DNA of 64,000 bases from a virus. The stretch covers positions 1 through 64,000 of IMG/VR virus record IMGVR_UViG_3300028394_002328, one strand, 5' to 3'. The notes under the pieces are model-generated. The model did not search any database and was not told where the DNA came from. It saw only the letters and a list, made by a program, of their open reading frames with translations. Shown piece after piece: positions 1 through 64,000 of the stretch (position 1 is the first letter of the stretch; each line of letters begins with the position of its first letter). The position numbers and the translations under genes are program-made.

Positions 1-1082
1 CAGGGGATCAAGAAGCAATAGAAAATGAATCAAACAAAAAATTACGCTGGTATAATATATCCAGTGTATTGACCGAAGCAGCATGGGATCCTTTATTAAA
101 AGATTTTGCATATAAAATTACATATATCATTGTTCCTTATGAAATACCCATTATACTTTCTGCATATGCTGATAGAACTACTCCGTATTATGGCCCAGTG
201 AAAAGATATGATTATTGGTATACTGGTAAAAATACTGAAGTAATAAAATATGAACAAACACTTAACAATGCTTATTTTACAGTAAGCTTGGGTTCAGATG
301 GTATTAGTTCAAAGTCTACTGGCGGCGGCGCAGATGTTCCAATTAATACACAAGGTAAACGTCAATCTACTGCTAGACAAGGTAAATTAGATGTAGGATA
401 TGAAGCACAAAATAGCGTTACTACTAGTTTATATGAACCCGGAGCTTGGGCAAGTGCTAAGATTGAAATTTTAGGCGACCCTGATTGGTTAGCAGGTGAG
501 CCTCCAGGTGATCCAGCTTTATACACGCCCTTTCAGGGAACAGATTTTAGAGTAGATTTTAATGCAGGACAGGTATTTATTGAAATAGATTTCAAAGAAG
601 CATTAGACTATGTCCATAGTACTGGAACGCTGCGTATTAACGAAGATTTGTTATTGTGGGATTATCCACCTGAAATTAAAAAGAAAGTTACGGGAATTAG
701 TTTCAGAGTGATTGATATAACACATATGTTTAGAAATGGCAAATTTACTCAAGAATTAAATTGTGCTATTAATACTTTTGGATTTGATCAAGGATATGAA
801 GGCTCTAAACGAGAAACAGATGATAGAGCTAGATCACAAGAAAATCAAAGTGATGCTGAAACAAAGAGGTTAGCTTCAAAAGCTCCAGTTGGATTAGTAT
901 CGGATTCTCCCCCGCCTAATAGGGATACAAATGGCAATCTAAATAATCCTACAAGAAATACTGTAGTTAATAACCAAGAAACTATTAACACTAAAAATGG
1001 ACCAGTAGCTAATGATGATAGTGGTCTAGAACAACTATCATCGGGTACTACTCCAACTACAGGCGCCGGCAGGGAAAATTAA
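1..1082 (+). CDS. Baseplate/hub-type structural protein (5' truncated)
   Basis: The reading frame is open from base 3, so the gene runs off the left edge; the in-frame TTG at 69 is unlikely to be the true start. About 359 residues are visible. The visible part is rich in beta-type sequence with many Tyr and Trp residues (for example DYWYTG and LLLWDYPPEIKKK) and ends in a polar Asn/Gln/Ser/Thr-rich tail of about 90 residues that looks disordered. It ends one base before the gp5-like gene, so the two are co-transcribed and probably partners. Position beside the spike suggests a hub component, possibly gp27-like, but I see no diagnostic motif. Structural role is inferred from context; the exact identity is open. 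Confidence 0.5.
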   Translation, partial: GDQEAIENESNKKLRWYNISSVLTEAAWDPLLKDFAYKITYIIVPYEIPIILSAYADRTTPYYGPVKRYDYWYTGKNTEVIKYEQTLNNAYFTVSLGSDGISSKSTGGGADVPINTQGKRQSTARQGKLDVGYEAQNSVTTSLYEPGAWASAKIEILGDPDWLAGEPPGDPALYTPFQGTDFRVDFNAGQVFIEIDFKEALDYVHSTGTLRINEDLLLWDYPPEIKKKVTGISFRVIDITHMFRNGKFTQELNCAINTFGFDQGYEGSKRETDDRARSQENQSDAETKRLASKAPVGLVSDSPPPNRDTNGNLNNPTRNTVVNNQETINTKNGPVANDDSGLEQLSSGTTPTTGAGREN

Positions 1083-1083
1083 T

Positions 1084-4000
1084 ATGGAAAATGGATTTAA
1101 ACCACTAGGGCCTACAAAATCAAGTAAACCAAATTCTGGTGGAGGTGTAACCAGAGAAGTTCCTGTACTTGGCGTAGTTAAAAATAATATAGACCCTACT
1201 AGGTCTGGTAGACTACAAGTCTATATAAGTGATTTGGGAGATGACAACCCTGATGAATCTGAAAGTTGGGTAACAGTTTCGTACATGACGCCTTTTTACG
1301 GGTTTGTAACACCCAAAGCCCCTACTGAAGGGTTCGGAGATTATAAAGCGAATCCAAGTTCATATGGTATGTGGTATAGTCCACCTGACTTAGGCACAAC
1401 CGTTATATGTATCTTTATCAACGGTGACCCTAACTATGGATATTGGATTGGATGTGTGCCCAAGCCTGAAGCATTATATATGGTGCCCGCAATTGGAGCC
1501 AGTCAAAATATTATTGCTAACACCGAGGGTGAAGCAGAAGGCTATGGTGGTGCAACTAGATTGCCCGTCACTAACATTAATACCAATAATGAATCAATTT
1601 CAGATACCGCAGATTTCTTAACGCAACCCAAGCCAGTTCATAGCTATAGTGCTATGATTCTTAACCAACAGGGTTTAATTAGAGACCCTGTTAGAGGAGC
1701 TATTAGTAGCAGCGCACAACGTGAAAGTCCAAGTAGAGTTGGTTGGGGAGTAAGTACTCCCGGACGTCCTATTTATGACGGTGGTTATGATGATGCGACT
1801 ATTGTAGATGCAGCCACTAGTGGTGCAGCAGATGAAGGATTGGTAGTAGTAGCAAGGCGTGGCGGTCATTCTATAGTTTTAGATGACGGTGACATTTTAG
1901 GACAGGACCAACTTATAAGAATTCGCAGTGCTGCTGGTCATCAAATTTTAATGAGTGATGATGCACAGACACTTTTCATCATTCATAGCAATGGACAAAG
2001 TTATATTGAATTAGGCAAAGAGGGTACAATAGACATGTACTCTACCAACAGTGTGAATATTAGAACTCAAGGAGATTTAAATTTACACGCAGATAATAAT
2101 ATCAACATTAATGCTAAGAAAAAATTAAACATTAAAGCTGAAGATATTAATATTGAATCTGAGAAAACTACTTCTCAAAAAGTAGGCACAAATAATAGTG
2201 TTTATACTATGGGCACGTTTACACACAAAGTAGATGGTGCAATGAGTATGGCAGCAGGCGGCGAAGGCTCATATGCTAGTGGCGGCGTAATGTATGTCAA
2301 TGGCGATAAGGTAAATTTAAATACAGGAGCTACTTCAACTACCCCACAGGTTGTCCCTGCGATACCTATTTTAGCACAGACTGACACATTATATGATTCA
2401 TCAAAAGGATATGTTGCCGCACCTGGTAAATTACAAACTATTGTGTCCAGAGCACCTGCACACTCTCCGTGGGCAAACGCAGGACAAGGTGTTGATGTTA
2501 AAACTAGTAGTAGTGCAAGTTCTGAATTACCTCCTGCTCCTAGTCCAGCTGTAGAAGCAACTAATACCGCAGCGGCTGCATCCACTACTGCTGCACCCGC
2601 AACACCGGCGACTATTGCTACAGTTCCTCCCGTAACTGCTGCCAGTGGTACGATGGATTCAAATACTACTGGAGCAATGGTTAGCGCATCGGCAACAACT
2701 GTGGCTGAAGGGCCGGCTAGTAGAGCGATTCAAGCAGGCGCAGGCGTTGTATCTTCTTCACAAGGACCGGTTGCGGCAGTGGGTGCATTGGCGCAAACTC
2801 CTGCACAATTAGAATCTGCTGGCATATTAAAACCAGGATCAGCAACTTTAGTTAACAGTTTAGTACAAGGTGGATCCAATGTACAGGCTGCAATGACTAA
2901 CAATTTATTCACAGGTGTTCCTGGCGCAGAAAATTTAAAGGCATTGACTAGTAATATCCCTGCTCAAGTCAACGCTAAAGTAACTACTTTCCAACAAGCT
3001 CAAACTGCCTTAACAGGTGCAGGTGTAATTACAGGAAAAGAAAGTCCGGTCGCTACAGCAGGATTAATAATGGCAGGTGCTTCGGCGGGTGTAGGGGCTA
3101 CACTTAACACAATGAGTTCTTTAGTTAGCTCTAGCACTATAAATTCTTTAGGAAAAACATTAGGAGCTGCTGCTAATTTATCAAATGCATTGGGTGCAGG
3201 TGGTTCAGCAAAAGCACTACTTAGCACTTCTAGTGCTATTACTAGCACATTAAAGGCAGGCAACTTAGCGGCTGGATTGGCTCAAACAGTTTCAGGCGGC
3301 CTTGGGTCAATTGCTGAAGCGTCTAAAGCGTTGAATCAATTACAGGGATTAAACAATGCAATAATAAGTGCATCTAGAGGACCCGCAGCACAGGCGTTTG
3401 GGGCGATATTAGGTACTCTTAAACCATTAAAAGTAGGTATCCCACAAAACTTATTCAGCATTGCAAGAAACGCATTAAAAACTGCTGATGCAGTTTCTAA
3501 AGGTGATTTAATTAAATCTGCTACTGGGGCATTGTCAACTATCGGGGCAATAGGGGGTCCAGGTACTAGTAAAATCACTGGTGCATTGTCTGGTACGGTA
3601 AATGCTATAGGTGTGCTTTCTTCTGCTACTACACCGGCTGCTGCATTCCGTGGGTTAACGGGCATAATAGGTGGTATAGGTAGCGTAGGATCTGCGACTG
3701 GCAATAAAAATGTTTCTCAAATTTCAAAACAAGTTAACTCTGCACTATCAGGTGCTAACAGAATATTACAGGCAGGAACACAATTATCAAAAGCTACTGA
3801 TATTGCTGGCTCACTAAATGCAACTGCAAATGCGGTGCGTGGAGCTAGTCAATTGAACACAGCATTAGGCGGAATATCCGCACTAGCTAGTGGAATCTCC
3901 AATCTACCCGGTGGACAAAAATCTATTTCTAGTGTAGTAAATAAATCAGCTAATTCATTGACCGCTGCATTACCTGCTGCATTAGCCGTAGGAGCATTAG

Positions 4001-4827
4001 TGTCTACTACATTGTCTGCTGCAAAAAATAATATATCACCTCAGTTAAGTTTGCAAGGTGCTACTGCGGGAATACAAGGAATAGCCGGCGGCGTGACAAA
4101 TGCAATAGCATCTAGTCCAATTGGAAAATTAGCATCTGCTATAGGTGGTACAGGATTGTCTAGTTTAACAGGCGGCGCCACTAGTGTTGCTAGTGCAGTA
4201 GGATTAAGTAATCCTGCATCAGCATTATCTACTGTGGCTAGTCTTGCCGGCACAGCAGCAGCATTTAGTAATCCTCTAACAGCATTAACAGCAGGCATAC
4301 CCGGCGGATTAACTGGAGGTATACCTGATATTGCTGGTCAACTCGGTGGTGCATTAGACAAGCTTAAATCAGGTTCTAGTAGTCTTTCATCATTGGCACT
4401 AAGTGGCCTACCCCCGGGTGCTGCGGCTGAGATAAATGCAGCAATGTCATCACTTGCGTCAGTTGGTGCTTCTCCTGTTAAACTCCCAACAGTAGCATCA
4501 AACACTTTTGATAGAAGTGAAATTACCGCACAAATAGGTTCACTATTAGGTGATCCAAAAATACCTAAACCAAACTTTACCGGCGAAATTCCAAGTGCAG
4601 CAAAAGCAGCACTACAAGCAGCGCAGGAAAAAGTTACAAAATCTACTATGGTAAGTTCAGAGGTAGCTACACTTTCTATAGACTTAAAACAAGCTCAATC
4701 ACAATTAGAAGCGGCCGAACAATCATTACCACCAGGCGATCCTCAACTAGAAACTACTAAAGAAAAGGTACTAGATTTAGTTGCTAAACTTGAAGCCAAG
4801 AGCCAAGAGCTATCTTCGTTGACATAA
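1084..4827 (+). CDS. 5: gp5-like baseplate hub/tail spike with long Ala/Gly-rich C-terminus
   Basis: This 1247-residue protein starts with an OB-fold typical of T4 gp5 and VgrG-type spikes at about residues 24-128 (VLGVVKNNIDPTRSGRLQVY, later GTTVICIFINGDPNYGYWIG). Residues about 250-360 carry short alternating hydrophobic repeats (NININAKKKLNIKAEDINIE) like the gp5 C-terminal beta-helix that forms the membrane-piercing needle. Residues about 440-1190 are a low-complexity Ala/Gly/Ser/Thr stretch, followed by a likely coiled coil at about 1195-1247. T4 gp5 is 575 residues with a lysozyme domain between OB-fold and helix; no lysozyme motif is visible here. It follows the truncated hub-like gene and precedes gp25. 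The protein should sit at the centre of the baseplate. The spike assignment is firm; the role of the long tail is unknown. Confidence 0.85.
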   Translation: MENGFKPLGPTKSSKPNSGGGVTREVPVLGVVKNNIDPTRSGRLQVYISDLGDDNPDESESWVTVSYMTPFYGFVTPKAPTEGFGDYKANPSSYGMWYSPPDLGTTVICIFINGDPNYGYWIGCVPKPEALYMVPAIGASQNIIANTEGEAEGYGGATRLPVTNINTNNESISDTADFLTQPKPVHSYSAMILNQQGLIRDPVRGAISSSAQRESPSRVGWGVSTPGRPIYDGGYDDATIVDAATSGAADEGLVVVARRGGHSIVLDDGDILGQDQLIRIRSAAGHQILMSDDAQTLFIIHSNGQSYIELGKEGTIDMYSTNSVNIRTQGDLNLHADNNININAKKKLNIKAEDINIESEKTTSQKVGTNNSVYTMGTFTHKVDGAMSMAAGGEGSYASGGVMYVNGDKVNLNTGATSTTPQVVPAIPILAQTDTLYDSSKGYVAAPGKLQTIVSRAPAHSPWANAGQGVDVKTSSSASSELPPAPSPAVEATNTAAAASTTAAPATPATIATVPPVTAASGTMDSNTTGAMVSASATTVAEGPASRAIQAGAGVVSSSQGPVAAVGALAQTPAQLESAGILKPGSATLVNSLVQGGSNVQAAMTNNLFTGVPGAENLKALTSNIPAQVNAKVTTFQQAQTALTGAGVITGKESPVATAGLIMAGASAGVGATLNTMSSLVSSSTINSLGKTLGAAANLSNALGAGGSAKALLSTSSAITSTLKAGNLAAGLAQTVSGGLGSIAEASKALNQLQGLNNAIISASRGPAAQAFGAILGTLKPLKVGIPQNLFSIARNALKTADAVSKGDLIKSATGALSTIGAIGGPGTSKITGALSGTVNAIGVLSSATTPAAAFRGLTGIIGGIGSVGSATGNKNVSQISKQVNSALSGANRILQAGTQLSKATDIAGSLNATANAVRGASQLNTALGGISALASGISNLPGGQKSISSVVNKSANSLTAALPAALAVGALVSTTLSAAKNNISPQLSLQGATAGIQGIAGGVTNAIASSPIGKLASAIGGTGLSSLTGGATSVASAVGLSNPASALSTVASLAGTAAAFSNPLTALTAGIPGGLTGGIPDIAGQLGGALDKLKSGSSSLSSLALSGLPPGAAAEINAAMSSLASVGASPVKLPTVASNTFDRSEITAQIGSLLGDPKIPKPNFTGEIPSAAKAALQAAQEKVTKSTMVSSEVATLSIDLKQAQSQLEAAEQSLPPGDPQLETTKEKVLDLVAKLEAKSQELSSLT

Positions 4828-4830
4828 ATA
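4823..4830 (+). promoter_or_regulatory. CATAAATA late-promoter-like octamer overlapping the gp5 stop
   Basis: CATAAATA matches the T4-type late promoter consensus TATAAATA at seven of eight positions. It overlaps the stop codon of the spike gene and ends 4 nt before the gp25 ATG. If functional, initiation would fall about at the start codon, giving a leaderless message. It could also be a chance match. Confidence 0.4.
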
Positions 4831-4834
4831 CATT

Positions 4835-5284
4835 ATGCCACAATATATAGGATTCAGCACTTTAGGTGCCAATTTACCTAAAACTACTAATGCCCCTACC
4901 GGCAATGATGGCGGAACAGGTAATATTGTTCGGCAAAATACTGTAGGTAAAAAGTTTAGACTAGTAGACGAACCTTTAGTAATACAAGATTTTGTAAACG
5001 CATTAAATATTAGGCAAGGACAAAAAGTAGGTCAGCCTGGATATGGAACTACTCTTTGGTCATTTATTTTTGAACCCAATACTAATGATACACAATTTAA
5101 ATTACAGACTGAAATCCAACGTGTGGCTAGTTTAGACCCTAGACTAATAGTAAACAGTGTGATAGCTTTCCCGCAAGAGCTTGGTATATTAATTGAAGTT
5201 GAAATAGCAGTGGCCCCGTTCAATGAAGCTCAAGTTCTTAGTTTATTTGCAGATACCAATCTTTCGCAGATTTTAATTCAATAA
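4835..5284 (+). CDS. 25: gp25-like baseplate wedge protein
   Basis: The 149-residue product matches the T4 gp25 / P2 gpW wedge family in length and pattern. An N-terminal extension leads into KFRLVDEPLVIQDFVNALN, then QPGYGTTLWSFIFEPN, the hallmark segment of gp25, and a C-terminal half ending in VEIAVAPFNEAQ. In contractile tails gp25 joins the gp6 core bundle and nucleates the sheath at the baseplate. The gene lies 7 bp after the spike gene and about 50 bp before gp6, the usual clustering of wedge genes. The ATG follows a CATAAATA octamer by only 4 nt and has no clear Shine-Dalgarno sequence. The start is supported by the family-like N-terminus. Confidence 0.92.
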   Translation: MPQYIGFSTLGANLPKTTNAPTGNDGGTGNIVRQNTVGKKFRLVDEPLVIQDFVNALNIRQGQKVGQPGYGTTLWSFIFEPNTNDTQFKLQTEIQRVASLDPRLIVNSVIAFPQELGILIEVEIAVAPFNEAQVLSLFADTNLSQILIQ

Positions 5285-5290
5285 TTCTTA

Positions 5291-5305
5291 AAAACCCGAG
5301 GTTTT
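5291..5305 (+). terminator. Small hairpin between gp25 and gp6
   Basis: AAAACC, a three-base loop and GGTTTT form a 6-bp perfect stem just after the gp25 stop codon, but no long U-tract follows. It lies directly upstream of a late-promoter-like octamer, so a weak terminator or processing site between the two transcripts is possible. The stem is short and this is only a candidate. Confidence 0.35.
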
Positions 5306-5311
5306 AGGTAT

Positions 5312-5319
5312 GATAAATA
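5312..5319 (+). promoter_or_regulatory. GATAAATA late promoter upstream of gp6
   Basis: GATAAATA is a near-exact T4-type late octamer, in the longest intergenic gap of the baseplate module and 17 nt before the gp6 ATG. That spacing leaves room for a short leader. It is followed by CTTA, as at the candidate before 56222, which suggests a shared promoter type. Confidence 0.6.
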
Positions 5320-5336
5320 CTTAAAAGAGAAAACAT

Positions 5337-8300
5337 ATGGCTACCAGCTCACGGCAATCAGCATTATTTGGAGTAAATGATTGGCAAGCAATTTACCAAA
5401 CATTTAGAGAAGCAGACTTTCGTAGTTATGACTATGAAACTTTGCGTAAAAGCTTTATTGACTATTTGCGTCTATACTACCCTGAAACTTTTAACGACTA
5501 TATTGAAAGTTCAGAATTCATTGCTCTATTAGACGTTGTTGCTTTTATGGGGCAAGGTCTTGCGTTCCGCAATGACTTAAATACCCGTGAAAATTTTATT
5601 GATACAGCAGAACGCAGAGATAGCGTTATCAAGTTAGCCAATTTGGTTAGCTATAATCCAAAGCGCAATTTAGCCGGACAGGGTTTTCTAAAAGTTATAA
5701 GCATACAAACTACACAGAACATCAACGACCTTAATGGAATCAATTTAGGAAATCTTCCTATACTATGGAATGACCCTGCTAACCCAAATTGGTTAGAACA
5801 ATTCAACACAATTATAAATGCAGCATTAGTTAATACTCAAAGAGTAGGTCGCCCGGGTAACGTAGCAGACTTGTTGGGTGTACTTACAAGTGAATACGCA
5901 TTAAAAATTCCTCAGGATACCTTGCCAATCGTGCCATTCACTAGCACGATAGATGGTATTACTATGAATTTTGAATTAGTAAGTGTTACCAGTGTAGATG
6001 AAGATTATGTTTACGAAATACCACCTGCACCAACAGGTACATTTAATATGGTATATCGTAATGACAAGTTAGGCTATGGTAGTCCTAACACCGGATATTT
6101 CTTTTATTTTAAGCAAGGGACATTACAAAATTACGATTTTATATTAGAACAACAAATTTCTAATCAAGTTGTTAACATTGGGGATATCCAAGGTGTTAAT
6201 AATACAGACACTTGGTTATATCAATTAAATGAAAACAATGGTACAAGATTAGCTTGGAGAAAAGTAGACAATGTATACGCAGATGCTTACCTTCAAACTG
6301 AAACAAGTCAACGTAAAATCTTTGCGGTAGCTTCTAGATTCAATGACCAAGTAGCATATACGTTCGGCGACGGCGTATTCAGTCAAATACCTGTAGGAAC
6401 TTATAGAGCATATGTTCGTGCAGGGAATGCATTAACATATACTATTGATCCAAATGAAATGCAAGGCATTTCAGTATCATTTAATTATGTTGATAGATTT
6501 GGAAAAACACAAATACTAACGGTAGCATTAGCTCTACAGTTACCTGTATCAAATGCTCAAGTTCGTGAACCATTAGCTCAAATTAAACAAAGAGCTCCTA
6601 CTAGGTATTACACACAGAACCGTATGGTAAATGGTGAAGATTATAATAACTTTCCGTATACCTTATATAGTTCTATTATAAAATCTAAAGCTATCAACAG
6701 AAGTTCAGTAGGTGTAAGTAAAAATTTAGACTTACTTGATCCTACAGGAAAATATTCAAGCATTAATTCATTTGCTACAGATGGCGCAATGTGGCAAGAT
6801 GATGCCAATGGTTATCTATCGTTAACTATAAACAACACCGGTAATATTATTACCTTTTTAACAGACACTCTTGGTTCGGTACTATCAAGCAATAGAACTA
6901 CTCAATACTACACACAAAATTATACTCAATACACTATTAACCAAGCATCTGGAGATGGAGTAGTTTATTGGCAAACTAGTTCAGTGGATGCGAATTCATT
7001 AACTGGATATTTTTACAACTTAGTTTCTAATACTGAAACGTCAATTCCAATTGGTACGTATTCTACTAACAACGTTAAGTATATTACACCTGGTGCATTG
7101 ATTAAATTTGTTGCGCCGAGTGGATATTACTTTGATGCTAATAATCGTCTAGTAGCCGGTATCCCTGGACCAAGCGAACAAACTTTTATTTGGACAACTG
7201 TACTAAGTGTTATCGGTGATGGATATAATAATGGTCAGGGTTCTTTTAGTAATGGATCAGGACCAGTTACATTGAATGGTTATGTTCCAGCTGGAGCACA
7301 AATAACTACTGTACTGCCTGCATTTGACAATTCATTATCTAATGCTATTATCCAAGAATGTATTATTAGAATGGAGTTACAACAAAATTTTAGTCTTGTT
7401 TTTAATAATGCATTGACTATTGCAGAAGATCGCTGGAGTATTAGACAGTATAATGATGCTAATTACTTTATCAATTTTTTAAGTTTAGGTAATACAAGAT
7501 ATACAATAAGTTATAGATCATTAAAGTATTACTTTGGTAGTGTACAAGATACTAGATTTACTTTTGACCGAGACAAGTTAGTTTATGATCCTTTTAGTGG
7601 AAAAATTTTACAAGATTTTGTAAAGGTATTAGCCACTAATACCCAGCCAAGTAATAACTATCCTTTAGCTAAAGATATTCAAGTAAATATTATTGGTCAA
7701 ACAGTTGAGAGTGATGGATATATTAATGATTTTGAAGTTGAAGTTGCTAGTACAGATATTAATAATCGTGGATTAATAATAAATCCTACATTTTTCCAAA
7801 CGGTTACTGGTTATACAACCGGCGGAGCAAATACTGGGATCTATGTATTTTTTGAATTAGTAGAAGATGCAATTAATCTTTCACGCTATCAACTTGTTCC
7901 TAGCTCAGAAGTAGTGCAATATCAAACTAAAACTCAGATTGAAGTTGTAAAATATGATTATCCATTAGGTCAATTATTCTATGCATATGGGGACAACTTA
8001 TTCTATACTTCGGTGCAGGATACTACAGTAACCACTCCATACTACTTACTAGTAGAGCAACCACAATATTCAATCAGACCAGGTAGACAGGGTTTACAGT
8101 TTCAATATAGACATAATAGTAACAATACAACTCGTATTGATCCTGCAACTACCAATATTATTGATTTATATGTAGTTACACAAGCATATTACACTAACTA
8201 TCAAAAATATATTCAAGATACGACGAACACAGTGCCCATGCCACCTAAACCAACTATCAGTGAACTAACGCAGGACTATGGGCAAGTAAATGATTATAAA

Positions 8301-8708
8301 ATGTTAACTGACAGCGTAATATTAAACAGTGTAATATTCAAGCCATTATTTGGACCTAAGGCGGCTGCTAACCTTAGAGGTACTATTAAAGTTATAAAAA
8401 ATAATAACGTAAATGCTAGTAATAGTGAGATTCGTACAGCAGTTCTTACTGCCATGAATGCTTATTTTAATATTAATAATTGGAATTTTGGAGATACTTT
8501 TTACTTCTCTGAATTGAGTGCTTATCTGCATGATCAGGTTGGAGAATTAATTAGTTCTGCTGTATTAGTTCCAAACGATCCTACAATGTCATTTGGCGAT
8601 CTATATGAAATTAAATGTGCGCCATATGAGATTTTCGTCAATGCTGCTACTGCCGATGATGTATTGGTTATTGCAGCGCTCACTCCCGCCGAGTTACAAA
8701 TTAGATAA
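5337..8708 (+). CDS. 6: gp6-like baseplate wedge protein
   Basis: The 1123-residue product opens with a typical gp6 N-terminal region: FIDYLRLYYPETFNDYIES, then FIALLDVVAFMGQGLAFRND and a following NPKRN segment. In T4, gp6 dimers link the baseplate wedges into the iris that surrounds the hub. T4 gp6 is 660 residues, so this protein is much longer; the extra length lies in the middle, which is beta-rich with many Tyr, Asn and Thr residues. The C-terminal part (about residues 990-1123) includes KPLFGPKAAANLRGTIKVI and a short domain resembling the gp6/gpJ C-terminus. It lies between gp25 and the giant gene, matching T4 gene order. A GATAAATA octamer lies upstream. Confidence 0.9.
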   Translation: MATSSRQSALFGVNDWQAIYQTFREADFRSYDYETLRKSFIDYLRLYYPETFNDYIESSEFIALLDVVAFMGQGLAFRNDLNTRENFIDTAERRDSVIKLANLVSYNPKRNLAGQGFLKVISIQTTQNINDLNGINLGNLPILWNDPANPNWLEQFNTIINAALVNTQRVGRPGNVADLLGVLTSEYALKIPQDTLPIVPFTSTIDGITMNFELVSVTSVDEDYVYEIPPAPTGTFNMVYRNDKLGYGSPNTGYFFYFKQGTLQNYDFILEQQISNQVVNIGDIQGVNNTDTWLYQLNENNGTRLAWRKVDNVYADAYLQTETSQRKIFAVASRFNDQVAYTFGDGVFSQIPVGTYRAYVRAGNALTYTIDPNEMQGISVSFNYVDRFGKTQILTVALALQLPVSNAQVREPLAQIKQRAPTRYYTQNRMVNGEDYNNFPYTLYSSIIKSKAINRSSVGVSKNLDLLDPTGKYSSINSFATDGAMWQDDANGYLSLTINNTGNIITFLTDTLGSVLSSNRTTQYYTQNYTQYTINQASGDGVVYWQTSSVDANSLTGYFYNLVSNTETSIPIGTYSTNNVKYITPGALIKFVAPSGYYFDANNRLVAGIPGPSEQTFIWTTVLSVIGDGYNNGQGSFSNGSGPVTLNGYVPAGAQITTVLPAFDNSLSNAIIQECIIRMELQQNFSLVFNNALTIAEDRWSIRQYNDANYFINFLSLGNTRYTISYRSLKYYFGSVQDTRFTFDRDKLVYDPFSGKILQDFVKVLATNTQPSNNYPLAKDIQVNIIGQTVESDGYINDFEVEVASTDINNRGLIINPTFFQTVTGYTTGGANTGIYVFFELVEDAINLSRYQLVPSSEVVQYQTKTQIEVVKYDYPLGQLFYAYGDNLFYTSVQDTTVTTPYYLLVEQPQYSIRPGRQGLQFQYRHNSNNTTRIDPATTNIIDLYVVTQAYYTNYQKYIQDTTNTVPMPPKPTISELTQDYGQVNDYKMLTDSVILNSVIFKPLFGPKAAANLRGTIKVIKNNNVNASNSEIRTAVLTAMNAYFNINNWNFGDTFYFSELSAYLHDQVGELISSAVLVPNDPTMSFGDLYEIKCAPYEIFVNAATADDVLVIAALTPAELQIR

Positions 8709-8716
8709 TTATATAT

Positions 8717-11700
8717 ATGGCAACTAGAATCCGCACCCTAAACTTTCTACCAGAAATATTTCAAACTCCAACTAATGCTCAATTTTTAGCGGCTACTTTG
8801 GACCAACTTGTAGCTCAACCGCTGACTAAAACGATTGAAGGTTATGTAGGTAGTAGGTTTGGATATGGGGTTAATGCCAAAGATTATTATGTAACTGAAC
8901 CAACGAAAGTAAGAACAGATTATCAATTAGATCCAGGTGTAGTATTCACTAAAACTAATCAATCTACAGCACAAGATTTTATTAGTTACCCAGGTATACT
9001 TGATGCTCTTAAACTTGAAGGAGCATTAACTGACAATAATAGTAGACTTTTTAATAGTCAATTTTACTCATGGGATTCGTTTACTAATTTAGATAAGATT
9101 ATTAATTTTAATCAATACTATTGGATTCCTGAAGGCCCTGAACAAGTAGTAGTATCGTCTGATACAGTATTTGCTACTAACGATTACTTAGTAACTGATG
9201 TTATCAATGGGTATAATATTACACCTATTACTTCAACTGAGATAGGAACTACTAACCCAACATTAACATTGTTAAGAGGTGGTACATATACTTTTGCAGT
9301 TAATCAATCAGGTCAATTTTGGATTCAAGGTGCACCTGGTGTAACAGGGTATAGTCCAACTCAACCTAATTTACAAACTAGAGATGTATACGGTGTAGAT
9401 AATAATGGTGCAACTATAGGAACAGTTACATTCACAGTTCCTCCAAAAGACGCTCAAAATAATTATAATTTTCCTGGCAACAACTTAGTTGATGTAGTAA
9501 GCGATATTCCCTTCAATCAAGTCAACGGTGCTAGACTAAGTGATCTAGGTGGTATTGACGGTGTTACTGCGTTAAACGGCTTAACAGTGTTATTTTATAA
9601 TACAGGCATATCTAATGAAATTGGATTTACTTCAAATTTCTTTGACTACACAAATTATGATTACAATAATGATTTAGTAGCTACTGAAACTATTAATGTA
9701 ACCGCAACATCATCGACCGGCAATCTTATTACATGTGATTCAACTAGCAATTTAATAGTTGGAAATTCAATAGTATTCTCAGGAGTCGGTTTTGGTGGAT
9801 TGTCTATCTATTCTGAAACTTTACCTGATACATTATATTTCGTAGAAAGTATTTCAAGTCCTACTGAATTTTCAGTGTCATTATCAGTTGGTGGAGCGCA
9901 AGTACCTTTATCAAATGCTGCAGGTACATTAGTAGGTACAACTAATCAAGGACTGTTAGAAGAAGGTTTTTACACAACTGTTAACCAAAATTTCTATACA
10001 ATAGAATATATAGGAGATTTAACAGATCCTGTAATCAGATTAATACCTAGTTCTCTTATTCCTACTAATCAGAAAATAACAGCAAGTTTTGGTACACAAT
10101 GGATAAGCAGAGTTTTTTATAAAACTGCTTTTGGTATTATAAACATTGTTCCGTTTATAAGTGCCCCATTAGATACTCTATACTATCAAGATGGTACTAG
10201 TGCAAACAAAGTTGGTATAATTCGTATTATTGATAGTAATATAACGAATACGCTAGATGTAGAAACTGATATTTTAGGTCAGCCGCAATTCACTGCAACA
10301 AATGGTGTAGTGTTTACTAATGGATTAAAAGTAGTATTTCAGGGCGATGTAATTCCTGCAAGTTATAAAACTGGCGCATATTATGTTGAGGGCGTTGGTA
10401 GTAGCATAGAATTAATTCCAGTGAGTAATCTTATATCACCGGACCCCTTCACATCAAGTACATATGTACCATGGGATACTACAGCATGGGATATTGGTAA
10501 TTGGGAAGGAACTTCATATATTCCTGTAACTCCTGATTACATTACTATTGCAAGAAATAGTATTGACCGTAATGCTTGGTCAAGAAGTAATAGATGGTTC
10601 CATATTGACGTAATTAATGCTACGGCTGAATATAACAATGATCCTACATTAGTTACATTGTATGCTACATCAGAATATAAGGCTAAACGACCTATAATTG
10701 AATTTTATCCTAACTTGCGGTTATTTAATACCGGCATTGAAGGTAAAGCACCAGTAGACTTCATTGATTTTAGAACAACTGATGCATTTTCCCAAGTTGC
10801 AGGGCAGGAAAATTATTACCCTGATGTAACAGCATATACTGGGTATGACGCAGTTATTGGCACAGTAGCATCAAATACTACTACCACTATAGTTATTCCT
10901 ATTGAAAGTGTTCAGGGTACATTTGAAATAGGGCAATATGTTGCAGACTCTACAAATTTATTGCCTACTAATTCATATATTACCAATATCGTAACCACAA
11001 CTACGACCGTTACTTTAACTATAGAATGGGAATTCTCTACATCATTTACCGGTACTAGCGTAGCATCAGTGATAGGTACTGACACTACTGTAGATAATTA
11101 TGCTCTATTTGATGGATCACGCATAATATTTGCAGCCGATACTGACATAAATGTTAAAAACAAAATTTATGTATCTAGATTTTCTTCTATAAGTGGCTCT
11201 ACTCCAGTTATTACGTTAACTGAAGCAACTGATGGAGAAGTATTAGTTAATCAAGGAACAGTAATATTAAGAGGCTATGTTAATCAAGGTTTTGATTTTT
11301 ATTTTGATGGCTTAGAATGGATTGAGTCGCAAGAGAAAATAACGGTAAATCAACCCCCACTGTTTGATGTATTTGATGATAATGGAATTAGCTTTGGTAA
11401 TACTGATTTATATGTTGGTACTTCTTTCATAGGTAATAAATTATTTGCGTATGGTATTGGTGCAGGCATAAACGACATTGTATTAGGATTTCCAATAAGA
11501 TATAGTTCTGTAGATAATGTGGGTGATATATCATTTGACGTATCATTAAATTTAGATAAATTTAACTATGTGCAAGGTTCAACTCCTATTACGCAAAATG
11601 TTAATACTGGTTATGTGCATCAAGCAGTCAGCCGAACTGAATATATAAGACAAATTGGGTGGCAGACAGCAGTATCACCGAGTATTCAATATCAAATATT

Positions 11701-14700
11701 TGAATTTGAGTATGATGTATTAAATCCCACAACTACATTCACTTGCGATATCGCAATGATGAATACTATAGATACACAATGGCCTACTATTGAAGTTTAT
11801 ATTAATAATATTATACAAGATAATACTACCTATACTGTAACTGTAAATAGTAATTCTACGGTAGTGACTCTAAATGATACGATTATTGATAACACTGTAA
11901 TACAAATATTATTATTAAGTGACCAAGTAAGCAAAACGGCATATTATAGTATACCTATTAATTTAAATAATAATCCTTTTAATCAAGATATAACTGTAGC
12001 TAACGTTGGAGATATTCGCGGGCAATATAGAAGTATGTTCTATAACAACCCAAATACTACAGGACAAGTGTTTGGTTCAAACAACTTTAGAGATTTAGGT
12101 AATTTAGTTCCATGGGGCAACCGCATTATTCAAAATAGTGCATCATTGGTATTGCCTAGCGTATTTTTACGCAAACAAAATCACAATTTGTTTAACTCAT
12201 TATTGTTTAACAGCCGTGAATATATCAAATTTAAAACACTTTTAGTAGACACAGTTAATAATACAGATTATGTTCAACGTTATTCACCATCTGAAATTTT
12301 AGATAATGCACTAGATCAAATTACTTTTAGCAAAACGGATAATCAGCCCTTCTTTTGGAGCGATATGCTACCTAGTAAGGCAGCATATATTACTAACACA
12401 TACACATTTGCTAATAGTTTAGATGTAAGTATATATCCATTAAGTAGAATTTATGATTTTACTTCAGCAAATTATTACGGAGTACTTGTTTACTTAACTA
12501 GGACAGTTAATAATATTACAGTAACTAGACAGTTAATAATTAATCAAGATTACACGGTAAGTACAGATTCGCCGTCGTTGACAATAACTTTAGATTTGTT
12601 GCCCGGTGATATTATTACTATTAAAGAATATAATCAAACATATGGTTCATATGTACCCAATACACCAACTAAGTTGGGATTATACCCTGCATATATTCCT
12701 AGTGTAGCATTAGACATAAATTATTCACAATCTACTTATTTTATATTAGGGCATGATGGTTCGTATAACAAATTATACGGAGATTATTTTCCTGAAACAA
12801 ATATTTTGGTAGATTTTAGAGATCAGGCTCTACTAGAATATGAAACTCGTGTTTATAATAATTTAAAATTAAGTAGTGCTGTACCTGTACAAGAATATGA
12901 AGTATTGCCTGGTTTCTTCAGAGATACTGATTATTCATTTGACGAGTGGTTAGAGATATATAGTCCGGGGTTTTTAAATTGGGTAGGACAAAATCGTTTA
13001 GATTATAAGAGACAGATATATCAAACTAATAACGAATTTACTTACAATTATTGGCAGAGTGGTAACGCAATCAATAGAGAATCTATCTACCAAGGATATT
13101 GGAGAGGTATGTATCAATATTATTACGATACTTCAACTCCGAATACTAGTCCATGGGAGATGTTAGGATTTGTTAATAAGCCAAGTTGGTGGGAAACTAG
13201 ATATGGTCCTGCACCCTATACCAGTGACAACTTAGTATTATGGACAGATTTATCAGAAGGTATAGATTGGAATGATGGTAACCCAGTTGTAATTCCTGCT
13301 GCGGTTAGACCTGAATTGTTGCAAGTGATTCCTGTAGATAGTGAAGGAAATTTATTATCACCGTTAAGAAATATAGTTGGTAACTATAATTCAAACATTT
13401 TCCAACGTGATTGGAAAGTTGGTGATGAGGCTCCAGTTGAATTCAGCTACCGTAGAAGCAGTTCATACCCGTTTGATTTAATGCGTATATTAGCATTAAC
13501 TAAGCCTGCTGAATTCTTCAACCTAGGGGTAGACTTAGACAATTACAAATATAGCGAAGAATTTGGACAATATCTTGTTAATAACAGAAGTCACTTAGTA
13601 ATAAGCAACGTTGAAATTTATGGTTCAGGCACTGCTAAAACTAGTTATATTAACTGGATAATTGATTATGAAAAACAAGTAGGAGTAGATGCTACCGCTA
13701 ATATAACAACACTATTAGATAATTTAGATGTACGGTTAGTGTATCGCCTTGCAGGGTTTAGCGATAAAGCTTTACTAAAATTTTATGTTGAAAAAGGCAC
13801 ACCAAACAGTAGAAACGCATCGTTATTAATTCCTGATGAAAGTTATAGTGTTTTATTATATGATAATCAACCATTTAACCGTGTAATATATAGCGGGGTA
13901 ATAGTACAAATAACACAATACGGGTTTTCAGTATTTGGTAATTCACAAACGCAAACATATTTCAGAACATTAAAACCATATTATAATGGTAAGTATGACC
14001 GTATTACTATAGATAATTTAAATGTTAAAGTGTCACAGGATCACAGTGATGTTGAGGTAATTGTTCCATATAATACCGTGTTTGGTACTGTGCAGGAAGT
14101 AGCAACATTTTTATCTAACTATGGAGCATGGTTAACAAGCTTAGGGGTAACCTTTGAGCAACAAGAAAATGAATTAGAAATTAACTGGAATCAAATGATT
14201 GCCGAGTTCTTATATTGGGCGCAGACTGGTTGGGATGAAGGTAGTATCGTAACATTAAATCCTTCTGCAAGAACAATTTCATTTAATAAAGATAGTAATA
14301 TTGTACAACCATTAACTATTCAGCAAACTAATTTTATTTTAAATCAGAATTTATATCCAATTCAGAATAGAGATTTGGCTATTATTCGTGAAGAAACATT
14401 GTTTACTGCTACCGCATTAAATGATGGTGATACTATTTCTTATGCACAATTTAATATCAGTAATTTTGAACATGGTATTGTTTTTGACAATGTGACATTA
14501 TTCAATGATATAATATATAACCTAATTACTGGATTAAGACAAACTCGTATTACGGTCAGAGGTACTAAGAGTGCAGATTGGAACGGCACAGTTGATGCTC
14601 AAGGATTTATTTATAATCAAGACAATATTAAAGAATGGAACAATACTGTTACCTATACAAAAGGTGAAATAATATTGTACAAAAACAAGTATTGGGTAGC

Positions 14701-17700
14701 ATTAAAAATAGTTCAACCAAAACTTATATTTGATGAATTAGAATGGAAGCGTACAGATTACGATGAAATTCAAAAAGGATTGTTACCTAATAGTAGCACA
14801 AGAAGTTATGAAAGTACATTGTATTACGATGTAAATAAGGCTAATTTAGAAAATGATGCTGACTTATTAAGTTTCTCGTTGATCGGGTATCGTCCAAGAG
14901 ACTATTTAGCACTTGCTGATTTAACTGATATTACACAGGTAAATGTTTATAAAAACTTTATTAAGAATAAAGGAACACGAAATGCAACCGATGCATTTAA
15001 GGGAGCAAATCTTCCTCAAGGTGGCATTGACTATGACATTTACGAAAATTGGGCTATTAAGTCAGGTGAATTCGGTGGAGTTTTAAACAGTAATTTTGTT
15101 CAATTTAAAATTAATCAAAATTACATGACTGGAAATCCAAGTATAGTTGGACTTACAAATGGAGTATATAACGAAGGTGTTCAACAAGAAGTTCCTATAT
15201 ACTCATTGTTTAATTATGGTAGACCTATAAACACAGTAAACATATTACCTACTATATCATCACAAGAGCCATCTACAGTTTATCCTACAGCAGGCTATGT
15301 TAACTTCAATGATGTCAAGATGTCATCTTATTTTTATTCACAGCTTCCTTTAGCAGTGGATAGTAATAATTTGGTAGTGTTGTTATCACAATTTTATGTT
15401 CGTGATTATGTTTGGTTAGCAAATTACTTACAGCGTTGGGAAGTGTTTACTCCTAAGTCAATGGGTATAATATTAAATGTAAGTAACAACTTAAATGATA
15501 CTGCAACCGTTACATTTAAAACTCCTCACAATTTAACAAGATATGAACCTTTTGCAATTGTTAATTTTTCTGATGCAGTGAATGGGTACTATATCAGTAC
15601 AGTAATTGTAGACCAGTACAGAGTATTAATTACATTAAGTATTGACCCTTCTATTACTAATATTACTGGTCAAGGGGTAGGATTTAAATTCCAATCACAG
15701 CGTGTTGCTCAACCTAGTAACATTATAGATTTGCCATTATTAGATTCAGAATTTTTCAAAAATACCGTATGGGTAGATGAAAACACCGATGGCGGTTGGG
15801 CTGTTTATAGAAAAGGTATCAACTATCAATATCAAAATGAATTCACTAAATCTTCTTCAGTGACGTTTGGTAGTGCGGTAGCCACTAGTAGCCAACTAGG
15901 ATATTTAATAGGTGATGCTACTGCCGGTGCTGTGTACCGCTATACATTCAATGACTTAACACAAGCTTATGATTTAGGACAAACGTTAACTTCAGGTACT
16001 TCATTTGGTTCTACTATCTCTCATAATAGTGACATATATGTAATTTCTGAACCTACAACTACCCCGAGAATTTACATATACCAACTTCAAAGTAGTACTT
16101 TATCTGACGATTTAATTTTGTACCAAGCAGCAATTGCCGCACCAGGTGGAGTTACAAATTGGGGTAGTGCAGTAGCAATATCAGGCAATACAAATTGGAT
16201 TTATGTTTCTGATGTTGATAATAATACTGTACATGTATATAGAAAGTCAAACGTTGTTACTCCAGTAACCAATCTTACTGCAGGACAAACTTATATTATT
16301 ACAACAGTGGGCACTACTGATTTTACTACAGTGGGTGCTACATCAGATGATATAGGAACAGCATTCGTAGCCACTGGGGTAGGCACTGGTACAGGTACAG
16401 CAACAAAGAGTACATATCAAAAAGTAACAACTATAGACGGCGATGCATTGTCATTGACTGTAGCAGGAGATAATTTTGGTTATTCTTTAGCGACAGACTA
16501 TTATGGTGATACTTTAATTATTGGTACTCCTAATAAAGATTATAGCGTTACTATAGATAATTGGGGCTATGTATATGTGTTTGATCGTGCTGTACAAAAT
16601 ATCCAAGTACAAACTAATAGTGTCCCATTAACTCCGCAAATATTTAATTTAGCATGGACACCAACTTCATTATCAAAAACATTAACTGATACTAATAGCA
16701 CTGGTAATTTATTAACATTGAATAGTACATCAGGTATTACTGTTAATGATCCTATTATCTTTACAGGATCAGGCTTAGCAGGAACAGAAATTGTTTCAGA
16801 TCAAGTATATTATGTACGTTCAATTAGTGGAAGTGATATTACTATTAAAACTAGTAGATTTGCTACAGCGGCTGTAACTGTTGCTACCGTTTCTGCAATT
16901 ACAGTTACTACTATAGTACAAAATACTCCAATTTATGTTTCAGTAAATGGAAATTTAGTAGACGATAGTAACTATGCTATCATTTCTAATACTTTGGTAT
17001 ATACTAGTACATTAAATGCAGGCGACATTATTAATGTAAGTGGTCAAGAATTTACATTGATGCAAACACTTACTACTGAAAATACTCCAAAAGTTGGTGT
17101 ACATTTTGGTAACAGTGTAGATACAACTATCTATGCAAGTGAAATTATTGTCGGCGCGCCATATGAATTAGTTACACAAATTAAAGAAGGTGCGGTATAT
17201 CGTTACACCAACGGCGGTGGCAAATACGGTATGATAATTGGCACTAGTACTGTCAATGTAACTAGCGCTAGAAATTTATTAATTAATGGCTTCTTAGTCA
17301 CTGTTCCAATTGGCAATGCAACTACTGTAGCTAACGCTATTAATGCAGTGGCGATACCTAACATTGTTGCAACTGCAATTGATGGCAAGTTAATGTTATC
17401 ATTAGTTGATAATAATCTAGCACAGGTAAATGAAAAGATATTATTAAGTTCAACTAATAGTGCAACACTAGGTGAATTAGGTATAAACATATTCACTCAA
17501 ACACAGACAATAGAATGCCCGCATACTAATAGTCGCACACAGTTTGGTACTGTAGTTAAATTTAATGAGTACGGTAGCTTTGTTGCTAGTGCACCAGTTG
17601 GAACAAGATTTAGCAGTACTACTTTTGATTTTATAGATGATGAAAATCAAGATAATGACACTGTGTTTGATAACAATACCACTACATGGTTAGATACCTT

Positions 17701-20700
17701 CCCTAATGCAGGTGCGGTATACATGTTTGATTATTTGTCTAACTACAATGAGACTTTAATAAATTGTGGTAAGTTTGTTTATGCTCAAAACGTAAACAGT
17801 CAAGATTTAGAATATGGTCTACAACCAAACTATGGTACTGCTTTAGACTTTTATAATTATTCCGTAATTATAGGAACACCTGGATTTAGTCCTAGTAACG
17901 GTCAAGCAATAACATATACTAATACATTAAATCAGAAAGATTGGTCTGTTTATAGAAGCTCTTCTCCTGTAGTTGATATTACTAGTATTGGGAACATTCA
18001 ATTGTTTAGTGCTCAAACTAATGAAACTCTAATTAACATGGATTACATTGATCCATTGCAGGGTAAGATATTAGGTGCAGCCAGAGAAAATATTGATTAT
18101 GTAGCTAATACCGATCCTGCTACTTATAATAATGGGGATCTTGTTCCGAGTAATTTGGTATGGGGCGTAACACAAGTTGGTCAAGTTTGGTTTAACACAA
18201 CTAATATTCGTTATGTTAACTATCACCAAAACAGTAATACTTATAACTGTAAATATTGGGGCACATTGTTCCCTAATAGTGATGTTGCAGTTTATACTTG
18301 GATAACATCTGAAGTACTACCTATTAATTATATTGGTTCAGGTACTGTTTACGATCCAACAAAATATTCAATACAATATATTATTAATCCAGCTGGTGCT
18401 CTAACTCCGATATATTTCTATTGGGTAAGAGATACAGGTATTATATCTCCTAATTTAGGCAAAACATTAGCAGATAGTATCATTGCTGCCTATATAGCTA
18501 ATCCAAGAAATTCAGGGATAAGTTACTTTGCCCCGTTGTTACCTAGCGTATATGCTCTATATAATGCTGGAGATTACATAAACGCAAACGACTCAGTATT
18601 AAATATTGGGTTTGGCACTGGAACAAGTACTGATGTTGTTCATAACCAATACGATCTAATTAGAGCAAATTTTGCCGATGACTATTTGCCAGGACTGCCA
18701 AATACATATTTAGGTGAAACAGAACCTTACTCATTATATGCTAGATTATTAGACAGTTTATCGGGAACTGACACTTCAGGGCAAGTTGTACCTGATCCAT
18801 TCTTACCACTAGCGGTGCAGACTGGTGTTCTTGTTAGACCCAGACAAAGTTTCTTCTACAATAGATTAGGTGCTGTTAAAAACTTCTTTGAAACATTAAA
18901 CGAAATAGTAAAACAGTATCCACTTTTTGAAATTTCTGATGCAACATTTACATATGCTTCAGGTGAGTTTTTTGACACTACCAATTATTGGGAAACAATT
19001 AATTGGTGGGCTCCGAGGTATAATGACAATACTAAATCTACAATTCAGGTTGCTATCTATTCTGATTTAGCCACACTAAGTGTTACAGAAGGTACAATTG
19101 TAACCGTCGCAACAAATGGTATAGGTTTAGCTGAAACTTACATATTTACTAATAGTGAATGGATAAGAATAGGACTTACTAACGGGACAATACAATTTAA
19201 GAGTTCACTTTGGGATTATGCTTCAGCAAGAATAGGATTTGGTGATAACTTTTTTGACACTACCCCATACGATTCATATCCTAGCGAAGAAACTCGTTAC
19301 TTAGTAAGAGCATTAACTGAGCAACTACCTTCTGAATTATTAATATATAGAAATAGAATATTGATTCTTCTCTTTGAATATATCGTTAGTGAAACAATTG
19401 AAACTCAAAATTATCTCCCGTGGTTAAATAAAACATCATTTGTTGATGTTGGGCATACTATACGAGAATTGTTACCTATTGAAGTTTTCCAAAGTGATAA
19501 TCAAAACTTCTTAGAGGGTTATTTAAACGAAGTTAAACCTTATCATGTAGTCATTAAAGATTTCTTATTTAAATATACCGGTATTAATGTTTATCAGGGC
19601 AACATAACTGATTTTGATGTGCCCGCACAGTATAATACAAGTATACAGCGTTGGGTATCTCCTCAACTAGTGTATAGTAATCCTAGTGATGTTAATCAAT
19701 ATTTACCAACTGATCCGATATGGCAAGAACCTGAATATATTAATTGGTTTGAGAATTACGGCGTAAGTTTAACTGGTCAAGATGGTGTACAAATAACAAC
19801 ATTGACTTCTTATTTGGCACTTAACTCAGGTGAAATGTCAGTAAACAATGCACAAGGCTTTCCAATTAATGGTATAGTGCAAATTGGTACTGAACAAATT
19901 GGATTCTCCTCAGTAGATAGAAATCTAAATGTTTTAGTTGGCTTAACTAGGGGTGTTAACGGTACACCAATAACTAATCATATTCCTGGTGAACTAATTT
20001 ATATTAATCTCCCTGCGGTATTGGTATTAGATGGTGGTAGAGGTTATACTGAACCTCCTAAAGTTGTAGCATATATTGATCCTACATTATATCCTGCACC
20101 AACTGTACCTGCTGTACTAACCGCAGTAATGAGTTTAGACTCAGTGCTGCGTGTTGATGTAATTAACCCTGGACAAGGATATGCTGTATTACCTAAGATA
20201 ATCATTGATCCTTCTACTGTAATCTTTTTTGAAGGTAGCGCCGTAAGTACAACATATAATACAATTATATTGTATGCGCCGTTATTACAAACTGGAGATT
20301 TAGTGCAGTATAACGTTGCTCCCGGTGGAACTCAAATCGGTGGATTAGAAAGTAATCAATGGTATTATGTTAATTTATTAGAGACAGTGCCTACAGTTGT
20401 TGTAGCATTATATTCTAATTATACTGATGCAATTTATGATGTTAACCGTGTTAAATTATTAAGTACAGGATCAGGGGACCAATCATTAAGCGTAGGAGCA
20501 AAAGCATCGGCTATTTCTTCTGCTGCTCCAGCAAGAGAAAATAATATTACTTTAAGATTTGATAGAACTACTTACAATTCACAGGTTATAGATTGGCAAG
20601 CAGGTGCATACTACGGAGCGTTCTATGCAGGCGATTACTTCAATAGCGAAGCCGTATCAAGTTCATCAATTAAATTACAAAGCACTCAACCACTAATAAG

Positions 20701-23700
20701 TTCTATTTTAGCTAGTGCTCAAGGAGTAGCTTTTGAAATTGAAGATGTCAGAAATGACAGAGTAGTAACTTATTCGTCATTGATTCGTCAAGTAGCAAGT
20801 ACACAAGCATCAGATGATTCAATTACTTTAACTACTTTCAGTAACAATCCATCGGATGTAAACGCATCAGGTTCTACAATTGGTTTTTATATTGGCATGC
20901 CAATTAAATTTAATGGTGCTGTAGTGGGAGGATTAGTAAACGGTACTGTATATTATGTAAACAGCATAATTGATGATACTAATTTTACAATATCAGAAAA
21001 TAGCACTGGCAGTCCTATTAAAGCTCTATCAGACGGAACTGTTAGTGTTGCAGGGCTAGAATGTTTTGTAGGTGAAGTAACTGATACTGCAATATTATCA
21101 GTAATATATCCGGGTATTACAAATGTCACTGCTACTCATGCAGATACAAATACACTTACCATACCATTGAATCCAACTGGTACTGGTGGTACTATTGGAT
21201 TTTATATTAACTTGCCTGTATTTTTTACAGGAACAATGTTAGATGGTGTAGTAGAAAATCAAGTATATTATATAACAACCGTTGTAGACAATCAGACATT
21301 TACAATGTCCGAAGAACAGAACCCAACAACATTAAACATTGTTTCTACAGATGGATCATCTGATTATATTACTACTAGCGATGATACTTCAGTACTGTCA
21401 ATTAACGAACCGGTAATTTTTAATACCATGGTAATTGCTGGAGCAGAGTCTACTTCGTTTGGTGGATTAGTATCAGGAACAACCTACTATATTTCAAACA
21501 TCGTGAATGCTAGTACATTCCAAGTATCTTCTAATATTAACGGGGCTTCACTAAATTTATCCACTGTAGCTGCATCTACAACTACTAGCGCATTGTTAAC
21601 TAGTCAGAAAAATGTGGTTCAGTTATCTGACGATACTGGCAATGATATGATTATTAATATTAATTTACCAGTGAGCCCAGGTCAAGTAAATGGTCAAAGA
21701 TTCACTCTATATCAAACTTCTGAACAATATGTTGGATTAACAGGCACAGACGGGGCATTAATAGATAGAACGATCGGCGCAGTAATAGGTACACCTGATA
21801 TTATTGCGTTGACTACTTTAAGTGGCGGATTGACTGACATATACATTAATATGCCATTAGAGATATCTCAGGATATTGGATCATTAACAACTGGAACAAC
21901 CTATTATGTAATTGATACTGGCACTATAGAAATTGAATGTACTTCAACTTCATCATCAACAAATGAAATAACATGTGATACTACAGAATCATTATATGTT
22001 GATATGCCTATCGTATTCAATGGAGTGGGTTTAGGTGGTATTCAAATTAATGTTGAGTACTATGTACATACTATAGTTGATGGGACACATTTCAAAATTT
22101 CTGAGTCTATAAATGGGACGGTAAAAACTCTACAAAATAGTAATGGCACAATGAATGGTGTGGGGGAACCATATATCCAAGTATCTACAACACTTAGTGG
22201 GTCGGTTGAACCAACAGGTGATTCACAACAGGCTGCATCAATTTCAGTTGCAAGCCCGGCTGTAATTACTGTAGCTGTAGCGCCTGCTGATGGTACAAAA
22301 GTTGAATTCAGAAGTACTGGAGCACTACCTACAGGACTATTAGAAGACACTACATATTATGTAGTAAATTCATCTGGCACTACTTTTGAAGTAGCATATT
22401 TACCTAGCGGATCACCTATTGATACTACCGCTAGCGGTTCAGGTACTAATATTGTCATTGTGACTGATACAATAACCATCAATCAAACTATATTGACTAC
22501 TCCTGTATTTGATGTAAGTTATATTTTGGGAGGATACCGAGTTATAATAACTGATCCAGGGTTAGGATATGCTGTTAATAATACTATTACTATAGTGGGA
22601 ACAGATATGGGCGGTGCTACTACATTGAATGATTTAACATTAACAGTTGAGTCAGTCAATAGCACAGGAGAAATCACAAGTGTGATTTGTTATGGTACCC
22701 CTCCCGGTGCAACAGAAAATTATTACTTAAAAGTTATATCACCAAACGAGTTTGCCGTATATTCAAATCCATTATTGACCGTGCCAGTAAGTGGTATTGG
22801 ATTCTCTTATACAGGAATAGTTACAACAACTGTTACTGCTACTAATTTAAGCACTGATATTATAACAGTAGATGACACCAGTGAGTTCTCAGTTAATGAT
22901 CCGATTGTATTTACAGGAACAGTAGTTGGCGGATTGGTAGTAGGACAAACTTATTATATCTTAGACAATGTAAATTTCACACCTACTACACTTCAAGTAA
23001 GTGAAACTCCAAATGGTTCAGTATTTAACCTAACAGTTACTACTTCACTTCAAGACTTTACTATGGCTAAGGTTGGAGATTTTGCTTTATTACCTGAGCC
23101 CTTTGTCTTTAGTCAAAGTATAGTTAAGTATAATAACCGTGTATATGTTTGTGTTGTGAGTAATAGTGATCAAGAATTTATTTTTGGTAAGTGGGAACTG
23201 TTAACTAGTGGTGATCGCAGATTAAATGCATTAGACAGAATCATTGGATATTATCAGCCTACTATAAACATGCCTGGGATAGACCTTACTCAATTAGTAG
23301 ATGGCATAATATATCCTAATAGTACATATTTAGGCAATGCATTTGCACCTGATCAACAGTTTGAAATTGATACCTATTTACAAGATCAGCTTTTCTATCC
23401 TACTGAAGTGCAATCTAAATCTGTAGTTTGGAATGGCACTAATTATTTTGTAGTAGCAGATACTTCTTCGTATTCTACTATATTATACAGTACAACCGGC
23501 GATGATTGGGCATTTAATAAATTAGCTAATTCTAACCTAACAACCACTGATTTAACCTATGTTAATGAAAAATATTTAATCACTACTAATAATCCGGCTA
23601 CTCCAATATTACTAAGTGAAGATGGCGTTGAATGGACAGCTTCAGAAAATTATATTGGTTTAGGTGAAGTTACTGCAAAACCAATTTCTGATGGACAGTT

Positions 23701-26700
23701 AATATTAAATTCTATCAATTACTTTAATGGGGTCTATGTAGCAGTTGGTCAAAATATTAACACAAGTACCAATGGTGTATTATGGAGAGAAAGATTTAAG
23801 TTTACTAATGGATTAACAAACGAATTATACTCAGTATTCGGATCAACTATTACGCTAAGTGCTCCGTATATTGCAGTTGGTAAAGGTCAATTTATTGATT
23901 ATTCTACTGGTTTACAAACAATTAGAGATATTAACCTAGTATATACCTCATATGATAGTATAAACTGGAATCAGGCTACTCCGGTAACTAATAAAGGTTT
24001 TTATGGTATTACATATGACACTAATATTTTTATTGCTGTGGGTGAAGATGGGGTCATATACACTTCTCAGAACGGTGATTCTTGGTTTGGTATTAATGAA
24101 ACAACTATTACCAGTGTAAACTCCTCTAGTAATATATTGAATGTGGCTGCGACTGCAGGATTTAATGTAAATGATATAGTAAGATTTACTGAATCATTTA
24201 ACGTTATTTCTTCATCTACAACTTATTATATTGTTAGTATACCATCATTAACTCAGGTACAAGTTAGTACAACATTAGGTGGATCACCTATCACTCTAAC
24301 TTCAGTCGATCCAACTACTACTACATATATGTATCTATATCCTAGAACACAGGATCTTAATGATGTACATTATGCTAACGGTAAATTTATAGCAGTAGGT
24401 AATGTAGGAACAATAAAAACTTCTACAACAGGTTATGCATGGACATCAGTTGCGTCAGGTGTAACTGAAAATTTACTCGGTATTAATTATAATGCAGATG
24501 ATGGTGTTTGGATAGCAGTAGGAGACAATAATACTATTATCACCAGTGACAACAACGGTGCATCATGGACTAATAGTTCAGTGTTAATCGTAGATCCTAC
24601 AGTTTACAATGTGCAGGGTGCTGAATTCTCATATGGATATGGTCCTGAAGAATTAGTTCCAGGTGTAGTTACTGATAATATAATGTTAACCGTAGCTACT
24701 CGTCCGGGTACTAATTGGCCAGCAGTAGAATATCAACATGTGGGATACAATGTAGTAACGGTTGAACTTACCCCTGAATCAGAACAACAAAGATATTATA
24801 GTTTCCTTTATGCAGTTACTACTCCCGCACAATTAACAGTTTCAGTCATTGATGGCACTACAGGCGTAAGCACTACAATATATCCTGATGCAAGTTATTA
24901 TGTAGATTGGGTTAACAGTGTTGTAGTATTAAATAATCCATTGACTTTCTCTCCTGTTGCAGACAGATTAAGAATTGATGTGTATGAAGTTGGTAATGGT
25001 AATCAGTTAGTAAAATCTAGCACAAAATCTGATCCAATTATAACTAATACAACTACTGGATGGAATGAGATTAACTTAAATTGTAATTACTCTGCTACCA
25101 TATTCACCGGCAGCGGTGTAATTAGCCCAGGCACAGTACCTAAAGAAACTGTAGCGATTGCTACAACCAGTGGCACAAACACTATTTCTTGTGAAAGTGT
25201 TAGAGACTTTGTGCTAAATAGTCCTATCACTTTCCAAGGAACAACGTTTGGCGGAATATTAGAAGACACAATATATTATGTAAAAACCATTAGTTATATA
25301 ACTAATAGTATTACTGTTTCTACGACATATAATATAGGTACTGGCACAGCAGGCCCTACACTAGTGCTTTCAAGTGATACAGGTTCAATGGTGGTCATTA
25401 TTCAAGTTGGTTCGGGTGCAGAGTGGACTCCTCCAATATGCTATTTAAATGGAAATAAATTAGTCTTTGGAACTACAGAAACAGTAACTAAAACCAATGG
25501 TATTACTAATACAGTTACGTGCCATACAACTGGCACATTGATACCGGGGCAAAATATTACCTTTAGCGATACAATGTTTGGGGGAGTTATAATACCACAA
25601 ACTGTGTATAATATATTAAGTATCAGTGATGCTAATGAATTTATATTAGAAGATCCTGATAATCCGGGTAATCCATTAGCATTAACTACAGCAACCGGAG
25701 GAGCCGAATTAATTACAAATGATTATGCTTTTGGAATCTCAGAAAATGGCATAACAGCAAAAATAATATTTGCAGTTGGTACTTATAACACTCAAAGTGA
25801 TTATTTGTCATATGCAGTATTTGGAGAAACAGTTCCAACTCAATACGGATATACTATACCTGAAACTCAAATTATATTGAGTGACGGCACTAGTACTTAT
25901 GAATTAACTAATTTTGTAGGTAATGATAATGTTACTAATGCAATTGTTGAAGTTAATGGTTTAAGGGTCTTAGATACAGATTATACCATTGATTCTAATT
26001 TAAATGAAATTACTTTTGTGTCTAGTCCAAGTTTAGGTGATACTATTGCGGTTACTTCTTATAATTTAACTGATAGACAATATCTAAGCACAATGTACGA
26101 TGTAAACTCGGCGTCAAGTACAGTAGCAAATATTATATCTGTTAACAATACTATTAGTCCTTATCTTGCTATAACTAATGTAACATCATGTACTTCAGTT
26201 GGTAATTTAATTACATGTGTTAGTACTACTGGATTTGTAATAGGACAAACCATTATATTTAAGGGCACTGGATTTGGTAATATTCTTACTGACGGAACAG
26301 TGTATTATATTGATTCTATACCTGGCTTAACTACATTTACCATCAGTCAGACTAATGGAGGAGGTATTTTTGATCCAGGAACAGGCTCGGGATTAATGAT
26401 ATCATATATAGGAGGCACGCCGACTGTTCGTGTTACCACTGGTGTCCCCCATGATTTAACTACTAATGATATCGTAAGAATTGATGGTACTTTAGGTTCT
26501 ACCCAACTTAATAATGTTACTTTTTATGTACATGTGATAAACGATACTCAAATTGATTTATATTCACAAGCATATGATCCTGCTTTTACTGCAACTAATT
26601 ATCCGATAACTACTGTTTCTACTTATATAAGTGGCGGATATGTATGGATTGATACTATTTTCACACTGGTTACTGTAGATGCAACTGCAACCTCAACTGA

Positions 26701-27751
26701 TCCAATAGATGGAAATAGAATTACGGTATCATCTACTGATAATTTAGTATTAGAAACCCCTGTAATATTTACTGACTTTGGGGTAGATTTAGGCGATCCT
26801 GTACTAGGTGGCTTGATCGCAGGAACTACATATTATATTAAAGATATTTTTAATTCAACTGAATTTTCAGTATCAAGTGAAAGAAACGGTGACGAATTTG
26901 TTTTAACTAATGATTCAGGAACAATGAACGTAACACAGTGGGAACAGGTTAATGTTGATCGTTTATGGGTAACTGTTAATGGTTATCGTGTACCATCAAG
27001 TTCATTACGCATAAATCCTGCTAATAATTTAAGCATACTAGCTACAATTCAAGCTGGTGACGTTGTAATCATTACTAGCATGATGCCTTCTCCGACTCCA
27101 AATGAACAAGTATTCTTACTCAATGTTAATACAATTAATCAGGGTACAGTGTATAGAGCAAATACACAAACTAGAACTTGGTTAGTAGAGCCATTATATA
27201 ATATACATGATACGATATATGTTAATGATGTAACTAGATTGACCGATACTGTAATACAAAATGTTACAGCACCTGCTCCGGTCGATGGAATTTATAGTAT
27301 TGGATTAACCGCTGATAAAAATCTGATTTCTAATATTACTGTATTCAATGTGAGTACTAATAGTATTATTAGCAGTGATTACTACTACATTTTAGTGGAG
27401 AATTTATCTCCCATACTTAAGATTACATCAGGTGTTACTACAGGAAACAGTTTATTAATTACAGTGTTAGAAGGTAATACATTGTTTATTAATGGGGAAC
27501 AGATTAAATTTACTACAGTAGATATTGATCTTAACAGCATAACAGGGCTACAGCGTGGAGCAAATGGCACAGGCGAGCAGGTCTATATTCCGCAATATAC
27601 TGAAGTATTTGGGTTGTTATCGTCTAATAGAATGACTAATATACTATATAATCAGACTTGGAACTCATATGATTATAATGAAACTTTAGGAGATCCGTTG
27701 CAAATAAGTAATACACAAGCAGCAGTTTTCTTAAATGGCGATGTTAATTAA
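8717..27751 (+). CDS. Giant modular virion protein in the gp7 position
   Basis: This 6344-residue protein takes up nearly a third of the window. Its N-terminus (LNFLPEIFQTPTNAQFLAAT, then a GYVGSRFG segment) resembles the very large baseplate/tail structural proteins of aquatic T4-like phages, and it follows gp6 where T4 has gp7. Residues 1-3650 look like a Tyr/Trp-rich core, including a dense aromatic segment at about 1400-1520 and an Arg/Glu/Leu segment at about 3500-3640 ending EVKPYHVVIKDFLFKYTGIN. The core contains a seven-blade FG-GAP-like propeller (about 2380-3070). Residues 3650-6344 are accessory: repeated beta-rich modules, a second seven-blade propeller (about 4900-5290), GGRGYTEPP-type modules and fibre-like 'VNG...DY' modules. 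No transmembrane segment is seen. No clear Shine-Dalgarno precedes the ATG, which lies 8 bp after the gp6 stop. Structural role is confident; exact equivalence to gp7 is not. Confidence 0.8.
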   Translation: MATRIRTLNFLPEIFQTPTNAQFLAATLDQLVAQPLTKTIEGYVGSRFGYGVNAKDYYVTEPTKVRTDYQLDPGVVFTKTNQSTAQDFISYPGILDALKLEGALTDNNSRLFNSQFYSWDSFTNLDKIINFNQYYWIPEGPEQVVVSSDTVFATNDYLVTDVINGYNITPITSTEIGTTNPTLTLLRGGTYTFAVNQSGQFWIQGAPGVTGYSPTQPNLQTRDVYGVDNNGATIGTVTFTVPPKDAQNNYNFPGNNLVDVVSDIPFNQVNGARLSDLGGIDGVTALNGLTVLFYNTGISNEIGFTSNFFDYTNYDYNNDLVATETINVTATSSTGNLITCDSTSNLIVGNSIVFSGVGFGGLSIYSETLPDTLYFVESISSPTEFSVSLSVGGAQVPLSNAAGTLVGTTNQGLLEEGFYTTVNQNFYTIEYIGDLTDPVIRLIPSSLIPTNQKITASFGTQWISRVFYKTAFGIINIVPFISAPLDTLYYQDGTSANKVGIIRIIDSNITNTLDVETDILGQPQFTATNGVVFTNGLKVVFQGDVIPASYKTGAYYVEGVGSSIELIPVSNLISPDPFTSSTYVPWDTTAWDIGNWEGTSYIPVTPDYITIARNSIDRNAWSRSNRWFHIDVINATAEYNNDPTLVTLYATSEYKAKRPIIEFYPNLRLFNTGIEGKAPVDFIDFRTTDAFSQVAGQENYYPDVTAYTGYDAVIGTVASNTTTTIVIPIESVQGTFEIGQYVADSTNLLPTNSYITNIVTTTTTVTLTIEWEFSTSFTGTSVASVIGTDTTVDNYALFDGSRIIFAADTDINVKNKIYVSRFSSISGSTPVITLTEATDGEVLVNQGTVILRGYVNQGFDFYFDGLEWIESQEKITVNQPPLFDVFDDNGISFGNTDLYVGTSFIGNKLFAYGIGAGINDIVLGFPIRYSSVDNVGDISFDVSLNLDKFNYVQGSTPITQNVNTGYVHQAVSRTEYIRQIGWQTAVSPSIQYQIFEFEYDVLNPTTTFTCDIAMMNTIDTQWPTIEVYINNIIQDNTTYTVTVNSNSTVVTLNDTIIDNTVIQILLLSDQVSKTAYYSIPINLNNNPFNQDITVANVGDIRGQYRSMFYNNPNTTGQVFGSNNFRDLGNLVPWGNRIIQNSASLVLPSVFLRKQNHNLFNSLLFNSREYIKFKTLLVDTVNNTDYVQRYSPSEILDNALDQITFSKTDNQPFFWSDMLPSKAAYITNTYTFANSLDVSIYPLSRIYDFTSANYYGVLVYLTRTVNNITVTRQLIINQDYTVSTDSPSLTITLDLLPGDIITIKEYNQTYGSYVPNTPTKLGLYPAYIPSVALDINYSQSTYFILGHDGSYNKLYGDYFPETNILVDFRDQALLEYETRVYNNLKLSSAVPVQEYEVLPGFFRDTDYSFDEWLEIYSPGFLNWVGQNRLDYKRQIYQTNNEFTYNYWQSGNAINRESIYQGYWRGMYQYYYDTSTPNTSPWEMLGFVNKPSWWETRYGPAPYTSDNLVLWTDLSEGIDWNDGNPVVIPAAVRPELLQVIPVDSEGNLLSPLRNIVGNYNSNIFQRDWKVGDEAPVEFSYRRSSSYPFDLMRILALTKPAEFFNLGVDLDNYKYSEEFGQYLVNNRSHLVISNVEIYGSGTAKTSYINWIIDYEKQVGVDATANITTLLDNLDVRLVYRLAGFSDKALLKFYVEKGTPNSRNASLLIPDESYSVLLYDNQPFNRVIYSGVIVQITQYGFSVFGNSQTQTYFRTLKPYYNGKYDRITIDNLNVKVSQDHSDVEVIVPYNTVFGTVQEVATFLSNYGAWLTSLGVTFEQQENELEINWNQMIAEFLYWAQTGWDEGSIVTLNPSARTISFNKDSNIVQPLTIQQTNFILNQNLYPIQNRDLAIIREETLFTATALNDGDTISYAQFNISNFEHGIVFDNVTLFNDIIYNLITGLRQTRITVRGTKSADWNGTVDAQGFIYNQDNIKEWNNTVTYTKGEIILYKNKYWVALKIVQPKLIFDELEWKRTDYDEIQKGLLPNSSTRSYESTLYYDVNKANLENDADLLSFSLIGYRPRDYLALADLTDITQVNVYKNFIKNKGTRNATDAFKGANLPQGGIDYDIYENWAIKSGEFGGVLNSNFVQFKINQNYMTGNPSIVGLTNGVYNEGVQQEVPIYSLFNYGRPINTVNILPTISSQEPSTVYPTAGYVNFNDVKMSSYFYSQLPLAVDSNNLVVLLSQFYVRDYVWLANYLQRWEVFTPKSMGIILNVSNNLNDTATVTFKTPHNLTRYEPFAIVNFSDAVNGYYISTVIVDQYRVLITLSIDPSITNITGQGVGFKFQSQRVAQPSNIIDLPLLDSEFFKNTVWVDENTDGGWAVYRKGINYQYQNEFTKSSSVTFGSAVATSSQLGYLIGDATAGAVYRYTFNDLTQAYDLGQTLTSGTSFGSTISHNSDIYVISEPTTTPRIYIYQLQSSTLSDDLILYQAAIAAPGGVTNWGSAVAISGNTNWIYVSDVDNNTVHVYRKSNVVTPVTNLTAGQTYIITTVGTTDFTTVGATSDDIGTAFVATGVGTGTGTATKSTYQKVTTIDGDALSLTVAGDNFGYSLATDYYGDTLIIGTPNKDYSVTIDNWGYVYVFDRAVQNIQVQTNSVPLTPQIFNLAWTPTSLSKTLTDTNSTGNLLTLNSTSGITVNDPIIFTGSGLAGTEIVSDQVYYVRSISGSDITIKTSRFATAAVTVATVSAITVTTIVQNTPIYVSVNGNLVDDSNYAIISNTLVYTSTLNAGDIINVSGQEFTLMQTLTTENTPKVGVHFGNSVDTTIYASEIIVGAPYELVTQIKEGAVYRYTNGGGKYGMIIGTSTVNVTSARNLLINGFLVTVPIGNATTVANAINAVAIPNIVATAIDGKLMLSLVDNNLAQVNEKILLSSTNSATLGELGINIFTQTQTIECPHTNSRTQFGTVVKFNEYGSFVASAPVGTRFSSTTFDFIDDENQDNDTVFDNNTTTWLDTFPNAGAVYMFDYLSNYNETLINCGKFVYAQNVNSQDLEYGLQPNYGTALDFYNYSVIIGTPGFSPSNGQAITYTNTLNQKDWSVYRSSSPVVDITSIGNIQLFSAQTNETLINMDYIDPLQGKILGAARENIDYVANTDPATYNNGDLVPSNLVWGVTQVGQVWFNTTNIRYVNYHQNSNTYNCKYWGTLFPNSDVAVYTWITSEVLPINYIGSGTVYDPTKYSIQYIINPAGALTPIYFYWVRDTGIISPNLGKTLADSIIAAYIANPRNSGISYFAPLLPSVYALYNAGDYINANDSVLNIGFGTGTSTDVVHNQYDLIRANFADDYLPGLPNTYLGETEPYSLYARLLDSLSGTDTSGQVVPDPFLPLAVQTGVLVRPRQSFFYNRLGAVKNFFETLNEIVKQYPLFEISDATFTYASGEFFDTTNYWETINWWAPRYNDNTKSTIQVAIYSDLATLSVTEGTIVTVATNGIGLAETYIFTNSEWIRIGLTNGTIQFKSSLWDYASARIGFGDNFFDTTPYDSYPSEETRYLVRALTEQLPSELLIYRNRILILLFEYIVSETIETQNYLPWLNKTSFVDVGHTIRELLPIEVFQSDNQNFLEGYLNEVKPYHVVIKDFLFKYTGINVYQGNITDFDVPAQYNTSIQRWVSPQLVYSNPSDVNQYLPTDPIWQEPEYINWFENYGVSLTGQDGVQITTLTSYLALNSGEMSVNNAQGFPINGIVQIGTEQIGFSSVDRNLNVLVGLTRGVNGTPITNHIPGELIYINLPAVLVLDGGRGYTEPPKVVAYIDPTLYPAPTVPAVLTAVMSLDSVLRVDVINPGQGYAVLPKIIIDPSTVIFFEGSAVSTTYNTIILYAPLLQTGDLVQYNVAPGGTQIGGLESNQWYYVNLLETVPTVVVALYSNYTDAIYDVNRVKLLSTGSGDQSLSVGAKASAISSAAPARENNITLRFDRTTYNSQVIDWQAGAYYGAFYAGDYFNSEAVSSSSIKLQSTQPLISSILASAQGVAFEIEDVRNDRVVTYSSLIRQVASTQASDDSITLTTFSNNPSDVNASGSTIGFYIGMPIKFNGAVVGGLVNGTVYYVNSIIDDTNFTISENSTGSPIKALSDGTVSVAGLECFVGEVTDTAILSVIYPGITNVTATHADTNTLTIPLNPTGTGGTIGFYINLPVFFTGTMLDGVVENQVYYITTVVDNQTFTMSEEQNPTTLNIVSTDGSSDYITTSDDTSVLSINEPVIFNTMVIAGAESTSFGGLVSGTTYYISNIVNASTFQVSSNINGASLNLSTVAASTTTSALLTSQKNVVQLSDDTGNDMIININLPVSPGQVNGQRFTLYQTSEQYVGLTGTDGALIDRTIGAVIGTPDIIALTTLSGGLTDIYINMPLEISQDIGSLTTGTTYYVIDTGTIEIECTSTSSSTNEITCDTTESLYVDMPIVFNGVGLGGIQINVEYYVHTIVDGTHFKISESINGTVKTLQNSNGTMNGVGEPYIQVSTTLSGSVEPTGDSQQAASISVASPAVITVAVAPADGTKVEFRSTGALPTGLLEDTTYYVVNSSGTTFEVAYLPSGSPIDTTASGSGTNIVIVTDTITINQTILTTPVFDVSYILGGYRVIITDPGLGYAVNNTITIVGTDMGGATTLNDLTLTVESVNSTGEITSVICYGTPPGATENYYLKVISPNEFAVYSNPLLTVPVSGIGFSYTGIVTTTVTATNLSTDIITVDDTSEFSVNDPIVFTGTVVGGLVVGQTYYILDNVNFTPTTLQVSETPNGSVFNLTVTTSLQDFTMAKVGDFALLPEPFVFSQSIVKYNNRVYVCVVSNSDQEFIFGKWELLTSGDRRLNALDRIIGYYQPTINMPGIDLTQLVDGIIYPNSTYLGNAFAPDQQFEIDTYLQDQLFYPTEVQSKSVVWNGTNYFVVADTSSYSTILYSTTGDDWAFNKLANSNLTTTDLTYVNEKYLITTNNPATPILLSEDGVEWTASENYIGLGEVTAKPISDGQLILNSINYFNGVYVAVGQNINTSTNGVLWRERFKFTNGLTNELYSVFGSTITLSAPYIAVGKGQFIDYSTGLQTIRDINLVYTSYDSINWNQATPVTNKGFYGITYDTNIFIAVGEDGVIYTSQNGDSWFGINETTITSVNSSSNILNVAATAGFNVNDIVRFTESFNVISSSTTYYIVSIPSLTQVQVSTTLGGSPITLTSVDPTTTTYMYLYPRTQDLNDVHYANGKFIAVGNVGTIKTSTTGYAWTSVASGVTENLLGINYNADDGVWIAVGDNNTIITSDNNGASWTNSSVLIVDPTVYNVQGAEFSYGYGPEELVPGVVTDNIMLTVATRPGTNWPAVEYQHVGYNVVTVELTPESEQQRYYSFLYAVTTPAQLTVSVIDGTTGVSTTIYPDASYYVDWVNSVVVLNNPLTFSPVADRLRIDVYEVGNGNQLVKSSTKSDPIITNTTTGWNEINLNCNYSATIFTGSGVISPGTVPKETVAIATTSGTNTISCESVRDFVLNSPITFQGTTFGGILEDTIYYVKTISYITNSITVSTTYNIGTGTAGPTLVLSSDTGSMVVIIQVGSGAEWTPPICYLNGNKLVFGTTETVTKTNGITNTVTCHTTGTLIPGQNITFSDTMFGGVIIPQTVYNILSISDANEFILEDPDNPGNPLALTTATGGAELITNDYAFGISENGITAKIIFAVGTYNTQSDYLSYAVFGETVPTQYGYTIPETQIILSDGTSTYELTNFVGNDNVTNAIVEVNGLRVLDTDYTIDSNLNEITFVSSPSLGDTIAVTSYNLTDRQYLSTMYDVNSASSTVANIISVNNTISPYLAITNVTSCTSVGNLITCVSTTGFVIGQTIIFKGTGFGNILTDGTVYYIDSIPGLTTFTISQTNGGGIFDPGTGSGLMISYIGGTPTVRVTTGVPHDLTTNDIVRIDGTLGSTQLNNVTFYVHVINDTQIDLYSQAYDPAFTATNYPITTVSTYISGGYVWIDTIFTLVTVDATATSTDPIDGNRITVSSTDNLVLETPVIFTDFGVDLGDPVLGGLIAGTTYYIKDIFNSTEFSVSSERNGDEFVLTNDSGTMNVTQWEQVNVDRLWVTVNGYRVPSSSLRINPANNLSILATIQAGDVVIITSMMPSPTPNEQVFLLNVNTINQGTVYRANTQTRTWLVEPLYNIHDTIYVNDVTRLTDTVIQNVTAPAPVDGIYSIGLTADKNLISNITVFNVSTNSIISSDYYYILVENLSPILKITSGVTTGNSLLITVLEGNTLFINGEQIKFTTVDIDLNSITGLQRGANGTGEQVYIPQYTEVFGLLSSNRMTNILYNQTWNSYDYNETLGDPLQISNTQAAVFLNGDVN
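15850..17930 (+). other. FG-GAP-like seven-blade propeller inside the giant protein
   Basis: Seven repeats of the form FGxxV....(I/V)(I/V)GxP....GxVYxY occur at about residues 2380-3070 of the giant. Examples are FGSAVATSSQLGYLIGDA, FGYSLATDYYGDTLIIGTP, FGNSVDTTIYASEIIVGAP and YGTALDFYNYSVIIGTP. This pattern is that of integrin-alpha/FG-GAP beta-propellers. Two unrelated modules are inserted between blades, at about 16258-16412 and 16617-17040. I see no canonical DxDxDG calcium loop, so metal binding is doubtful. Confidence 0.6.
20800..23060 (+). repeat. First cluster of beta-rich about 75-90-residue modules in the giant
   Basis: At least five tandem or near-tandem copies of one module occur here, starting near 20800, 21120, 21360, 21940 and 22830. 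Each has a Thr/Ser-rich lead, a PI(V/I)F(N/T)G core, GG(L/I)..G, (T)YY(V/I)..I, then F..S....G and often GTM. Spacing is about 230-300 bp. Lone copies occur near 9697 and 16670. The fold looks all-beta and Ig-like; a surface or adhesive role is inferred. Confidence 0.7.
23418..24590 (+). other. YCF48/BNR-like seven-blade propeller inside the giant protein
   Basis: Seven blades carry the pattern Y..(G)(K/V)(F/Y)(I/V)AVG..G.I.TS.(D/N)G..W. Examples are YDTNIFIAVGEDGVIYTSQN, ANGKFIAVGNVGTIKTSTTG and DGVWIAVGDNNTIITSDNNG. This resembles YCF48/BNR-type propellers used for ligand or glycan contact. One copy of the beta-rich module (24103-24310) is inserted between blades five and six. Confidence 0.6.
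25140..26930 (+). repeat. Second cluster of the beta-rich modules in the giant
   Basis: Four more copies of the 'PI.F.G..FGG(I/L)....YY(V/I)..I' module start near 25150, 25470, 26180 and 26670. They alternate with shorter fibre-like modules of the form 'VNG.RV...DY.I', for example around 25930-26060. Copies differ strongly at base level, so they are old or fast-diverging. Confidence 0.65.
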
Positions 27752-27753
27752 AT

Positions 27754-27761
27754 GATAAATA
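27754..27761 (+). promoter_or_regulatory. GATAAATA late-promoter-like octamer after the giant gene
   Basis: GATAAATA lies 2 nt after the giant gene's stop codon and 6 nt before the ATG of the 50-codon gene. The match to the late consensus is strong. Initiation about 6 nt downstream would give a nearly leaderless first gene. Confidence 0.55.
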
Positions 27762-27767
27762 AATATT

Positions 27768-27920
27768 ATGAAAGAAAAATCTTCAGAAAGTCAAGAAAAT
27801 AAGGTGACAGCACCCGAAAAAAAACCCAATGAAAATGGTGGTTTCTATTTTTCCTCGCACCTCAAAATTTCAGATCCAAATACTAAACAAGTTCTAGTGC
27901 AAAAAAGAGGCGATAACTAA
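27768..27920 (+). CDS. Small 50-residue phage protein of unknown function
   Basis: An ATG follows a GATAAATA octamer by 6 nt and opens 50 codons whose stop overlaps the next gene's start (TAATG). The product has a charged, probably disordered first half (Glu, Lys and Ser rich) and a second half with GGFYFSSHLKI and KQVLVQKRGDN that looks folded and strand-forming. The position between the giant gene and the 206-residue structural gene, with translational coupling, suggests a small virion or assembly protein. I do not recognise its function. The tight overlap and promoter-like site support it as a real gene despite its size. Confidence 0.6.
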   Translation: MKEKSSESQENKVTAPEKKPNENGGFYFSSHLKISDPNTKQVLVQKRGDN

Positions 27921-28540
27921 TGTCGGTGATTACATTATCCTATAAAATAGAAGGTTTTTTGAAAATCTACGATCCAAATAATGGTCAAATATTTGTAGAT
28001 AAGAAAAACGCTATTAATTATGAAAACATGTCAGAAGCTATTGCTAACACACTAAGCAGTCGTGGGTATGGTGAAATTTATGAAATGGCATTTGGTAATG
28101 GCGGCGCAAGCGTAGACGAAACCGGGGTGATTACATATCTACCTCCAAATACTACTGGAATAAATGCAGCATTATATAATCAAACTTATGCTAAAATTGT
28201 AGATGATACTAGCGTTTTTAACTTAGATCCTACAAGAAATAAAATGACTGTTACACATGTAACTGGTAAGGTTTATACTGACATTTTAGTTCAATGCTTA
28301 CTAGACTACGGCGAGCCTGCAGGACAAGATGCATTTGATAATAGTACACAAACGGATGGACAATATGTATTTGATGAATTGGGATTATTGGCTAATTATG
28401 GAACGGATAATAATGGGCAAGTAATAACACGATTATTAACTCATGTCATTTTTCATCCAGTTCAAAAAAGTTTAAATAGACAAATCCAAATAGATTACAC
28501 TGTAAGAATACAAAGTCTTACAAACTTGGTAACTATTTAA
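27920..28540 (+). CDS. Virion structural protein candidate, 206 residues
   Basis: The 206-residue product begins MSVITLSYKIEGFLKIYDPN and continues with a (Y)ENMSEAIANTLSSRG segment that looks helical. The remainder is mostly beta with many acidic and amide residues and ends QIQIDYTVRIQSLTNLV. There is no signal peptide or membrane segment. Its start overlaps the 50-codon gene by one base and it ends just before a GATAAATA octamer, so it closes a small two-gene transcript between the giant baseplate protein and the tail-fibre genes. By position it could be a baseplate wedge or fibre-attachment protein (gp8-gp10 region in T4), but I cannot name a family. Confidence 0.6.
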   Translation: MSVITLSYKIEGFLKIYDPNNGQIFVDKKNAINYENMSEAIANTLSSRGYGEIYEMAFGNGGASVDETGVITYLPPNTTGINAALYNQTYAKIVDDTSVFNLDPTRNKMTVTHVTGKVYTDILVQCLLDYGEPAGQDAFDNSTQTDGQYVFDELGLLANYGTDNNGQVITRLLTHVIFHPVQKSLNRQIQIDYTVRIQSLTNLVTI

Positions 28541-28548
28541 GATAAATA
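28541..28548 (+). promoter_or_regulatory. GATAAATA late promoter upstream of the tail-fibre gene
   Basis: GATAAATA begins directly after the preceding stop codon and lies 24 nt before the ATG at 28573. A GGAG Shine-Dalgarno at 28559-28562 sits between them, so this promoter and leader arrangement is conventional, unlike those at 4823 and 27754. Confidence 0.65.
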
Positions 28549-28572
28549 AAAAGATATCGGAGTAATTGAAAA

Positions 28573-29799
28573 ATGGCATATACAATTGTTAAAAGTGATG
28601 GTACAGTATTAACGACCATTCCTGATGGTACAATTAATACAACTAGCACTTCTATTGGACTGCCGGGTAGAAACTACGCAGGATACGGTCAAACACTAGA
28701 TACAAATTTTGTACATCAACTAGAAAATTTTGCCGATACTACTCCTCCAGCAAATCCGTTAAGAGGTCAACTTTGGTATAATACTAACAATCAGACTCTA
28801 TATGTCTGTCCAACTGACGGGGAGGCTAATTCATTAGCATGGTTGGCACTAACATCTACTTCTAGCGGTGGAACAACAACCTTCGGCGCAGTAACCGTAA
28901 CTGGAAATTTACAAGCAAATAATATTTCTGCTACTAATAACAGCAATGCAAATGCTGCTACATTTAGCTATCTTACTGTTTCTGCAAATGCTAATATTGC
29001 GGACGCTAACATTACTACTAGTAACATTGGCGGGTTAATAACAACTACTATATCTACTGGTTCAGCAACTACAGCCGGTACATTAACAGGAGTTTGGACA
29101 GTTTCAGGCGGTGCAGGTGGTTCTGGCGCAAACGCTGTAATTTTTAACAGTGGTGGAATTTATATTAGTAATTCTGCCGGCGCTAACTTATACGGTATTA
29201 AAACAGACAAGTACATGTACGCAAACGGAGACCCTATCTCTTTTGCAGGAACTTATAGCAATTCAAATGTTTCTAGCTTTTTACCTACTTATAATGGTAA
29301 TATTCTTGCTGCAAATGTGCAAACTCCTATACTTACTACAGGAGCGAACTCTACTGCGGGTACGATAACAGGTAATTGGACATTAACAACTGGCTCAAGA
29401 TTTAATGCAACATATGCTGATTTGGCTGAAAGATTTGAAGCTGATGCGCCATATGATGCAGGTACTGTGGTTGAATTGGGCGGGGAAAGAGAAATAACCG
29501 CAGTTAAGTATGAACTAAGTGAAGATGTATTTGGAGTAATATCAAATAGTGTTGCGTACTTAATGAATTCAGGCGCAGGTTCAGATTCTACACACCCTGC
29601 TGTAGCAGTAGGTGGGCGTGTGCATGTTAAAGTCATTGGTAAAATACATAAAGGTCAACGATTAGTAAGTGCTGGTCAAGGTATTGCTAGAGGTGCCCTA
29701 GAGGGAGAAGCGACTGCATTTAACACAATTGGTCGTGCATTAGCTGACAAAGAATCGTCTGGTGTAGGTACTGTAGAAGCTATTGTTATCATACGATAA
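28573..29799 (+). CDS. Tail-fibre-like protein with conserved C-terminal domain
   Basis: The 408-residue product has an N-terminal domain with SIGLPGRNYAGYGQTLDTNF and PLRGQLWYNT, a pattern seen at the start of fibre proteins of aquatic T4-like phages. The middle is Asn/Ala/Thr/Ser-rich and repetitive, as expected of a fibrous shaft. The C-terminal 130 residues (YADLAERFEADAPYDAGTVV onward, through VAVGGRVHVKVIGKI to a GRALADKES segment) form a compact beta-rich domain common at the ends of phage fibre proteins. It probably works outside the virion in host contact or as a fibre tip. A GGAG site precedes the ATG. The fibre call is firm; the receptor is unknown. Confidence 0.75.
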   Translation: MAYTIVKSDGTVLTTIPDGTINTTSTSIGLPGRNYAGYGQTLDTNFVHQLENFADTTPPANPLRGQLWYNTNNQTLYVCPTDGEANSLAWLALTSTSSGGTTTFGAVTVTGNLQANNISATNNSNANAATFSYLTVSANANIADANITTSNIGGLITTTISTGSATTAGTLTGVWTVSGGAGGSGANAVIFNSGGIYISNSAGANLYGIKTDKYMYANGDPISFAGTYSNSNVSSFLPTYNGNILAANVQTPILTTGANSTAGTITGNWTLTTGSRFNATYADLAERFEADAPYDAGTVVELGGEREITAVKYELSEDVFGVISNSVAYLMNSGAGSDSTHPAVAVGGRVHVKVIGKIHKGQRLVSAGQGIARGALEGEATAFNTIGRALADKESSGVGTVEAIVIIR

Positions 29800-29808
29800 G
29801 GATAAAAA

Positions 29809-30762
29809 ATGACTTACGCACAATATGGAACGGTACAAGCATCTGATTTTAACACGCTAGTTGGTGGTAATCCCACTACAACTTCAGGAACTTTAAATGC
29901 AGTTTGGGCAACAGGTGGCACAAATGCAGGGTATGGTCAAACAGCGGTAGCCAATGTGGCAGCCGGCGGGTCCATAGCCGCATCTAGTCAATGGGCTAGT
30001 TTAGTAAGCAATACTGCGAACGCTGCCTCGCATCAAGGCACCTCTATTACTTCAGTTGCTACTCCTGTATCAGGTGGCACAATTACATATCTTTCCGCTA
30101 TCCCTACAAATTTAACAACAATTTATACTAGTAGACTAAATGCTGCAACACAAGGTTCTACTACATCAAACACTGCTACATATGGTAGTACATGGTCAAC
30201 GGCTATAACATTTACTCATACTGTTACTTTTAGTTCAGGTGACGCGGCCCGTTACTTTTTTAACGCTGGTGGTCAGTTAAAAGTTACATGTGCTCATGCG
30301 AACAATACTGCAGGTATTAACTTATTGTTAAATGATTTAGCAAGTAATGTGGGAACCGTTGCACTAAGTTCTCCAATAACAGGTTCTGTTACTATTGCAG
30401 GTACTTCATATAACGGGGTGACTAAGGTAGGTGGAGGTGGCAATGCGCCAACTATTTCTACAAATTCAGGCTATTATGCATTGGGTGTAGCTAATACTAC
30501 ATTGTTTACACAAACAGCCAGCACAGGCCCAGCTGGTTATCTAGCTACATTTATTAGAGTAATTGCTAAAACAAATGGTACTCAGGGCTCAAATGGTGAT
30601 GTAGGCAACGTCATTACTCTTTATACAATTTGGGACGAAGTTCCAGATGGTTTAACTGCTGGTACAGGTTCTGCAACTACTGTTACTATAGTACCACCCG
30701 AAAATGTTTATTTACCAACTGCTAGCTGGGGAACACCCACAGTTACTGGCACCGTAGTATAA
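29809..30762 (+). CDS. Putative tail-fibre/virion surface protein, 317 residues
   Basis: The product is dominated by Thr, Ser, Gly, Ala and Asn, with few charged residues, typical of phage fibre or decoration proteins. It starts with MTYAQYGTVQASDFNTLVGG, and a WATGGTNAGYGQT segment in its first 50 residues echoes the AGYGQT of the preceding fibre protein, suggesting a shared attachment element. A more globular middle (AITFTHTVTFSSGDAARYFF, then FNAGGQLKVTC) resembles domains in many aquatic phage structural proteins. No signal peptide or membrane helix is seen. It starts 9 bp after the fibre gene, with an AAGGA-type ribosome site. A virion role is likely; the specific role is unknown. Confidence 0.65.
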   Translation: MTYAQYGTVQASDFNTLVGGNPTTTSGTLNAVWATGGTNAGYGQTAVANVAAGGSIAASSQWASLVSNTANAASHQGTSITSVATPVSGGTITYLSAIPTNLTTIYTSRLNAATQGSTTSNTATYGSTWSTAITFTHTVTFSSGDAARYFFNAGGQLKVTCAHANNTAGINLLLNDLASNVGTVALSSPITGSVTIAGTSYNGVTKVGGGGNAPTISTNSGYYALGVANTTLFTQTASTGPAGYLATFIRVIAKTNGTQGSNGDVGNVITLYTIWDEVPDGLTAGTGSATTVTIVPPENVYLPTASWGTPTVTGTVV

Positions 30763-30786
30763 TTTTATACCACTGACTCGTATCCA

Positions 30787-30794
30787 TCTAAATA
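30787..30794 (+). promoter_or_regulatory. TCTAAATA late-promoter-like octamer
   Basis: TCTAAATA followed by CTCGTA lies 16 nt before the ATG at 30811. The longer string TAAATACT is shared with the sites before gp6 and before 56222, which strengthens the case for a promoter. The site opens the second major gene block. Confidence 0.5.
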
Positions 30795-30810
30795 CTCGTA
30801 GGAGAGTATT
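30791..30810 (+). promoter_or_regulatory. Hairpin placing the ribosome site in its loop
   Basis: AATACTC and GAGTATT form a perfect 7-bp stem around a GTAGGA loop, ending directly at the ATG at 30811. The Shine-Dalgarno AGGAG spans loop and stem. It could modulate translation of the 101-residue protein, or may simply be a by-product of promoter sequence overlapping the leader. Confidence 0.45.
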
Positions 30811-31116
30811 ATGGATACTAAAACACTAATTGCAGATGCTAAAGCTAGATTTAGTCATAATGCAGCCAAATCTTATTTGAAAGACAAGTATGACAGCAAA
30901 TTTATTGTTGCTGATCAAGGTGGACTTTGGCGCGCCAATTTAGAAACGATTAATTTTTTAAATTCTGTAACCGATGAAACGGTTATTTTAATTGATACAT
31001 TTAATAATCCTGTACAAGTAAATAGACAGGAATTGAAAGATAAATTGTATGCTACATACAATGATGGTATGTCTAGTTGGTATCAAGAATGGGTTGAATT
31101 AGAGAATAAACGATGA
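30811..31116 (+). CDS. Small conserved-type phage protein, 101 residues
   Basis: The product is a charged, soluble protein with helical ends and a short strand-rich centre: N-terminal KTLIADAKARFSHNAAKSYL, a GGLWRA motif near residue 38, then VILIDTFNNPVQVNRQELKD and a C-terminal Trp-rich helix (SSWYQEWVELENKR). It resembles small proteins that accompany fibre genes in aquatic T4-like phages, but no function is known to me. It opens the modification block, behind a promoter-like octamer and a strong AGGAG site, and overlaps the next gene by 4 bp. It could be a fibre assembly factor; that is a guess from position. Confidence 0.6.
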   Translation: MDTKTLIADAKARFSHNAAKSYLKDKYDSKFIVADQGGLWRANLETINFLNSVTDETVILIDTFNNPVQVNRQELKDKLYATYNDGMSSWYQEWVELENKR

Positions 31117-31913
31117 GAGGTGTTCTCTTATTTGCGTTTAACAGCCCAAAATTTAATTACTATGATATGGCTGTGGCTACGGCTAAACGTGCTAATCACT
31201 TTTTAAATTTACCAGTAACATTAGTTACGGATAATGAATCATTGCCTGAGAATCCTACTTACACTTTTGATAAGGTTATAATCACCGAGCCTGACAGAAA
31301 TAATAAGCGTGATTGGGGAGTATGGATAAACAAGGGAAGATATCGTGCATATGAGTTCAGTCCTTATGATGAGACTATACTCTTAGATGCAGATTATGTT
31401 ATTAATTCTAATAAATTATTAGATACTTTTAATTTACCTACAGATTTCTGTTGCCACGATACTACAAGTTTTTTAATGAATCCTGACGCTACCCAAGAGG
31501 TATTGAGTGGATATAGTTTTAAAACTCTATGGGCTACTGTTATTACTTTTAAAAAAGATATTAGGGCCCGTCAAGTTTTTGATTGCCTTAAAATGGTTCA
31601 GGATAATTTTGACCATTACTCAAATATACATGGGTTTATCGCAAATACTTTTAGAAACGATTACGCATTGACACTAGCACTAAGAATAGTTAATGGACAT
31701 TTAGATAAAAAGGAAGATATTATACCATGGAATTTAGTACACATTGGAAAGAATACGACTATCTATCCTGATACCGATGATGAATTTAATGTAGAATACA
31801 CTGTCATGTTTGATAATTGGAAAAGAGGAAAAATTCGTAAAGAATTTATTACAATTAAAGATACTGACTTCCATGTCATGAATAAAGAAAACATGTTGGG
31901 GTTAATTAAATGA
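31113..31913 (+). CDS. GT-A-like glycosyltransferase candidate with a DAD motif
   Basis: The 266-residue product begins with a Rossmann-like strand (GVLLFAFNSP) and carries YDETILLDADYVI at about residues 88-100, the DxD signature by which GT-A enzymes bind a divalent metal and nucleotide-sugar. Overall length and layout fit GT8-like transferases. It probably acts in the host cytoplasm. It overlaps both neighbours by 4 bp (ATGA-type) and is paralogous to the next gene, which has ESD at the equivalent place. Donor and acceptor cannot be read from sequence; the location between fibre genes and radical SAM genes fits modification of virion proteins or a surface glycan. Confidence 0.65.
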   Translation: MRGVLLFAFNSPKFNYYDMAVATAKRANHFLNLPVTLVTDNESLPENPTYTFDKVIITEPDRNNKRDWGVWINKGRYRAYEFSPYDETILLDADYVINSNKLLDTFNLPTDFCCHDTTSFLMNPDATQEVLSGYSFKTLWATVITFKKDIRARQVFDCLKMVQDNFDHYSNIHGFIANTFRNDYALTLALRIVNGHLDKKEDIIPWNLVHIGKNTTIYPDTDDEFNVEYTVMFDNWKRGKIRKEFITIKDTDFHVMNKENMLGLIK

Positions 31914-32707
31914 GTCAAGGGTTTGTTATAATGGCACAGAATACCAGTGAAGTAGATTATGTGAAGTGTGCCGAAACATTAGCAATAAGTATTCATAAAG
32001 TAATGCCATATGCGAATGTTTCTATTGTAACCAATGATTCTGTGAATTATTCTAAATTTGATCAGGTTATCCCATTACCACATGGTGACTTAGATATAAA
32101 TGGTAAATGGAAACTAATCAATGATTGGCAAGTGTATGAAGCTAGTCCATATGATGAGACCATTAAATTAGAATCAGATATGATTATTCCCCGTAATATC
32201 ATGCATTGGTTTGATGTGTGTGGACAACAGGATATGGTTCTGTGTACTACTATTAGAAATTTAAAACAAGAAATTTCAAAAGTGCGAGGGTATCGTAGGT
32301 TCATTGATGAAAATAAATTACCTGACGTTTATAATGCTATTACCTATTTCAAAAAATCTACTACTGCTAAAACTTTTTTTGAAATTGTAAGAGATATTTT
32401 TGAAAATTGGGAAGATTATAAAAGTACGTTGAAGTGTAACCCGCAAGAGCCAGTTAGCACTGATTGGGTGTACAGCATAGCGGCACACATAATCGGTAAA
32501 GAAAAAACTACTATACCTTCATTTACTGAAATGAGTATGATACATATGAAACAATTTATAAATGGTAACCCAACTGAAAATTGGACAGATACTTTTGTAT
32601 ATGAATGCTTACCTAATCAAATAAGAATACAAACAGTGCCACAAGTTTATCCACTTCATTATCATGTTAAGAACTTTTGTGATAAAATTATGCGAGGATA
32701 TGAATGA
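31910..32707 (+). CDS. GT-A-like glycosyltransferase paralogue with altered DxD (ESD)
   Basis: The 265-residue product parallels the preceding gene: an N-terminal strand with an early Tyr-Val-Lys segment, then VYEASPYDETIKLESDMIIP where its sibling has YEFSPYDETILLDADYVI. The acid pair is kept as E-S-D rather than D-A-D, so metal binding may be kept, altered or lost. The second half has a YFKKS segment at about residue 144 and HYHVKNFC near the C-terminus. It overlaps both neighbours by 4 bp. A nucleotide-sugar transferase role is inferred from the sibling; a catalytically weakened partner of it is also possible. Confidence 0.55.
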   Translation: MSQGFVIMAQNTSEVDYVKCAETLAISIHKVMPYANVSIVTNDSVNYSKFDQVIPLPHGDLDINGKWKLINDWQVYEASPYDETIKLESDMIIPRNIMHWFDVCGQQDMVLCTTIRNLKQEISKVRGYRRFIDENKLPDVYNAITYFKKSTTAKTFFEIVRDIFENWEDYKSTLKCNPQEPVSTDWVYSIAAHIIGKEKTTIPSFTEMSMIHMKQFINGNPTENWTDTFVYECLPNQIRIQTVPQVYPLHYHVKNFCDKIMRGYE

Positions 32708-33033
32708 GCGACGATGTAGTTATTATTTGGGAAGCACCCAAAATCATACCTCCTGAATTTCGGTTATATTACGACGAAAAGGGTAATGTTATTTGCTATA
32801 GTTGTCAACAGTTAGAAGGCAATTATATTGTAATTGATGCATTAACTTATGCTATAGCAAGACCTGATGTAAGAATCATTGATGGAAAAATTTCAACAGT
32901 AGCACCTGATGCAGTAGTATATAAATTAATGCCATCAGATGATGGTACTGCTTGTGCTTCAGAAGATATTAGCATTATTTCAGACGGGTCAATAGAAACA
33001 ACTAAGTGGAAATTAAGAATTTATGAGTTATGA
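32704..33033 (+). CDS. Unknown 109-residue protein in the modification operon
   Basis: I do not recognise a function. The product opens with VVIIWEAPKIIPPEFRLYYD, followed by GNVICYSCQQLEGNYIVIDA and a series of short beta segments (RIIDGKISTV, VVYKL, TTKWKLRIYEL). Two cysteines lie close together (C-Y-S-C, about residues 30-33), but there is no second pair to complete a zinc site. It is soluble, without signal or membrane segments. It overlaps the upstream transferase by 4 bp and the downstream one by 11 bp, so translation is coupled. An accessory role to the flanking transferases is likely but unproven. Confidence 0.6.
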   Translation: MSDDVVIIWEAPKIIPPEFRLYYDEKGNVICYSCQQLEGNYIVIDALTYAIARPDVRIIDGKISTVAPDAVVYKLMPSDDGTACASEDISIISDGSIETTKWKLRIYEL

Positions 33034-33973
33034 TATAGTTGATGTAGCTGATTTAGATTGCGTATATCTTAGCTATGATGAGCCACAGAAAGAAGAATTT
33101 TGGCTCAAAATTAAAAATATGATTCCATGGGCTAAAAGAGTTGACGGAGTAAAAGGTAGTGATGCAGCACATAAAGCAGCAGGCGAGGCTAGTGATACTG
33201 AAAGATTCATTCTAATCGACGGGGATAATATGCCTGATGAATCATTTTTTAATCTTCAATTAGACTTTACTGACAAAGATCCTAAATATCATCAAGCACA
33301 GTTTCGTTGGAAAGCAATTAACGCTGTCAATGGATTACGGTATGGCAATGGTGGTATGAGCAGTTGGACAAAAACTTATGTCAGGGACATGCAAACACAT
33401 GAACACCAAAAAAACGGTGATCTATCTCGTGTTGCTGATTTTTGTTTAGATAGTGCTGACAATTTGTATTGGGCTATGTATGATTGCTATAGTACTACAT
33501 ACCCTAACTATACTCCTTTCCAAGCATGGCGTGCTGGTTTCCGCGAAGGTGTTAAGATGTGCTTGAATCGGGGTGCAGTCCCAACTATAGATGAGTTTAA
33601 AGAAACAGTAGCAAGTAGAAATTTAAACAATCTTACTATATGGCACAATGTTGGTGCAGACGTTGATAATGGTATGTGGGCAATATATGGCGCAAGACTT
33701 GGTACATATATGACTATGCTAACTGCTTGGGAACATATTAATGTGCAGTGGTTTGACAACTACCCAGTACTATGGGAAGAACATAAAGATAAAGACCCAG
33801 AGCGTGAATCAACGTTACTAGGAGTTGCTCTACACGATAAACTTGGATTGCCTATGTGTACTCTAGGAAAAGAGCAAAGCAAATTTTTCAAACGTCATTA
33901 TAACGCAGATAAACATAATTTAGGTCCTTTGATTACTGAAATGGATGTGATTCGTAGAATCGAAGGATGGTGA
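33023..33973 (+). CDS. GT-A-like transferase with IDGDN motif
   Basis: The 316-residue product follows a pattern seen in phage GT-A-like proteins: DCVYLSYDEPQKEEFW, then WAKRVDGVKGSDAAHKAA, and SDTERFILIDGDNMPDESFF at about residues 58-77, where D-G-D-N fits the DxD metal site. The C-terminal half is Trp/His-rich (for example WHNVGADVDNGMWAIYG). It probably transfers a sugar from a nucleotide donor in the cytoplasm. The 'DTERF(I)' segment resembles the start of the giant repeat protein at 57810 (STTEHFWIIN), suggesting distant relatedness. It overlaps neighbours on both sides. Donor and acceptor are unknown. Confidence 0.6.
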   Translation: MSYDIVDVADLDCVYLSYDEPQKEEFWLKIKNMIPWAKRVDGVKGSDAAHKAAGEASDTERFILIDGDNMPDESFFNLQLDFTDKDPKYHQAQFRWKAINAVNGLRYGNGGMSSWTKTYVRDMQTHEHQKNGDLSRVADFCLDSADNLYWAMYDCYSTTYPNYTPFQAWRAGFREGVKMCLNRGAVPTIDEFKETVASRNLNNLTIWHNVGADVDNGMWAIYGARLGTYMTMLTAWEHINVQWFDNYPVLWEEHKDKDPERESTLLGVALHDKLGLPMCTLGKEQSKFFKRHYNADKHNLGPLITEMDVIRRIEGW

Positions 33974-35373
33974 TGAGTAACGAACAAAAACGAATAAAAG
34001 ACATTAAAATTAAAATAGAAAATGAAGTAGGTCCTACTTTTTGTCTAGCCAAATGGCATCATGTCACAATGTATCTACAATCAGGTGAAACACACAGTTG
34101 TTATCACCCTCAACCACACAAAATTCCATTAAGCGAAATAATTGATAACCCTTCAGCACTTCATAATACTAGTGAAAAAAAAGAAGAACGCAAGTTAATG
34201 TTAGATGGTGGTAAACCCAGTGGTTGCCAATATTGTTGGAACATTGAAGCAATGGGTCCTGACTATATTAGCGACAGGCATATTCGTAATGCCAGTATTT
34301 TTACTGAAGAAAGATATGAGCAGACTACCAAAGGTCTTTGGAATCAAAACATAAACCCAGAATACATTGAAATTAACTTTGGAAACGAATGTAATTTTAA
34401 ATGTGGTTACTGTCATCCAAAATATAGTACTAGTTTTTATAAAGAGATTGAAAAGTATGGTCCTGTGACCACAGTGCAAAATCATCGTTGTGATGTAGAT
34501 TGGATGAAACTTTATCAACGTGAAGATGACAATCCATATGTTGACGCATTTTGGAAATGGTGGCCCGAACTTCGCAAAACACTAACCATTATGCGTATTA
34601 CAGGTGGTGAGCCAACTCTACACAAGTCTACATGGCAATTGTTAGATTCAATTGAACAGGACCCTATGCCATGGTTAGAATTAAACATTAATAGTAACTT
34701 AGGAACCAAACCACTACTTATAGAAAGACTATCTGAAAAAGTTAAAAATCTTACTGACAGTGGTAAAATTAAAAGTTTTAAGTTGTTCACCAGCATGGAT
34801 ACTTGGGGCAAGCGAGCCGAGTATATTCGTACTGGGTTAGACTTAGAGTTATGGGAACAAAACTTTCATACCTACCTTAAAAACACTGATAGTCCTATTA
34901 CTTTTATGATTACATTTAATATCTTTAGTGTAACTACTTTTAAAAGTTTCCTTGAAAAATTTATTGAATGGCGTAAAATTTATGGTTGGTATGATGATCC
35001 GGCTAACCCACAACACCGTGTAAGATTTGATACCCCTTATCTCAGAGATCCTATTCAGTATGATATGAATATTTTACCTAAAGAAGAGTTTATGCCATAT
35101 ATGCATGAAGCATTATCTTATATGAAAGATAATACCGATGACACTAGAGCAGATGCGTTTAGTACGATTGAATATGAAAAATTCAAACGTGTAGTAGATT
35201 ATATGGCTGAAACAGCCTATTCAGAGGAAAAATTGTTACAAGGACGTAGAGACTTTTATAATTGGTTCAATGAGTTAGATGAGCGTAGAGAAACGGATAT
35301 GCTATCTATCTTCCCTGAATACTTGGGTTTCTATCGCATGTGTCAAGAAATAAATTCACTTAATCCACTATGA
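33973..35373 (+). CDS. Twitch-type radical SAM protein (1 of 6)
   Basis: The 466-residue product has the radical SAM cluster motif CNFKCGYC at residues 140-147 (C-x3-C-x2-C, binding the 4Fe-4S cluster that cleaves S-adenosylmethionine) and RITGGEPTLHKS, the GGE motif contacting the SAM amino group. An N-terminal region carries extra cysteines (C near residue 17, SCYHP, CQYCW), like the N-terminal twitch/SPASM segments of phage radical SAM proteins. I chose the ATG at 33973, overlapping the previous TGA, over the ATG at 33967 because GAAGG at 33962-33966 is then 6 nt away. It is the most divergent of the twitch members (KWHH in place of PWVH). The substrate is unknown. Confidence 0.85.
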   Translation: MSNEQKRIKDIKIKIENEVGPTFCLAKWHHVTMYLQSGETHSCYHPQPHKIPLSEIIDNPSALHNTSEKKEERKLMLDGGKPSGCQYCWNIEAMGPDYISDRHIRNASIFTEERYEQTTKGLWNQNINPEYIEINFGNECNFKCGYCHPKYSTSFYKEIEKYGPVTTVQNHRCDVDWMKLYQREDDNPYVDAFWKWWPELRKTLTIMRITGGEPTLHKSTWQLLDSIEQDPMPWLELNINSNLGTKPLLIERLSEKVKNLTDSGKIKSFKLFTSMDTWGKRAEYIRTGLDLELWEQNFHTYLKNTDSPITFMITFNIFSVTTFKSFLEKFIEWRKIYGWYDDPANPQHRVRFDTPYLRDPIQYDMNILPKEEFMPYMHEALSYMKDNTDDTRADAFSTIEYEKFKRVVDYMAETAYSEEKLLQGRRDFYNWFNELDERRETDMLSIFPEYLGFYRMCQEINSLNPL

Positions 35374-36626
35374 ATAAAGAACATTTACTAAAAGAAAGCA
35401 AATCATTTTGCATGTTACCTTGGGTTCATTTCACTACTAGTCCTAGTGGTGATGCACTACCGTGTTGTATAGCAAAAACACCTATTGATGAGTTTGGATT
35501 TCATCGTCCGTTGGGTAATACTACTAGAGAAAGTATGATAGAAATTGTCAATTCTAAAGGAATGAACCAACTTAGACTTGACATGCTATCAGATGTTAAG
35601 AATCCTATGTGTTCGACCTGTCACGCACATGATGATTTATTATTGGGAAGTTTTCGTTCTAGTTCAAATAAACAATACAGTAAACATTTTGATAATGTAA
35701 TTGCTTCTACAAACGAAGATGGTTCTTTATCTGAATTTAAGATGAGATATTTTGATATTAGGTTTAGTAACATATGTAACTTTAAATGTAGAACATGTGG
35801 ACCTGACTGGAGTAGTCAATGGGAACAAGAAAACATTAAAAATAATATTTACCAACATAATATTATTAAAAATAATAAAAAAGAATTTTTAGAAGAAGTA
35901 ATCAATCAAATCCCTAATATTGAAGAAGCATACTTTGCAGGAGGTGAACCTCTTATTACAGAAGAGCACTATATTCTGTTAGAAGAAATGATTAGGCAAG
36001 GTAGAACGGACACCGTGTTAAGGTATAATACAAATCTAAGTAATTTAAAATTTAAAAACAAAGACTTAATGAGTCTTTGGAAACAGTTTACAAATAATAT
36101 ACAAATTTACGCCAGTGTAGATCATTATGGGGAACGTGCTGAATATATACGACATGGGACAGATTGGACTGTAATAGAAGAAAACTTTTTATTAGCTAAA
36201 AAATCACCATATATTCAGTTACAAATGAATACAGTGTTAAGTTTGTATAATTATAAAACTTTTTTAGAATTTTATCAGTATTTGTTTGATAAAGGGCTAT
36301 ATTCATCAACAGACAATACATATTCAATATATACTATGAGTTCACCTGAATTTCTTACTTCGAATATTTTACCACAGCACCATAAAGAAGAGGGTAAAAT
36401 TAAAATATTAAAGTTGATAGATATTATGAAGTCTATGGGATTTACAAAAAAACCCAACACTCTACATTTAGTGCAGGGCATCATTGATTGGACTATAGCA
36501 CCTAGCCAAAATACATGGGAAAAATATAAAGAAGAGTTTCAAGTTAATACTGAACAACGAGATTCTCTTAGAGGGGAAAGTTTTGTTAAAACTTTCCCAG
36601 AACTTGCTGATTTAATGGGGGATTAA
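35370..36626 (+). CDS. Twitch-type radical SAM protein (2 of 6)
   Basis: The 418-residue product has the N-terminal pattern FCMLPWVHFTTSPSGDALPC followed by a second Cys and then CSTCH, a compact twitch/SPASM-like auxiliary cluster site, and the radical SAM motif CNFKCRTC at residues 136-143. YFAGGEPLITEEHY supplies the GGE motif. It overlaps the previous gene by 4 bp (ATGA) and is followed at zero spacing by the next. It is closely related to the genes at 36627 and 37853, sharing FxxRFxNICNFKCR and AYFAGGEP(L/T).TEEHY. Members of this type occur in phages without a known substrate; peptide, protein or sugar modification are all possible. Confidence 0.87.
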   Translation: MNKEHLLKESKSFCMLPWVHFTTSPSGDALPCCIAKTPIDEFGFHRPLGNTTRESMIEIVNSKGMNQLRLDMLSDVKNPMCSTCHAHDDLLLGSFRSSSNKQYSKHFDNVIASTNEDGSLSEFKMRYFDIRFSNICNFKCRTCGPDWSSQWEQENIKNNIYQHNIIKNNKKEFLEEVINQIPNIEEAYFAGGEPLITEEHYILLEEMIRQGRTDTVLRYNTNLSNLKFKNKDLMSLWKQFTNNIQIYASVDHYGERAEYIRHGTDWTVIEENFLLAKKSPYIQLQMNTVLSLYNYKTFLEFYQYLFDKGLYSSTDNTYSIYTMSSPEFLTSNILPQHHKEEGKIKILKLIDIMKSMGFTKKPNTLHLVQGIIDWTIAPSQNTWEKYKEEFQVNTEQRDSLRGESFVKTFPELADLMGD

Positions 36627-37856
36627 ATGGCACACGATACTGAATACTTATTAAAGAAAAGTGAAACATTTTGCATGTTTCCGTGGGTTCATTTTATGAC
36701 TACACCAAAAGGCGATGTATTTCCTTGTTGTGTTGGTGTAACCGAAACTCCTATGACTACCCTTACACCTAGCTCTACATTTGAAACTATTATTAATAGC
36801 GATAATTTTAAAAAATTACGCAGAGATATGTTATCAGAAACAAAAAATTCAACCTGCACTCATTGCTATAACACAGAAAAATACACTGAAGGCAGTTGGC
36901 GATCTTTTGGAAATTCTAATTTTGGTTCAAATATTGATGAGGTATTATTGAATACCAAAGAGGATGGAACTGTTAACAACTTTAAAATGAAATATTACGA
37001 TATTAGATTTAATAATATTTGTAATTTTAAGTGTAGAATGTGCGGCCCAGACTACAGCACATTGTGGGCTCAAGAAGAAAATAATAGGCTAAAACCATAT
37101 CATCAAATACCTGTTTATAATTTATCCAAAACTACAAAATTATTATCAGAATTTTTGTCACATGTTGATGATGTAGAATTTGTTTATTTTGCAGGTGGTG
37201 AACCATTAATTACTGAAGAACATTATATTATTTTAGAAGAGTTAATTAGGAAAAATAAAACTCATGTTAAAATAAGATATAATACCAACTGTAGTGTATT
37301 ATCATATAAAGATAAAAATATATTTGATTTGTGGAAGCATTTTGATCATATTGATATATCGGCAAGCATAGACCATATAGGTGAACGTGCGGAATATATT
37401 AGAACTGGTACTGATTGGGGAACAGTTGAGACCAATTTAAAAAAGTTTAATAGCACGGAAAATGTGTCATTGTCTATTAACACTGTACTCAGTATCTATA
37501 ACTATACTACATTACCTTTATTATATGAGTATTTTATTGATTTTGGAATAATTAACAATAAATCAAGTAACAGTTTAATATGTACAACAACACCTGAATA
37601 TTTTGCTTCTACGGTATTGCCTAAAATACTAAAAGAACGGGCTTTGCCAAATATTCTGAAGTTGGTTGAGAAAATGACAACCTTAAATTCGGGATACTTA
37701 ATTGAACCGGCTATTAATTTTACACATTCAAGCAATGATTGGGAAGCACAAAAAGAAAACTTTTTGAAAGAAACATTAATGCGAGATGAACTTAGAAACG
37801 ACTCTTTTGAAAAAACTTTTCCTGAATTGATTACTATGATAGACGGTTCTATATGA
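36627..37856 (+). CDS. Twitch-type radical SAM protein (3 of 6)
   Basis: The 409-residue product has FCMFPWVHFMTTPKGDVFPC then CTHCY in its N-terminal twitch region, CNFKCRMC at residues 132-139 and YFAGGEPLITEEHY for SAM binding. A conserved IDHIGERAEYIRTGTDW segment in the middle of the barrel is shared with both flanking paralogues (there SVDHYGERAEYIRHGTDW and SIDHYGERAEWLRHGTDW), so this segment probably shapes a common substrate pocket. The start codon directly follows the previous stop, and the end overlaps the next gene by 4 bp. Base composition and codon use look like the neighbours'. Substrate unknown. Confidence 0.87.
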   Translation: MAHDTEYLLKKSETFCMFPWVHFMTTPKGDVFPCCVGVTETPMTTLTPSSTFETIINSDNFKKLRRDMLSETKNSTCTHCYNTEKYTEGSWRSFGNSNFGSNIDEVLLNTKEDGTVNNFKMKYYDIRFNNICNFKCRMCGPDYSTLWAQEENNRLKPYHQIPVYNLSKTTKLLSEFLSHVDDVEFVYFAGGEPLITEEHYIILEELIRKNKTHVKIRYNTNCSVLSYKDKNIFDLWKHFDHIDISASIDHIGERAEYIRTGTDWGTVETNLKKFNSTENVSLSINTVLSIYNYTTLPLLYEYFIDFGIINNKSSNSLICTTTPEYFASTVLPKILKERALPNILKLVEKMTTLNSGYLIEPAINFTHSSNDWEAQKENFLKETLMRDELRNDSFEKTFPELITMIDGSI

Positions 37857-39085
37857 TTATGGACAAAAATTATTTACTAAATGAAAGTAAAGTGTTTTGT
37901 ATGTTTCCGTGGATGCATTTAAATGTTACTCCTAAGGGAGATATATATCCTTGTTGTAGTAATGACTACACAGTCCCGTTTGGTAATACAAAGCAATCTA
38001 CTCTAAAAGATGCATTCAATAGCAGTCAAATGAAGCAATTACGACTAGACATGTTGGCTGACAAACCAAACAAGATATGTAACTTTTGCTATAAACATGA
38101 AGAAGCAGGGCCGCATAGTTTCAGAAACTATAGTAAAGAACAGTTTGGTAAGCATTTTGATGAGATTATACCCACTACCCTTGAAGATGGTACTGTTCCT
38201 GAATTCAAAATGCATTACTTTGATATTAGGTTTAGTAATATATGTAATTTCAAATGCAGAACATGTGGAAGTGAATTTAGTAGCCAATGGGGAGCAGAAA
38301 TGCGAGCCAATCATGATCCTAAACATCCCATAGTTATTCATGCTGATGAGAAAGGCAATTTACTGCGTGAAGTATTGGATCAGGTAGAACATATTGACTT
38401 GGCATATTTTGCAGGTGGCGAGCCTACTCTGACTGAAGAACACTATATTATGCTGGAGGAAATGATTCGCAAAAAGCGTACGGATATTACACTTAGGTAT
38501 AATACTAATGCTAGTAATATTAAGTTCAAAGACTATGATTTGTTAGACATGTGGAAACACTTTAAAAAGATTGAACTAAGTTGTAGCATAGATCATTATG
38601 GAGAACGAGCAGAATGGTTACGCCATGGCACTGATTGGGGTCTAGTTGAAAGTAACTTATTAAAATTTAGAGAATTAGATTATATTTCATTCCAATTGAA
38701 CACTGTTTTTTCATTGTTTAACTACTTGACTATTGGAGAATTCTACTCATACCTAAAAAGTAAAGGATTGGTTCGTACTCATGATTGGTATCATAGTTTA
38801 TACTTAGCAGTGCATCCTAGTCACTATAGTGGTAAGAGTTTGCCCAAAGAATTAAAAATTGAGGCTGCAAATAAAGCATTGGCTTGGGCAAATCAACACC
38901 ATGATGATGGGACATCGTTATCACGTTTAGTAACGGATTCAGTTAACTTTGCAAAAGATTCTGATACTTGGGCTGCTAATAAAGAAACGTTTATGATGCA
39001 CACTGGATCAGGGGATAAGATACGAGGCGAAAATTTTTGGAAAACATTCCCTGAATTAAATAAACTACAAGATTTGACGGAGTAA
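37853..39085 (+). CDS. Twitch-type radical SAM protein (4 of 6)
   Basis: The 410-residue product starts within an ATGATTATG, so translation may begin at 37853 or 37859. The N-terminal twitch region has FCMFPWMHLNVTPKGDIYPC and CNFCYK; the cluster motif CNFKCRTC lies at residues 131-138, with YFAGGEPTLTEEHY as the GGE motif. It is a close paralogue of the two preceding genes. The last 30 residues (IRGENFWKTFPELNKLQDL) match the same C-terminal signature in the neighbours (LRGESFVKTFPELADLM), a short motif that may mark a shared docking surface. The substrate is not known. Confidence 0.87.
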   Translation: MIMDKNYLLNESKVFCMFPWMHLNVTPKGDIYPCCSNDYTVPFGNTKQSTLKDAFNSSQMKQLRLDMLADKPNKICNFCYKHEEAGPHSFRNYSKEQFGKHFDEIIPTTLEDGTVPEFKMHYFDIRFSNICNFKCRTCGSEFSSQWGAEMRANHDPKHPIVIHADEKGNLLREVLDQVEHIDLAYFAGGEPTLTEEHYIMLEEMIRKKRTDITLRYNTNASNIKFKDYDLLDMWKHFKKIELSCSIDHYGERAEWLRHGTDWGLVESNLLKFRELDYISFQLNTVFSLFNYLTIGEFYSYLKSKGLVRTHDWYHSLYLAVHPSHYSGKSLPKELKIEAANKALAWANQHHDDGTSLSRLVTDSVNFAKDSDTWAANKETFMMHTGSGDKIRGENFWKTFPELNKLQDLTE

Positions 39086-39087
39086 AA

Positions 39088-40365
39088 ATGCAAAACCCAC
39101 TAGTAATAGAAAATTTAGTTAAGTTTGGCAAACACTTTTGTGTATTACCTTGGGTGCATTTTCATTCATGGCCAGACGGTAAAGTAATGCCTTGCTGTGT
39201 TGCTGACAGTGATATGCCAGTTGCAAACATTAATAATGGCGAATCTATTATTCAGATGATGAATAGTGATGACTATAAAAAAATGCGTGAAGCAATGTTA
39301 GTTGATGAACCTGTTGAAGCATGTAGAAGATGCTATGATTTAGAATTATTAGGCACGTGGACTATGCGTAAAAGTCATAATAAGCGCAGAGGTCTTGAAT
39401 ATGTTGACATGATTGCAAAGACTACCGATAATGATGGAACTATTTCTGAATTTCAAATGAAGTATATGGATTTGCGTTTCAGTAATATGTGCAACATGAA
39501 ATGTCGCAGTTGCGGTCCAGGGTGTAGTAGTCTTTGGGCACAAGAATATATTGAAGAAAAAGGCTCGGTTGAATATGAAAAGCATTTTAAAACTAAAAAG
39601 ATAGTAGTCAATACCGCAGAAGAAATGAGTTTTATGAATAAATTAAAACCATATCTCGCGGATGTATTAGAAGTTTATTTCGCAGGTGGAGAAATTATTA
39701 TTACTCCTGAACACTATGAGTGTTTAGATTATTGGGTTGAGAATGGGTTGACTGATCAGGTTGAATTAACTTACACAACCAATTTTAGTGCTATGAAATA
39801 TAAAGATAAAGACTTACTTGGTTATTGGAAGAAGTTCCCGCAATTAAAAATTTGGGCTAGCCTAGATGCTCACGGAGACGTAGCGGAAGTTATACGCAAG
39901 GGCACAGATTGGGAAAGAATTGTAAAAAACATTAGAACATTAAAAGAACAAGTACCTCATGCACAATTTCAAATCACACCAACCCTTAGTATTTGGAATA
40001 TATTTGATTTTCCTGATTTTTTTGATTATCTGATTAAAGAAAATCTAATAGATGATAAGACAACTAGCCCTAGATTTAATCTAGCAACTAACCCATGGTA
40101 CGCAAACATTATGATATTGCCTGTGTCTGTTAAACACAGATTGATAGAACTGTACCGTGTGTATGCAGATAGATATGAAAATGTGAACATTGAACTACAC
40201 AATGGCTTTAAAATGATAATTTATAATCTAAGTGTAGGTGAAGAAAACAAGGGTGGCATTTTAGAGTTTAAAAAGTTCAATGATGAATTAGATCAATTTA
40301 GAAATGAAAAGATAGAAGATATTATTCCTGAACTCAAAGAGATTTATCAGTGGGCCGAAAGTTAA
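39088..40365 (+). CDS. Twitch-type radical SAM protein (5 of 6)
   Basis: The 425-residue product has the twitch pattern FCVLPWVHFHSWPDGKVMPC then CRRCYD, and the cluster motif CNMKCRSC at residues 135-142. Its GGE motif is AGGEIIITPEHY, less like the (P/T) type of genes 2-4, and its barrel segment reads SLDAHGDVAEVIRKGTDW rather than the H(Y/I)GERAE form. It therefore seems a more distant paralogue, perhaps acting on another position or substrate. GGAG at 39079-39082 precedes the ATG. The gene ends 16 bp inside the next one. Function beyond radical SAM chemistry is unknown. Confidence 0.85.
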   Translation: MQNPLVIENLVKFGKHFCVLPWVHFHSWPDGKVMPCCVADSDMPVANINNGESIIQMMNSDDYKKMREAMLVDEPVEACRRCYDLELLGTWTMRKSHNKRRGLEYVDMIAKTTDNDGTISEFQMKYMDLRFSNMCNMKCRSCGPGCSSLWAQEYIEEKGSVEYEKHFKTKKIVVNTAEEMSFMNKLKPYLADVLEVYFAGGEIIITPEHYECLDYWVENGLTDQVELTYTTNFSAMKYKDKDLLGYWKKFPQLKIWASLDAHGDVAEVIRKGTDWERIVKNIRTLKEQVPHAQFQITPTLSIWNIFDFPDFFDYLIKENLIDDKTTSPRFNLATNPWYANIMILPVSVKHRLIELYRVYADRYENVNIELHNGFKMIIYNLSVGEENKGGILEFKKFNDELDQFRNEKIEDIIPELKEIYQWAES

Positions 40366-41327
40366 TCGCTATAGAGGCTCCCCAGCCTTACTTGGCCGTT
40401 ACTTGGCAAGTTAATAACTATTGTAACTTTAGGTGTAGTTATTGTAACCCGGGCAATTGGGGAGGCACTGACATCAATGATGGCAATCTAGACTTATACA
40501 TCAACAATCTAGATATTATCATTAATCGTTATAGAGAGATAGGTTATAAGAATTTTAAATTTTTCTTTAGTGGTGGTGAGCCCACTGCTTGGCGTAACTT
40601 TATTCCAATATGTGAATGGTTGTACAAAGAACTACCCCATGCTACATTAGCAGTCAATACTAATTTAAGTCGCCCGTTAAAATGGTGGGAGAAAAATCAT
40701 TATTTATTTGATGATGTAGTTGCTAGTTTTCATGTAGAGTTTGCTGATAAAAAACGGTATGAAGAAAATAGTATATTCTTATGCGATAAGGTAAACTATT
40801 TGGCTACTAAGATGTTACTACATGAGGAAAGATTTTGGGAAGTAGTAGAGTTTGGTAAGCATTTGAAAACTGTAATGCCAAACTACTTCTTAGAATGGAC
40901 TCCGCTATTTGATGAAATGACAGTCAATGCTGGCCCTTGGGAATACAAAGATCCTGCAAAAACTCAGTTCATTAATGATTGTACATCAGAGCATCAACAA
41001 ATCAAGCCAAAGCCTGATAAAAGATCAAACTACAATGTTAGTTATAATAGATATGATGATAATCATACAGAAGTGTGTAACAGTAATGAGGTAATTGTTG
41101 CAGGTAATAATTACTTCAGTAGTTGGCGCTGCAATGTAGGTGATGCTATCTTTATCAATCCAGTGGGCGAGATTAGTTTAGCAAGTTGTGGTATGGGTGG
41201 CAATGCGGGTCATATATTAAAGGATATTTCTCGTGTTGGACCTAAACAAATCATTTGCAAAAAAGAACATTGCCACTGTGGCACAGATATTATAATCCCT
41301 AAATTTATAAACAATGGCAATCCTTAA
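40350..41327 (+). CDS. Short radical SAM protein without twitch domain (6 of 6)
   Basis: The 325-residue product starts at a GTG inside the previous gene and lacks the N-terminal twitch region. The cluster motif CNFRCSYC lies at residues 25-32, and FFFSGGEPTAWRNF gives the GGE motif. The C-terminal third has scattered Cys and His residues (SWRCNVGDAIFINPVGEISL, then CGMGG, CKKEHCHCG), which may bind an auxiliary cluster or metal, like a C-terminal SPASM-type region. This differs in architecture from the other five and could be their partner or act on a separate step. It overlaps the following glycosyltransferase gene by 14 bp. Substrate unknown. Confidence 0.82.
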   Translation: MGRKLIAIEAPQPYLAVTWQVNNYCNFRCSYCNPGNWGGTDINDGNLDLYINNLDIIINRYREIGYKNFKFFFSGGEPTAWRNFIPICEWLYKELPHATLAVNTNLSRPLKWWEKNHYLFDDVVASFHVEFADKKRYEENSIFLCDKVNYLATKMLLHEERFWEVVEFGKHLKTVMPNYFLEWTPLFDEMTVNAGPWEYKDPAKTQFINDCTSEHQQIKPKPDKRSNYNVSYNRYDDNHTEVCNSNEVIVAGNNYFSSWRCNVGDAIFINPVGEISLASCGMGGNAGHILKDISRVGPKQIICKKEHCHCGTDIIIPKFINNGNP

Positions 41328-42543
41328 TAGAGACTCTTATCCTAAGATTAATACTAGTTTTGAAAAAGTAGGTACACCGCATTGGACAGCACCTGTTAAC
41401 AAGACTGTTACAGAAGGAAATGTAACTTTTCAAGTATATTACTTTGATGAAAATAAAGATTATTGGTTCATTGACATATATAACGGAAATGCATTTGAAT
41501 GTTACCCTATAGAAACTATTCTTCCTGAAGAAATATTAAGAAAAGTTTACAATAAGGAAGTAATATTATTAATTTCAAATACTCATGAAACTTATCACAG
41601 TTGTATTACTGGAATATATAGAGATTTGGTAGTTAGGGCTAATATCCCTATAGAGCAGATAATATTTCTAACCGAGTCTGCTGATATAATAGAAGAAGTA
41701 GACATTGTAAGACAAAAATATAATTTAGAACGAATCAATGTTGAATGGATAAGAACATTTGAGTTCAACGCAAAAAGTCAATTTTTACATATGTTTACTA
41801 ATCCACCGTTGACGCTAGAAAATAAACAGTATGATAAAAAGTTTTTAAGTTTTAATCGGCATATGATGACTCATGGTAGATTGCACCGCGGAGGACTTAT
41901 AGCATTGCTATGCTCAATGAATTTATTAGACAAGGGGTTTGTCAGCGCAGGGATGTTTTATGAATACCCAACTTGGAATGACATTTTAACCGAGTTAAAA
42001 AGTTACCATCGTGACAATGAAGAGTTCATTCAATTATTAACGACTAATGAACAACGAATTTTAAATATCGGTGATCTCTCTGTAGATGTAGATAGCACAA
42101 TGTTAAAAGAACGAGACAATGCTTATCTCTTACCTTCTATTTCTAAATTTTATGCGGATTCTTACTTTAGTGTAGTAACCGAAACAAACTGTTTTGCTAA
42201 AGGAATAATGCAGGGTGATATAACTCCACCTGGCAGACTCCTAAGTGAAAAAACTTTTAAAACTATTGCGGTTAAGCATCCATTTATTATAGTAGCCAAA
42301 GCCAAAACACTTGAATTGCTTAGAGAGATAGGATATAGAACATTTAGTCCATGGATAGACGAAAGTTATGACAATGAATTAAATGAATCAACTAGAATGT
42401 TGATGATAGTTAAAGAAATAAAAAGATTATGTGAACTATCTCCTAATCAATTAACTGATTTTTTAAACAATGTTAGAGAGATTTGCGAGCACAACCATCA
42501 AATATTATTGAGTAAAAATAAATGGACAACACAGCTAAATTAA
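41314..42543 (+). CDS. GT-B-like transferase, 'SEKTFK/IDESYD' family (copy 1 of 4)
   Basis: The 409-residue product carries a C-terminal region with DSYFSVVTETNC, LLSEKTFKTIAVKHPFII and FSPWIDESYDN. The Ser-Glu-Lys-(T/V)-F pattern followed by HPFI resembles the donor-binding C-terminal half of GT-B enzymes such as GT10 fucosyltransferases (ENS...TEK). The middle has FLSFNRHMMTHGRLHRGGLI, a basic segment fitting a nucleotide-sugar phosphate site. The same domain occurs at 46382, in the 48351 gene and in the 54479 gene. It overlaps its neighbours by 14 and 22 bp. A glycosyltransferase role is inferred; donor and acceptor are unknown. Confidence 0.6.
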   Translation: MAILNRDSYPKINTSFEKVGTPHWTAPVNKTVTEGNVTFQVYYFDENKDYWFIDIYNGNAFECYPIETILPEEILRKVYNKEVILLISNTHETYHSCITGIYRDLVVRANIPIEQIIFLTESADIIEEVDIVRQKYNLERINVEWIRTFEFNAKSQFLHMFTNPPLTLENKQYDKKFLSFNRHMMTHGRLHRGGLIALLCSMNLLDKGFVSAGMFYEYPTWNDILTELKSYHRDNEEFIQLLTTNEQRILNIGDLSVDVDSTMLKERDNAYLLPSISKFYADSYFSVVTETNCFAKGIMQGDITPPGRLLSEKTFKTIAVKHPFIIVAKAKTLELLREIGYRTFSPWIDESYDNELNESTRMLMIVKEIKRLCELSPNQLTDFLNNVREICEHNHQILLSKNKWTTQLN

Positions 42544-43172
42544 AATATGATATAATATATTTTGTAGGTGACAGTGTAACATTTGCGGTGAATCAAGGGG
42601 ATGACCTATATAGAACAGTCAATGAACAAAATAGATTTAGTACATTAATTGGTAATTATTATAATTTACCTGTTATTAATAATGCTCTTCCCGGCTGTTC
42701 AAATGAGTATATATTAAGAACCGTATATACTGATATAAGGGAGTTTCGACGTAATGGGATTAACCCATTAGTATTTTGCAGTTATACCGACATAAATAGG
42801 AAAGAATTTTTCTGTGAAGGAGTCAAAAAGCAGGTTTCAACTATTGATGATGGTAACCGAGTTTTTGATTCAGAATTTGTTAAAGAATATTTTACAAAGC
42901 ATTTCAATTGGGCGTTTGCACATCATGTGTCATGTATTCAAGTAGACGCTTGCAAAACATTATTTAAATACCTAAAAATTGATTTTATTGATGTATTTTC
43001 TAATGTAATTCTTGATTATGATTTTGTTACTTCTCGTGAGTGCTTAGGTAGTATTAATAAATTTGTTGGTCCAACTAACATGTTTAATGGTTGTGGTCAT
43101 TTAACTGTTAATGGTAACAAAGTAGTTGCTGATTGGGCTATTGCTAAATTCAATGAACTATATTTTAAATGA
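42522..43172 (+). CDS. SGNH hydrolase-like protein (1 of 3)
   Basis: The 216-residue product starts with the GDS block (YFVGDSVTFAVN, Ser as likely nucleophile), has LPGCSNEYILR with the Gly and Asn of blocks two and three, and GCGHLTVNGN near the C-terminus with the catalytic His. This is the layout of SGNH-fold esterases and O-acetyl-handling enzymes. No signal peptide is visible, so it is presumably cytoplasmic. It overlaps the preceding transferase by 22 bp and the next SGNH gene by 4 bp. An acyl-sugar esterase or transferase role is plausible; the usual Asp before the catalytic His is not obvious. Confidence 0.6.
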   Translation: MDNTAKLKYDIIYFVGDSVTFAVNQGDDLYRTVNEQNRFSTLIGNYYNLPVINNALPGCSNEYILRTVYTDIREFRRNGINPLVFCSYTDINRKEFFCEGVKKQVSTIDDGNRVFDSEFVKEYFTKHFNWAFAHHVSCIQVDACKTLFKYLKIDFIDVFSNVILDYDFVTSRECLGSINKFVGPTNMFNGCGHLTVNGNKVVADWAIAKFNELYFK

Positions 43173-43891
43173 AAACACTTTATGTATGTGGTGATAGTTT
43201 TTTAACACCCAGTGCATTATATCCCAACACGCATTTTACAGAAATTATTTCAAAAAAATTAGGGTATGATTTAAAAGTATTGGCTCATGGGGGAATGAGT
43301 AATAACGGAATATGTCTTCAAATTGAAGCAGCAATTGCTAATAATGCATCATTTGTAATAGCATCTCCTACCTATTACGATAGAACTGAAATTCCAATAA
43401 TAGACAAATTAACAAATTATAATGCTACCGATTTATTTTATTATGGTAATACTTACAGTAATTATGATAATAAAGTTGATCATTCTCTATTTTCTGACTC
43501 AATTAATTCACTATTATCTGCCGATAATAAGGAAAGGTTTAAAAAAATACCAAATATGATAGAAAAAGTTAACACATTGAAAGATTATCTAGTTAATTTA
43601 TATAATATAAATTGGAAGCAGCAACAAGATATATGGGCTTTATATGCAACATTTCATAAATTGCATATGTCTAATATACCCTATATCATGGTATTAGACA
43701 GAATGAATATCGCATCAGAATTTAATTGGTTAACTGAAAAAAATAATACTTTACCATATGGTGATATTGCACACTTAGTTAACGATGGTACTATTAAAGT
43801 AGATCCTGGGTATCATACATTTCCCGAGGATCAACTTTATATAGCAGATAAAATTTTAGAACATATTGAAAAATTTAATATATTAAATTAA
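43169..43891 (+). CDS. SGNH hydrolase-like protein (2 of 3)
   Basis: The 240-residue product begins LYVCGDSFLTPS (GDS block) and continues with LAHGGMSNNGICLQIE, matching the second block's Gly and the Asn often seen in SGNH proteins. Near the end, DPGYHTFPEDQLYIADKILE supplies a candidate catalytic His (YHTFP). The middle is Tyr/Asn-rich. It overlaps the previous SGNH gene by 4 bp and ends convergently with the minus-strand gene at 43888, sharing 4 bp. Possible substrates are O-acyl sugars or other esters, but the sequence does not say. The two adjacent SGNH genes are clearly distinct, so not a simple recent duplication. Confidence 0.6.
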   Translation: MKTLYVCGDSFLTPSALYPNTHFTEIISKKLGYDLKVLAHGGMSNNGICLQIEAAIANNASFVIASPTYYDRTEIPIIDKLTNYNATDLFYYGNTYSNYDNKVDHSLFSDSINSLLSADNKERFKKIPNMIEKVNTLKDYLVNLYNINWKQQQDIWALYATFHKLHMSNIPYIMVLDRMNIASEFNWLTEKNNTLPYGDIAHLVNDGTIKVDPGYHTFPEDQLYIADKILEHIEKFNILN

Positions 43892-44238
43892 CCATACTTC
43901 TTCATTTCTCTTACTGGGTCATTTAGTTTTTCTGCCATACTATTTTTTAAATCGTACCGTTTATGCATTACATCTCTGACATGCAATGCTCTACGACCCA
44001 CTTCTGCTAAATCGTATAAATGTTCAATACGGAATTTTTTAAAATCATCTTCTAAATCCCACACTTCCGCGTGTACTTCATATAATTGATCAAGTTCGTC
44101 CTTTATTAGTTCAAAATCAATGTCATGTAATTGTTCAGTGTAGAAGTCTAGTTCTTCTTTATTATTGCCTAATTTTGCAAATTTTAATTTGGCAATGCAA
44201 TAACGGTCTACTAATTCAATAACGGGAAATTTATACAT
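43888..44238 (-). CDS. DUF6165-like protein of surface-sugar clusters
   Basis: The 116-residue product is almost wholly helical and charged, with VIELVDRYCIAKLKFAKL, DQLYEVHAEVWDLEDDFKKF and DVMHKRYDLKNSMAEKLND. This order resembles DUF6165-type proteins, which often lie in polysaccharide or glycan clusters; their biochemistry is unknown to me. It is the last of three minus-strand genes and overlaps the start of the upstream methyltransferase's end by 8 bp. A small accessory or regulatory factor for sugar assembly is a reasonable guess. The family assignment rests on pattern memory and is moderate. Confidence 0.5.
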   Translation of the reverse strand: MYKFPVIELVDRYCIAKLKFAKLGNNKEELDFYTEQLHDIDFELIKDELDQLYEVHAEVWDLEDDFKKFRIEHLYDLAEVGRRALHVRDVMHKRYDLKNSMAEKLNDPVREMKKYG

Positions 44239-45439
44239 TTATTATTTCTACCTTTGGAAAATATTTTAAGAAAATGTCTTGCTCAATATTACGCACTGTT
44301 TTAATTCTTTTACTAATCTCTGTAAAAAAGTTCCAAGCCAATGGCATAAACACAAGCCGATCATTTGAACTAAACTCTTTGATAGCATCAGGTCCTTTTA
44401 TAAGAATATTTGTTCCTGGCGTATACAAATTATGCTTTAATGGGTTGTCATCTATAATCAAATCTAACTTCATATCTAAGAAATTCAATAGTGTATTACC
44501 TTTTGCGGCTGCACCGTAGCCAATTATTTTATAGCCGTTAAACTTATAGGACTCTATAGTACGCTTTAACTCGTCCATATTACTTTTGACATTTTTTTCC
44601 CATATAGTATACGTTTTTATGTTTAGTAAGGCTTTCTCTGTTTTGATTTTGTCATCGATGGTCGATGAATCATCCTTAGTACTTAATATGAATAAGTAAC
44701 TGTTACCGTGTACAGGAGTTTTGATAGCGTCAATCAAGTATAGCCCTGCTCTTTTGGCTAACTCATACAGACTGTTGATATTAAAGAAATTAATATGCTC
44801 ATGGTATATAGTATCAAACTCATTATTCAGAACCATATCTGCTTGACTAGTCTGAATGAATAATAGTGTATGGTTACTCATCAACTTTTTACAAGTTTGT
44901 AAGAATTCTAGTGGGTTAGGATTATGTGCAAAAACATTTTGGGCAGTTATAGCATCAAATTCATATTTAATTTTATCTACCACATCAGGACCAAAAAAGT
45001 CACATATGACATTATGTTTTGCTGAACTAGTAGGATAGATATTTTCTGCTGGATCTACGCCAAACGTGTTAAACCCTCTAGACTTGAAAGAATCTAATTG
45101 AGTTCCGTCATTGCATCCAATATCTAATACATTGGATGTTTGTTTGTTTAGTTTTTCAATGACATAATTAGCAAACCATTCGCTATAATCTTTTAGGGTT
45201 TTGCTAGTACCGCTTACATACAAGTAGTTTTTATAGATTGTTTTTGGATCAACCGTATGAGTTAATTGAAGATGATAGCAGATTCTGCATAAATTTACTG
45301 CTAGAGGATACCGATCTTCAATCCCATCTTTAAGATTGAGATAACTGTTAGCCAATGGTTGAATACCTAGGTCAAGCGCCAATGACAAATTTTTATTACC
45401 ACACGCTAAACACGCATGATTGTATTCTATTTTACTCAT
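44231..45439 (-). CDS. Sugar C-methyltransferase (NovU/TylC3 type)
   Basis: The 402-residue product shows the three-part layout of deoxysugar C-methyltransferases. An N-terminal zinc region has CLACGNKNLSLALDLGIQPL and CRICYHLQL (two Cys pairs). The SAM-binding core at about residues 95-190 has VLDIGCNDGTQLDSF. The C-terminal domain has GYGAAAKGNTLLNFL and IIDDNPLKHNLYTPG, typical of the family. Such enzymes usually add a methyl to C-3 of an NDP-keto-sugar. It is encoded behind the epimerase with an 8-bp overlap, and the pair plus the DUF6165-like gene form a compact minus-strand cassette. All motifs look intact. The exact sugar is unknown. Confidence 0.85.
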   Translation of the reverse strand: MSKIEYNHACLACGNKNLSLALDLGIQPLANSYLNLKDGIEDRYPLAVNLCRICYHLQLTHTVDPKTIYKNYLYVSGTSKTLKDYSEWFANYVIEKLNKQTSNVLDIGCNDGTQLDSFKSRGFNTFGVDPAENIYPTSSAKHNVICDFFGPDVVDKIKYEFDAITAQNVFAHNPNPLEFLQTCKKLMSNHTLLFIQTSQADMVLNNEFDTIYHEHINFFNINSLYELAKRAGLYLIDAIKTPVHGNSYLFILSTKDDSSTIDDKIKTEKALLNIKTYTIWEKNVKSNMDELKRTIESYKFNGYKIIGYGAAAKGNTLLNFLDMKLDLIIDDNPLKHNLYTPGTNILIKGPDAIKEFSSNDRLVFMPLAWNFFTEISKRIKTVRNIEQDIFLKYFPKVEIINV

Positions 45440-46337
45440 ATGGTATGAACTGGTTTCTATTGCTAAAGGTTGTCTGATCTATCTTAGATACAATATCATT
45501 GACAATTGAGTCAATAGTCTCTTTAAACTGAAAGTTATAAGTATGCTTAAATTTTTGAGTGTTCATAATAAAATCATAAACGCCTGTTACGCTAGGTTGT
45601 ATTTTTATATTTGAAGTAGTTAAACTACTAACCATTAGGCTAATGTTATCAACAGTGTCATAGAAGCTAGCCAAGTTGTATATTCCAACTTTTGGATTCT
45701 GTAGTACACTATTAACTGCAAGACCAATATCAGCGATACCCAATATTGGTCTTGTTATTTCTTTATTATTAATAAAAATGGTACCCAACTCAATTGATTT
45801 TTTAGTCATTGAATTAATCATTAGGTCTTCCCGCATGTTTGGACTCCATCCATTCACTGTTCCAAATCTAAATCCAATTATATTATACCCATCTTGAATA
45901 AACTTTAGTGCATGTGTATCAAGCGTGTATTTGGTTAGATCATAGTTGTTTATGGGTTTAAATAGCAAATTACTATCTTCGCTCGTTTCTTTGGCAGAGT
46001 TACCGTACACACTTCCGCTGCTTGCATAAATCAATGTTTGTTTTTTGTCAATCATTGATACCAAATTGACAAAGTTATTAACATTGTTGTTAAAACTTGA
46101 AGTAATATCGCCGTTACACATATTCACTGAACTATGACCGGCAAGTAGAATTATGGCATCAAACTTACCTAGGAATTCTTTGGAAAGAGTATTGTAATCC
46201 TGTGTAATACTAGTACCTAGATTTCTTTCAAACCAACAAAGGTCAACACTCTGCATTTGGTATTGATATTGAAGGTCATGTATTAGTCTAGATCCTATAT
46301 ATCCATTGCCTCCCAAAATTAAGACTGTTTTAGCCAT
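45432..46337 (-). CDS. NAD-dependent sugar epimerase/dehydratase
   Basis: The 301-residue extended short-chain dehydrogenase has LILGGNGYIGSRLI at the N-terminus (GxxGxxG dinucleotide site), LLAGHSSVNMC, SSGSVYGNSAKETSED with the catalytic Ser/Thr region, and NNYDLTKYTLD containing the Tyr-x3-Lys pair. Such enzymes epimerise, dehydrate or reduce NDP-sugars in the cytoplasm. Length is near the family norm. It is the first gene of the minus-strand cassette, behind a TATAAATA octamer at 46345-46352, and likely supplies the keto-sugar for the following C-methyltransferase. It cannot be told from sequence whether it is an epimerase or a reductase. Confidence 0.82.
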   Translation of the reverse strand: MAKTVLILGGNGYIGSRLIHDLQYQYQMQSVDLCWFERNLGTSITQDYNTLSKEFLGKFDAIILLAGHSSVNMCNGDITSSFNNNVNNFVNLVSMIDKKQTLIYASSGSVYGNSAKETSEDSNLLFKPINNYDLTKYTLDTHALKFIQDGYNIIGFRFGTVNGWSPNMREDLMINSMTKKSIELGTIFINNKEITRPILGIADIGLAVNSVLQNPKVGIYNLASFYDTVDNISLMVSSLTTSNIKIQPSVTGVYDFIMNTQKFKHTYNFQFKETIDSIVNDIVSKIDQTTFSNRNQFIPYE

Positions 46338-46344
46338 TGTGATT

Positions 46345-46352
46345 TATTTATA
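46345..46352 (-). promoter_or_regulatory. TATAAATA late promoter, minus strand
   Basis: On the minus strand the octamer is an exact TATAAATA. It ends 7 nt before the epimerase ATG. A plus-strand AATAAATA at 46369-46376 points the other way, so this 44-bp gap is a compact divergent late-promoter pair. Spacing would give near-leaderless messages on both sides. Confidence 0.6.
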
Positions 46353-46368
46353 TGGTAATATAGTCTAC

Positions 46369-46376
46369 AATAAATA
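46369..46376 (+). promoter_or_regulatory. AATAAATA late-promoter-like octamer, plus strand
   Basis: AATAAATA lies 5 nt before the ATG at 46382 and back-to-back with the minus-strand TATAAATA. It would restart plus-strand transcription after the minus cassette. No Shine-Dalgarno lies between it and the ATG. Confidence 0.5.
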
Positions 46377-46381
46377 ATGCA

Positions 46382-47524
46382 ATGATTGTGAATAATCTTA
46401 AATTCTATTATATAGATACTGTATCTGCCTCAGATAATGAAGTCCCTTCAATTAGGTACGCCAGTGCTTATCAATCGTTGCCGATATATTCTAACCATAA
46501 TTATTATTACATAGAATTTAAACGGTCTCTTTCTAGTTTATCTGAATGTTTGATTAAGGACAATGTATTACATCAGCTAGTACACGGTGACTTATACCTT
46601 GCGCTATGTAATAGTCATGAAGCCTTTCATTCTGTAGTTGATGAAGTATATGAACACGCTGTAATAGAATTAGCCATTCCTGAACATAAGATTATATTAA
46701 TAAGCGAATCAGCGGATATAGTCACTGAAGTTAACGATGTGGCATTACAATTGGGTAAACATCCTATTAAAACTCTTTGGGCTAGAATTTTTGAATGGGC
46801 AGGTAATAGATATATTAATTCCGTTTTAAACGGTAAAACTAATCCCAAATTAATAGACAAATCTTTTGGTAAAGCTTTTTTAAATTTTAATAGGAGATGG
46901 AGAACACACAGACCTGCTTTAGTAGCATTATTATTTGCTAATAATTTATTAGATAGGGGTTATGTAAGTTTGGCTCCGGTAGAGGGAACGAATTGGGAAC
47001 TGATTTGGTGGTCATTAGTATCGTATCATAATGAAGAGATATCTACATTGTTAACAATGTACAAAGACGATATATGCAACATACCTCCTTTATTTTTAGA
47101 CGCCGAAAATATGGAAGTCAACCGAGTTGAACATAGTGAGTCAGTAGCATATTTGTATAATGACAGTTATTTTAGCATAGTGACTGAAACAAATTATTAT
47201 GCCAATCAACCGGGACGATTCTTCAGTGAAAAAGTTTTTAAACCAGTTGTTATGGAACATCCATTTATAATAGTATCTAGGCCACATTCACTAGCAAAAT
47301 TTAAAGAATTGGGCTATAAATCATTTAGTCCATATATTGATGAATCATACGATGAAGTAGAAGATGACTCGGAAAGATTACTAGCGATAGTAAACGAAAT
47401 AAAAAGATTGTCTCTTTTATCCCCTACAGAATTGTCAGAATTTTTAATCAATGTAAAGCCTATATGCGATTATAATTTTAAAATTTTGTTAACTAAAAAA
47501 AATTTTATTACCCATTTAAATTAA
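46382..47524 (+). CDS. GT-B-like transferase, 'SEKVFK/IDESYD' family (copy 2 of 4)
   Basis: The 380-residue product is clearly paralogous to the gene at 41314: YNDSYFSIVTETNYY, FFSEKVFKPVVMEHPFII and FSPYIDESYDE in its C-terminal half, with FLNFNRRWRTHRPALVALLF in the middle. The Ser-Glu-Lys-Val-Phe pattern with the following HPFI suggests the donor-binding half of a GT-B enzyme. Both proteins share a central stretch (ILISESADIV here, IFLTESADII there) and end in a 'L.T.KN' type tail. It opens the plus-strand run after the minus cassette, behind an AATAAATA site. Glycosyl transfer is inferred; no donor can be named. Confidence 0.6.
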   Translation: MIVNNLKFYYIDTVSASDNEVPSIRYASAYQSLPIYSNHNYYYIEFKRSLSSLSECLIKDNVLHQLVHGDLYLALCNSHEAFHSVVDEVYEHAVIELAIPEHKIILISESADIVTEVNDVALQLGKHPIKTLWARIFEWAGNRYINSVLNGKTNPKLIDKSFGKAFLNFNRRWRTHRPALVALLFANNLLDRGYVSLAPVEGTNWELIWWSLVSYHNEEISTLLTMYKDDICNIPPLFLDAENMEVNRVEHSESVAYLYNDSYFSIVTETNYYANQPGRFFSEKVFKPVVMEHPFIIVSRPHSLAKFKELGYKSFSPYIDESYDEVEDDSERLLAIVNEIKRLSLLSPTELSEFLINVKPICDYNFKILLTKKNFITHLN

Positions 47525-47526
47525 CT

Positions 47527-48336
47527 ATGACAGATTTATCTAACATTGATTTTGGTAAATATAAACGCTTCTTTGCGTTTGGATGCAGTTTTACTTCATA
47601 TCATTGGCCTACTTGGGCTGATGTATTAGCATCTGAAATGCCTAATGCTGAATTTTACAATTTTGGACATTGCGGTGGTGGTAATTCAATGATATCTAAT
47701 CGCATTGCTGAAGCAAATTGTAGATATAAATTTACCGATACTGATTTAGTTGTGCCGATGTGGACTACATTTTGTAGAGAAGATAGGTATAGAACTGGTC
47801 AATGGATGAGTACTGGTAATATGTTTAGCCAAAATGAATTTGATGAAGAATTTGTGAGAAAATATTGCGACCCAATTGGATATTTGTTAAGAGATTTAGC
47901 AATAATTACTGTTACAAGTACCTATCTTAAATCCTTGCCTTCTGATTCATTCATGTTAAATGGAGTACCTTATACTTATCAAATGGATATTGAAACCGCA
48001 CCATATCCAAAATTAAAAGAAATTTTGGAATTATATAAAGACACTATTAGCTTAACTCCACCTGCATTAGTTGATTTAGAATTAGGAGGTGAATTTAAAC
48101 ACGGTCATGAATACTCAAGGACGCATAATGGTGATTGGTACTTAGACTATCATCCAAACACATTGCATTATAATGGATACCTTAAAAAAATAGGTCTACC
48201 GTTAACATCTAAATCTTCAATGTATACAGAACATTCAATGACATTGTTAAAATCAACTAAAACAGAAGCACAATTGATCATCGCCTTTAATAAAATGGTT
48301 GACGATAGAAATACAAAATTAAAAAATCTTTTTTGA
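47527..48336 (+). CDS. SGNH hydrolase-like protein (3 of 3)
   Basis: The 269-residue product has FAFGCSFTSYHWPTWADVLA, a variant GxS first block seen in phage and bacterial SGNH relatives, then FGHCGGGNSMISNRI (second and third blocks with Gly and Asn) and, near residue 213, DYHPNTLHYNGYL, giving the Asp-x-His catalytic pair. The set of key residues is therefore complete. No secretion signal is visible. It follows a GT-B-like gene just as the first SGNH gene does, which makes transferase-plus-esterase a repeated unit here. Acylation or deacylation of a transferred sugar is an inference. Confidence 0.65.
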   Translation: MTDLSNIDFGKYKRFFAFGCSFTSYHWPTWADVLASEMPNAEFYNFGHCGGGNSMISNRIAEANCRYKFTDTDLVVPMWTTFCREDRYRTGQWMSTGNMFSQNEFDEEFVRKYCDPIGYLLRDLAIITVTSTYLKSLPSDSFMLNGVPYTYQMDIETAPYPKLKEILELYKDTISLTPPALVDLELGGEFKHGHEYSRTHNGDWYLDYHPNTLHYNGYLKKIGLPLTSKSSMYTEHSMTLLKSTKTEAQLIIAFNKMVDDRNTKLKNLF

Positions 48337-48350
48337 ACTTAGGAATATTA

Positions 48351-50705
48351 ATGAAAAAAGTAACAATGATTGGAGTAGGCAAATTAGGACAAGACTGTGC
48401 TGAGGTAATGGCAGACGCGGGCTATGATGTAATCGGTTATGATATAGAACCTAGGTCACCTAAGTTTCCTATGATGAATACTATTAAAGAAGCAGTCATT
48501 GACCGTGATATTATTTTTATTGCTGCACCAACACCACATGATCCTATATACGGCGGTGAAACTCCTACTAGTCATTTACCTAATAAAGACTTTAATTATA
48601 ATATAGTAATCAATATACTCAATGAGGTAAACATATTCGTTAATAAAAAGCAACTAGTTGTACTTATAAGCACCGTGTTACCCGGGACAGTTCGTAATCA
48701 TTTAGAACCTTGTATTACTAACGCTAGATTCATTTACAACCCATACTTGATTGCAATGGGCACGGTCAAATGGGACATGGTAAACCCTGAAATGATTATC
48801 ATTGGAACAGAAGATGGTAGTATTACAGGTGATGCACAAGAGTTGATTGATTTTTATAATGTGTTTATGAATAATAATCCTAGGTACGAAGTAGGTACTT
48901 GGGATGAAGCAGAATCAATAAAGATTTTTTATAATACTTTTATTAGTACTAAGTTAGCACTAGTGAATATGGTTCAAGACGTAGCCGAAACAAACGGCAA
49001 CATTAATGTAGACATTGTTACCAAAGCATTAGCAAATAGTACACAGCGTATTATGGGCCCTGCATATATGCAAGCTGGCTTAGGAGATGCAGGAGCGTGT
49101 CATCCTAGAGATAATATTGCATTAAGGTATTTAGCCGATAGATTAGACTTGGGCTATGATCTGTTTGATTGCATAATGACCGCTAGAGAAGTACAAGCAG
49201 AGCGTATGGCACTCAGATGTTTAAAGAATGGTAAGAACGTCACTATTATCGGTAAAGCATATAAACCTAAAGTACCTTACACAAATGGTAGCGCTAGCAT
49301 GTTGGTCGGTTATTATATTGAAAAACATGGAGGCTATATTAATTATTACGATGAAAATACAGGTGATTTAGATTTAAAAACAGAATGGACTGAAGTATAT
49401 TTAATTGGATATTGGGAAGATTGGGTGCATCATGCATTAAATAATATTCCATGTGATTATAGGTCAGTAGTTATAATTGATCCATGGAGGAAGATTTCTG
49501 ACCATAATGCATCTTATAAGTTTGAAACTATCGAATACGGTAATACTAGACCAAAAAATATATATGGTGTAGAAAACTCTCAATATCTAATTTATCAAAC
49601 CGGTCATTTAAAGAATTTGTTTGGGTTATGGCCTGAAATGGAAAAACATAAAGATATTATTCATCTCATTGATGCTGAATCAGGTCCAACAAAATTTCAT
49701 TTGAGACCCACGGAATTGATTGTAGAAGAAATATTAGAGGCTTCTAAGAATGGAAAAATTAAATTTTTATTTAATAATTTAGCTGAAGGATATCAAATTC
49801 CAGCAGTAGACAAAATTCACCGCATTGCAAATATATTAGAAAATCAAATTGATTCCAAGAATCTTATATATTTGACATCTTCGCCCGGAGTAGAACAAAT
49901 ATATGAAGATTTGTTTTCCAGTAAAAAGAATAAAAATTGGAAAAATAAAATTTCAATATTGTCTGCCCATGCTTTTCATTTATATACTCAGTGGAGTATG
50001 TTAGAGCTTAAAGAGTTAACTAATTATATAATTAAAGAAAAATCTAAAGATTTTTTATGTTTCAACAAAGTTCCTCGTGAGCATCGAATCAGACTACTTA
50101 ATAGAGTGCTAGAGCATAATATGCTAGATAAAGGTTATTATTCGTTTGAAGGGTTACCAAATTGGTTAGAATTCTTACCATACGAATTTACTAGTATTAA
50201 ATTAAATAAACATAAATTTCCAATAAAATTAAATATAACCCCTGAAAGACCAAATCCGTTAATGGTAGAAGTTCAGGATCTTAAATATTTTGATGATAGT
50301 TATTTTAGTATAGTTACCGAAACAACTTTTTATAATAATGACCATCCGCGTATTGTTAGATATGGGACCTTAGATAATATTTTTATTACTGAAAAGACTT
50401 TTAAATGTTTTCCTGCAATGCACCCGTTCATTGTATTTGCTTATCCTAATTTATTATCTGAATTAAGAAAACTTGGGTATAAAACGTTTGCACCCTTTAT
50501 AGATGAATCATATGATACTATTATCAATGATGATGATAGATTTGAAGCAATATGGAAAGAAATAACTAGATTATTACATAAAACACCTGAAGAATGGATT
50601 CAATGGCAATCTGGCATCAAAGAAATCGTTGAATTTAATAAAAATCATTTTTATTCAAATACAAATTATTCTTCTACCCCTATTGACGATATTTTTGGAG
50701 ACTAA
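48351..50705 (+). CDS. UDP-sugar dehydrogenase fused to a GT-B-like domain (copy 3 of 4)
   Basis: I chose the ATG at 48351 (784 residues) over the TTG at 48333: AGGAA at 48341-48345 is well spaced and the protein then begins directly with the NAD site (MKKVTMIGVGKLGQ). Residues 1-400 match UDP-glucose/GDP-mannose dehydrogenases: IAAPTPHDP, STVLPGTVR, and GDAGACHPRDNIAL with Cys250 at the catalytic thioester position. Such enzymes oxidise C-6 of an NDP-sugar to a uronic acid. From about residue 440 follows the GT-B-like domain shared with 41314 and 46382 (DSYFSIVTETTFY near 650, then ITEKTFKCF and FAPFIDESYDT). A fusion of donor oxidation and transfer is unusual and suggests channelled use of an NDP-uronate. 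Confidence 0.8.
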   Translation: MKKVTMIGVGKLGQDCAEVMADAGYDVIGYDIEPRSPKFPMMNTIKEAVIDRDIIFIAAPTPHDPIYGGETPTSHLPNKDFNYNIVINILNEVNIFVNKKQLVVLISTVLPGTVRNHLEPCITNARFIYNPYLIAMGTVKWDMVNPEMIIIGTEDGSITGDAQELIDFYNVFMNNNPRYEVGTWDEAESIKIFYNTFISTKLALVNMVQDVAETNGNINVDIVTKALANSTQRIMGPAYMQAGLGDAGACHPRDNIALRYLADRLDLGYDLFDCIMTAREVQAERMALRCLKNGKNVTIIGKAYKPKVPYTNGSASMLVGYYIEKHGGYINYYDENTGDLDLKTEWTEVYLIGYWEDWVHHALNNIPCDYRSVVIIDPWRKISDHNASYKFETIEYGNTRPKNIYGVENSQYLIYQTGHLKNLFGLWPEMEKHKDIIHLIDAESGPTKFHLRPTELIVEEILEASKNGKIKFLFNNLAEGYQIPAVDKIHRIANILENQIDSKNLIYLTSSPGVEQIYEDLFSSKKNKNWKNKISILSAHAFHLYTQWSMLELKELTNYIIKEKSKDFLCFNKVPREHRIRLLNRVLEHNMLDKGYYSFEGLPNWLEFLPYEFTSIKLNKHKFPIKLNITPERPNPLMVEVQDLKYFDDSYFSIVTETTFYNNDHPRIVRYGTLDNIFITEKTFKCFPAMHPFIVFAYPNLLSELRKLGYKTFAPFIDESYDTIINDDDRFEAIWKEITRLLHKTPEEWIQWQSGIKEIVEFNKNHFYSNTNYSSTPIDDIFGD

Positions 50706-50708
50706 TAA

Positions 50709-52958
50709 TTGGATTTTAACCTAACGTCATTAGCAGTAGATAAGTTAGTTCCTAAAGAACGGCCTACAGAAGATATTGCCGATGCCCGACATCGTAATAT
50801 GATGGAGGCTATAGCGCCCTATGCAAAGAAAACAGAACAAAAAAATCTAACACCTGTATATGTTAATTATAAAACCCGCAATACTAAATTAGTATTGGTA
50901 TTATGTCCTGAATGGAGTCCGTATATGCCGCCCTTTAGTCTAGCTAGACTAAGTGGTATAGCAAAAAGTGCAGGATATGAAACTACTATTATGGATTTGA
51001 ATGTTAGAGCCTATAACGAATATCGTAACGATTGGCAACCTAATAAAAAACTCCCATTCAGACTATGGGATCCTAGTAGCAGTTGGCACTGGCTAGGCGA
51101 GACTTATATGAATGATATTCATCCCGTATTAGAGCCTGTACTTAGTAAAGCAATAGATGATATAGTTGAACTAAATCCTGAAGTAGTTGGCTTTAGTATA
51201 TATTATATTAGTGAAGAGCCAACTAAGTGGATGTGTAAAGAACTCAAACGTAGACTGCCCAATGTAAAAATTGCAGTAGGTGGACCCAACGTACACAAGA
51301 GTTGGTTTAAAGTAGAACCATATTATGATTATGCAGTTGTGGGTGAAGGTGAGGCAAACTTATTAGTATTACTTGAAGAAGTAGAAAACGGTATCAACCA
51401 CAGTGAACCTAAGATTCTAGATCAACCCGAAGAGCAGCGTATCAACATAAATGGCTTGCCTATGCCAGACTATGAGTCTATAGATTTTAGTCAATATGAA
51501 TTGCCTAACGGAGTAAACACAGAAATTAGTAGGGGCTGTACAGCAAAATGTACTTTTTGCGAAGAGACACATTTTTGGCGATATCGTCAGCGTCAATCTG
51601 TTGATTTGATTACGGAAATCGAATGGCTATACTATAATAAGGGTACAGATGTTGTTTGGTTCATTGATAGTTTAGTCAATGGCAACTTAAAAGAGTTGAG
51701 GGCTTTTGTCAAAGGAGTCGCCGCTAAAGGTCTTAAGATTAAGTGGACAGGATATGCCCGCTGTGACGGCCGAATGGATCTAGAATACATGAAAGATTTA
51801 GCTGCCGGTGGTTGTATCATGTTTAACTATGGGATAGAATCCGGTAGTCAAAAAGTATTGGACGATATGGCTAAAGGCGTCACGATTGCAGAGATGGAAC
51901 AAAACTTCATCGATGGTAAAAAGGTGGGTATATGGGCTGCTACAAACTGGATTGTAGGATTCCCCACTGAAAATTTTCAAGACTATGCCGATAGCATGAC
52001 ACTACTATGGCGTATGCGTAATAATAATATTAATAACGCCGGCTTGGGAGTAGGTTATGGCTTGGGCCCTGAAACTATAGTAGGTCAAAATCCGCATAAA
52101 TTTAATATTAGTTGGCACAAGTATCAAGGACATTGGATTACAAAAGACTTGACAATGGGCGGTACTCATGTCATGACTAGAGTAAAAACGTTTCATATGT
52201 TTGCCGATTTTATACAGGGGTGTAGTGAAGTTCCAATTGGTTATCCAGTGAGACACAGTTTAGCAAGAGAACATTATAAAATAGAATTGAATGATCCTAA
52301 GTGTATCAAAGAAATTGAATATGAAAAATTTGATTATAATATTATTAAAGTAGATATTAATCCATTTGCTAATACATTAGTAAATGAAATGTGGCCATTC
52401 TTTCGAATGCTTTGGAAAACTAGAGGTGGATATAAAGCTGTAGTGAAATTTCATCCTGACATTGATTTAAAAGAGTTTGGCAGTCAGTTTGGACCCGGCA
52501 TGTATTATGCTACTTATAAGTTTGATATCACGGATGACGGCAAGTGGGATGCCGATTTTGATATTATTTTTAATCAAGTAGATAATATATTTGACGATAG
52601 AGAACGTCCGCCTCTAGGTAGAAAAGGTCCTTTTTACGCACAAGACTATAGTAGAATTCAAGCTAATACAGCCAAACGTGCCCGTAAATTAGCAAAGCCA
52701 ACATGGAGCGATGAAGAAGGTAGAGATGGACAAGATTTTACAGACTTGTTAAATGAAGAACAAATGTTAAATGAAACTATTGATTTCTCATTTAAGCTAC
52801 ATTGGGTTGAGTCAGGTGATTGGGGCAACTATGCCGACTATGAAGTTAAAGTTTCTGATACTACTACCGTTGTGATTCCTGAAAAGAAAGCAATGTCGGC
52901 TACAGAATTTGCTACAATTGACGTAACATCTATTAAAAAACGTGAACCCAATACTTGA
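50709..52958 (+). CDS. B12-binding-type radical SAM protein
   Basis: The 749-residue product has an N-terminal B12-binding-like fold at about residues 55-210 (LVLVLCPEWSPYMPPFSLAR, VAVGGPNVHKSW-type segment, VVGEGEANLLVLLEE), then the radical SAM motif CTAKCTFC at residues 277-284 and the barrel (WFIDSLVNGN, MFNYGIESGSQKVLDDMAKG, WIVGFPTENFQDY). The usual DxHxxG cobalamin-ligand motif is not visible, so cobalamin may be bound base-off without it or not at all. Related enzymes methylate unreactive carbons or rearrange scaffolds. The C-terminal 200 residues are an unrecognised acidic extension. The TTG start is supported by GGAG at 50697-50700, 8 nt upstream. Substrate unknown. Confidence 0.8.
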   Translation: MDFNLTSLAVDKLVPKERPTEDIADARHRNMMEAIAPYAKKTEQKNLTPVYVNYKTRNTKLVLVLCPEWSPYMPPFSLARLSGIAKSAGYETTIMDLNVRAYNEYRNDWQPNKKLPFRLWDPSSSWHWLGETYMNDIHPVLEPVLSKAIDDIVELNPEVVGFSIYYISEEPTKWMCKELKRRLPNVKIAVGGPNVHKSWFKVEPYYDYAVVGEGEANLLVLLEEVENGINHSEPKILDQPEEQRININGLPMPDYESIDFSQYELPNGVNTEISRGCTAKCTFCEETHFWRYRQRQSVDLITEIEWLYYNKGTDVVWFIDSLVNGNLKELRAFVKGVAAKGLKIKWTGYARCDGRMDLEYMKDLAAGGCIMFNYGIESGSQKVLDDMAKGVTIAEMEQNFIDGKKVGIWAATNWIVGFPTENFQDYADSMTLLWRMRNNNINNAGLGVGYGLGPETIVGQNPHKFNISWHKYQGHWITKDLTMGGTHVMTRVKTFHMFADFIQGCSEVPIGYPVRHSLAREHYKIELNDPKCIKEIEYEKFDYNIIKVDINPFANTLVNEMWPFFRMLWKTRGGYKAVVKFHPDIDLKEFGSQFGPGMYYATYKFDITDDGKWDADFDIIFNQVDNIFDDRERPPLGRKGPFYAQDYSRIQANTAKRARKLAKPTWSDEEGRDGQDFTDLLNEEQMLNETIDFSFKLHWVESGDWGNYADYEVKVSDTTTVVIPEKKAMSATEFATIDVTSIKKREPNT

Positions 52959-53526
52959 GTTTGAAACGGTTATAAAAGAATATTATAACAGCCCATATGC
53001 GGTTACAACTGATTGTTGTACCCACGCTATTGAACTATGTATTAGGTTATTAAAGCCAACTGAGGTATCATGTCCAAAACACACCTACCTAAGTGTTCCA
53101 ATGACATTTGAAAAATTAAATCTAGATTGGAGATTTAAAAATTTTAAATGGAATGATTATTATTATATAACTAATAATATTATTGATGCGGCAGTATATT
53201 GGAAGCCCGATGGATATATCCCTAATACATATATGTGCTTGTCATTTCAATTTAAAAAGCATTTAAATGTGGGTAGAGGTGGCATGATATTAACCGACGA
53301 TTATGAATCTTATAAAAAATTAAAAAAGATGAGTTATGATGGTAGGCTTCCCGATATTGCATGGGCTGAACAAGACGTAGACACATTGGGTTATCATTAT
53401 TATATGACACCTGAAACTGCTGAGTTGGGTTTAGATAGATTTCACGAAGTAAAGGACATTGAACCTAGACAATGGTCTTGGAAAGACTATCCCGACTTAA
53501 CAACAATGAGTGTATTCAAATGCTAA
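52942..53526 (+). CDS. Half-length DegT/DnrJ-type aminotransferase
   Basis: The 194-residue product starts at a GTG within the previous gene. It keeps parts of the DegT/StrS sugar aminotransferase fold: an AVTTDCCTHAIELCIRLL segment, IIDAAVYW (like the Asp that holds the PLP ring nitrogen) and CLSFQFKKHLNVGRGGMILT, where Lys106 aligns with the PLP lysine. Normal members are about 370 residues, so about half is missing, including the C-terminal small domain and part of the central sheet. It may be a minimal active form, a subunit needing a partner, or a decaying enzyme. It overlaps the amidinotransferase gene, so an amino-sugar then guanidino-sugar order fits the two genes. Confidence 0.65.
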   Translation: MNPILEFETVIKEYYNSPYAVTTDCCTHAIELCIRLLKPTEVSCPKHTYLSVPMTFEKLNLDWRFKNFKWNDYYYITNNIIDAAVYWKPDGYIPNTYMCLSFQFKKHLNVGRGGMILTDDYESYKKLKKMSYDGRLPDIAWAEQDVDTLGYHYYMTPETAELGLDRFHEVKDIEPRQWSWKDYPDLTTMSVFKC

Positions 53527-54482
53527 GTAAAAACGAGTGGGATCCACTTAAAACCGTGATTGTTGGTATAGCAGATAATGCTACTAGACCAATTATATCT
53601 ACAAGCGTTAGGACTGTTAACTATGCTGATGTAAAAGATGTGAGTACGATTGAATGTGGTCCATATCCTGTACAAGTCATAGAAGAAGCGAATCAGGATT
53701 TAGAAACACTATGTGATTTTCTTAAGAAAGAAAACATTAAGGTATTACGCCCTGAAGCAAATCATCCTAGGTATTATAACTATTGCCCAAGAGATACGGT
53801 ATTAATACATGATGAATTAGTATTGGCTACACCAACTGCACTAAGTGAACGACGCCATGAATGGACTAGTTCTGCGAAGCATTTAAATATAGTTACAGTA
53901 GCACCTATACCAAATGATGATATAATTTATAATACTGAATGTATAGGTAATCCTGATATTTTAGCATTAAATGAAATAGATCCTTGTTTTGATGCTGCTA
54001 ATATTATTAGAGCAAATGAAGACCTTTATTATCTAGTTAGTAATACTGGTAATAAAAAAGGTGCAGAATACTTAAGGTCATTGGGCAAAACTGTACATAC
54101 TATTGAAAACGTATATAGTTATATTCATATTGATAGTACTATTGCATTTTTGCGTGAGGGTTTAATGTTGTTAAACCCAAAAAGAATTACGAATGTCAAA
54201 GAACAATTACCCAAATCATTGCATAATTGGGATATAATATGGGCTACTGAGCCAATAGATATTGGACATTACCCCGGTATATGCAATGCTAGTGTTTGGA
54301 TAAATGTAAATTTGTTATCTATCAATCCTAACTTAGTAGTTCTAGAAGAACACCAACACAATTTACGAATAGAATTAGAAAAATACGGTATTGAATCAGC
54401 AATGTTACCAATGCGTCATGCTAGAACATTAGGTGGTTGTTTTCACTGTGTGACATTAGATTTAGTTAGAGATGATAAATGA
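53520..54482 (+). CDS. Amidinotransferase (AGAT/StrB1-like)
   Basis: I chose the ATG at 53520 (320 residues; 7-bp overlap with the previous stop) over the ATG at 53472, since the protein then begins MLSKNEWDPLKTVIVG like other members. The family fold is clear: CPRDTVLIHDELVLATP, RHEW, PCFDAANIIRANEDLYYLVS, YIHIDSTIAFLREGLMLLNP and RTLGGCFHCVTLD. The triad is present as Asp158, His203 and Cys310. These enzymes move the amidino group of arginine to an amine, giving a guanidino product; in streptomycin-type pathways the acceptor is an aminocyclitol. Next to an aminotransferase, the likely acceptor is an amino-sugar or amino-cyclitol (inference). It overlaps the next gene by 4 bp. Confidence 0.85.
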   Translation: MLSKNEWDPLKTVIVGIADNATRPIISTSVRTVNYADVKDVSTIECGPYPVQVIEEANQDLETLCDFLKKENIKVLRPEANHPRYYNYCPRDTVLIHDELVLATPTALSERRHEWTSSAKHLNIVTVAPIPNDDIIYNTECIGNPDILALNEIDPCFDAANIIRANEDLYYLVSNTGNKKGAEYLRSLGKTVHTIENVYSYIHIDSTIAFLREGLMLLNPKRITNVKEQLPKSLHNWDIIWATEPIDIGHYPGICNASVWINVNLLSINPNLVVLEEHQHNLRIELEKYGIESAMLPMRHARTLGGCFHCVTLDLVRDDK

Positions 54483-56200
54483 GTAAATGGCGTCGAGGAC
54501 ATGTTGGTAGATTTTGGTATACTGAAGAGGTTAAAAATCTTACATATATTAAACAACCGATAACTCAAGATGAAGTTGACCAATGGGTATCTAAAGGTTA
54601 TGATTACGTAAAGAGCTTTACGGGCAGCATGTATGATAATAAAAACCCAATGCCTGAATTTATTAATAGACTTAAAGATATCTTTTACAACTATAAAAAT
54701 CTTACGTTTACTTTTTATAAAATGAGTACATTGGAAATTATGCCTGAGCATTCTGATCACTATAATACATATATGAAATTATATGGGGCAGATTACAAAA
54801 ATGTACACCGCATCTTATTAATGTTAGAAGATTGGAAACCCGGACATTATTTAGAAATAGATGGCACTGGTATTATTAATTGGGTAGCAGGTGATTACTT
54901 TATTTGGGAAAATGATTGCAAACATGCTGCTGCTAATATAGGTGTAGAAGATAGATATACTTTACAGATTACGGCTGAAATACTTAGCGACAACTCAACT
55001 GACTATAAACTACATTGGTATAATATTCCTGATAGAGAATCAAAAACCGAATCATCTCAATACTATATGAATAGGGTACTAAACGGAGTAACTGATAATA
55101 TAAGAAATGAACCATTGTATATTTACATGCTTAATCAACAAATTGTTGAACTAGAAACAATAATACATGATCAAAGTACAGTACAGTATTTAAATGAAAA
55201 GGGTATTACATTTTATCTAACAGAACCATTATGCGGCTATACAAGATTACCTAGGAAACATACACTATCAATTTATTCAGAATTTAAAGGTGATGAAGAT
55301 TCTTCTGCTTTACGGGCAGACGAGTTAGATAGCATTAAAGAATATGTTATCAGAAATAAATTAACTAATGTTAATGTTTATACATGTGATTATGACGCTA
55401 AAACATATTATCCTTACTATAAATCTTTTATGAATATAGAAACAGATGATTTGTTTATTAGAACCATACCACAAAAAACAGTATTCCATACCAATGTCAA
55501 AGCTGCTTTTAATAAAAAATTTATTTGTTTAAATTGGAGATTTACTCCTCATAGGCAATTATTAGCCGCATACTTGTCTCAAAAATCTAGCACTATTAGT
55601 TGGTATTTTAGGGGAGATTTGCCTGTTGTAGGGCACTATAATTGGATTAGTATTTTTTCACTTAGAGACCCTAAATATTTTAATACTTTAATAGATGGCA
55701 TCACATATCTAAATGCTAACGCACCTCTGAGTGTTGACTTACCTGATGTAGAATCTATCTCTTTATATGATACTGCTCATGGCGAATTTATTCCTAATAG
55801 TCAAATACTGAATAATAGTTCCAATGAGATAATAGAAAATGCTTATTTGAATGTGTTTTGTGATATAGTTACTGAGTCTAGATTCGCTCAGCCAACTGGT
55901 AACTTTAGCGAAAAGGTATTTCACCCTATATGGTATAAAAAGCCTTTCGTATTGGCAGCGCCTCCTCATACACTAAAATATTTAAAAGAAGAAGGGTATA
56001 AAACCTTCAATGAATTTTGGGATGAAAGTTATGATGACTGTGAAAATCATGAAGAAAGATTAATGAAAATATTTGATGTAATAGATTTCATTGATAGTAA
56101 ATCTATAGACGAATTGCGTGAAATGTATGAGCAAATGAAGCCAATACTAAAACATAATTATGATTTAATAAAGCAAAAACTGCCCACAGTAGAAAAGTAA
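54479..56200 (+). CDS. 2-oxoglutarate oxygenase-like domain fused to GT-B-like domain (copy 4 of 4)
   Basis: The 573-residue product has an N-terminal jelly-roll of the aspartyl/prolyl-hydroxylase type at about residues 70-165: MPEHSDHYNTY gives His91-x-Asp93, DCKHAAANIG gives the distal His149 and RYTLQITA the Arg that holds 2-oxoglutarate. All iron ligands are therefore present. From about residue 330 follows the GT-B-like domain of 41314, 46382 and 48351 (LNVFCDIVTESRF, FSEKVFHPIWYKKPFVL and FNEFWDESYDD). A C-terminal helical tail ends the protein. The fusion suggests hydroxylation coupled to glycosylation of the same molecule, or of its product. It overlaps the amidinotransferase by 4 bp. 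Confidence 0.7.
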   Translation: MSKWRRGHVGRFWYTEEVKNLTYIKQPITQDEVDQWVSKGYDYVKSFTGSMYDNKNPMPEFINRLKDIFYNYKNLTFTFYKMSTLEIMPEHSDHYNTYMKLYGADYKNVHRILLMLEDWKPGHYLEIDGTGIINWVAGDYFIWENDCKHAAANIGVEDRYTLQITAEILSDNSTDYKLHWYNIPDRESKTESSQYYMNRVLNGVTDNIRNEPLYIYMLNQQIVELETIIHDQSTVQYLNEKGITFYLTEPLCGYTRLPRKHTLSIYSEFKGDEDSSALRADELDSIKEYVIRNKLTNVNVYTCDYDAKTYYPYYKSFMNIETDDLFIRTIPQKTVFHTNVKAAFNKKFICLNWRFTPHRQLLAAYLSQKSSTISWYFRGDLPVVGHYNWISIFSLRDPKYFNTLIDGITYLNANAPLSVDLPDVESISLYDTAHGEFIPNSQILNNSSNEIIENAYLNVFCDIVTESRFAQPTGNFSEKVFHPIWYKKPFVLAAPPHTLKYLKEEGYKTFNEFWDESYDDCENHEERLMKIFDVIDFIDSKSIDELREMYEQMKPILKHNYDLIKQKLPTVEK

Positions 56201-56203
56201 ATA
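56196..56203 (+). promoter_or_regulatory. AGTAAATA late-promoter-like octamer
   Basis: AGTAAATA overlaps the preceding stop and is followed by CTTATAAGGAG, so promoter, leader and a strong GGAG site (56211 region) lie within 26 nt before the ATG at 56222. The TAAATACTTA string is shared with the gp6 promoter site. Confidence 0.45.
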
Positions 56204-56221
56204 CTTATAAGGAGCACATTT

Positions 56222-56320
56222 ATGTTTATATTTAAATGGATTAAGAATATTATCCGAGAATACAAATACCGTAAAAGAATTAAAGAATTACGCAAACGGG
56301 ATCCTTTCATATACAAATGA
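56222..56320 (+). CDS. Small basic protein, 32 residues
   Basis: An ATG behind a strong AAGGAG-type site opens 32 codons and its TGA overlaps the next ATG (ATGA). The product is very basic and aromatic: MFIFKWIKNIIREYKYRKRI followed by KELRKRDPFIYK. It would form an amphipathic helix that could lie on a membrane or bind RNA or nucleotides. The ending KRDPFIYK looks like a signature I associate with tiny genes in aquatic T4-like phages, but I know no function. The excellent ribosome site, promoter-like octamer and translational coupling to the carbamoyltransferase support it as a real gene. Confidence 0.6.
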   Translation: MFIFKWIKNIIREYKYRKRIKELRKRDPFIYK

Positions 56321-57798
56321 ACTATATAGGAATATCAGCAGGATTCCATGACGCTGCTATTAGTGTGGTAGACAATTCAGGCGACATACTATTTGCTGGG
56401 CATAGTGAACGGTATAGTAAGAAAAAACATGATAAAGACTTATGCCAAAAGTTACTTACGGACGCATTAAGTTACTGTAATTCAGAATCAATAGAGTATC
56501 ATTACTACGAAAGACCATGGTTAAAAGCACTTAGACAGTTACGTAGTGGTGAGGGTTTTGTTTGGCCAAGTTGGAAAAACTTATTAGGTCCCATCTATAA
56601 TCAAATGGGTAAACCAAAGATACATGTACATGGTCATCATCTATGCCATGCAGCAGCAGGATTTCAAACCAGTCCTTATAGTGACGCCACAGTTGTAATA
56701 ATTGACGCTATAGGTGAGTTTGACACTATGACGATTTGGGATGCTAGATATGACCTTATAACTGGCAAGGCTGCCTATGAGAAACTATGGAGTATGCAAT
56801 ATCCAAACAGTGTTGGCTTGTTCTATTCGGCCATGACTGAGCGAGTCGGATTGCGTCCACTAGATGAAGAATATATTCTTATGGGCATGGCTGCATATGG
56901 TCATCCTCATCATGTTGATAATATGTTTGATGCGTTAATAGATGACGATGACATATTGACCTTTAAACAGAACCTACATGTTGGGGTGAGCAAAGAATTT
57001 TTGAAAGATGCTAAAGAAACAGACATTGCTAGTAGTAGTCAACAGATAGCAGAGTATATGATAACTCTAGTTGTAAGCAAGGCTAAACGTTTAGGTAGAA
57101 GTAGAAATCTAGTATACGGTGGCGGTGTAGCATTGAACTGTTTAGCCAACAGATTATTAGGAAATATATATGAAAATATTTGGATTATGCCGAACCCTGG
57201 TGATGCAGGTAATAGCCTTGGTGCAGCATGTCTTGGCTATGGCACTAAACTTAATTGGAGTAATGCTTTTCTTGGCTATGATATCACTGGGGATTATCCT
57301 GTTCACAGGTTACTTGATAGTTTACTTACTGATAGGATGGTTGGTGTTGCGTCCGGTAGGGCAGAATTTGGACCGAGGGCCTTAGGTAATCGTAGTTTGT
57401 TGGCAGATCCTCGAGGTGATGATATCAAAGATAGAGTAAATGAAATTAAGCGTAGACAAAAGTTTAGACCATTCGCCCCTATCATTCTTGAGGAATATGT
57501 ACATGATTACTTTGACATGCCAAAGTCTTGGGGGAATAGTAGGTATATGCAAGTGATTGCTAACTGTAAATACCCTGATCAATTTCCTGCTATCGCACAT
57601 GCCGACAATACTAGTAGGGTACAAACAGTGCCCAAAGATGGATCGGGTATTAGAGAGTTATTAGAGAAATGGTACGTTATAACTGAATGTCCAATGTTGT
57701 TGAATACTAGTCTGAACATTCGTGGTGAGCCAATGGTCAATGACAGGACCGATGCTGACAGATTTGAAAAACTGTATGGGGTCAAAGTTCTGTCATAA
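56317..57798 (+). CDS. O-carbamoyltransferase (NodU/CmcH/TobZ family)
   Basis: The 493-residue product has the two-domain family layout. The N-terminal HSP70-like domain starts YIGISAGFHDAAISVVDN and carries HVHGHHLCHAAAGF (H105-A113) and VIIDAIGEFD; the YrdC-like C-terminal half has GGGVALNCLANRLL, GDAGNSLGAACLGYG, SGRAEFGPRALGNRSLLADP and PMLLNTSLNIRGEPMV. These are the ATP and carbamoyl-phosphate binding motifs. The enzyme transfers a carbamoyl group to a hydroxyl of a sugar or antibiotic. It is somewhat shorter than TobZ (about 570). Only 11 bp separate it from the giant repeat gene, and it shares translation with the 32-residue gene. The acceptor may be the sugar built by the preceding genes. 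Confidence 0.9.
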   Translation: MNYIGISAGFHDAAISVVDNSGDILFAGHSERYSKKKHDKDLCQKLLTDALSYCNSESIEYHYYERPWLKALRQLRSGEGFVWPSWKNLLGPIYNQMGKPKIHVHGHHLCHAAAGFQTSPYSDATVVIIDAIGEFDTMTIWDARYDLITGKAAYEKLWSMQYPNSVGLFYSAMTERVGLRPLDEEYILMGMAAYGHPHHVDNMFDALIDDDDILTFKQNLHVGVSKEFLKDAKETDIASSSQQIAEYMITLVVSKAKRLGRSRNLVYGGGVALNCLANRLLGNIYENIWIMPNPGDAGNSLGAACLGYGTKLNWSNAFLGYDITGDYPVHRLLDSLLTDRMVGVASGRAEFGPRALGNRSLLADPRGDDIKDRVNEIKRRQKFRPFAPIILEEYVHDYFDMPKSWGNSRYMQVIANCKYPDQFPAIAHADNTSRVQTVPKDGSGIRELLEKWYVITECPMLLNTSLNIRGEPMVNDRTDADRFEKLYGVKVLS

Positions 57799-57809
57799 GT
57801 AATTACATC

Positions 57810-60800
57810 ATGAGAGATGTATTTTATTACGGCGAAAAACCCAACGTTCATCCAAAAGAAAAATTTGCAACTTCAATAGAAGATGCTAGGCGTCAATCAA
57901 CGACAGAACATTTTTGGATAATCAATGAATTCTGTGACTATCGCAATTTTGATTGGGATTTTGATTTTGAATTCCTGCCCGATGAAGATGTATGGGCAGA
58001 AGACCATAACAATGTATGGCCTAGTCAACATCAAAAAGACAGTGGCACTTGGCTATGTTCAAAGAAAAACAGTGATATAATTATCTATCGTGCTGATGTT
58101 GACCCTGTTATTCGTAAGAATATAAAGAACGATCACTGGGTATTATTAGATTTAATTGATGAAAATAAATTTGATTTTAGTTGGCACCCTGATCCAACTG
58201 ATCCTCCTTATAATTATAAATGGGGATGTAAGTTTTTTCCAGTAGAATTACAGGCATGTTTAGAATATCGTATTGATGGTGCGTTCAAAACAAAATACAT
58301 GAAAGAAATTGTAGAATTGTTACCACAGTATGATAGATGGGTAGAAGTACAAGAGATAGATAAATTAGCATTTGATATGTCATGGAGACCCAATCCATTG
58401 GATCCCCCTATGAATTATATATGGGGTAACAAATATATTGATGGTAATCTACGTTCAACTCTAGAATACCGTATACCAGGTGCAATTGATACAAAATACA
58501 TGCCTGATTTAATTTCGGTAGTACCTGAATGGGATAAGTGGGTAGAAGTACAAAAAGTAAATAAGTCTACATTTGATTTTACATGGAGACCTGATCCACG
58601 TGAACCTGCGTATATCTATACTTGGGGTAACAAATATATCGATTCTGAGCTAAGGCCAACACTTGAATACCATTGTGAAGGGGCTACTGAACGCAAGTAT
58701 ATGTCTAATGATGTAGAGGTATTACCTGAATGGGATAAGTGGGAAATACTTCATCCTATAGATAAATCTACATTTAATTTTACATGGAGACCTGACCCTA
58801 GAGAACCAAATTTAAATTATGTATTTGGTAATAATCAGTATGACAGTACAAAAATGCCTACCATTATTTACAAAATGGAAGGTGCTACCGATGAAAAGCA
58901 TATGCCGAGTAATGCTAAATTGTTACCACAGCCTAACAGGTTTCAACATTTAGAAGATAGTTATGGCATAGATTATTCTTGGGTTCCTGATCCTACTAGT
59001 CCTCCTTATATATATGTTTGGGGTAATCAATGGAATAACCCTCAAGATAAAATATCTATTCAATATGTAGTTGAAGGAGCAACAGAATACAATTATATGG
59101 CAGAACGTGCTATTCGTAAGCCATGTAAAGATAATTGGGAAATACCTAACAATGTGGATATTACTGGGTTTGATTTTAGTTGGGAACCTAGTCCAGCAGA
59201 TCAACCTTATATCTATCAATTTGGCACTCAATGGCAAAAGACAGGTGGACCAAGATATCTAACACCTGGCGTACATAAAAATAGTGATGTTAAGTATGTT
59301 GATTTACAAAAAGTAAAAATGTTACCTAGTAAAGATAACTTCATTATCTTAGACAATGTTGTTGTAGATGATTTTGATTATAGTTGGCATTCCGATGAAA
59401 CAGAAGAGCCATACATATATGTATTTGGTAATAATTTATACTCTGCTGAAATTATGCCAACTATTCAGTATGTACCTAAAAATGCAGTCAGAGCAGCATC
59501 AGGCAAATCAATTGGACAAATAAAATATGTCAATGATATTATCGCTACGTTAGGAGAGAATAGAAATAATTGGGTAATTAATCAACCAATAGATGAAACT
59601 AAATTTGATTTTAGTTGGGTACCCAACCCCAAAGACCCAGCTTACATATACCGTTGGGGTAACAAATATATTTCTAATGTATATAAACCAACTATTGAAT
59701 ATATAGTTGAAGGTGCAACTGAAATAAAATACATGGACGACAGTGTTGCTGTATTACCCGAGTTTGATCGTTGGTATATCCCATCTAATATTGATGATAC
59801 TGGTTTTGATTATACATGGAGACCTGATCCACTAGAACCTGTATTAATTTGGCAATTTGGTACACAATGGCAAAAGACGGGCGGACCTAGATATACCATG
59901 CCTGGTGCCATTGAAGTCAAATATGTTAGTATACACAAGGTAAAAGCATTGCCTAATAAAGACAATTGGACTATACCTAAAAATATAGATATATCTAATT
60001 TTGATTTCAGTTGGCATCCTGATGATACTTCACCTCCTTACATATATAGGTTTCCCACTCAGTGGGCAATGAGTGGTGGTCCTATTTACACTGTAGTTGG
60101 AGCAACAGAAGTAAAGTATATAGATACCTTTAGGGCTAAAGCACTACCTAGTATAGATAATTGGGAATTCGATTCTAATAATATTGATTTGTCTAACTTT
60201 GACTTTAGTTGGCATCCATACGCAGAAGACGAGCCGTTCATATACCAATTTGGTACTCAATGGCAAAAGACAGGTGGTCCTAGATATTTAACTCCAGGAG
60301 TTCATAAAAATAGTCCTGTAAAATATATTGATACACGCATTATAAAAGCAAAAAGATTACCTAATAAAAATAATTTTATAATCATTGATAATAATGTAAT
60401 TGACAATTTTGACTACTCATGGCATCCTGATGAAACAGAGGAGCCATTTGTTTATATATTTGGTAACACTCAATATCCAGCCGAGATAATGCCTACAATA
60501 AAATATGTTGTAGAAGGTGCTACTCAAATAAAATATATTAATGATGTAGTTGCTGTACTAGGTGAAAATAAGAAAGTTTGGCATATCCCTGATAATATTG
60601 ATGATAGTTCATTTGATTATACTTGGGTGCCTAATCCCAAGGACCCGCCGTATATATACGAATTTGGTACGCACTGGCAAAAAACTGGTGGTCCAATCTA
60701 TGCTGTTAAAGATGCCACTGAAGTCAAATATATTGATTATCAAAAAGTAACCGCATTGCCTAATAAAGATAATTGGACTATACCTGGTAACGTGGATATA

Positions 60801-63800
60801 TCTGAATTTGATTTTAGTTGGCATCCAGATTCTACAAGTCCACCATATATCTATAGATTTCCCACTCAGTGGGCAATCAGTGGTGGTCCAACATATACTA
60901 TAATTGGTGCAACAGAGATAAAATATTTGGATACGATTAAGGTCAAAGCGCTACCTTGCAAAGATAATTGGGAATTTGATTCCAATATTATTGACAATGA
61001 AAACTTTGACTTTAGTTGGCATCCATATGCGGAAGACGAACCTTTTATATACCAATTTGGAACCCAGTGGCAAAAAACAGGTGGACCAAGGTATTTAACA
61101 CCTGGTATACATAAAAATAGCCCTGTAAAATATATTGACACTAGAATTATAAAAGCAAATAGATTACCTAATAAAGATAATTTTATCATCATTGATAATA
61201 ATGTAATTGATAGCTTTGATTACTCATGGCACCCTGATGAAACCGAAGAGCCATTTGTGTATATATTTGGTAACAATCAGTATCCAGCTGAGATAATGCC
61301 TACACTAAAATATGTTGTAGAAGGTGCTACAAAAATAAAGTATGTTAATGATATAGTTGCTATACTAGGTGAAAACAAAACTTATTGGGAAATACCTGAA
61401 GGTGTAGATGTAATTGAGTTTGATTTTAGTTGGGTACCTAATCCTAAAGATCCTGCATACATTTATGAATTTGGTACACAATGGAATGATAGGGGAGGTC
61501 CAAAATATGTTCCACCTAATAAAGGGCTTAGATTGGGTTCGGGTAAGATCATTGGTCAATATAAGTATGTCAGTGATCAAATTGCTACCTTGGGGGAAAA
61601 TAAAACAAATTGGATTATACCTGATAATATTGATATTACGGATTTTGATTTTAGTTGGGTTCCGCATCCCGATGACCCACCGTATATATATGAGTTTGGT
61701 ACACAGTGGCAAAAAACAGGTGGTCCAAAGTATGTAGTTTCAGGTTATACTGAAGTTAAATATGTTGCTACCCTTAAAGCTAGAATATTACCTAACAAAG
61801 ATAATTGGGAAGTACCTGAAAATATTGACAGTGCGAGTTTTGATTTTAGTTGGCATCCAGATGCAACTGAAGAACCCTATGTATATAAATTTGGAACCCA
61901 GTGGCAAAAAACAGGTGGACCAAGGTATTTAACACCTGGTATACATAAAAATAGCCCTGTAAAATATATTGATCCTAAAGTTCTTAGTAGTAAGAGATTG
62001 CCTAATAAAGAAAATTTTACTATAATAGATAATATTATTGTTGCTCATTTTGACTATAGTTGGCATCCTGACGAAACCGAAGAACTATATGTATATGTAT
62101 TTGGTAATAATTATTATCCAGCAGAGATAATGCCAACTGTTCAATACATACCTAAAGGTGCGATAATATCGGCATCAGGTAACCCCATTGAACAAATAAA
62201 ATATGTTAGTGGTGTGGTCGCTATACTAGGTGAAAATAAAACCAATTGGATAATACCTAAAGATATTGATCAACCCTCTTTTGATTTTAGTTGGGTTCCG
62301 CACCCAAACGATGAACCTTACATATATCAATTTGGTACACAACATCAAAAAACAGGTGGGCCGCAGTATGTACCAACTGCTATACCTAGGTTAGCATCAG
62401 GTTCTGCAATTGGTCAGGTTAAATATGTTGATGGTATAAAGGCTAAAAAGCTACCTAATAAAACTAATTGGACTAATCCTAGCAAAGTGGACGTTAGTAC
62501 ATTTGATTTCAGTTGGCACCCGGATGATACGTCACCTCCTTACATATATCAATTTGGTACATTATTAGATAGAGAAGATGGACCTAGGTATATGACTCCA
62601 AAGACTAATGGAGTGATTGTTTATTTGGAAAAAGTTGAAAAGGAAATTGAGGAAGTAGTAGAAGAAATTGTAAAAGACACTTTTCCCAAATATTATATTA
62701 CTACTACACTTGATGATTTAGTAAAACAACATCCAAATGAAATGTTTTGGGCATTAAACCCTGATTTGGATTATAGTGAATTTGATTTTGATTGGAGACC
62801 CAATATTGACAGATCACAATATGAGTCTGAATACGTTCATGCATTTGGTTCGAGTGAAAGTGAAAAAACACAAACTTATCTAGTTAATAGTACAATGTGG
62901 GAGAAAGGTCTTAGAGAATTAAATTGGGTTGTTGATAAAAAACTTGATGATGAAACCTTGTTTAAAATGTTCAAAAAGCCTGACATATTCTTCGTAGATA
63001 AAAGCAACCTAGAATCTCAAGCAAGGTACGAACAACTTAAAACTAAGTTTCCCAACATACAAAAAACACGTTACCTAAACAGTTGGGTCGATACTATCAA
63101 TCGTTGCATCAACAGGGCAAGTAATAACTTGTGTTGGATATTAAACAGCGAGCTAGACTATACTAATTTTGATTTTGATTATTATCCTAATCCATGGCAA
63201 ATGAAAATGGTCCATGTATTTGGAACACAATGGAGTCATTGGGGAACTACATTCATGATCAACCGTGAGACATTTGCTGAAGATACCAAGTGGATTAAAA
63301 TAATAGAGCATTTGAATAATCTTAATTTCGTAAAAGATAGAACTGCAATTGCTACTGATAATATATATGACATATATGTAGTAGACCATGGTAATAAAGA
63401 AACTGCAAAAGTTGTTCAACAATTAACCAATAAAGCATCAGGTAAATTAGTTAATACTATACCATACTCTGAAAATTATCTACTGACCTTTAAGAAATTA
63501 TTAAAACAACTTCTAGAAAAGAAAGAACACTATATTTGGATATGCAGTAGCATATGTGATTATAGCGATTTTGATTTTAGTTATGTTTGTGATCCTTTTG
63601 CCCGTGAGCAATTACATGTATTTCCTAGCGATAAACAAAAGTTAGGTGATACCTTTTTAGTTAATATTAATAAGTTTCGTGAATTAATTGATAATATGAC
63701 TTTATTAAATGAGTATAATAAAATCAATTATAACCAACATCAAACCGTTAAAAGATTAGATTCACCTACTATAATTACTAATTACGATTCGCATGTATTA

Positions 63801-64000
63801 AGTGTAATGGAAGACTTTGACTTCCCGTATGCTGTATTCTTATCAGAAGATAATAAAGATTTAAAAGTTACCGATGAAGAACCAATTAGTTTATGGAGTA
63901 GTGATACTAAGAACATTGTTATTACTAGTACTGGTGGAACAAGAATAGTAGTTCCTAAAGAAGCTAAAAATTATGTAGACACACAATTGTATGATTATCC
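57810..64000 (+). CDS. Giant Phe-Asp-Phe-x-Trp repeat protein (3' truncated)
   Basis: From the ATG at 57810 one frame stays open to the window end: at least 2063 codons. The first 110 residues (MRDVFYYGEKPNVHPKEKFA, then STTEHFWIINEFCDYRNF) lead into about 24 units with a core (F/I)(D/N)(F/Y/M)xWxPxP; the first clear core is at residue 121. Typical unit: FDFSWHPD, 'PPYIY.FGTQWQKTGGP.Y', 'GATEVKY', 'LPNKDNW.IP..ID', about 67-77 residues. The last cores (62781, 63168, 63570) are 129-134 residues apart and include an extra Rossmann-like half (DIFFVDKSNLESQARYEQLK). Core spacing and the 'TEHFW' segment recall GT-A-like phage proteins with the DxD lost. No signal or membrane segment is seen. I do not recognise a function; scaffold, acceptor protein or inactive transferase array are options. 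Confidence 0.75.
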   Translation, partial: MRDVFYYGEKPNVHPKEKFATSIEDARRQSTTEHFWIINEFCDYRNFDWDFDFEFLPDEDVWAEDHNNVWPSQHQKDSGTWLCSKKNSDIIIYRADVDPVIRKNIKNDHWVLLDLIDENKFDFSWHPDPTDPPYNYKWGCKFFPVELQACLEYRIDGAFKTKYMKEIVELLPQYDRWVEVQEIDKLAFDMSWRPNPLDPPMNYIWGNKYIDGNLRSTLEYRIPGAIDTKYMPDLISVVPEWDKWVEVQKVNKSTFDFTWRPDPREPAYIYTWGNKYIDSELRPTLEYHCEGATERKYMSNDVEVLPEWDKWEILHPIDKSTFNFTWRPDPREPNLNYVFGNNQYDSTKMPTIIYKMEGATDEKHMPSNAKLLPQPNRFQHLEDSYGIDYSWVPDPTSPPYIYVWGNQWNNPQDKISIQYVVEGATEYNYMAERAIRKPCKDNWEIPNNVDITGFDFSWEPSPADQPYIYQFGTQWQKTGGPRYLTPGVHKNSDVKYVDLQKVKMLPSKDNFIILDNVVVDDFDYSWHSDETEEPYIYVFGNNLYSAEIMPTIQYVPKNAVRAASGKSIGQIKYVNDIIATLGENRNNWVINQPIDETKFDFSWVPNPKDPAYIYRWGNKYISNVYKPTIEYIVEGATEIKYMDDSVAVLPEFDRWYIPSNIDDTGFDYTWRPDPLEPVLIWQFGTQWQKTGGPRYTMPGAIEVKYVSIHKVKALPNKDNWTIPKNIDISNFDFSWHPDDTSPPYIYRFPTQWAMSGGPIYTVVGATEVKYIDTFRAKALPSIDNWEFDSNNIDLSNFDFSWHPYAEDEPFIYQFGTQWQKTGGPRYLTPGVHKNSPVKYIDTRIIKAKRLPNKNNFIIIDNNVIDNFDYSWHPDETEEPFVYIFGNTQYPAEIMPTIKYVVEGATQIKYINDVVAVLGENKKVWHIPDNIDDSSFDYTWVPNPKDPPYIYEFGTHWQKTGGPIYAVKDATEVKYIDYQKVTALPNKDNWTIPGNVDISEFDFSWHPDSTSPPYIYRFPTQWAISGGPTYTIIGATEIKYLDTIKVKALPCKDNWEFDSNIIDNENFDFSWHPYAEDEPFIYQFGTQWQKTGGPRYLTPGIHKNSPVKYIDTRIIKANRLPNKDNFIIIDNNVIDSFDYSWHPDETEEPFVYIFGNNQYPAEIMPTLKYVVEGATKIKYVNDIVAILGENKTYWEIPEGVDVIEFDFSWVPNPKDPAYIYEFGTQWNDRGGPKYVPPNKGLRLGSGKIIGQYKYVSDQIATLGENKTNWIIPDNIDITDFDFSWVPHPDDPPYIYEFGTQWQKTGGPKYVVSGYTEVKYVATLKARILPNKDNWEVPENIDSASFDFSWHPDATEEPYVYKFGTQWQKTGGPRYLTPGIHKNSPVKYIDPKVLSSKRLPNKENFTIIDNIIVAHFDYSWHPDETEELYVYVFGNNYYPAEIMPTVQYIPKGAIISASGNPIEQIKYVSGVVAILGENKTNWIIPKDIDQPSFDFSWVPHPNDEPYIYQFGTQHQKTGGPQYVPTAIPRLASGSAIGQVKYVDGIKAKKLPNKTNWTNPSKVDVSTFDFSWHPDDTSPPYIYQFGTLLDREDGPRYMTPKTNGVIVYLEKVEKEIEEVVEEIVKDTFPKYYITTTLDDLVKQHPNEMFWALNPDLDYSEFDFDWRPNIDRSQYESEYVHAFGSSESEKTQTYLVNSTMWEKGLRELNWVVDKKLDDETLFKMFKKPDIFFVDKSNLESQARYEQLKTKFPNIQKTRYLNSWVDTINRCINRASNNLCWILNSELDYTNFDFDYYPNPWQMKMVHVFGTQWSHWGTTFMINRETFAEDTKWIKIIEHLNNLNFVKDRTAIATDNIYDIYVVDHGNKETAKVVQQLTNKASGKLVNTIPYSENYLLTFKKLLKQLLEKKEHYIWICSSICDYSDFDFSYVCDPFAREQLHVFPSDKQKLGDTFLVNINKFRELIDNMTLLNEYNKINYNQHQTVKRLDSPTIITNYDSHVLSVMEDFDFPYAVFLSEDNKDLKVTDEEPISLWSSDTKNIVITSTGGTRIVVPKEAKNYVDTQLYDY
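58170..62720 (+). repeat. Array of about 22 FDFSW-type coding units
   Basis: Core codons start at 58170, 58371, 58572, 58773, 58968, 59169, 59373, 59604, 59805, 60000, 60198, 60408, 60612, 60807, 61005, 61215, 61419, 61644, 61839, 62049, 62280 and 62502. Spacing is 195-231 bp, always a multiple of three. The unit is conserved at protein level far more than at base level except in the duplicated part. Confidence 0.85.
60000..61613 (+). repeat. 807-bp tandem duplication of a four-unit block
   Basis: Four consecutive cores at 60000, 60198, 60408 and 60612 recur at 60807, 61005, 61215 and 61419, each offset by exactly 807 bp (269 codons). The sub-types match in order: SPPYIYRFPTQWA, YAEDEPFIYQFGTQWQ, DETEEPFVYIFGN and NPKDP. 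Base similarity is high by eye in the first three units and falls towards the end of the second copy. Confidence 0.8.

What the first reader, a model, noticed from the sequence alone, without database searches (positions are those of the whole stretch)
57810..64000. Second giant ORF: a >2000-residue array of FDFSW-core units of unknown function
Seen: one open frame with 22 regularly spaced cores (195-231 bp) plus three wider-spaced ones near the right edge. Units fall into recurring sub-types in fixed order (QKTGGPRYLTPG..HKNS type at 59169, 60198, 61005, 61839; then DETEE(P/L) type; then VP(N/H)P type), so there is a super-repeat of four to five units. I know no described family with this architecture. 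It lies directly behind a carbamoyltransferase and sugar-modification genes, so it could be a repetitive acceptor protein or a scaffold for modification. That link is inference.
Basis: partly seen in the sequence, partly recalled or inferred. Interest (0 to 1): 0.85.

Follow-up and report, generated by a model that had tools for sequence, protein, structure and literature searches.

The report
Giant phage glycosyltransferase with repeat arm
A jumbo phage encodes a 2,298-residue protein that appears to be a glycosyltransferase (sugar-attaching enzyme) carrying a long arm of 22 repeated mini-domains that look like copies of half of its own enzyme fold; related phages carry from 1 to 33 copies, which suggests an unstudied way of building or measuring a sugar coat.

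Summary
In detail: 22 FDFSW-type cores spaced 195-231 bp in one open frame (0.04 expected by chance), then three wider-spaced ones, and a super-repeat of about four units. The gene continues past the window to 64706 (2298 aa). Neither the whole protein nor its array matches any Pfam, PHROG or PDB family at a trustworthy score. It is not an isolated oddity: hundreds of IMG/VR stretches encode relatives, with a constant N-terminal cap (~107 aa), 1 to 33 units and a constant ~700-aa C-terminal part. AlphaFold plus Foldseek identify that C-terminal part as tandem GT-A glycosyltransferase-like modules. Profile comparison shows that each ~67-aa unit corresponds to the second half of a GT-A module, without the Rossmann half. 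One module keeps a near-invariant ExD (DxD-like) motif and a downstream EH. The last module has replaced DxD with A-K, whereas a separate paralogue in the window (33023-33973) keeps DGD. A TobZ-type carbamoyltransferase lies directly upstream in 41 of 50 loci. Copy number changes fast while units stay under purifying selection. Best reading: a glycan-building enzyme whose repeat array is a non-catalytic arm (scaffold, glycan-binding or ruler). The acceptor is unknown.

The parts
57810..64000 (+). Giant ORF (continues to 64706 in the virus record; 2298 aa)
57810..58124 (+). N-terminal cap, ~105 aa, present in all complete relatives; a degenerate GT-A-like half module
   Evidence: hhalign to modules M0/M2 probability 89-90%; alignment A2
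58125..62666 (+). Array of 22 tandem ~67-aa units (57-77 aa by profile boundaries) with FDFSW core; beta-only predicted fold, super-repeat of four units from unit 6 on
62679..62945 (+). Module M0: truncated GT-A-like module, transition between array and C-terminal part (core 62781)
   Evidence: hhalign to unit 98.2%, to M1 98.4%
62973..63353 (+). Module M1: complete GT-A-like module, best candidate active site (core 63168)
   Evidence: AF2 and Foldseek; invariant residues
63150..63158 (+). ExD motif (ELD) of M1: E in 51/51, D in 49/51 relatives
63363..63710 (+). Module M2: GT-A-like module without DxD (SSxCDY at that place; core 63570)
   Evidence: hhalign to M1 98.2%
63738..64000 (+). Linker domain L23 (continues to 64034) before module M3 (genome 64035-64703, outside the window)
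56317..57798 (+). TobZ/NodU-type O-carbamoyltransferase, 11 bp upstream; conserved partner gene
   Evidence: Pfam Carbam_trans_N/C, PDB TobZ/GdmN/novobiocin carbamoyltransferase, adjacency 41/50 loci
33023..33973 (+). Stand-alone paralogue of the last module (M3), with a DGD motif where the giant protein has A-K
53472..54482 (+). Amidinotransferase (StrB1/GATM type) in the same gene cluster
   Evidence: PDB 1bwd E 9.7e-54
48333..50705 (+). Protein with UDP-glucose/GDP-mannose dehydrogenase domains
50709..52958 (+). B12-binding radical SAM protein
52942..53526 (+). DegT/DnrJ/EryC1-type aminotransferase fragment or short form

Best explanation
The gene encodes a soluble, multi-module GT-A-fold glycosyltransferase of a jumbo phage's glycan-making pathway. 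Shown here by computation: the last ~700 residues form several GT-A-like modules, and the 22 tandem units are related to the second half of such a module. Inferred: module M1 transfers a sugar from a nucleotide donor through its ExD motif. M0, M2 and probably M3 help bind donor or acceptor. The array is a non-catalytic, variable-length arm that holds, spaces or measures the acceptor glycan. The neighbouring carbamoyltransferase decorates the same glycan. The acceptor (virion protein, host surface or a small molecule) is not known.
For: AF2 model of the C-terminal part: pLDDT 83.9, repeated beta-alpha-beta halves followed by mixed strands. Foldseek against PDB: the top 50 are nearly all GT-A glycosyltransferases plus a few nucleotide-sugar transferases, e.g. 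chondroitin polymerase K4CP E 1.3e-4, SunS probability 1.0, WrtF. Viral library: two uncharacterised phage homologues (TM 0.76-0.78), then viral glycosyltransferases. Weak but independent Pfam GT2 models in single members (E 0.0075-0.04). A unit profile built without C-terminal seeds finds M0 and M1 in all 61 relatives (medians 22 and 23 bits) and M3 in 58 (8.7 bits); reversed decoys reach at most 1.3 bits. hhalign unit-M0 98%, unit-M1 96%. The M1 columns E199 (51/51), D201 (49/51), E251 and H252 (51/51) hardly vary. Carbamoyltransferase adjacency 41/50. Sugar-type genes UDPGDH, DegT, amidinotransferase, epimerase and radical SAM nearby. Array acidic (148 K/R against 212 D/E), which speaks against binding DNA. 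Strong copy-number change between proteins whose C-terminal parts are 89-92% identical: 22/33, 21/33, 9/4, 11/8 units.
Against: No curated GT family reaches its cut-off. Foldseek TM scores against whole PDB targets are modest (0.16-0.36), partly because the query holds several modules. The only DxD-like motif is ExD; M2 and M3 lack one, so all modules could be non-catalytic. No direct evidence on what the array binds; the unit fold has no PDB match.
Confidence: 0.6

Rival explanations
1. Molecular ruler: the array sets the length of the glycan that the C-terminal modules make, as the coiled coil does in WbdD and WbbB, with the N-terminal cap as terminator or sensor.
For: Same order of parts as WbbB (N-terminal module, spacer, C-terminal GT modules; PMC11231755). 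Spacer length is the fast-changing part while both ends are constant.
Against: No coiled coil. The cap is a degenerate half module with no recognised terminator activity. Variable arrays also arise by neutral tandem duplication. The glycan product is unknown.
Confidence: 0.15
2. Virion adhesin or shield: the units are lectin-like dead GT halves displayed on the particle and the GT modules are vestigial.
For: Units have lost the Rossmann half and the E of ExD; aromatic-rich (15% W/F/Y); the gene cluster follows tail and baseplate genes; fast copy-number change is common in surface proteins.
Against: Near-invariant catalytic-type residues in M1 and strong purifying selection on the C-terminal part (dN/dS 0.05-0.07). 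Directly coupled to a cytoplasmic sugar enzyme, not to a structural gene.
Confidence: 0.15
3. Self-acceptor: the array is glycosylated and carbamoylated by the cluster.
For: Neighbouring modification genes; a repetitive substrate would suit processive modification.
Against: The units' conserved residues (W, FDFSW, PYIY.FG) look like a fold core, and their homology to GT-A explains them without an acceptor role. No test was possible.
Confidence: 0.08
4. DNA hypermodification enzyme (glycosylates modified phage DNA).
For: Phage GTs and carbamoyltransferases can act in DNA modification (general knowledge).
Against: The thymidylate synthase in the record is close to ordinary ThyA. No Tet/JBP match (without a working control, so weak). 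Array acidic.
Confidence: 0.05

Closest known systems
GT-A-fold glycosyltransferases of the GT2 type with several modules (e.g. chondroitin polymerase K4CP, PDB 2z86/2z87; SunS; WrtF)
   Same: Predicted fold of the C-terminal modules, more than one GT-A module in one chain, DxD-like motif in M1
   Different: Sequence below every Pfam cut-off; extra truncated modules; the 1-33-unit array made from the second half of the fold has no counterpart there
WbbB / WbdD polymerase-terminator proteins of O-antigen synthesis
   Same: Order of parts: N-terminal module, long spacer, C-terminal GT modules (WbbB); spacer length could matter
   Different: Their spacer is a coiled coil; here it is beta mini-domains related to the GT fold itself; no terminator enzyme recognised
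A0A6J5LK21 and A0A6J5L5L5, 'Uncharacterized protein' of uncultured Caudovirales phages (BFVD/UniProt)
   Same: Same C-terminal architecture (TM 0.76-0.78, 32-36% identity)
   Different: Unnamed, nothing known; 804 and 1076 aa, so shorter
Stand-alone phage GT of this window (33023-33973)
   Same: Homologous to module M3, including the C-terminal W-R-x-x-F-R-E region
   Different: Single module, keeps DGD, no array
Phage sugar and carbamoyltransferase gene clusters of jumbo cyanophages (PMC7824862)
   Same: GTs, carbamoyltransferases and hydroxylating enzymes grouped; proposed polysaccharide or secondary metabolite role
   Different: No giant repeat GT mentioned in the passages read; not found in 8 cultured or single-cell phage records searched

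Membership tests
GT-A-fold glycosyltransferase superfamily | Rossmann-like N-terminal half followed by mixed sheet (GT-A fold) | tested here: met
   AF2 model pLDDT 83.9 and Foldseek top matches nearly all GT-A enzymes; by prediction only
GT-A-fold glycosyltransferase superfamily | DxD (or ExD) motif after the fourth strand | tested here: met
   M1: E 51/51, D 49/51; not met in M2 and M3 of the same protein
GT-A-fold glycosyltransferase superfamily | Transfer of sugar from a nucleotide donor | not testable with these tools
   needs an assay
Pfam GT2 families (PF00535, PF13704, PF13641) | Score above the curated cut-off | tested here: not met
   best E 0.0075-0.04, in one or two members only
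WbdD/WbbB ruler proteins | Extended coiled-coil spacer | tested here: not met
   array predicted almost all beta, pLDDT about 95, no long helices
WbdD/WbbB ruler proteins | Terminator enzyme at the far end of the spacer | tested here: inconclusive
   N-terminal cap is a degenerate GT-A half; its model confidence is low (45-84 per block of ten)
WbdD/WbbB ruler proteins | Spacer length determines glycan length | not testable with these tools
   needs genetics
Known repeat families (Pfam, PHROGs, PDB) | Unit matches a described repeat | tested here: not met
TobZ-type carbamoyltransferase (neighbour gene) | N- and C-terminal carbamoyltransferase domains | tested here: met
   PF02543 and PF16861 above cut-off, PDB TobZ

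The most novel reading that the evidence does not exclude
A new repeat domain has arisen by breaking off and multiplying the second half of a glycosyltransferase fold. Jumbo phages use the fast-changing number of units as a ruler or processivity arm to tune the length or pattern of a carbamoylated, possibly guanidinylated glycan.
Probability: 0.2. Interest if true: 0.85.

Novelty: new variant of a known kind. Interest (0 to 1): 0.62.

Why it matters
It gives a common but unnamed family of giant jumbo-phage proteins (hundreds of IMG/VR stretches) a likely enzyme class. It documents a repeat that appears to be a multiplied half of an enzyme fold, with a high-confidence unit model that has no PDB match. 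The natural copy-number series 1-33, between constant ends and next to a conserved carbamoyltransferase, makes the question 'does spacer length tune a glycan?' directly testable.

Tried and rejected
Pfam, PHROG and PDB sequence searches of the whole protein: no trustworthy hit; the PHROG 'endolysin' (E 0.006, 30 residues), Pfam iSirtuin and PHROG 'tail sheath' matches are chance-level. tblastn of the window part and of the C-terminal part in 50,697 phage records: none. Scans of 84,980 bacterial and archaeal species genomes with C-terminal and N-terminal profiles: no relative. Profile search of eight phage records, including three RaK2-like or related jumbo phages and cyanophage and pelagiphage records with carbamoyltransferases: none; the A1 profile rings strongly in the own genome. 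A relation to GREB1/TAGT glycosyltransferases was considered from memory; Pfam gave no match. The 6344-aa first giant ORF has no FDFSW core and looks like a virion protein; not related. A first unit profile contained one C-terminal seed; it was rebuilt without it before the homology claim was made. Literature search for the motif found nothing relevant.

Full report
Observation. The frame 57810-63998 is open to the window edge and ends at 64706 in the 335,035-base virus record in which the window lies; the protein has 2298 residues. It holds 22 FDFSW-type cores spaced 195-231 bp (0.04 expected in shuffles, none elsewhere in six frames), followed by three wider-spaced cores in the window and a fourth outside it. 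From unit 6 on, units four apart are on average 59% identical, against about 40% for most other offsets up to 7. In 18 of 33 long arrays of relatives the best offset is also four.

Setting. The record is a jumbo myovirus: its baseplate wedge protein matches RaK2-like and Agrobacterium/Sinorhizobium jumbo phages over the full length at 31-33% identity. The gene closes a cluster of sugar-type genes: epimerase, methyltransferase, UDP-sugar dehydrogenase, B12 radical SAM, DegT, an amidinotransferase close to the streptomycin-pathway enzyme 1bwd, and a TobZ-type carbamoyltransferase 11 bp upstream.

Relatives. The first scan of viral contigs gave 123 stretches; a profile scan gave at least 579. Contigs reach more than 360 kb. 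All complete proteins have the same plan: an N-terminal cap of ~107 residues, 1 to 33 tandem units, and a C-terminal part of ~700 residues. The smallest are 841-854 aa with one unit, the largest 3084 aa with 33. The carbamoyltransferase is the next gene upstream in 41 of 50 loci with upstream sequence and within three genes in 45. No relative was found in annotated phage genomes or in 84,980 bacterial and archaeal species genomes.

What the C-terminal part is. An AlphaFold2 model on 51 relatives (pLDDT 83.9, pTM 0.67) shows repeated beta-alpha-beta halves. Foldseek against PDB returns almost only GT-A glycosyltransferases, led by the two-module chondroitin polymerase K4CP (E 1.3e-4) and by SunS, WrtF and others with probability near 1. 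The viral library gives two unnamed phage homologues and then viral glycosyltransferases. Module M1 has an ExD motif (E 51/51, D 49/51) and an invariant EH downstream. M2 has no DxD. M3 has A-K-L where the stand-alone paralogue at 33023-33973 has D-G-D. That paralogue was found by the C-terminal profile at E 2e-12. It is 77-94% identical in the 80 best viral stretches returned, and at least 25 of their contigs also carry the giant gene (comparison of the tables).

What the units are. A profile of the 21 tandem units, with no C-terminal seed, matches M0 and M1 in all 61 distinct relatives (medians 22 and 23 bits), M3 in 58 (8.7 bits) and M2 in 45 (3.7 bits); reversed proteins reach 1.3 bits at most. 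Profile-profile alignment gives unit-M0 98%, unit-M1 96%, M0-M1 98%, M1-M2 98%, cap-M0 90% (these are single comparisons, so the values are not corrected for a database). The aligned part of M1 is columns 48-111 of 127, from the strand before the DxD position to the end of the sheet; the Rossmann half is absent. Units are predicted with pLDDT about 95 as almost pure beta structure and have no PDB match. So the array looks like a multiplied half of the enzyme fold.

Evolution. Proteins whose C-terminal parts are 89-92% identical differ by up to twelve units (22 and 33, 21 and 33, 9 and 4, 11 and 8). Most units in the window have dN/dS of 0.06-0.25 against their super-repeat partners, and the C-terminal part 0.05-0.07. 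Copy number is labile while the sequence is constrained.

Mechanism. The best-supported reading is an enzyme: M1 transfers a sugar, the other modules assist, the array is a non-catalytic arm, and the carbamoyltransferase acts on the same glycan. The enzyme class is supported by computation; the role of the array and the acceptor are inferred. A ruler role is attractive by analogy with WbbB and WbdD (PMC11231755), but the defining coiled coil is absent, so this is 'works like', not 'is a member'. Adhesin, self-acceptor and DNA-modification readings are less likely but not excluded.

Verdict. Observation confirmed; interpretation partly supported. The protein belongs by predicted fold to a known superfamily but has an architecture not described in the libraries and papers searched here.

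Noticed in passing
window 33023-33973: Stand-alone GT-A enzyme, homologous to the last module of the giant protein, with DGD motif; 77-94% identical in the best 80 of 422 viral stretches; no Pfam match and only a weak PHROG match (E 0.016).
   Followed up: yes
window 33967-41327: Six consecutive radical SAM genes, three with a SPASM domain, directly behind the stand-alone GT; purpose unknown (peptide or sugar modification).
   Followed up: partly
window 53472-54482: Amidinotransferase close to inosamine-phosphate amidinotransferase (1bwd, E 1e-53) and related to SxtG, an antibiotic-type gene in a phage glycan cluster; suggests a guanidino-bearing sugar or cyclitol.
   Followed up: partly
window 8717-27751: 6344-aa ORF beside the baseplate wedge gene; RaK2, Atu_ph07 and Phosso also have a giant ORF next to their baseplate wedge gene.
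   Followed up: partly
window 41314-42543, 46382-47524, 48333-50705, 54479-56200; 65510-66661 in the record: Five proteins sharing a C-terminal region (EKxFKP..HPF....LxxLGYxTFSPxIDESYD); possibly GT-B-type glycosyltransferases, not recognised by Pfam.
   Followed up: partly
L002:10637-13108 (record 67637-70108): MoxR-type ATPase followed by a DUF2201 metallopeptidase/VWA protein; the matching PHROG calls the latter 'HNH endonuclease', which disagrees with Pfam.
   Followed up: no
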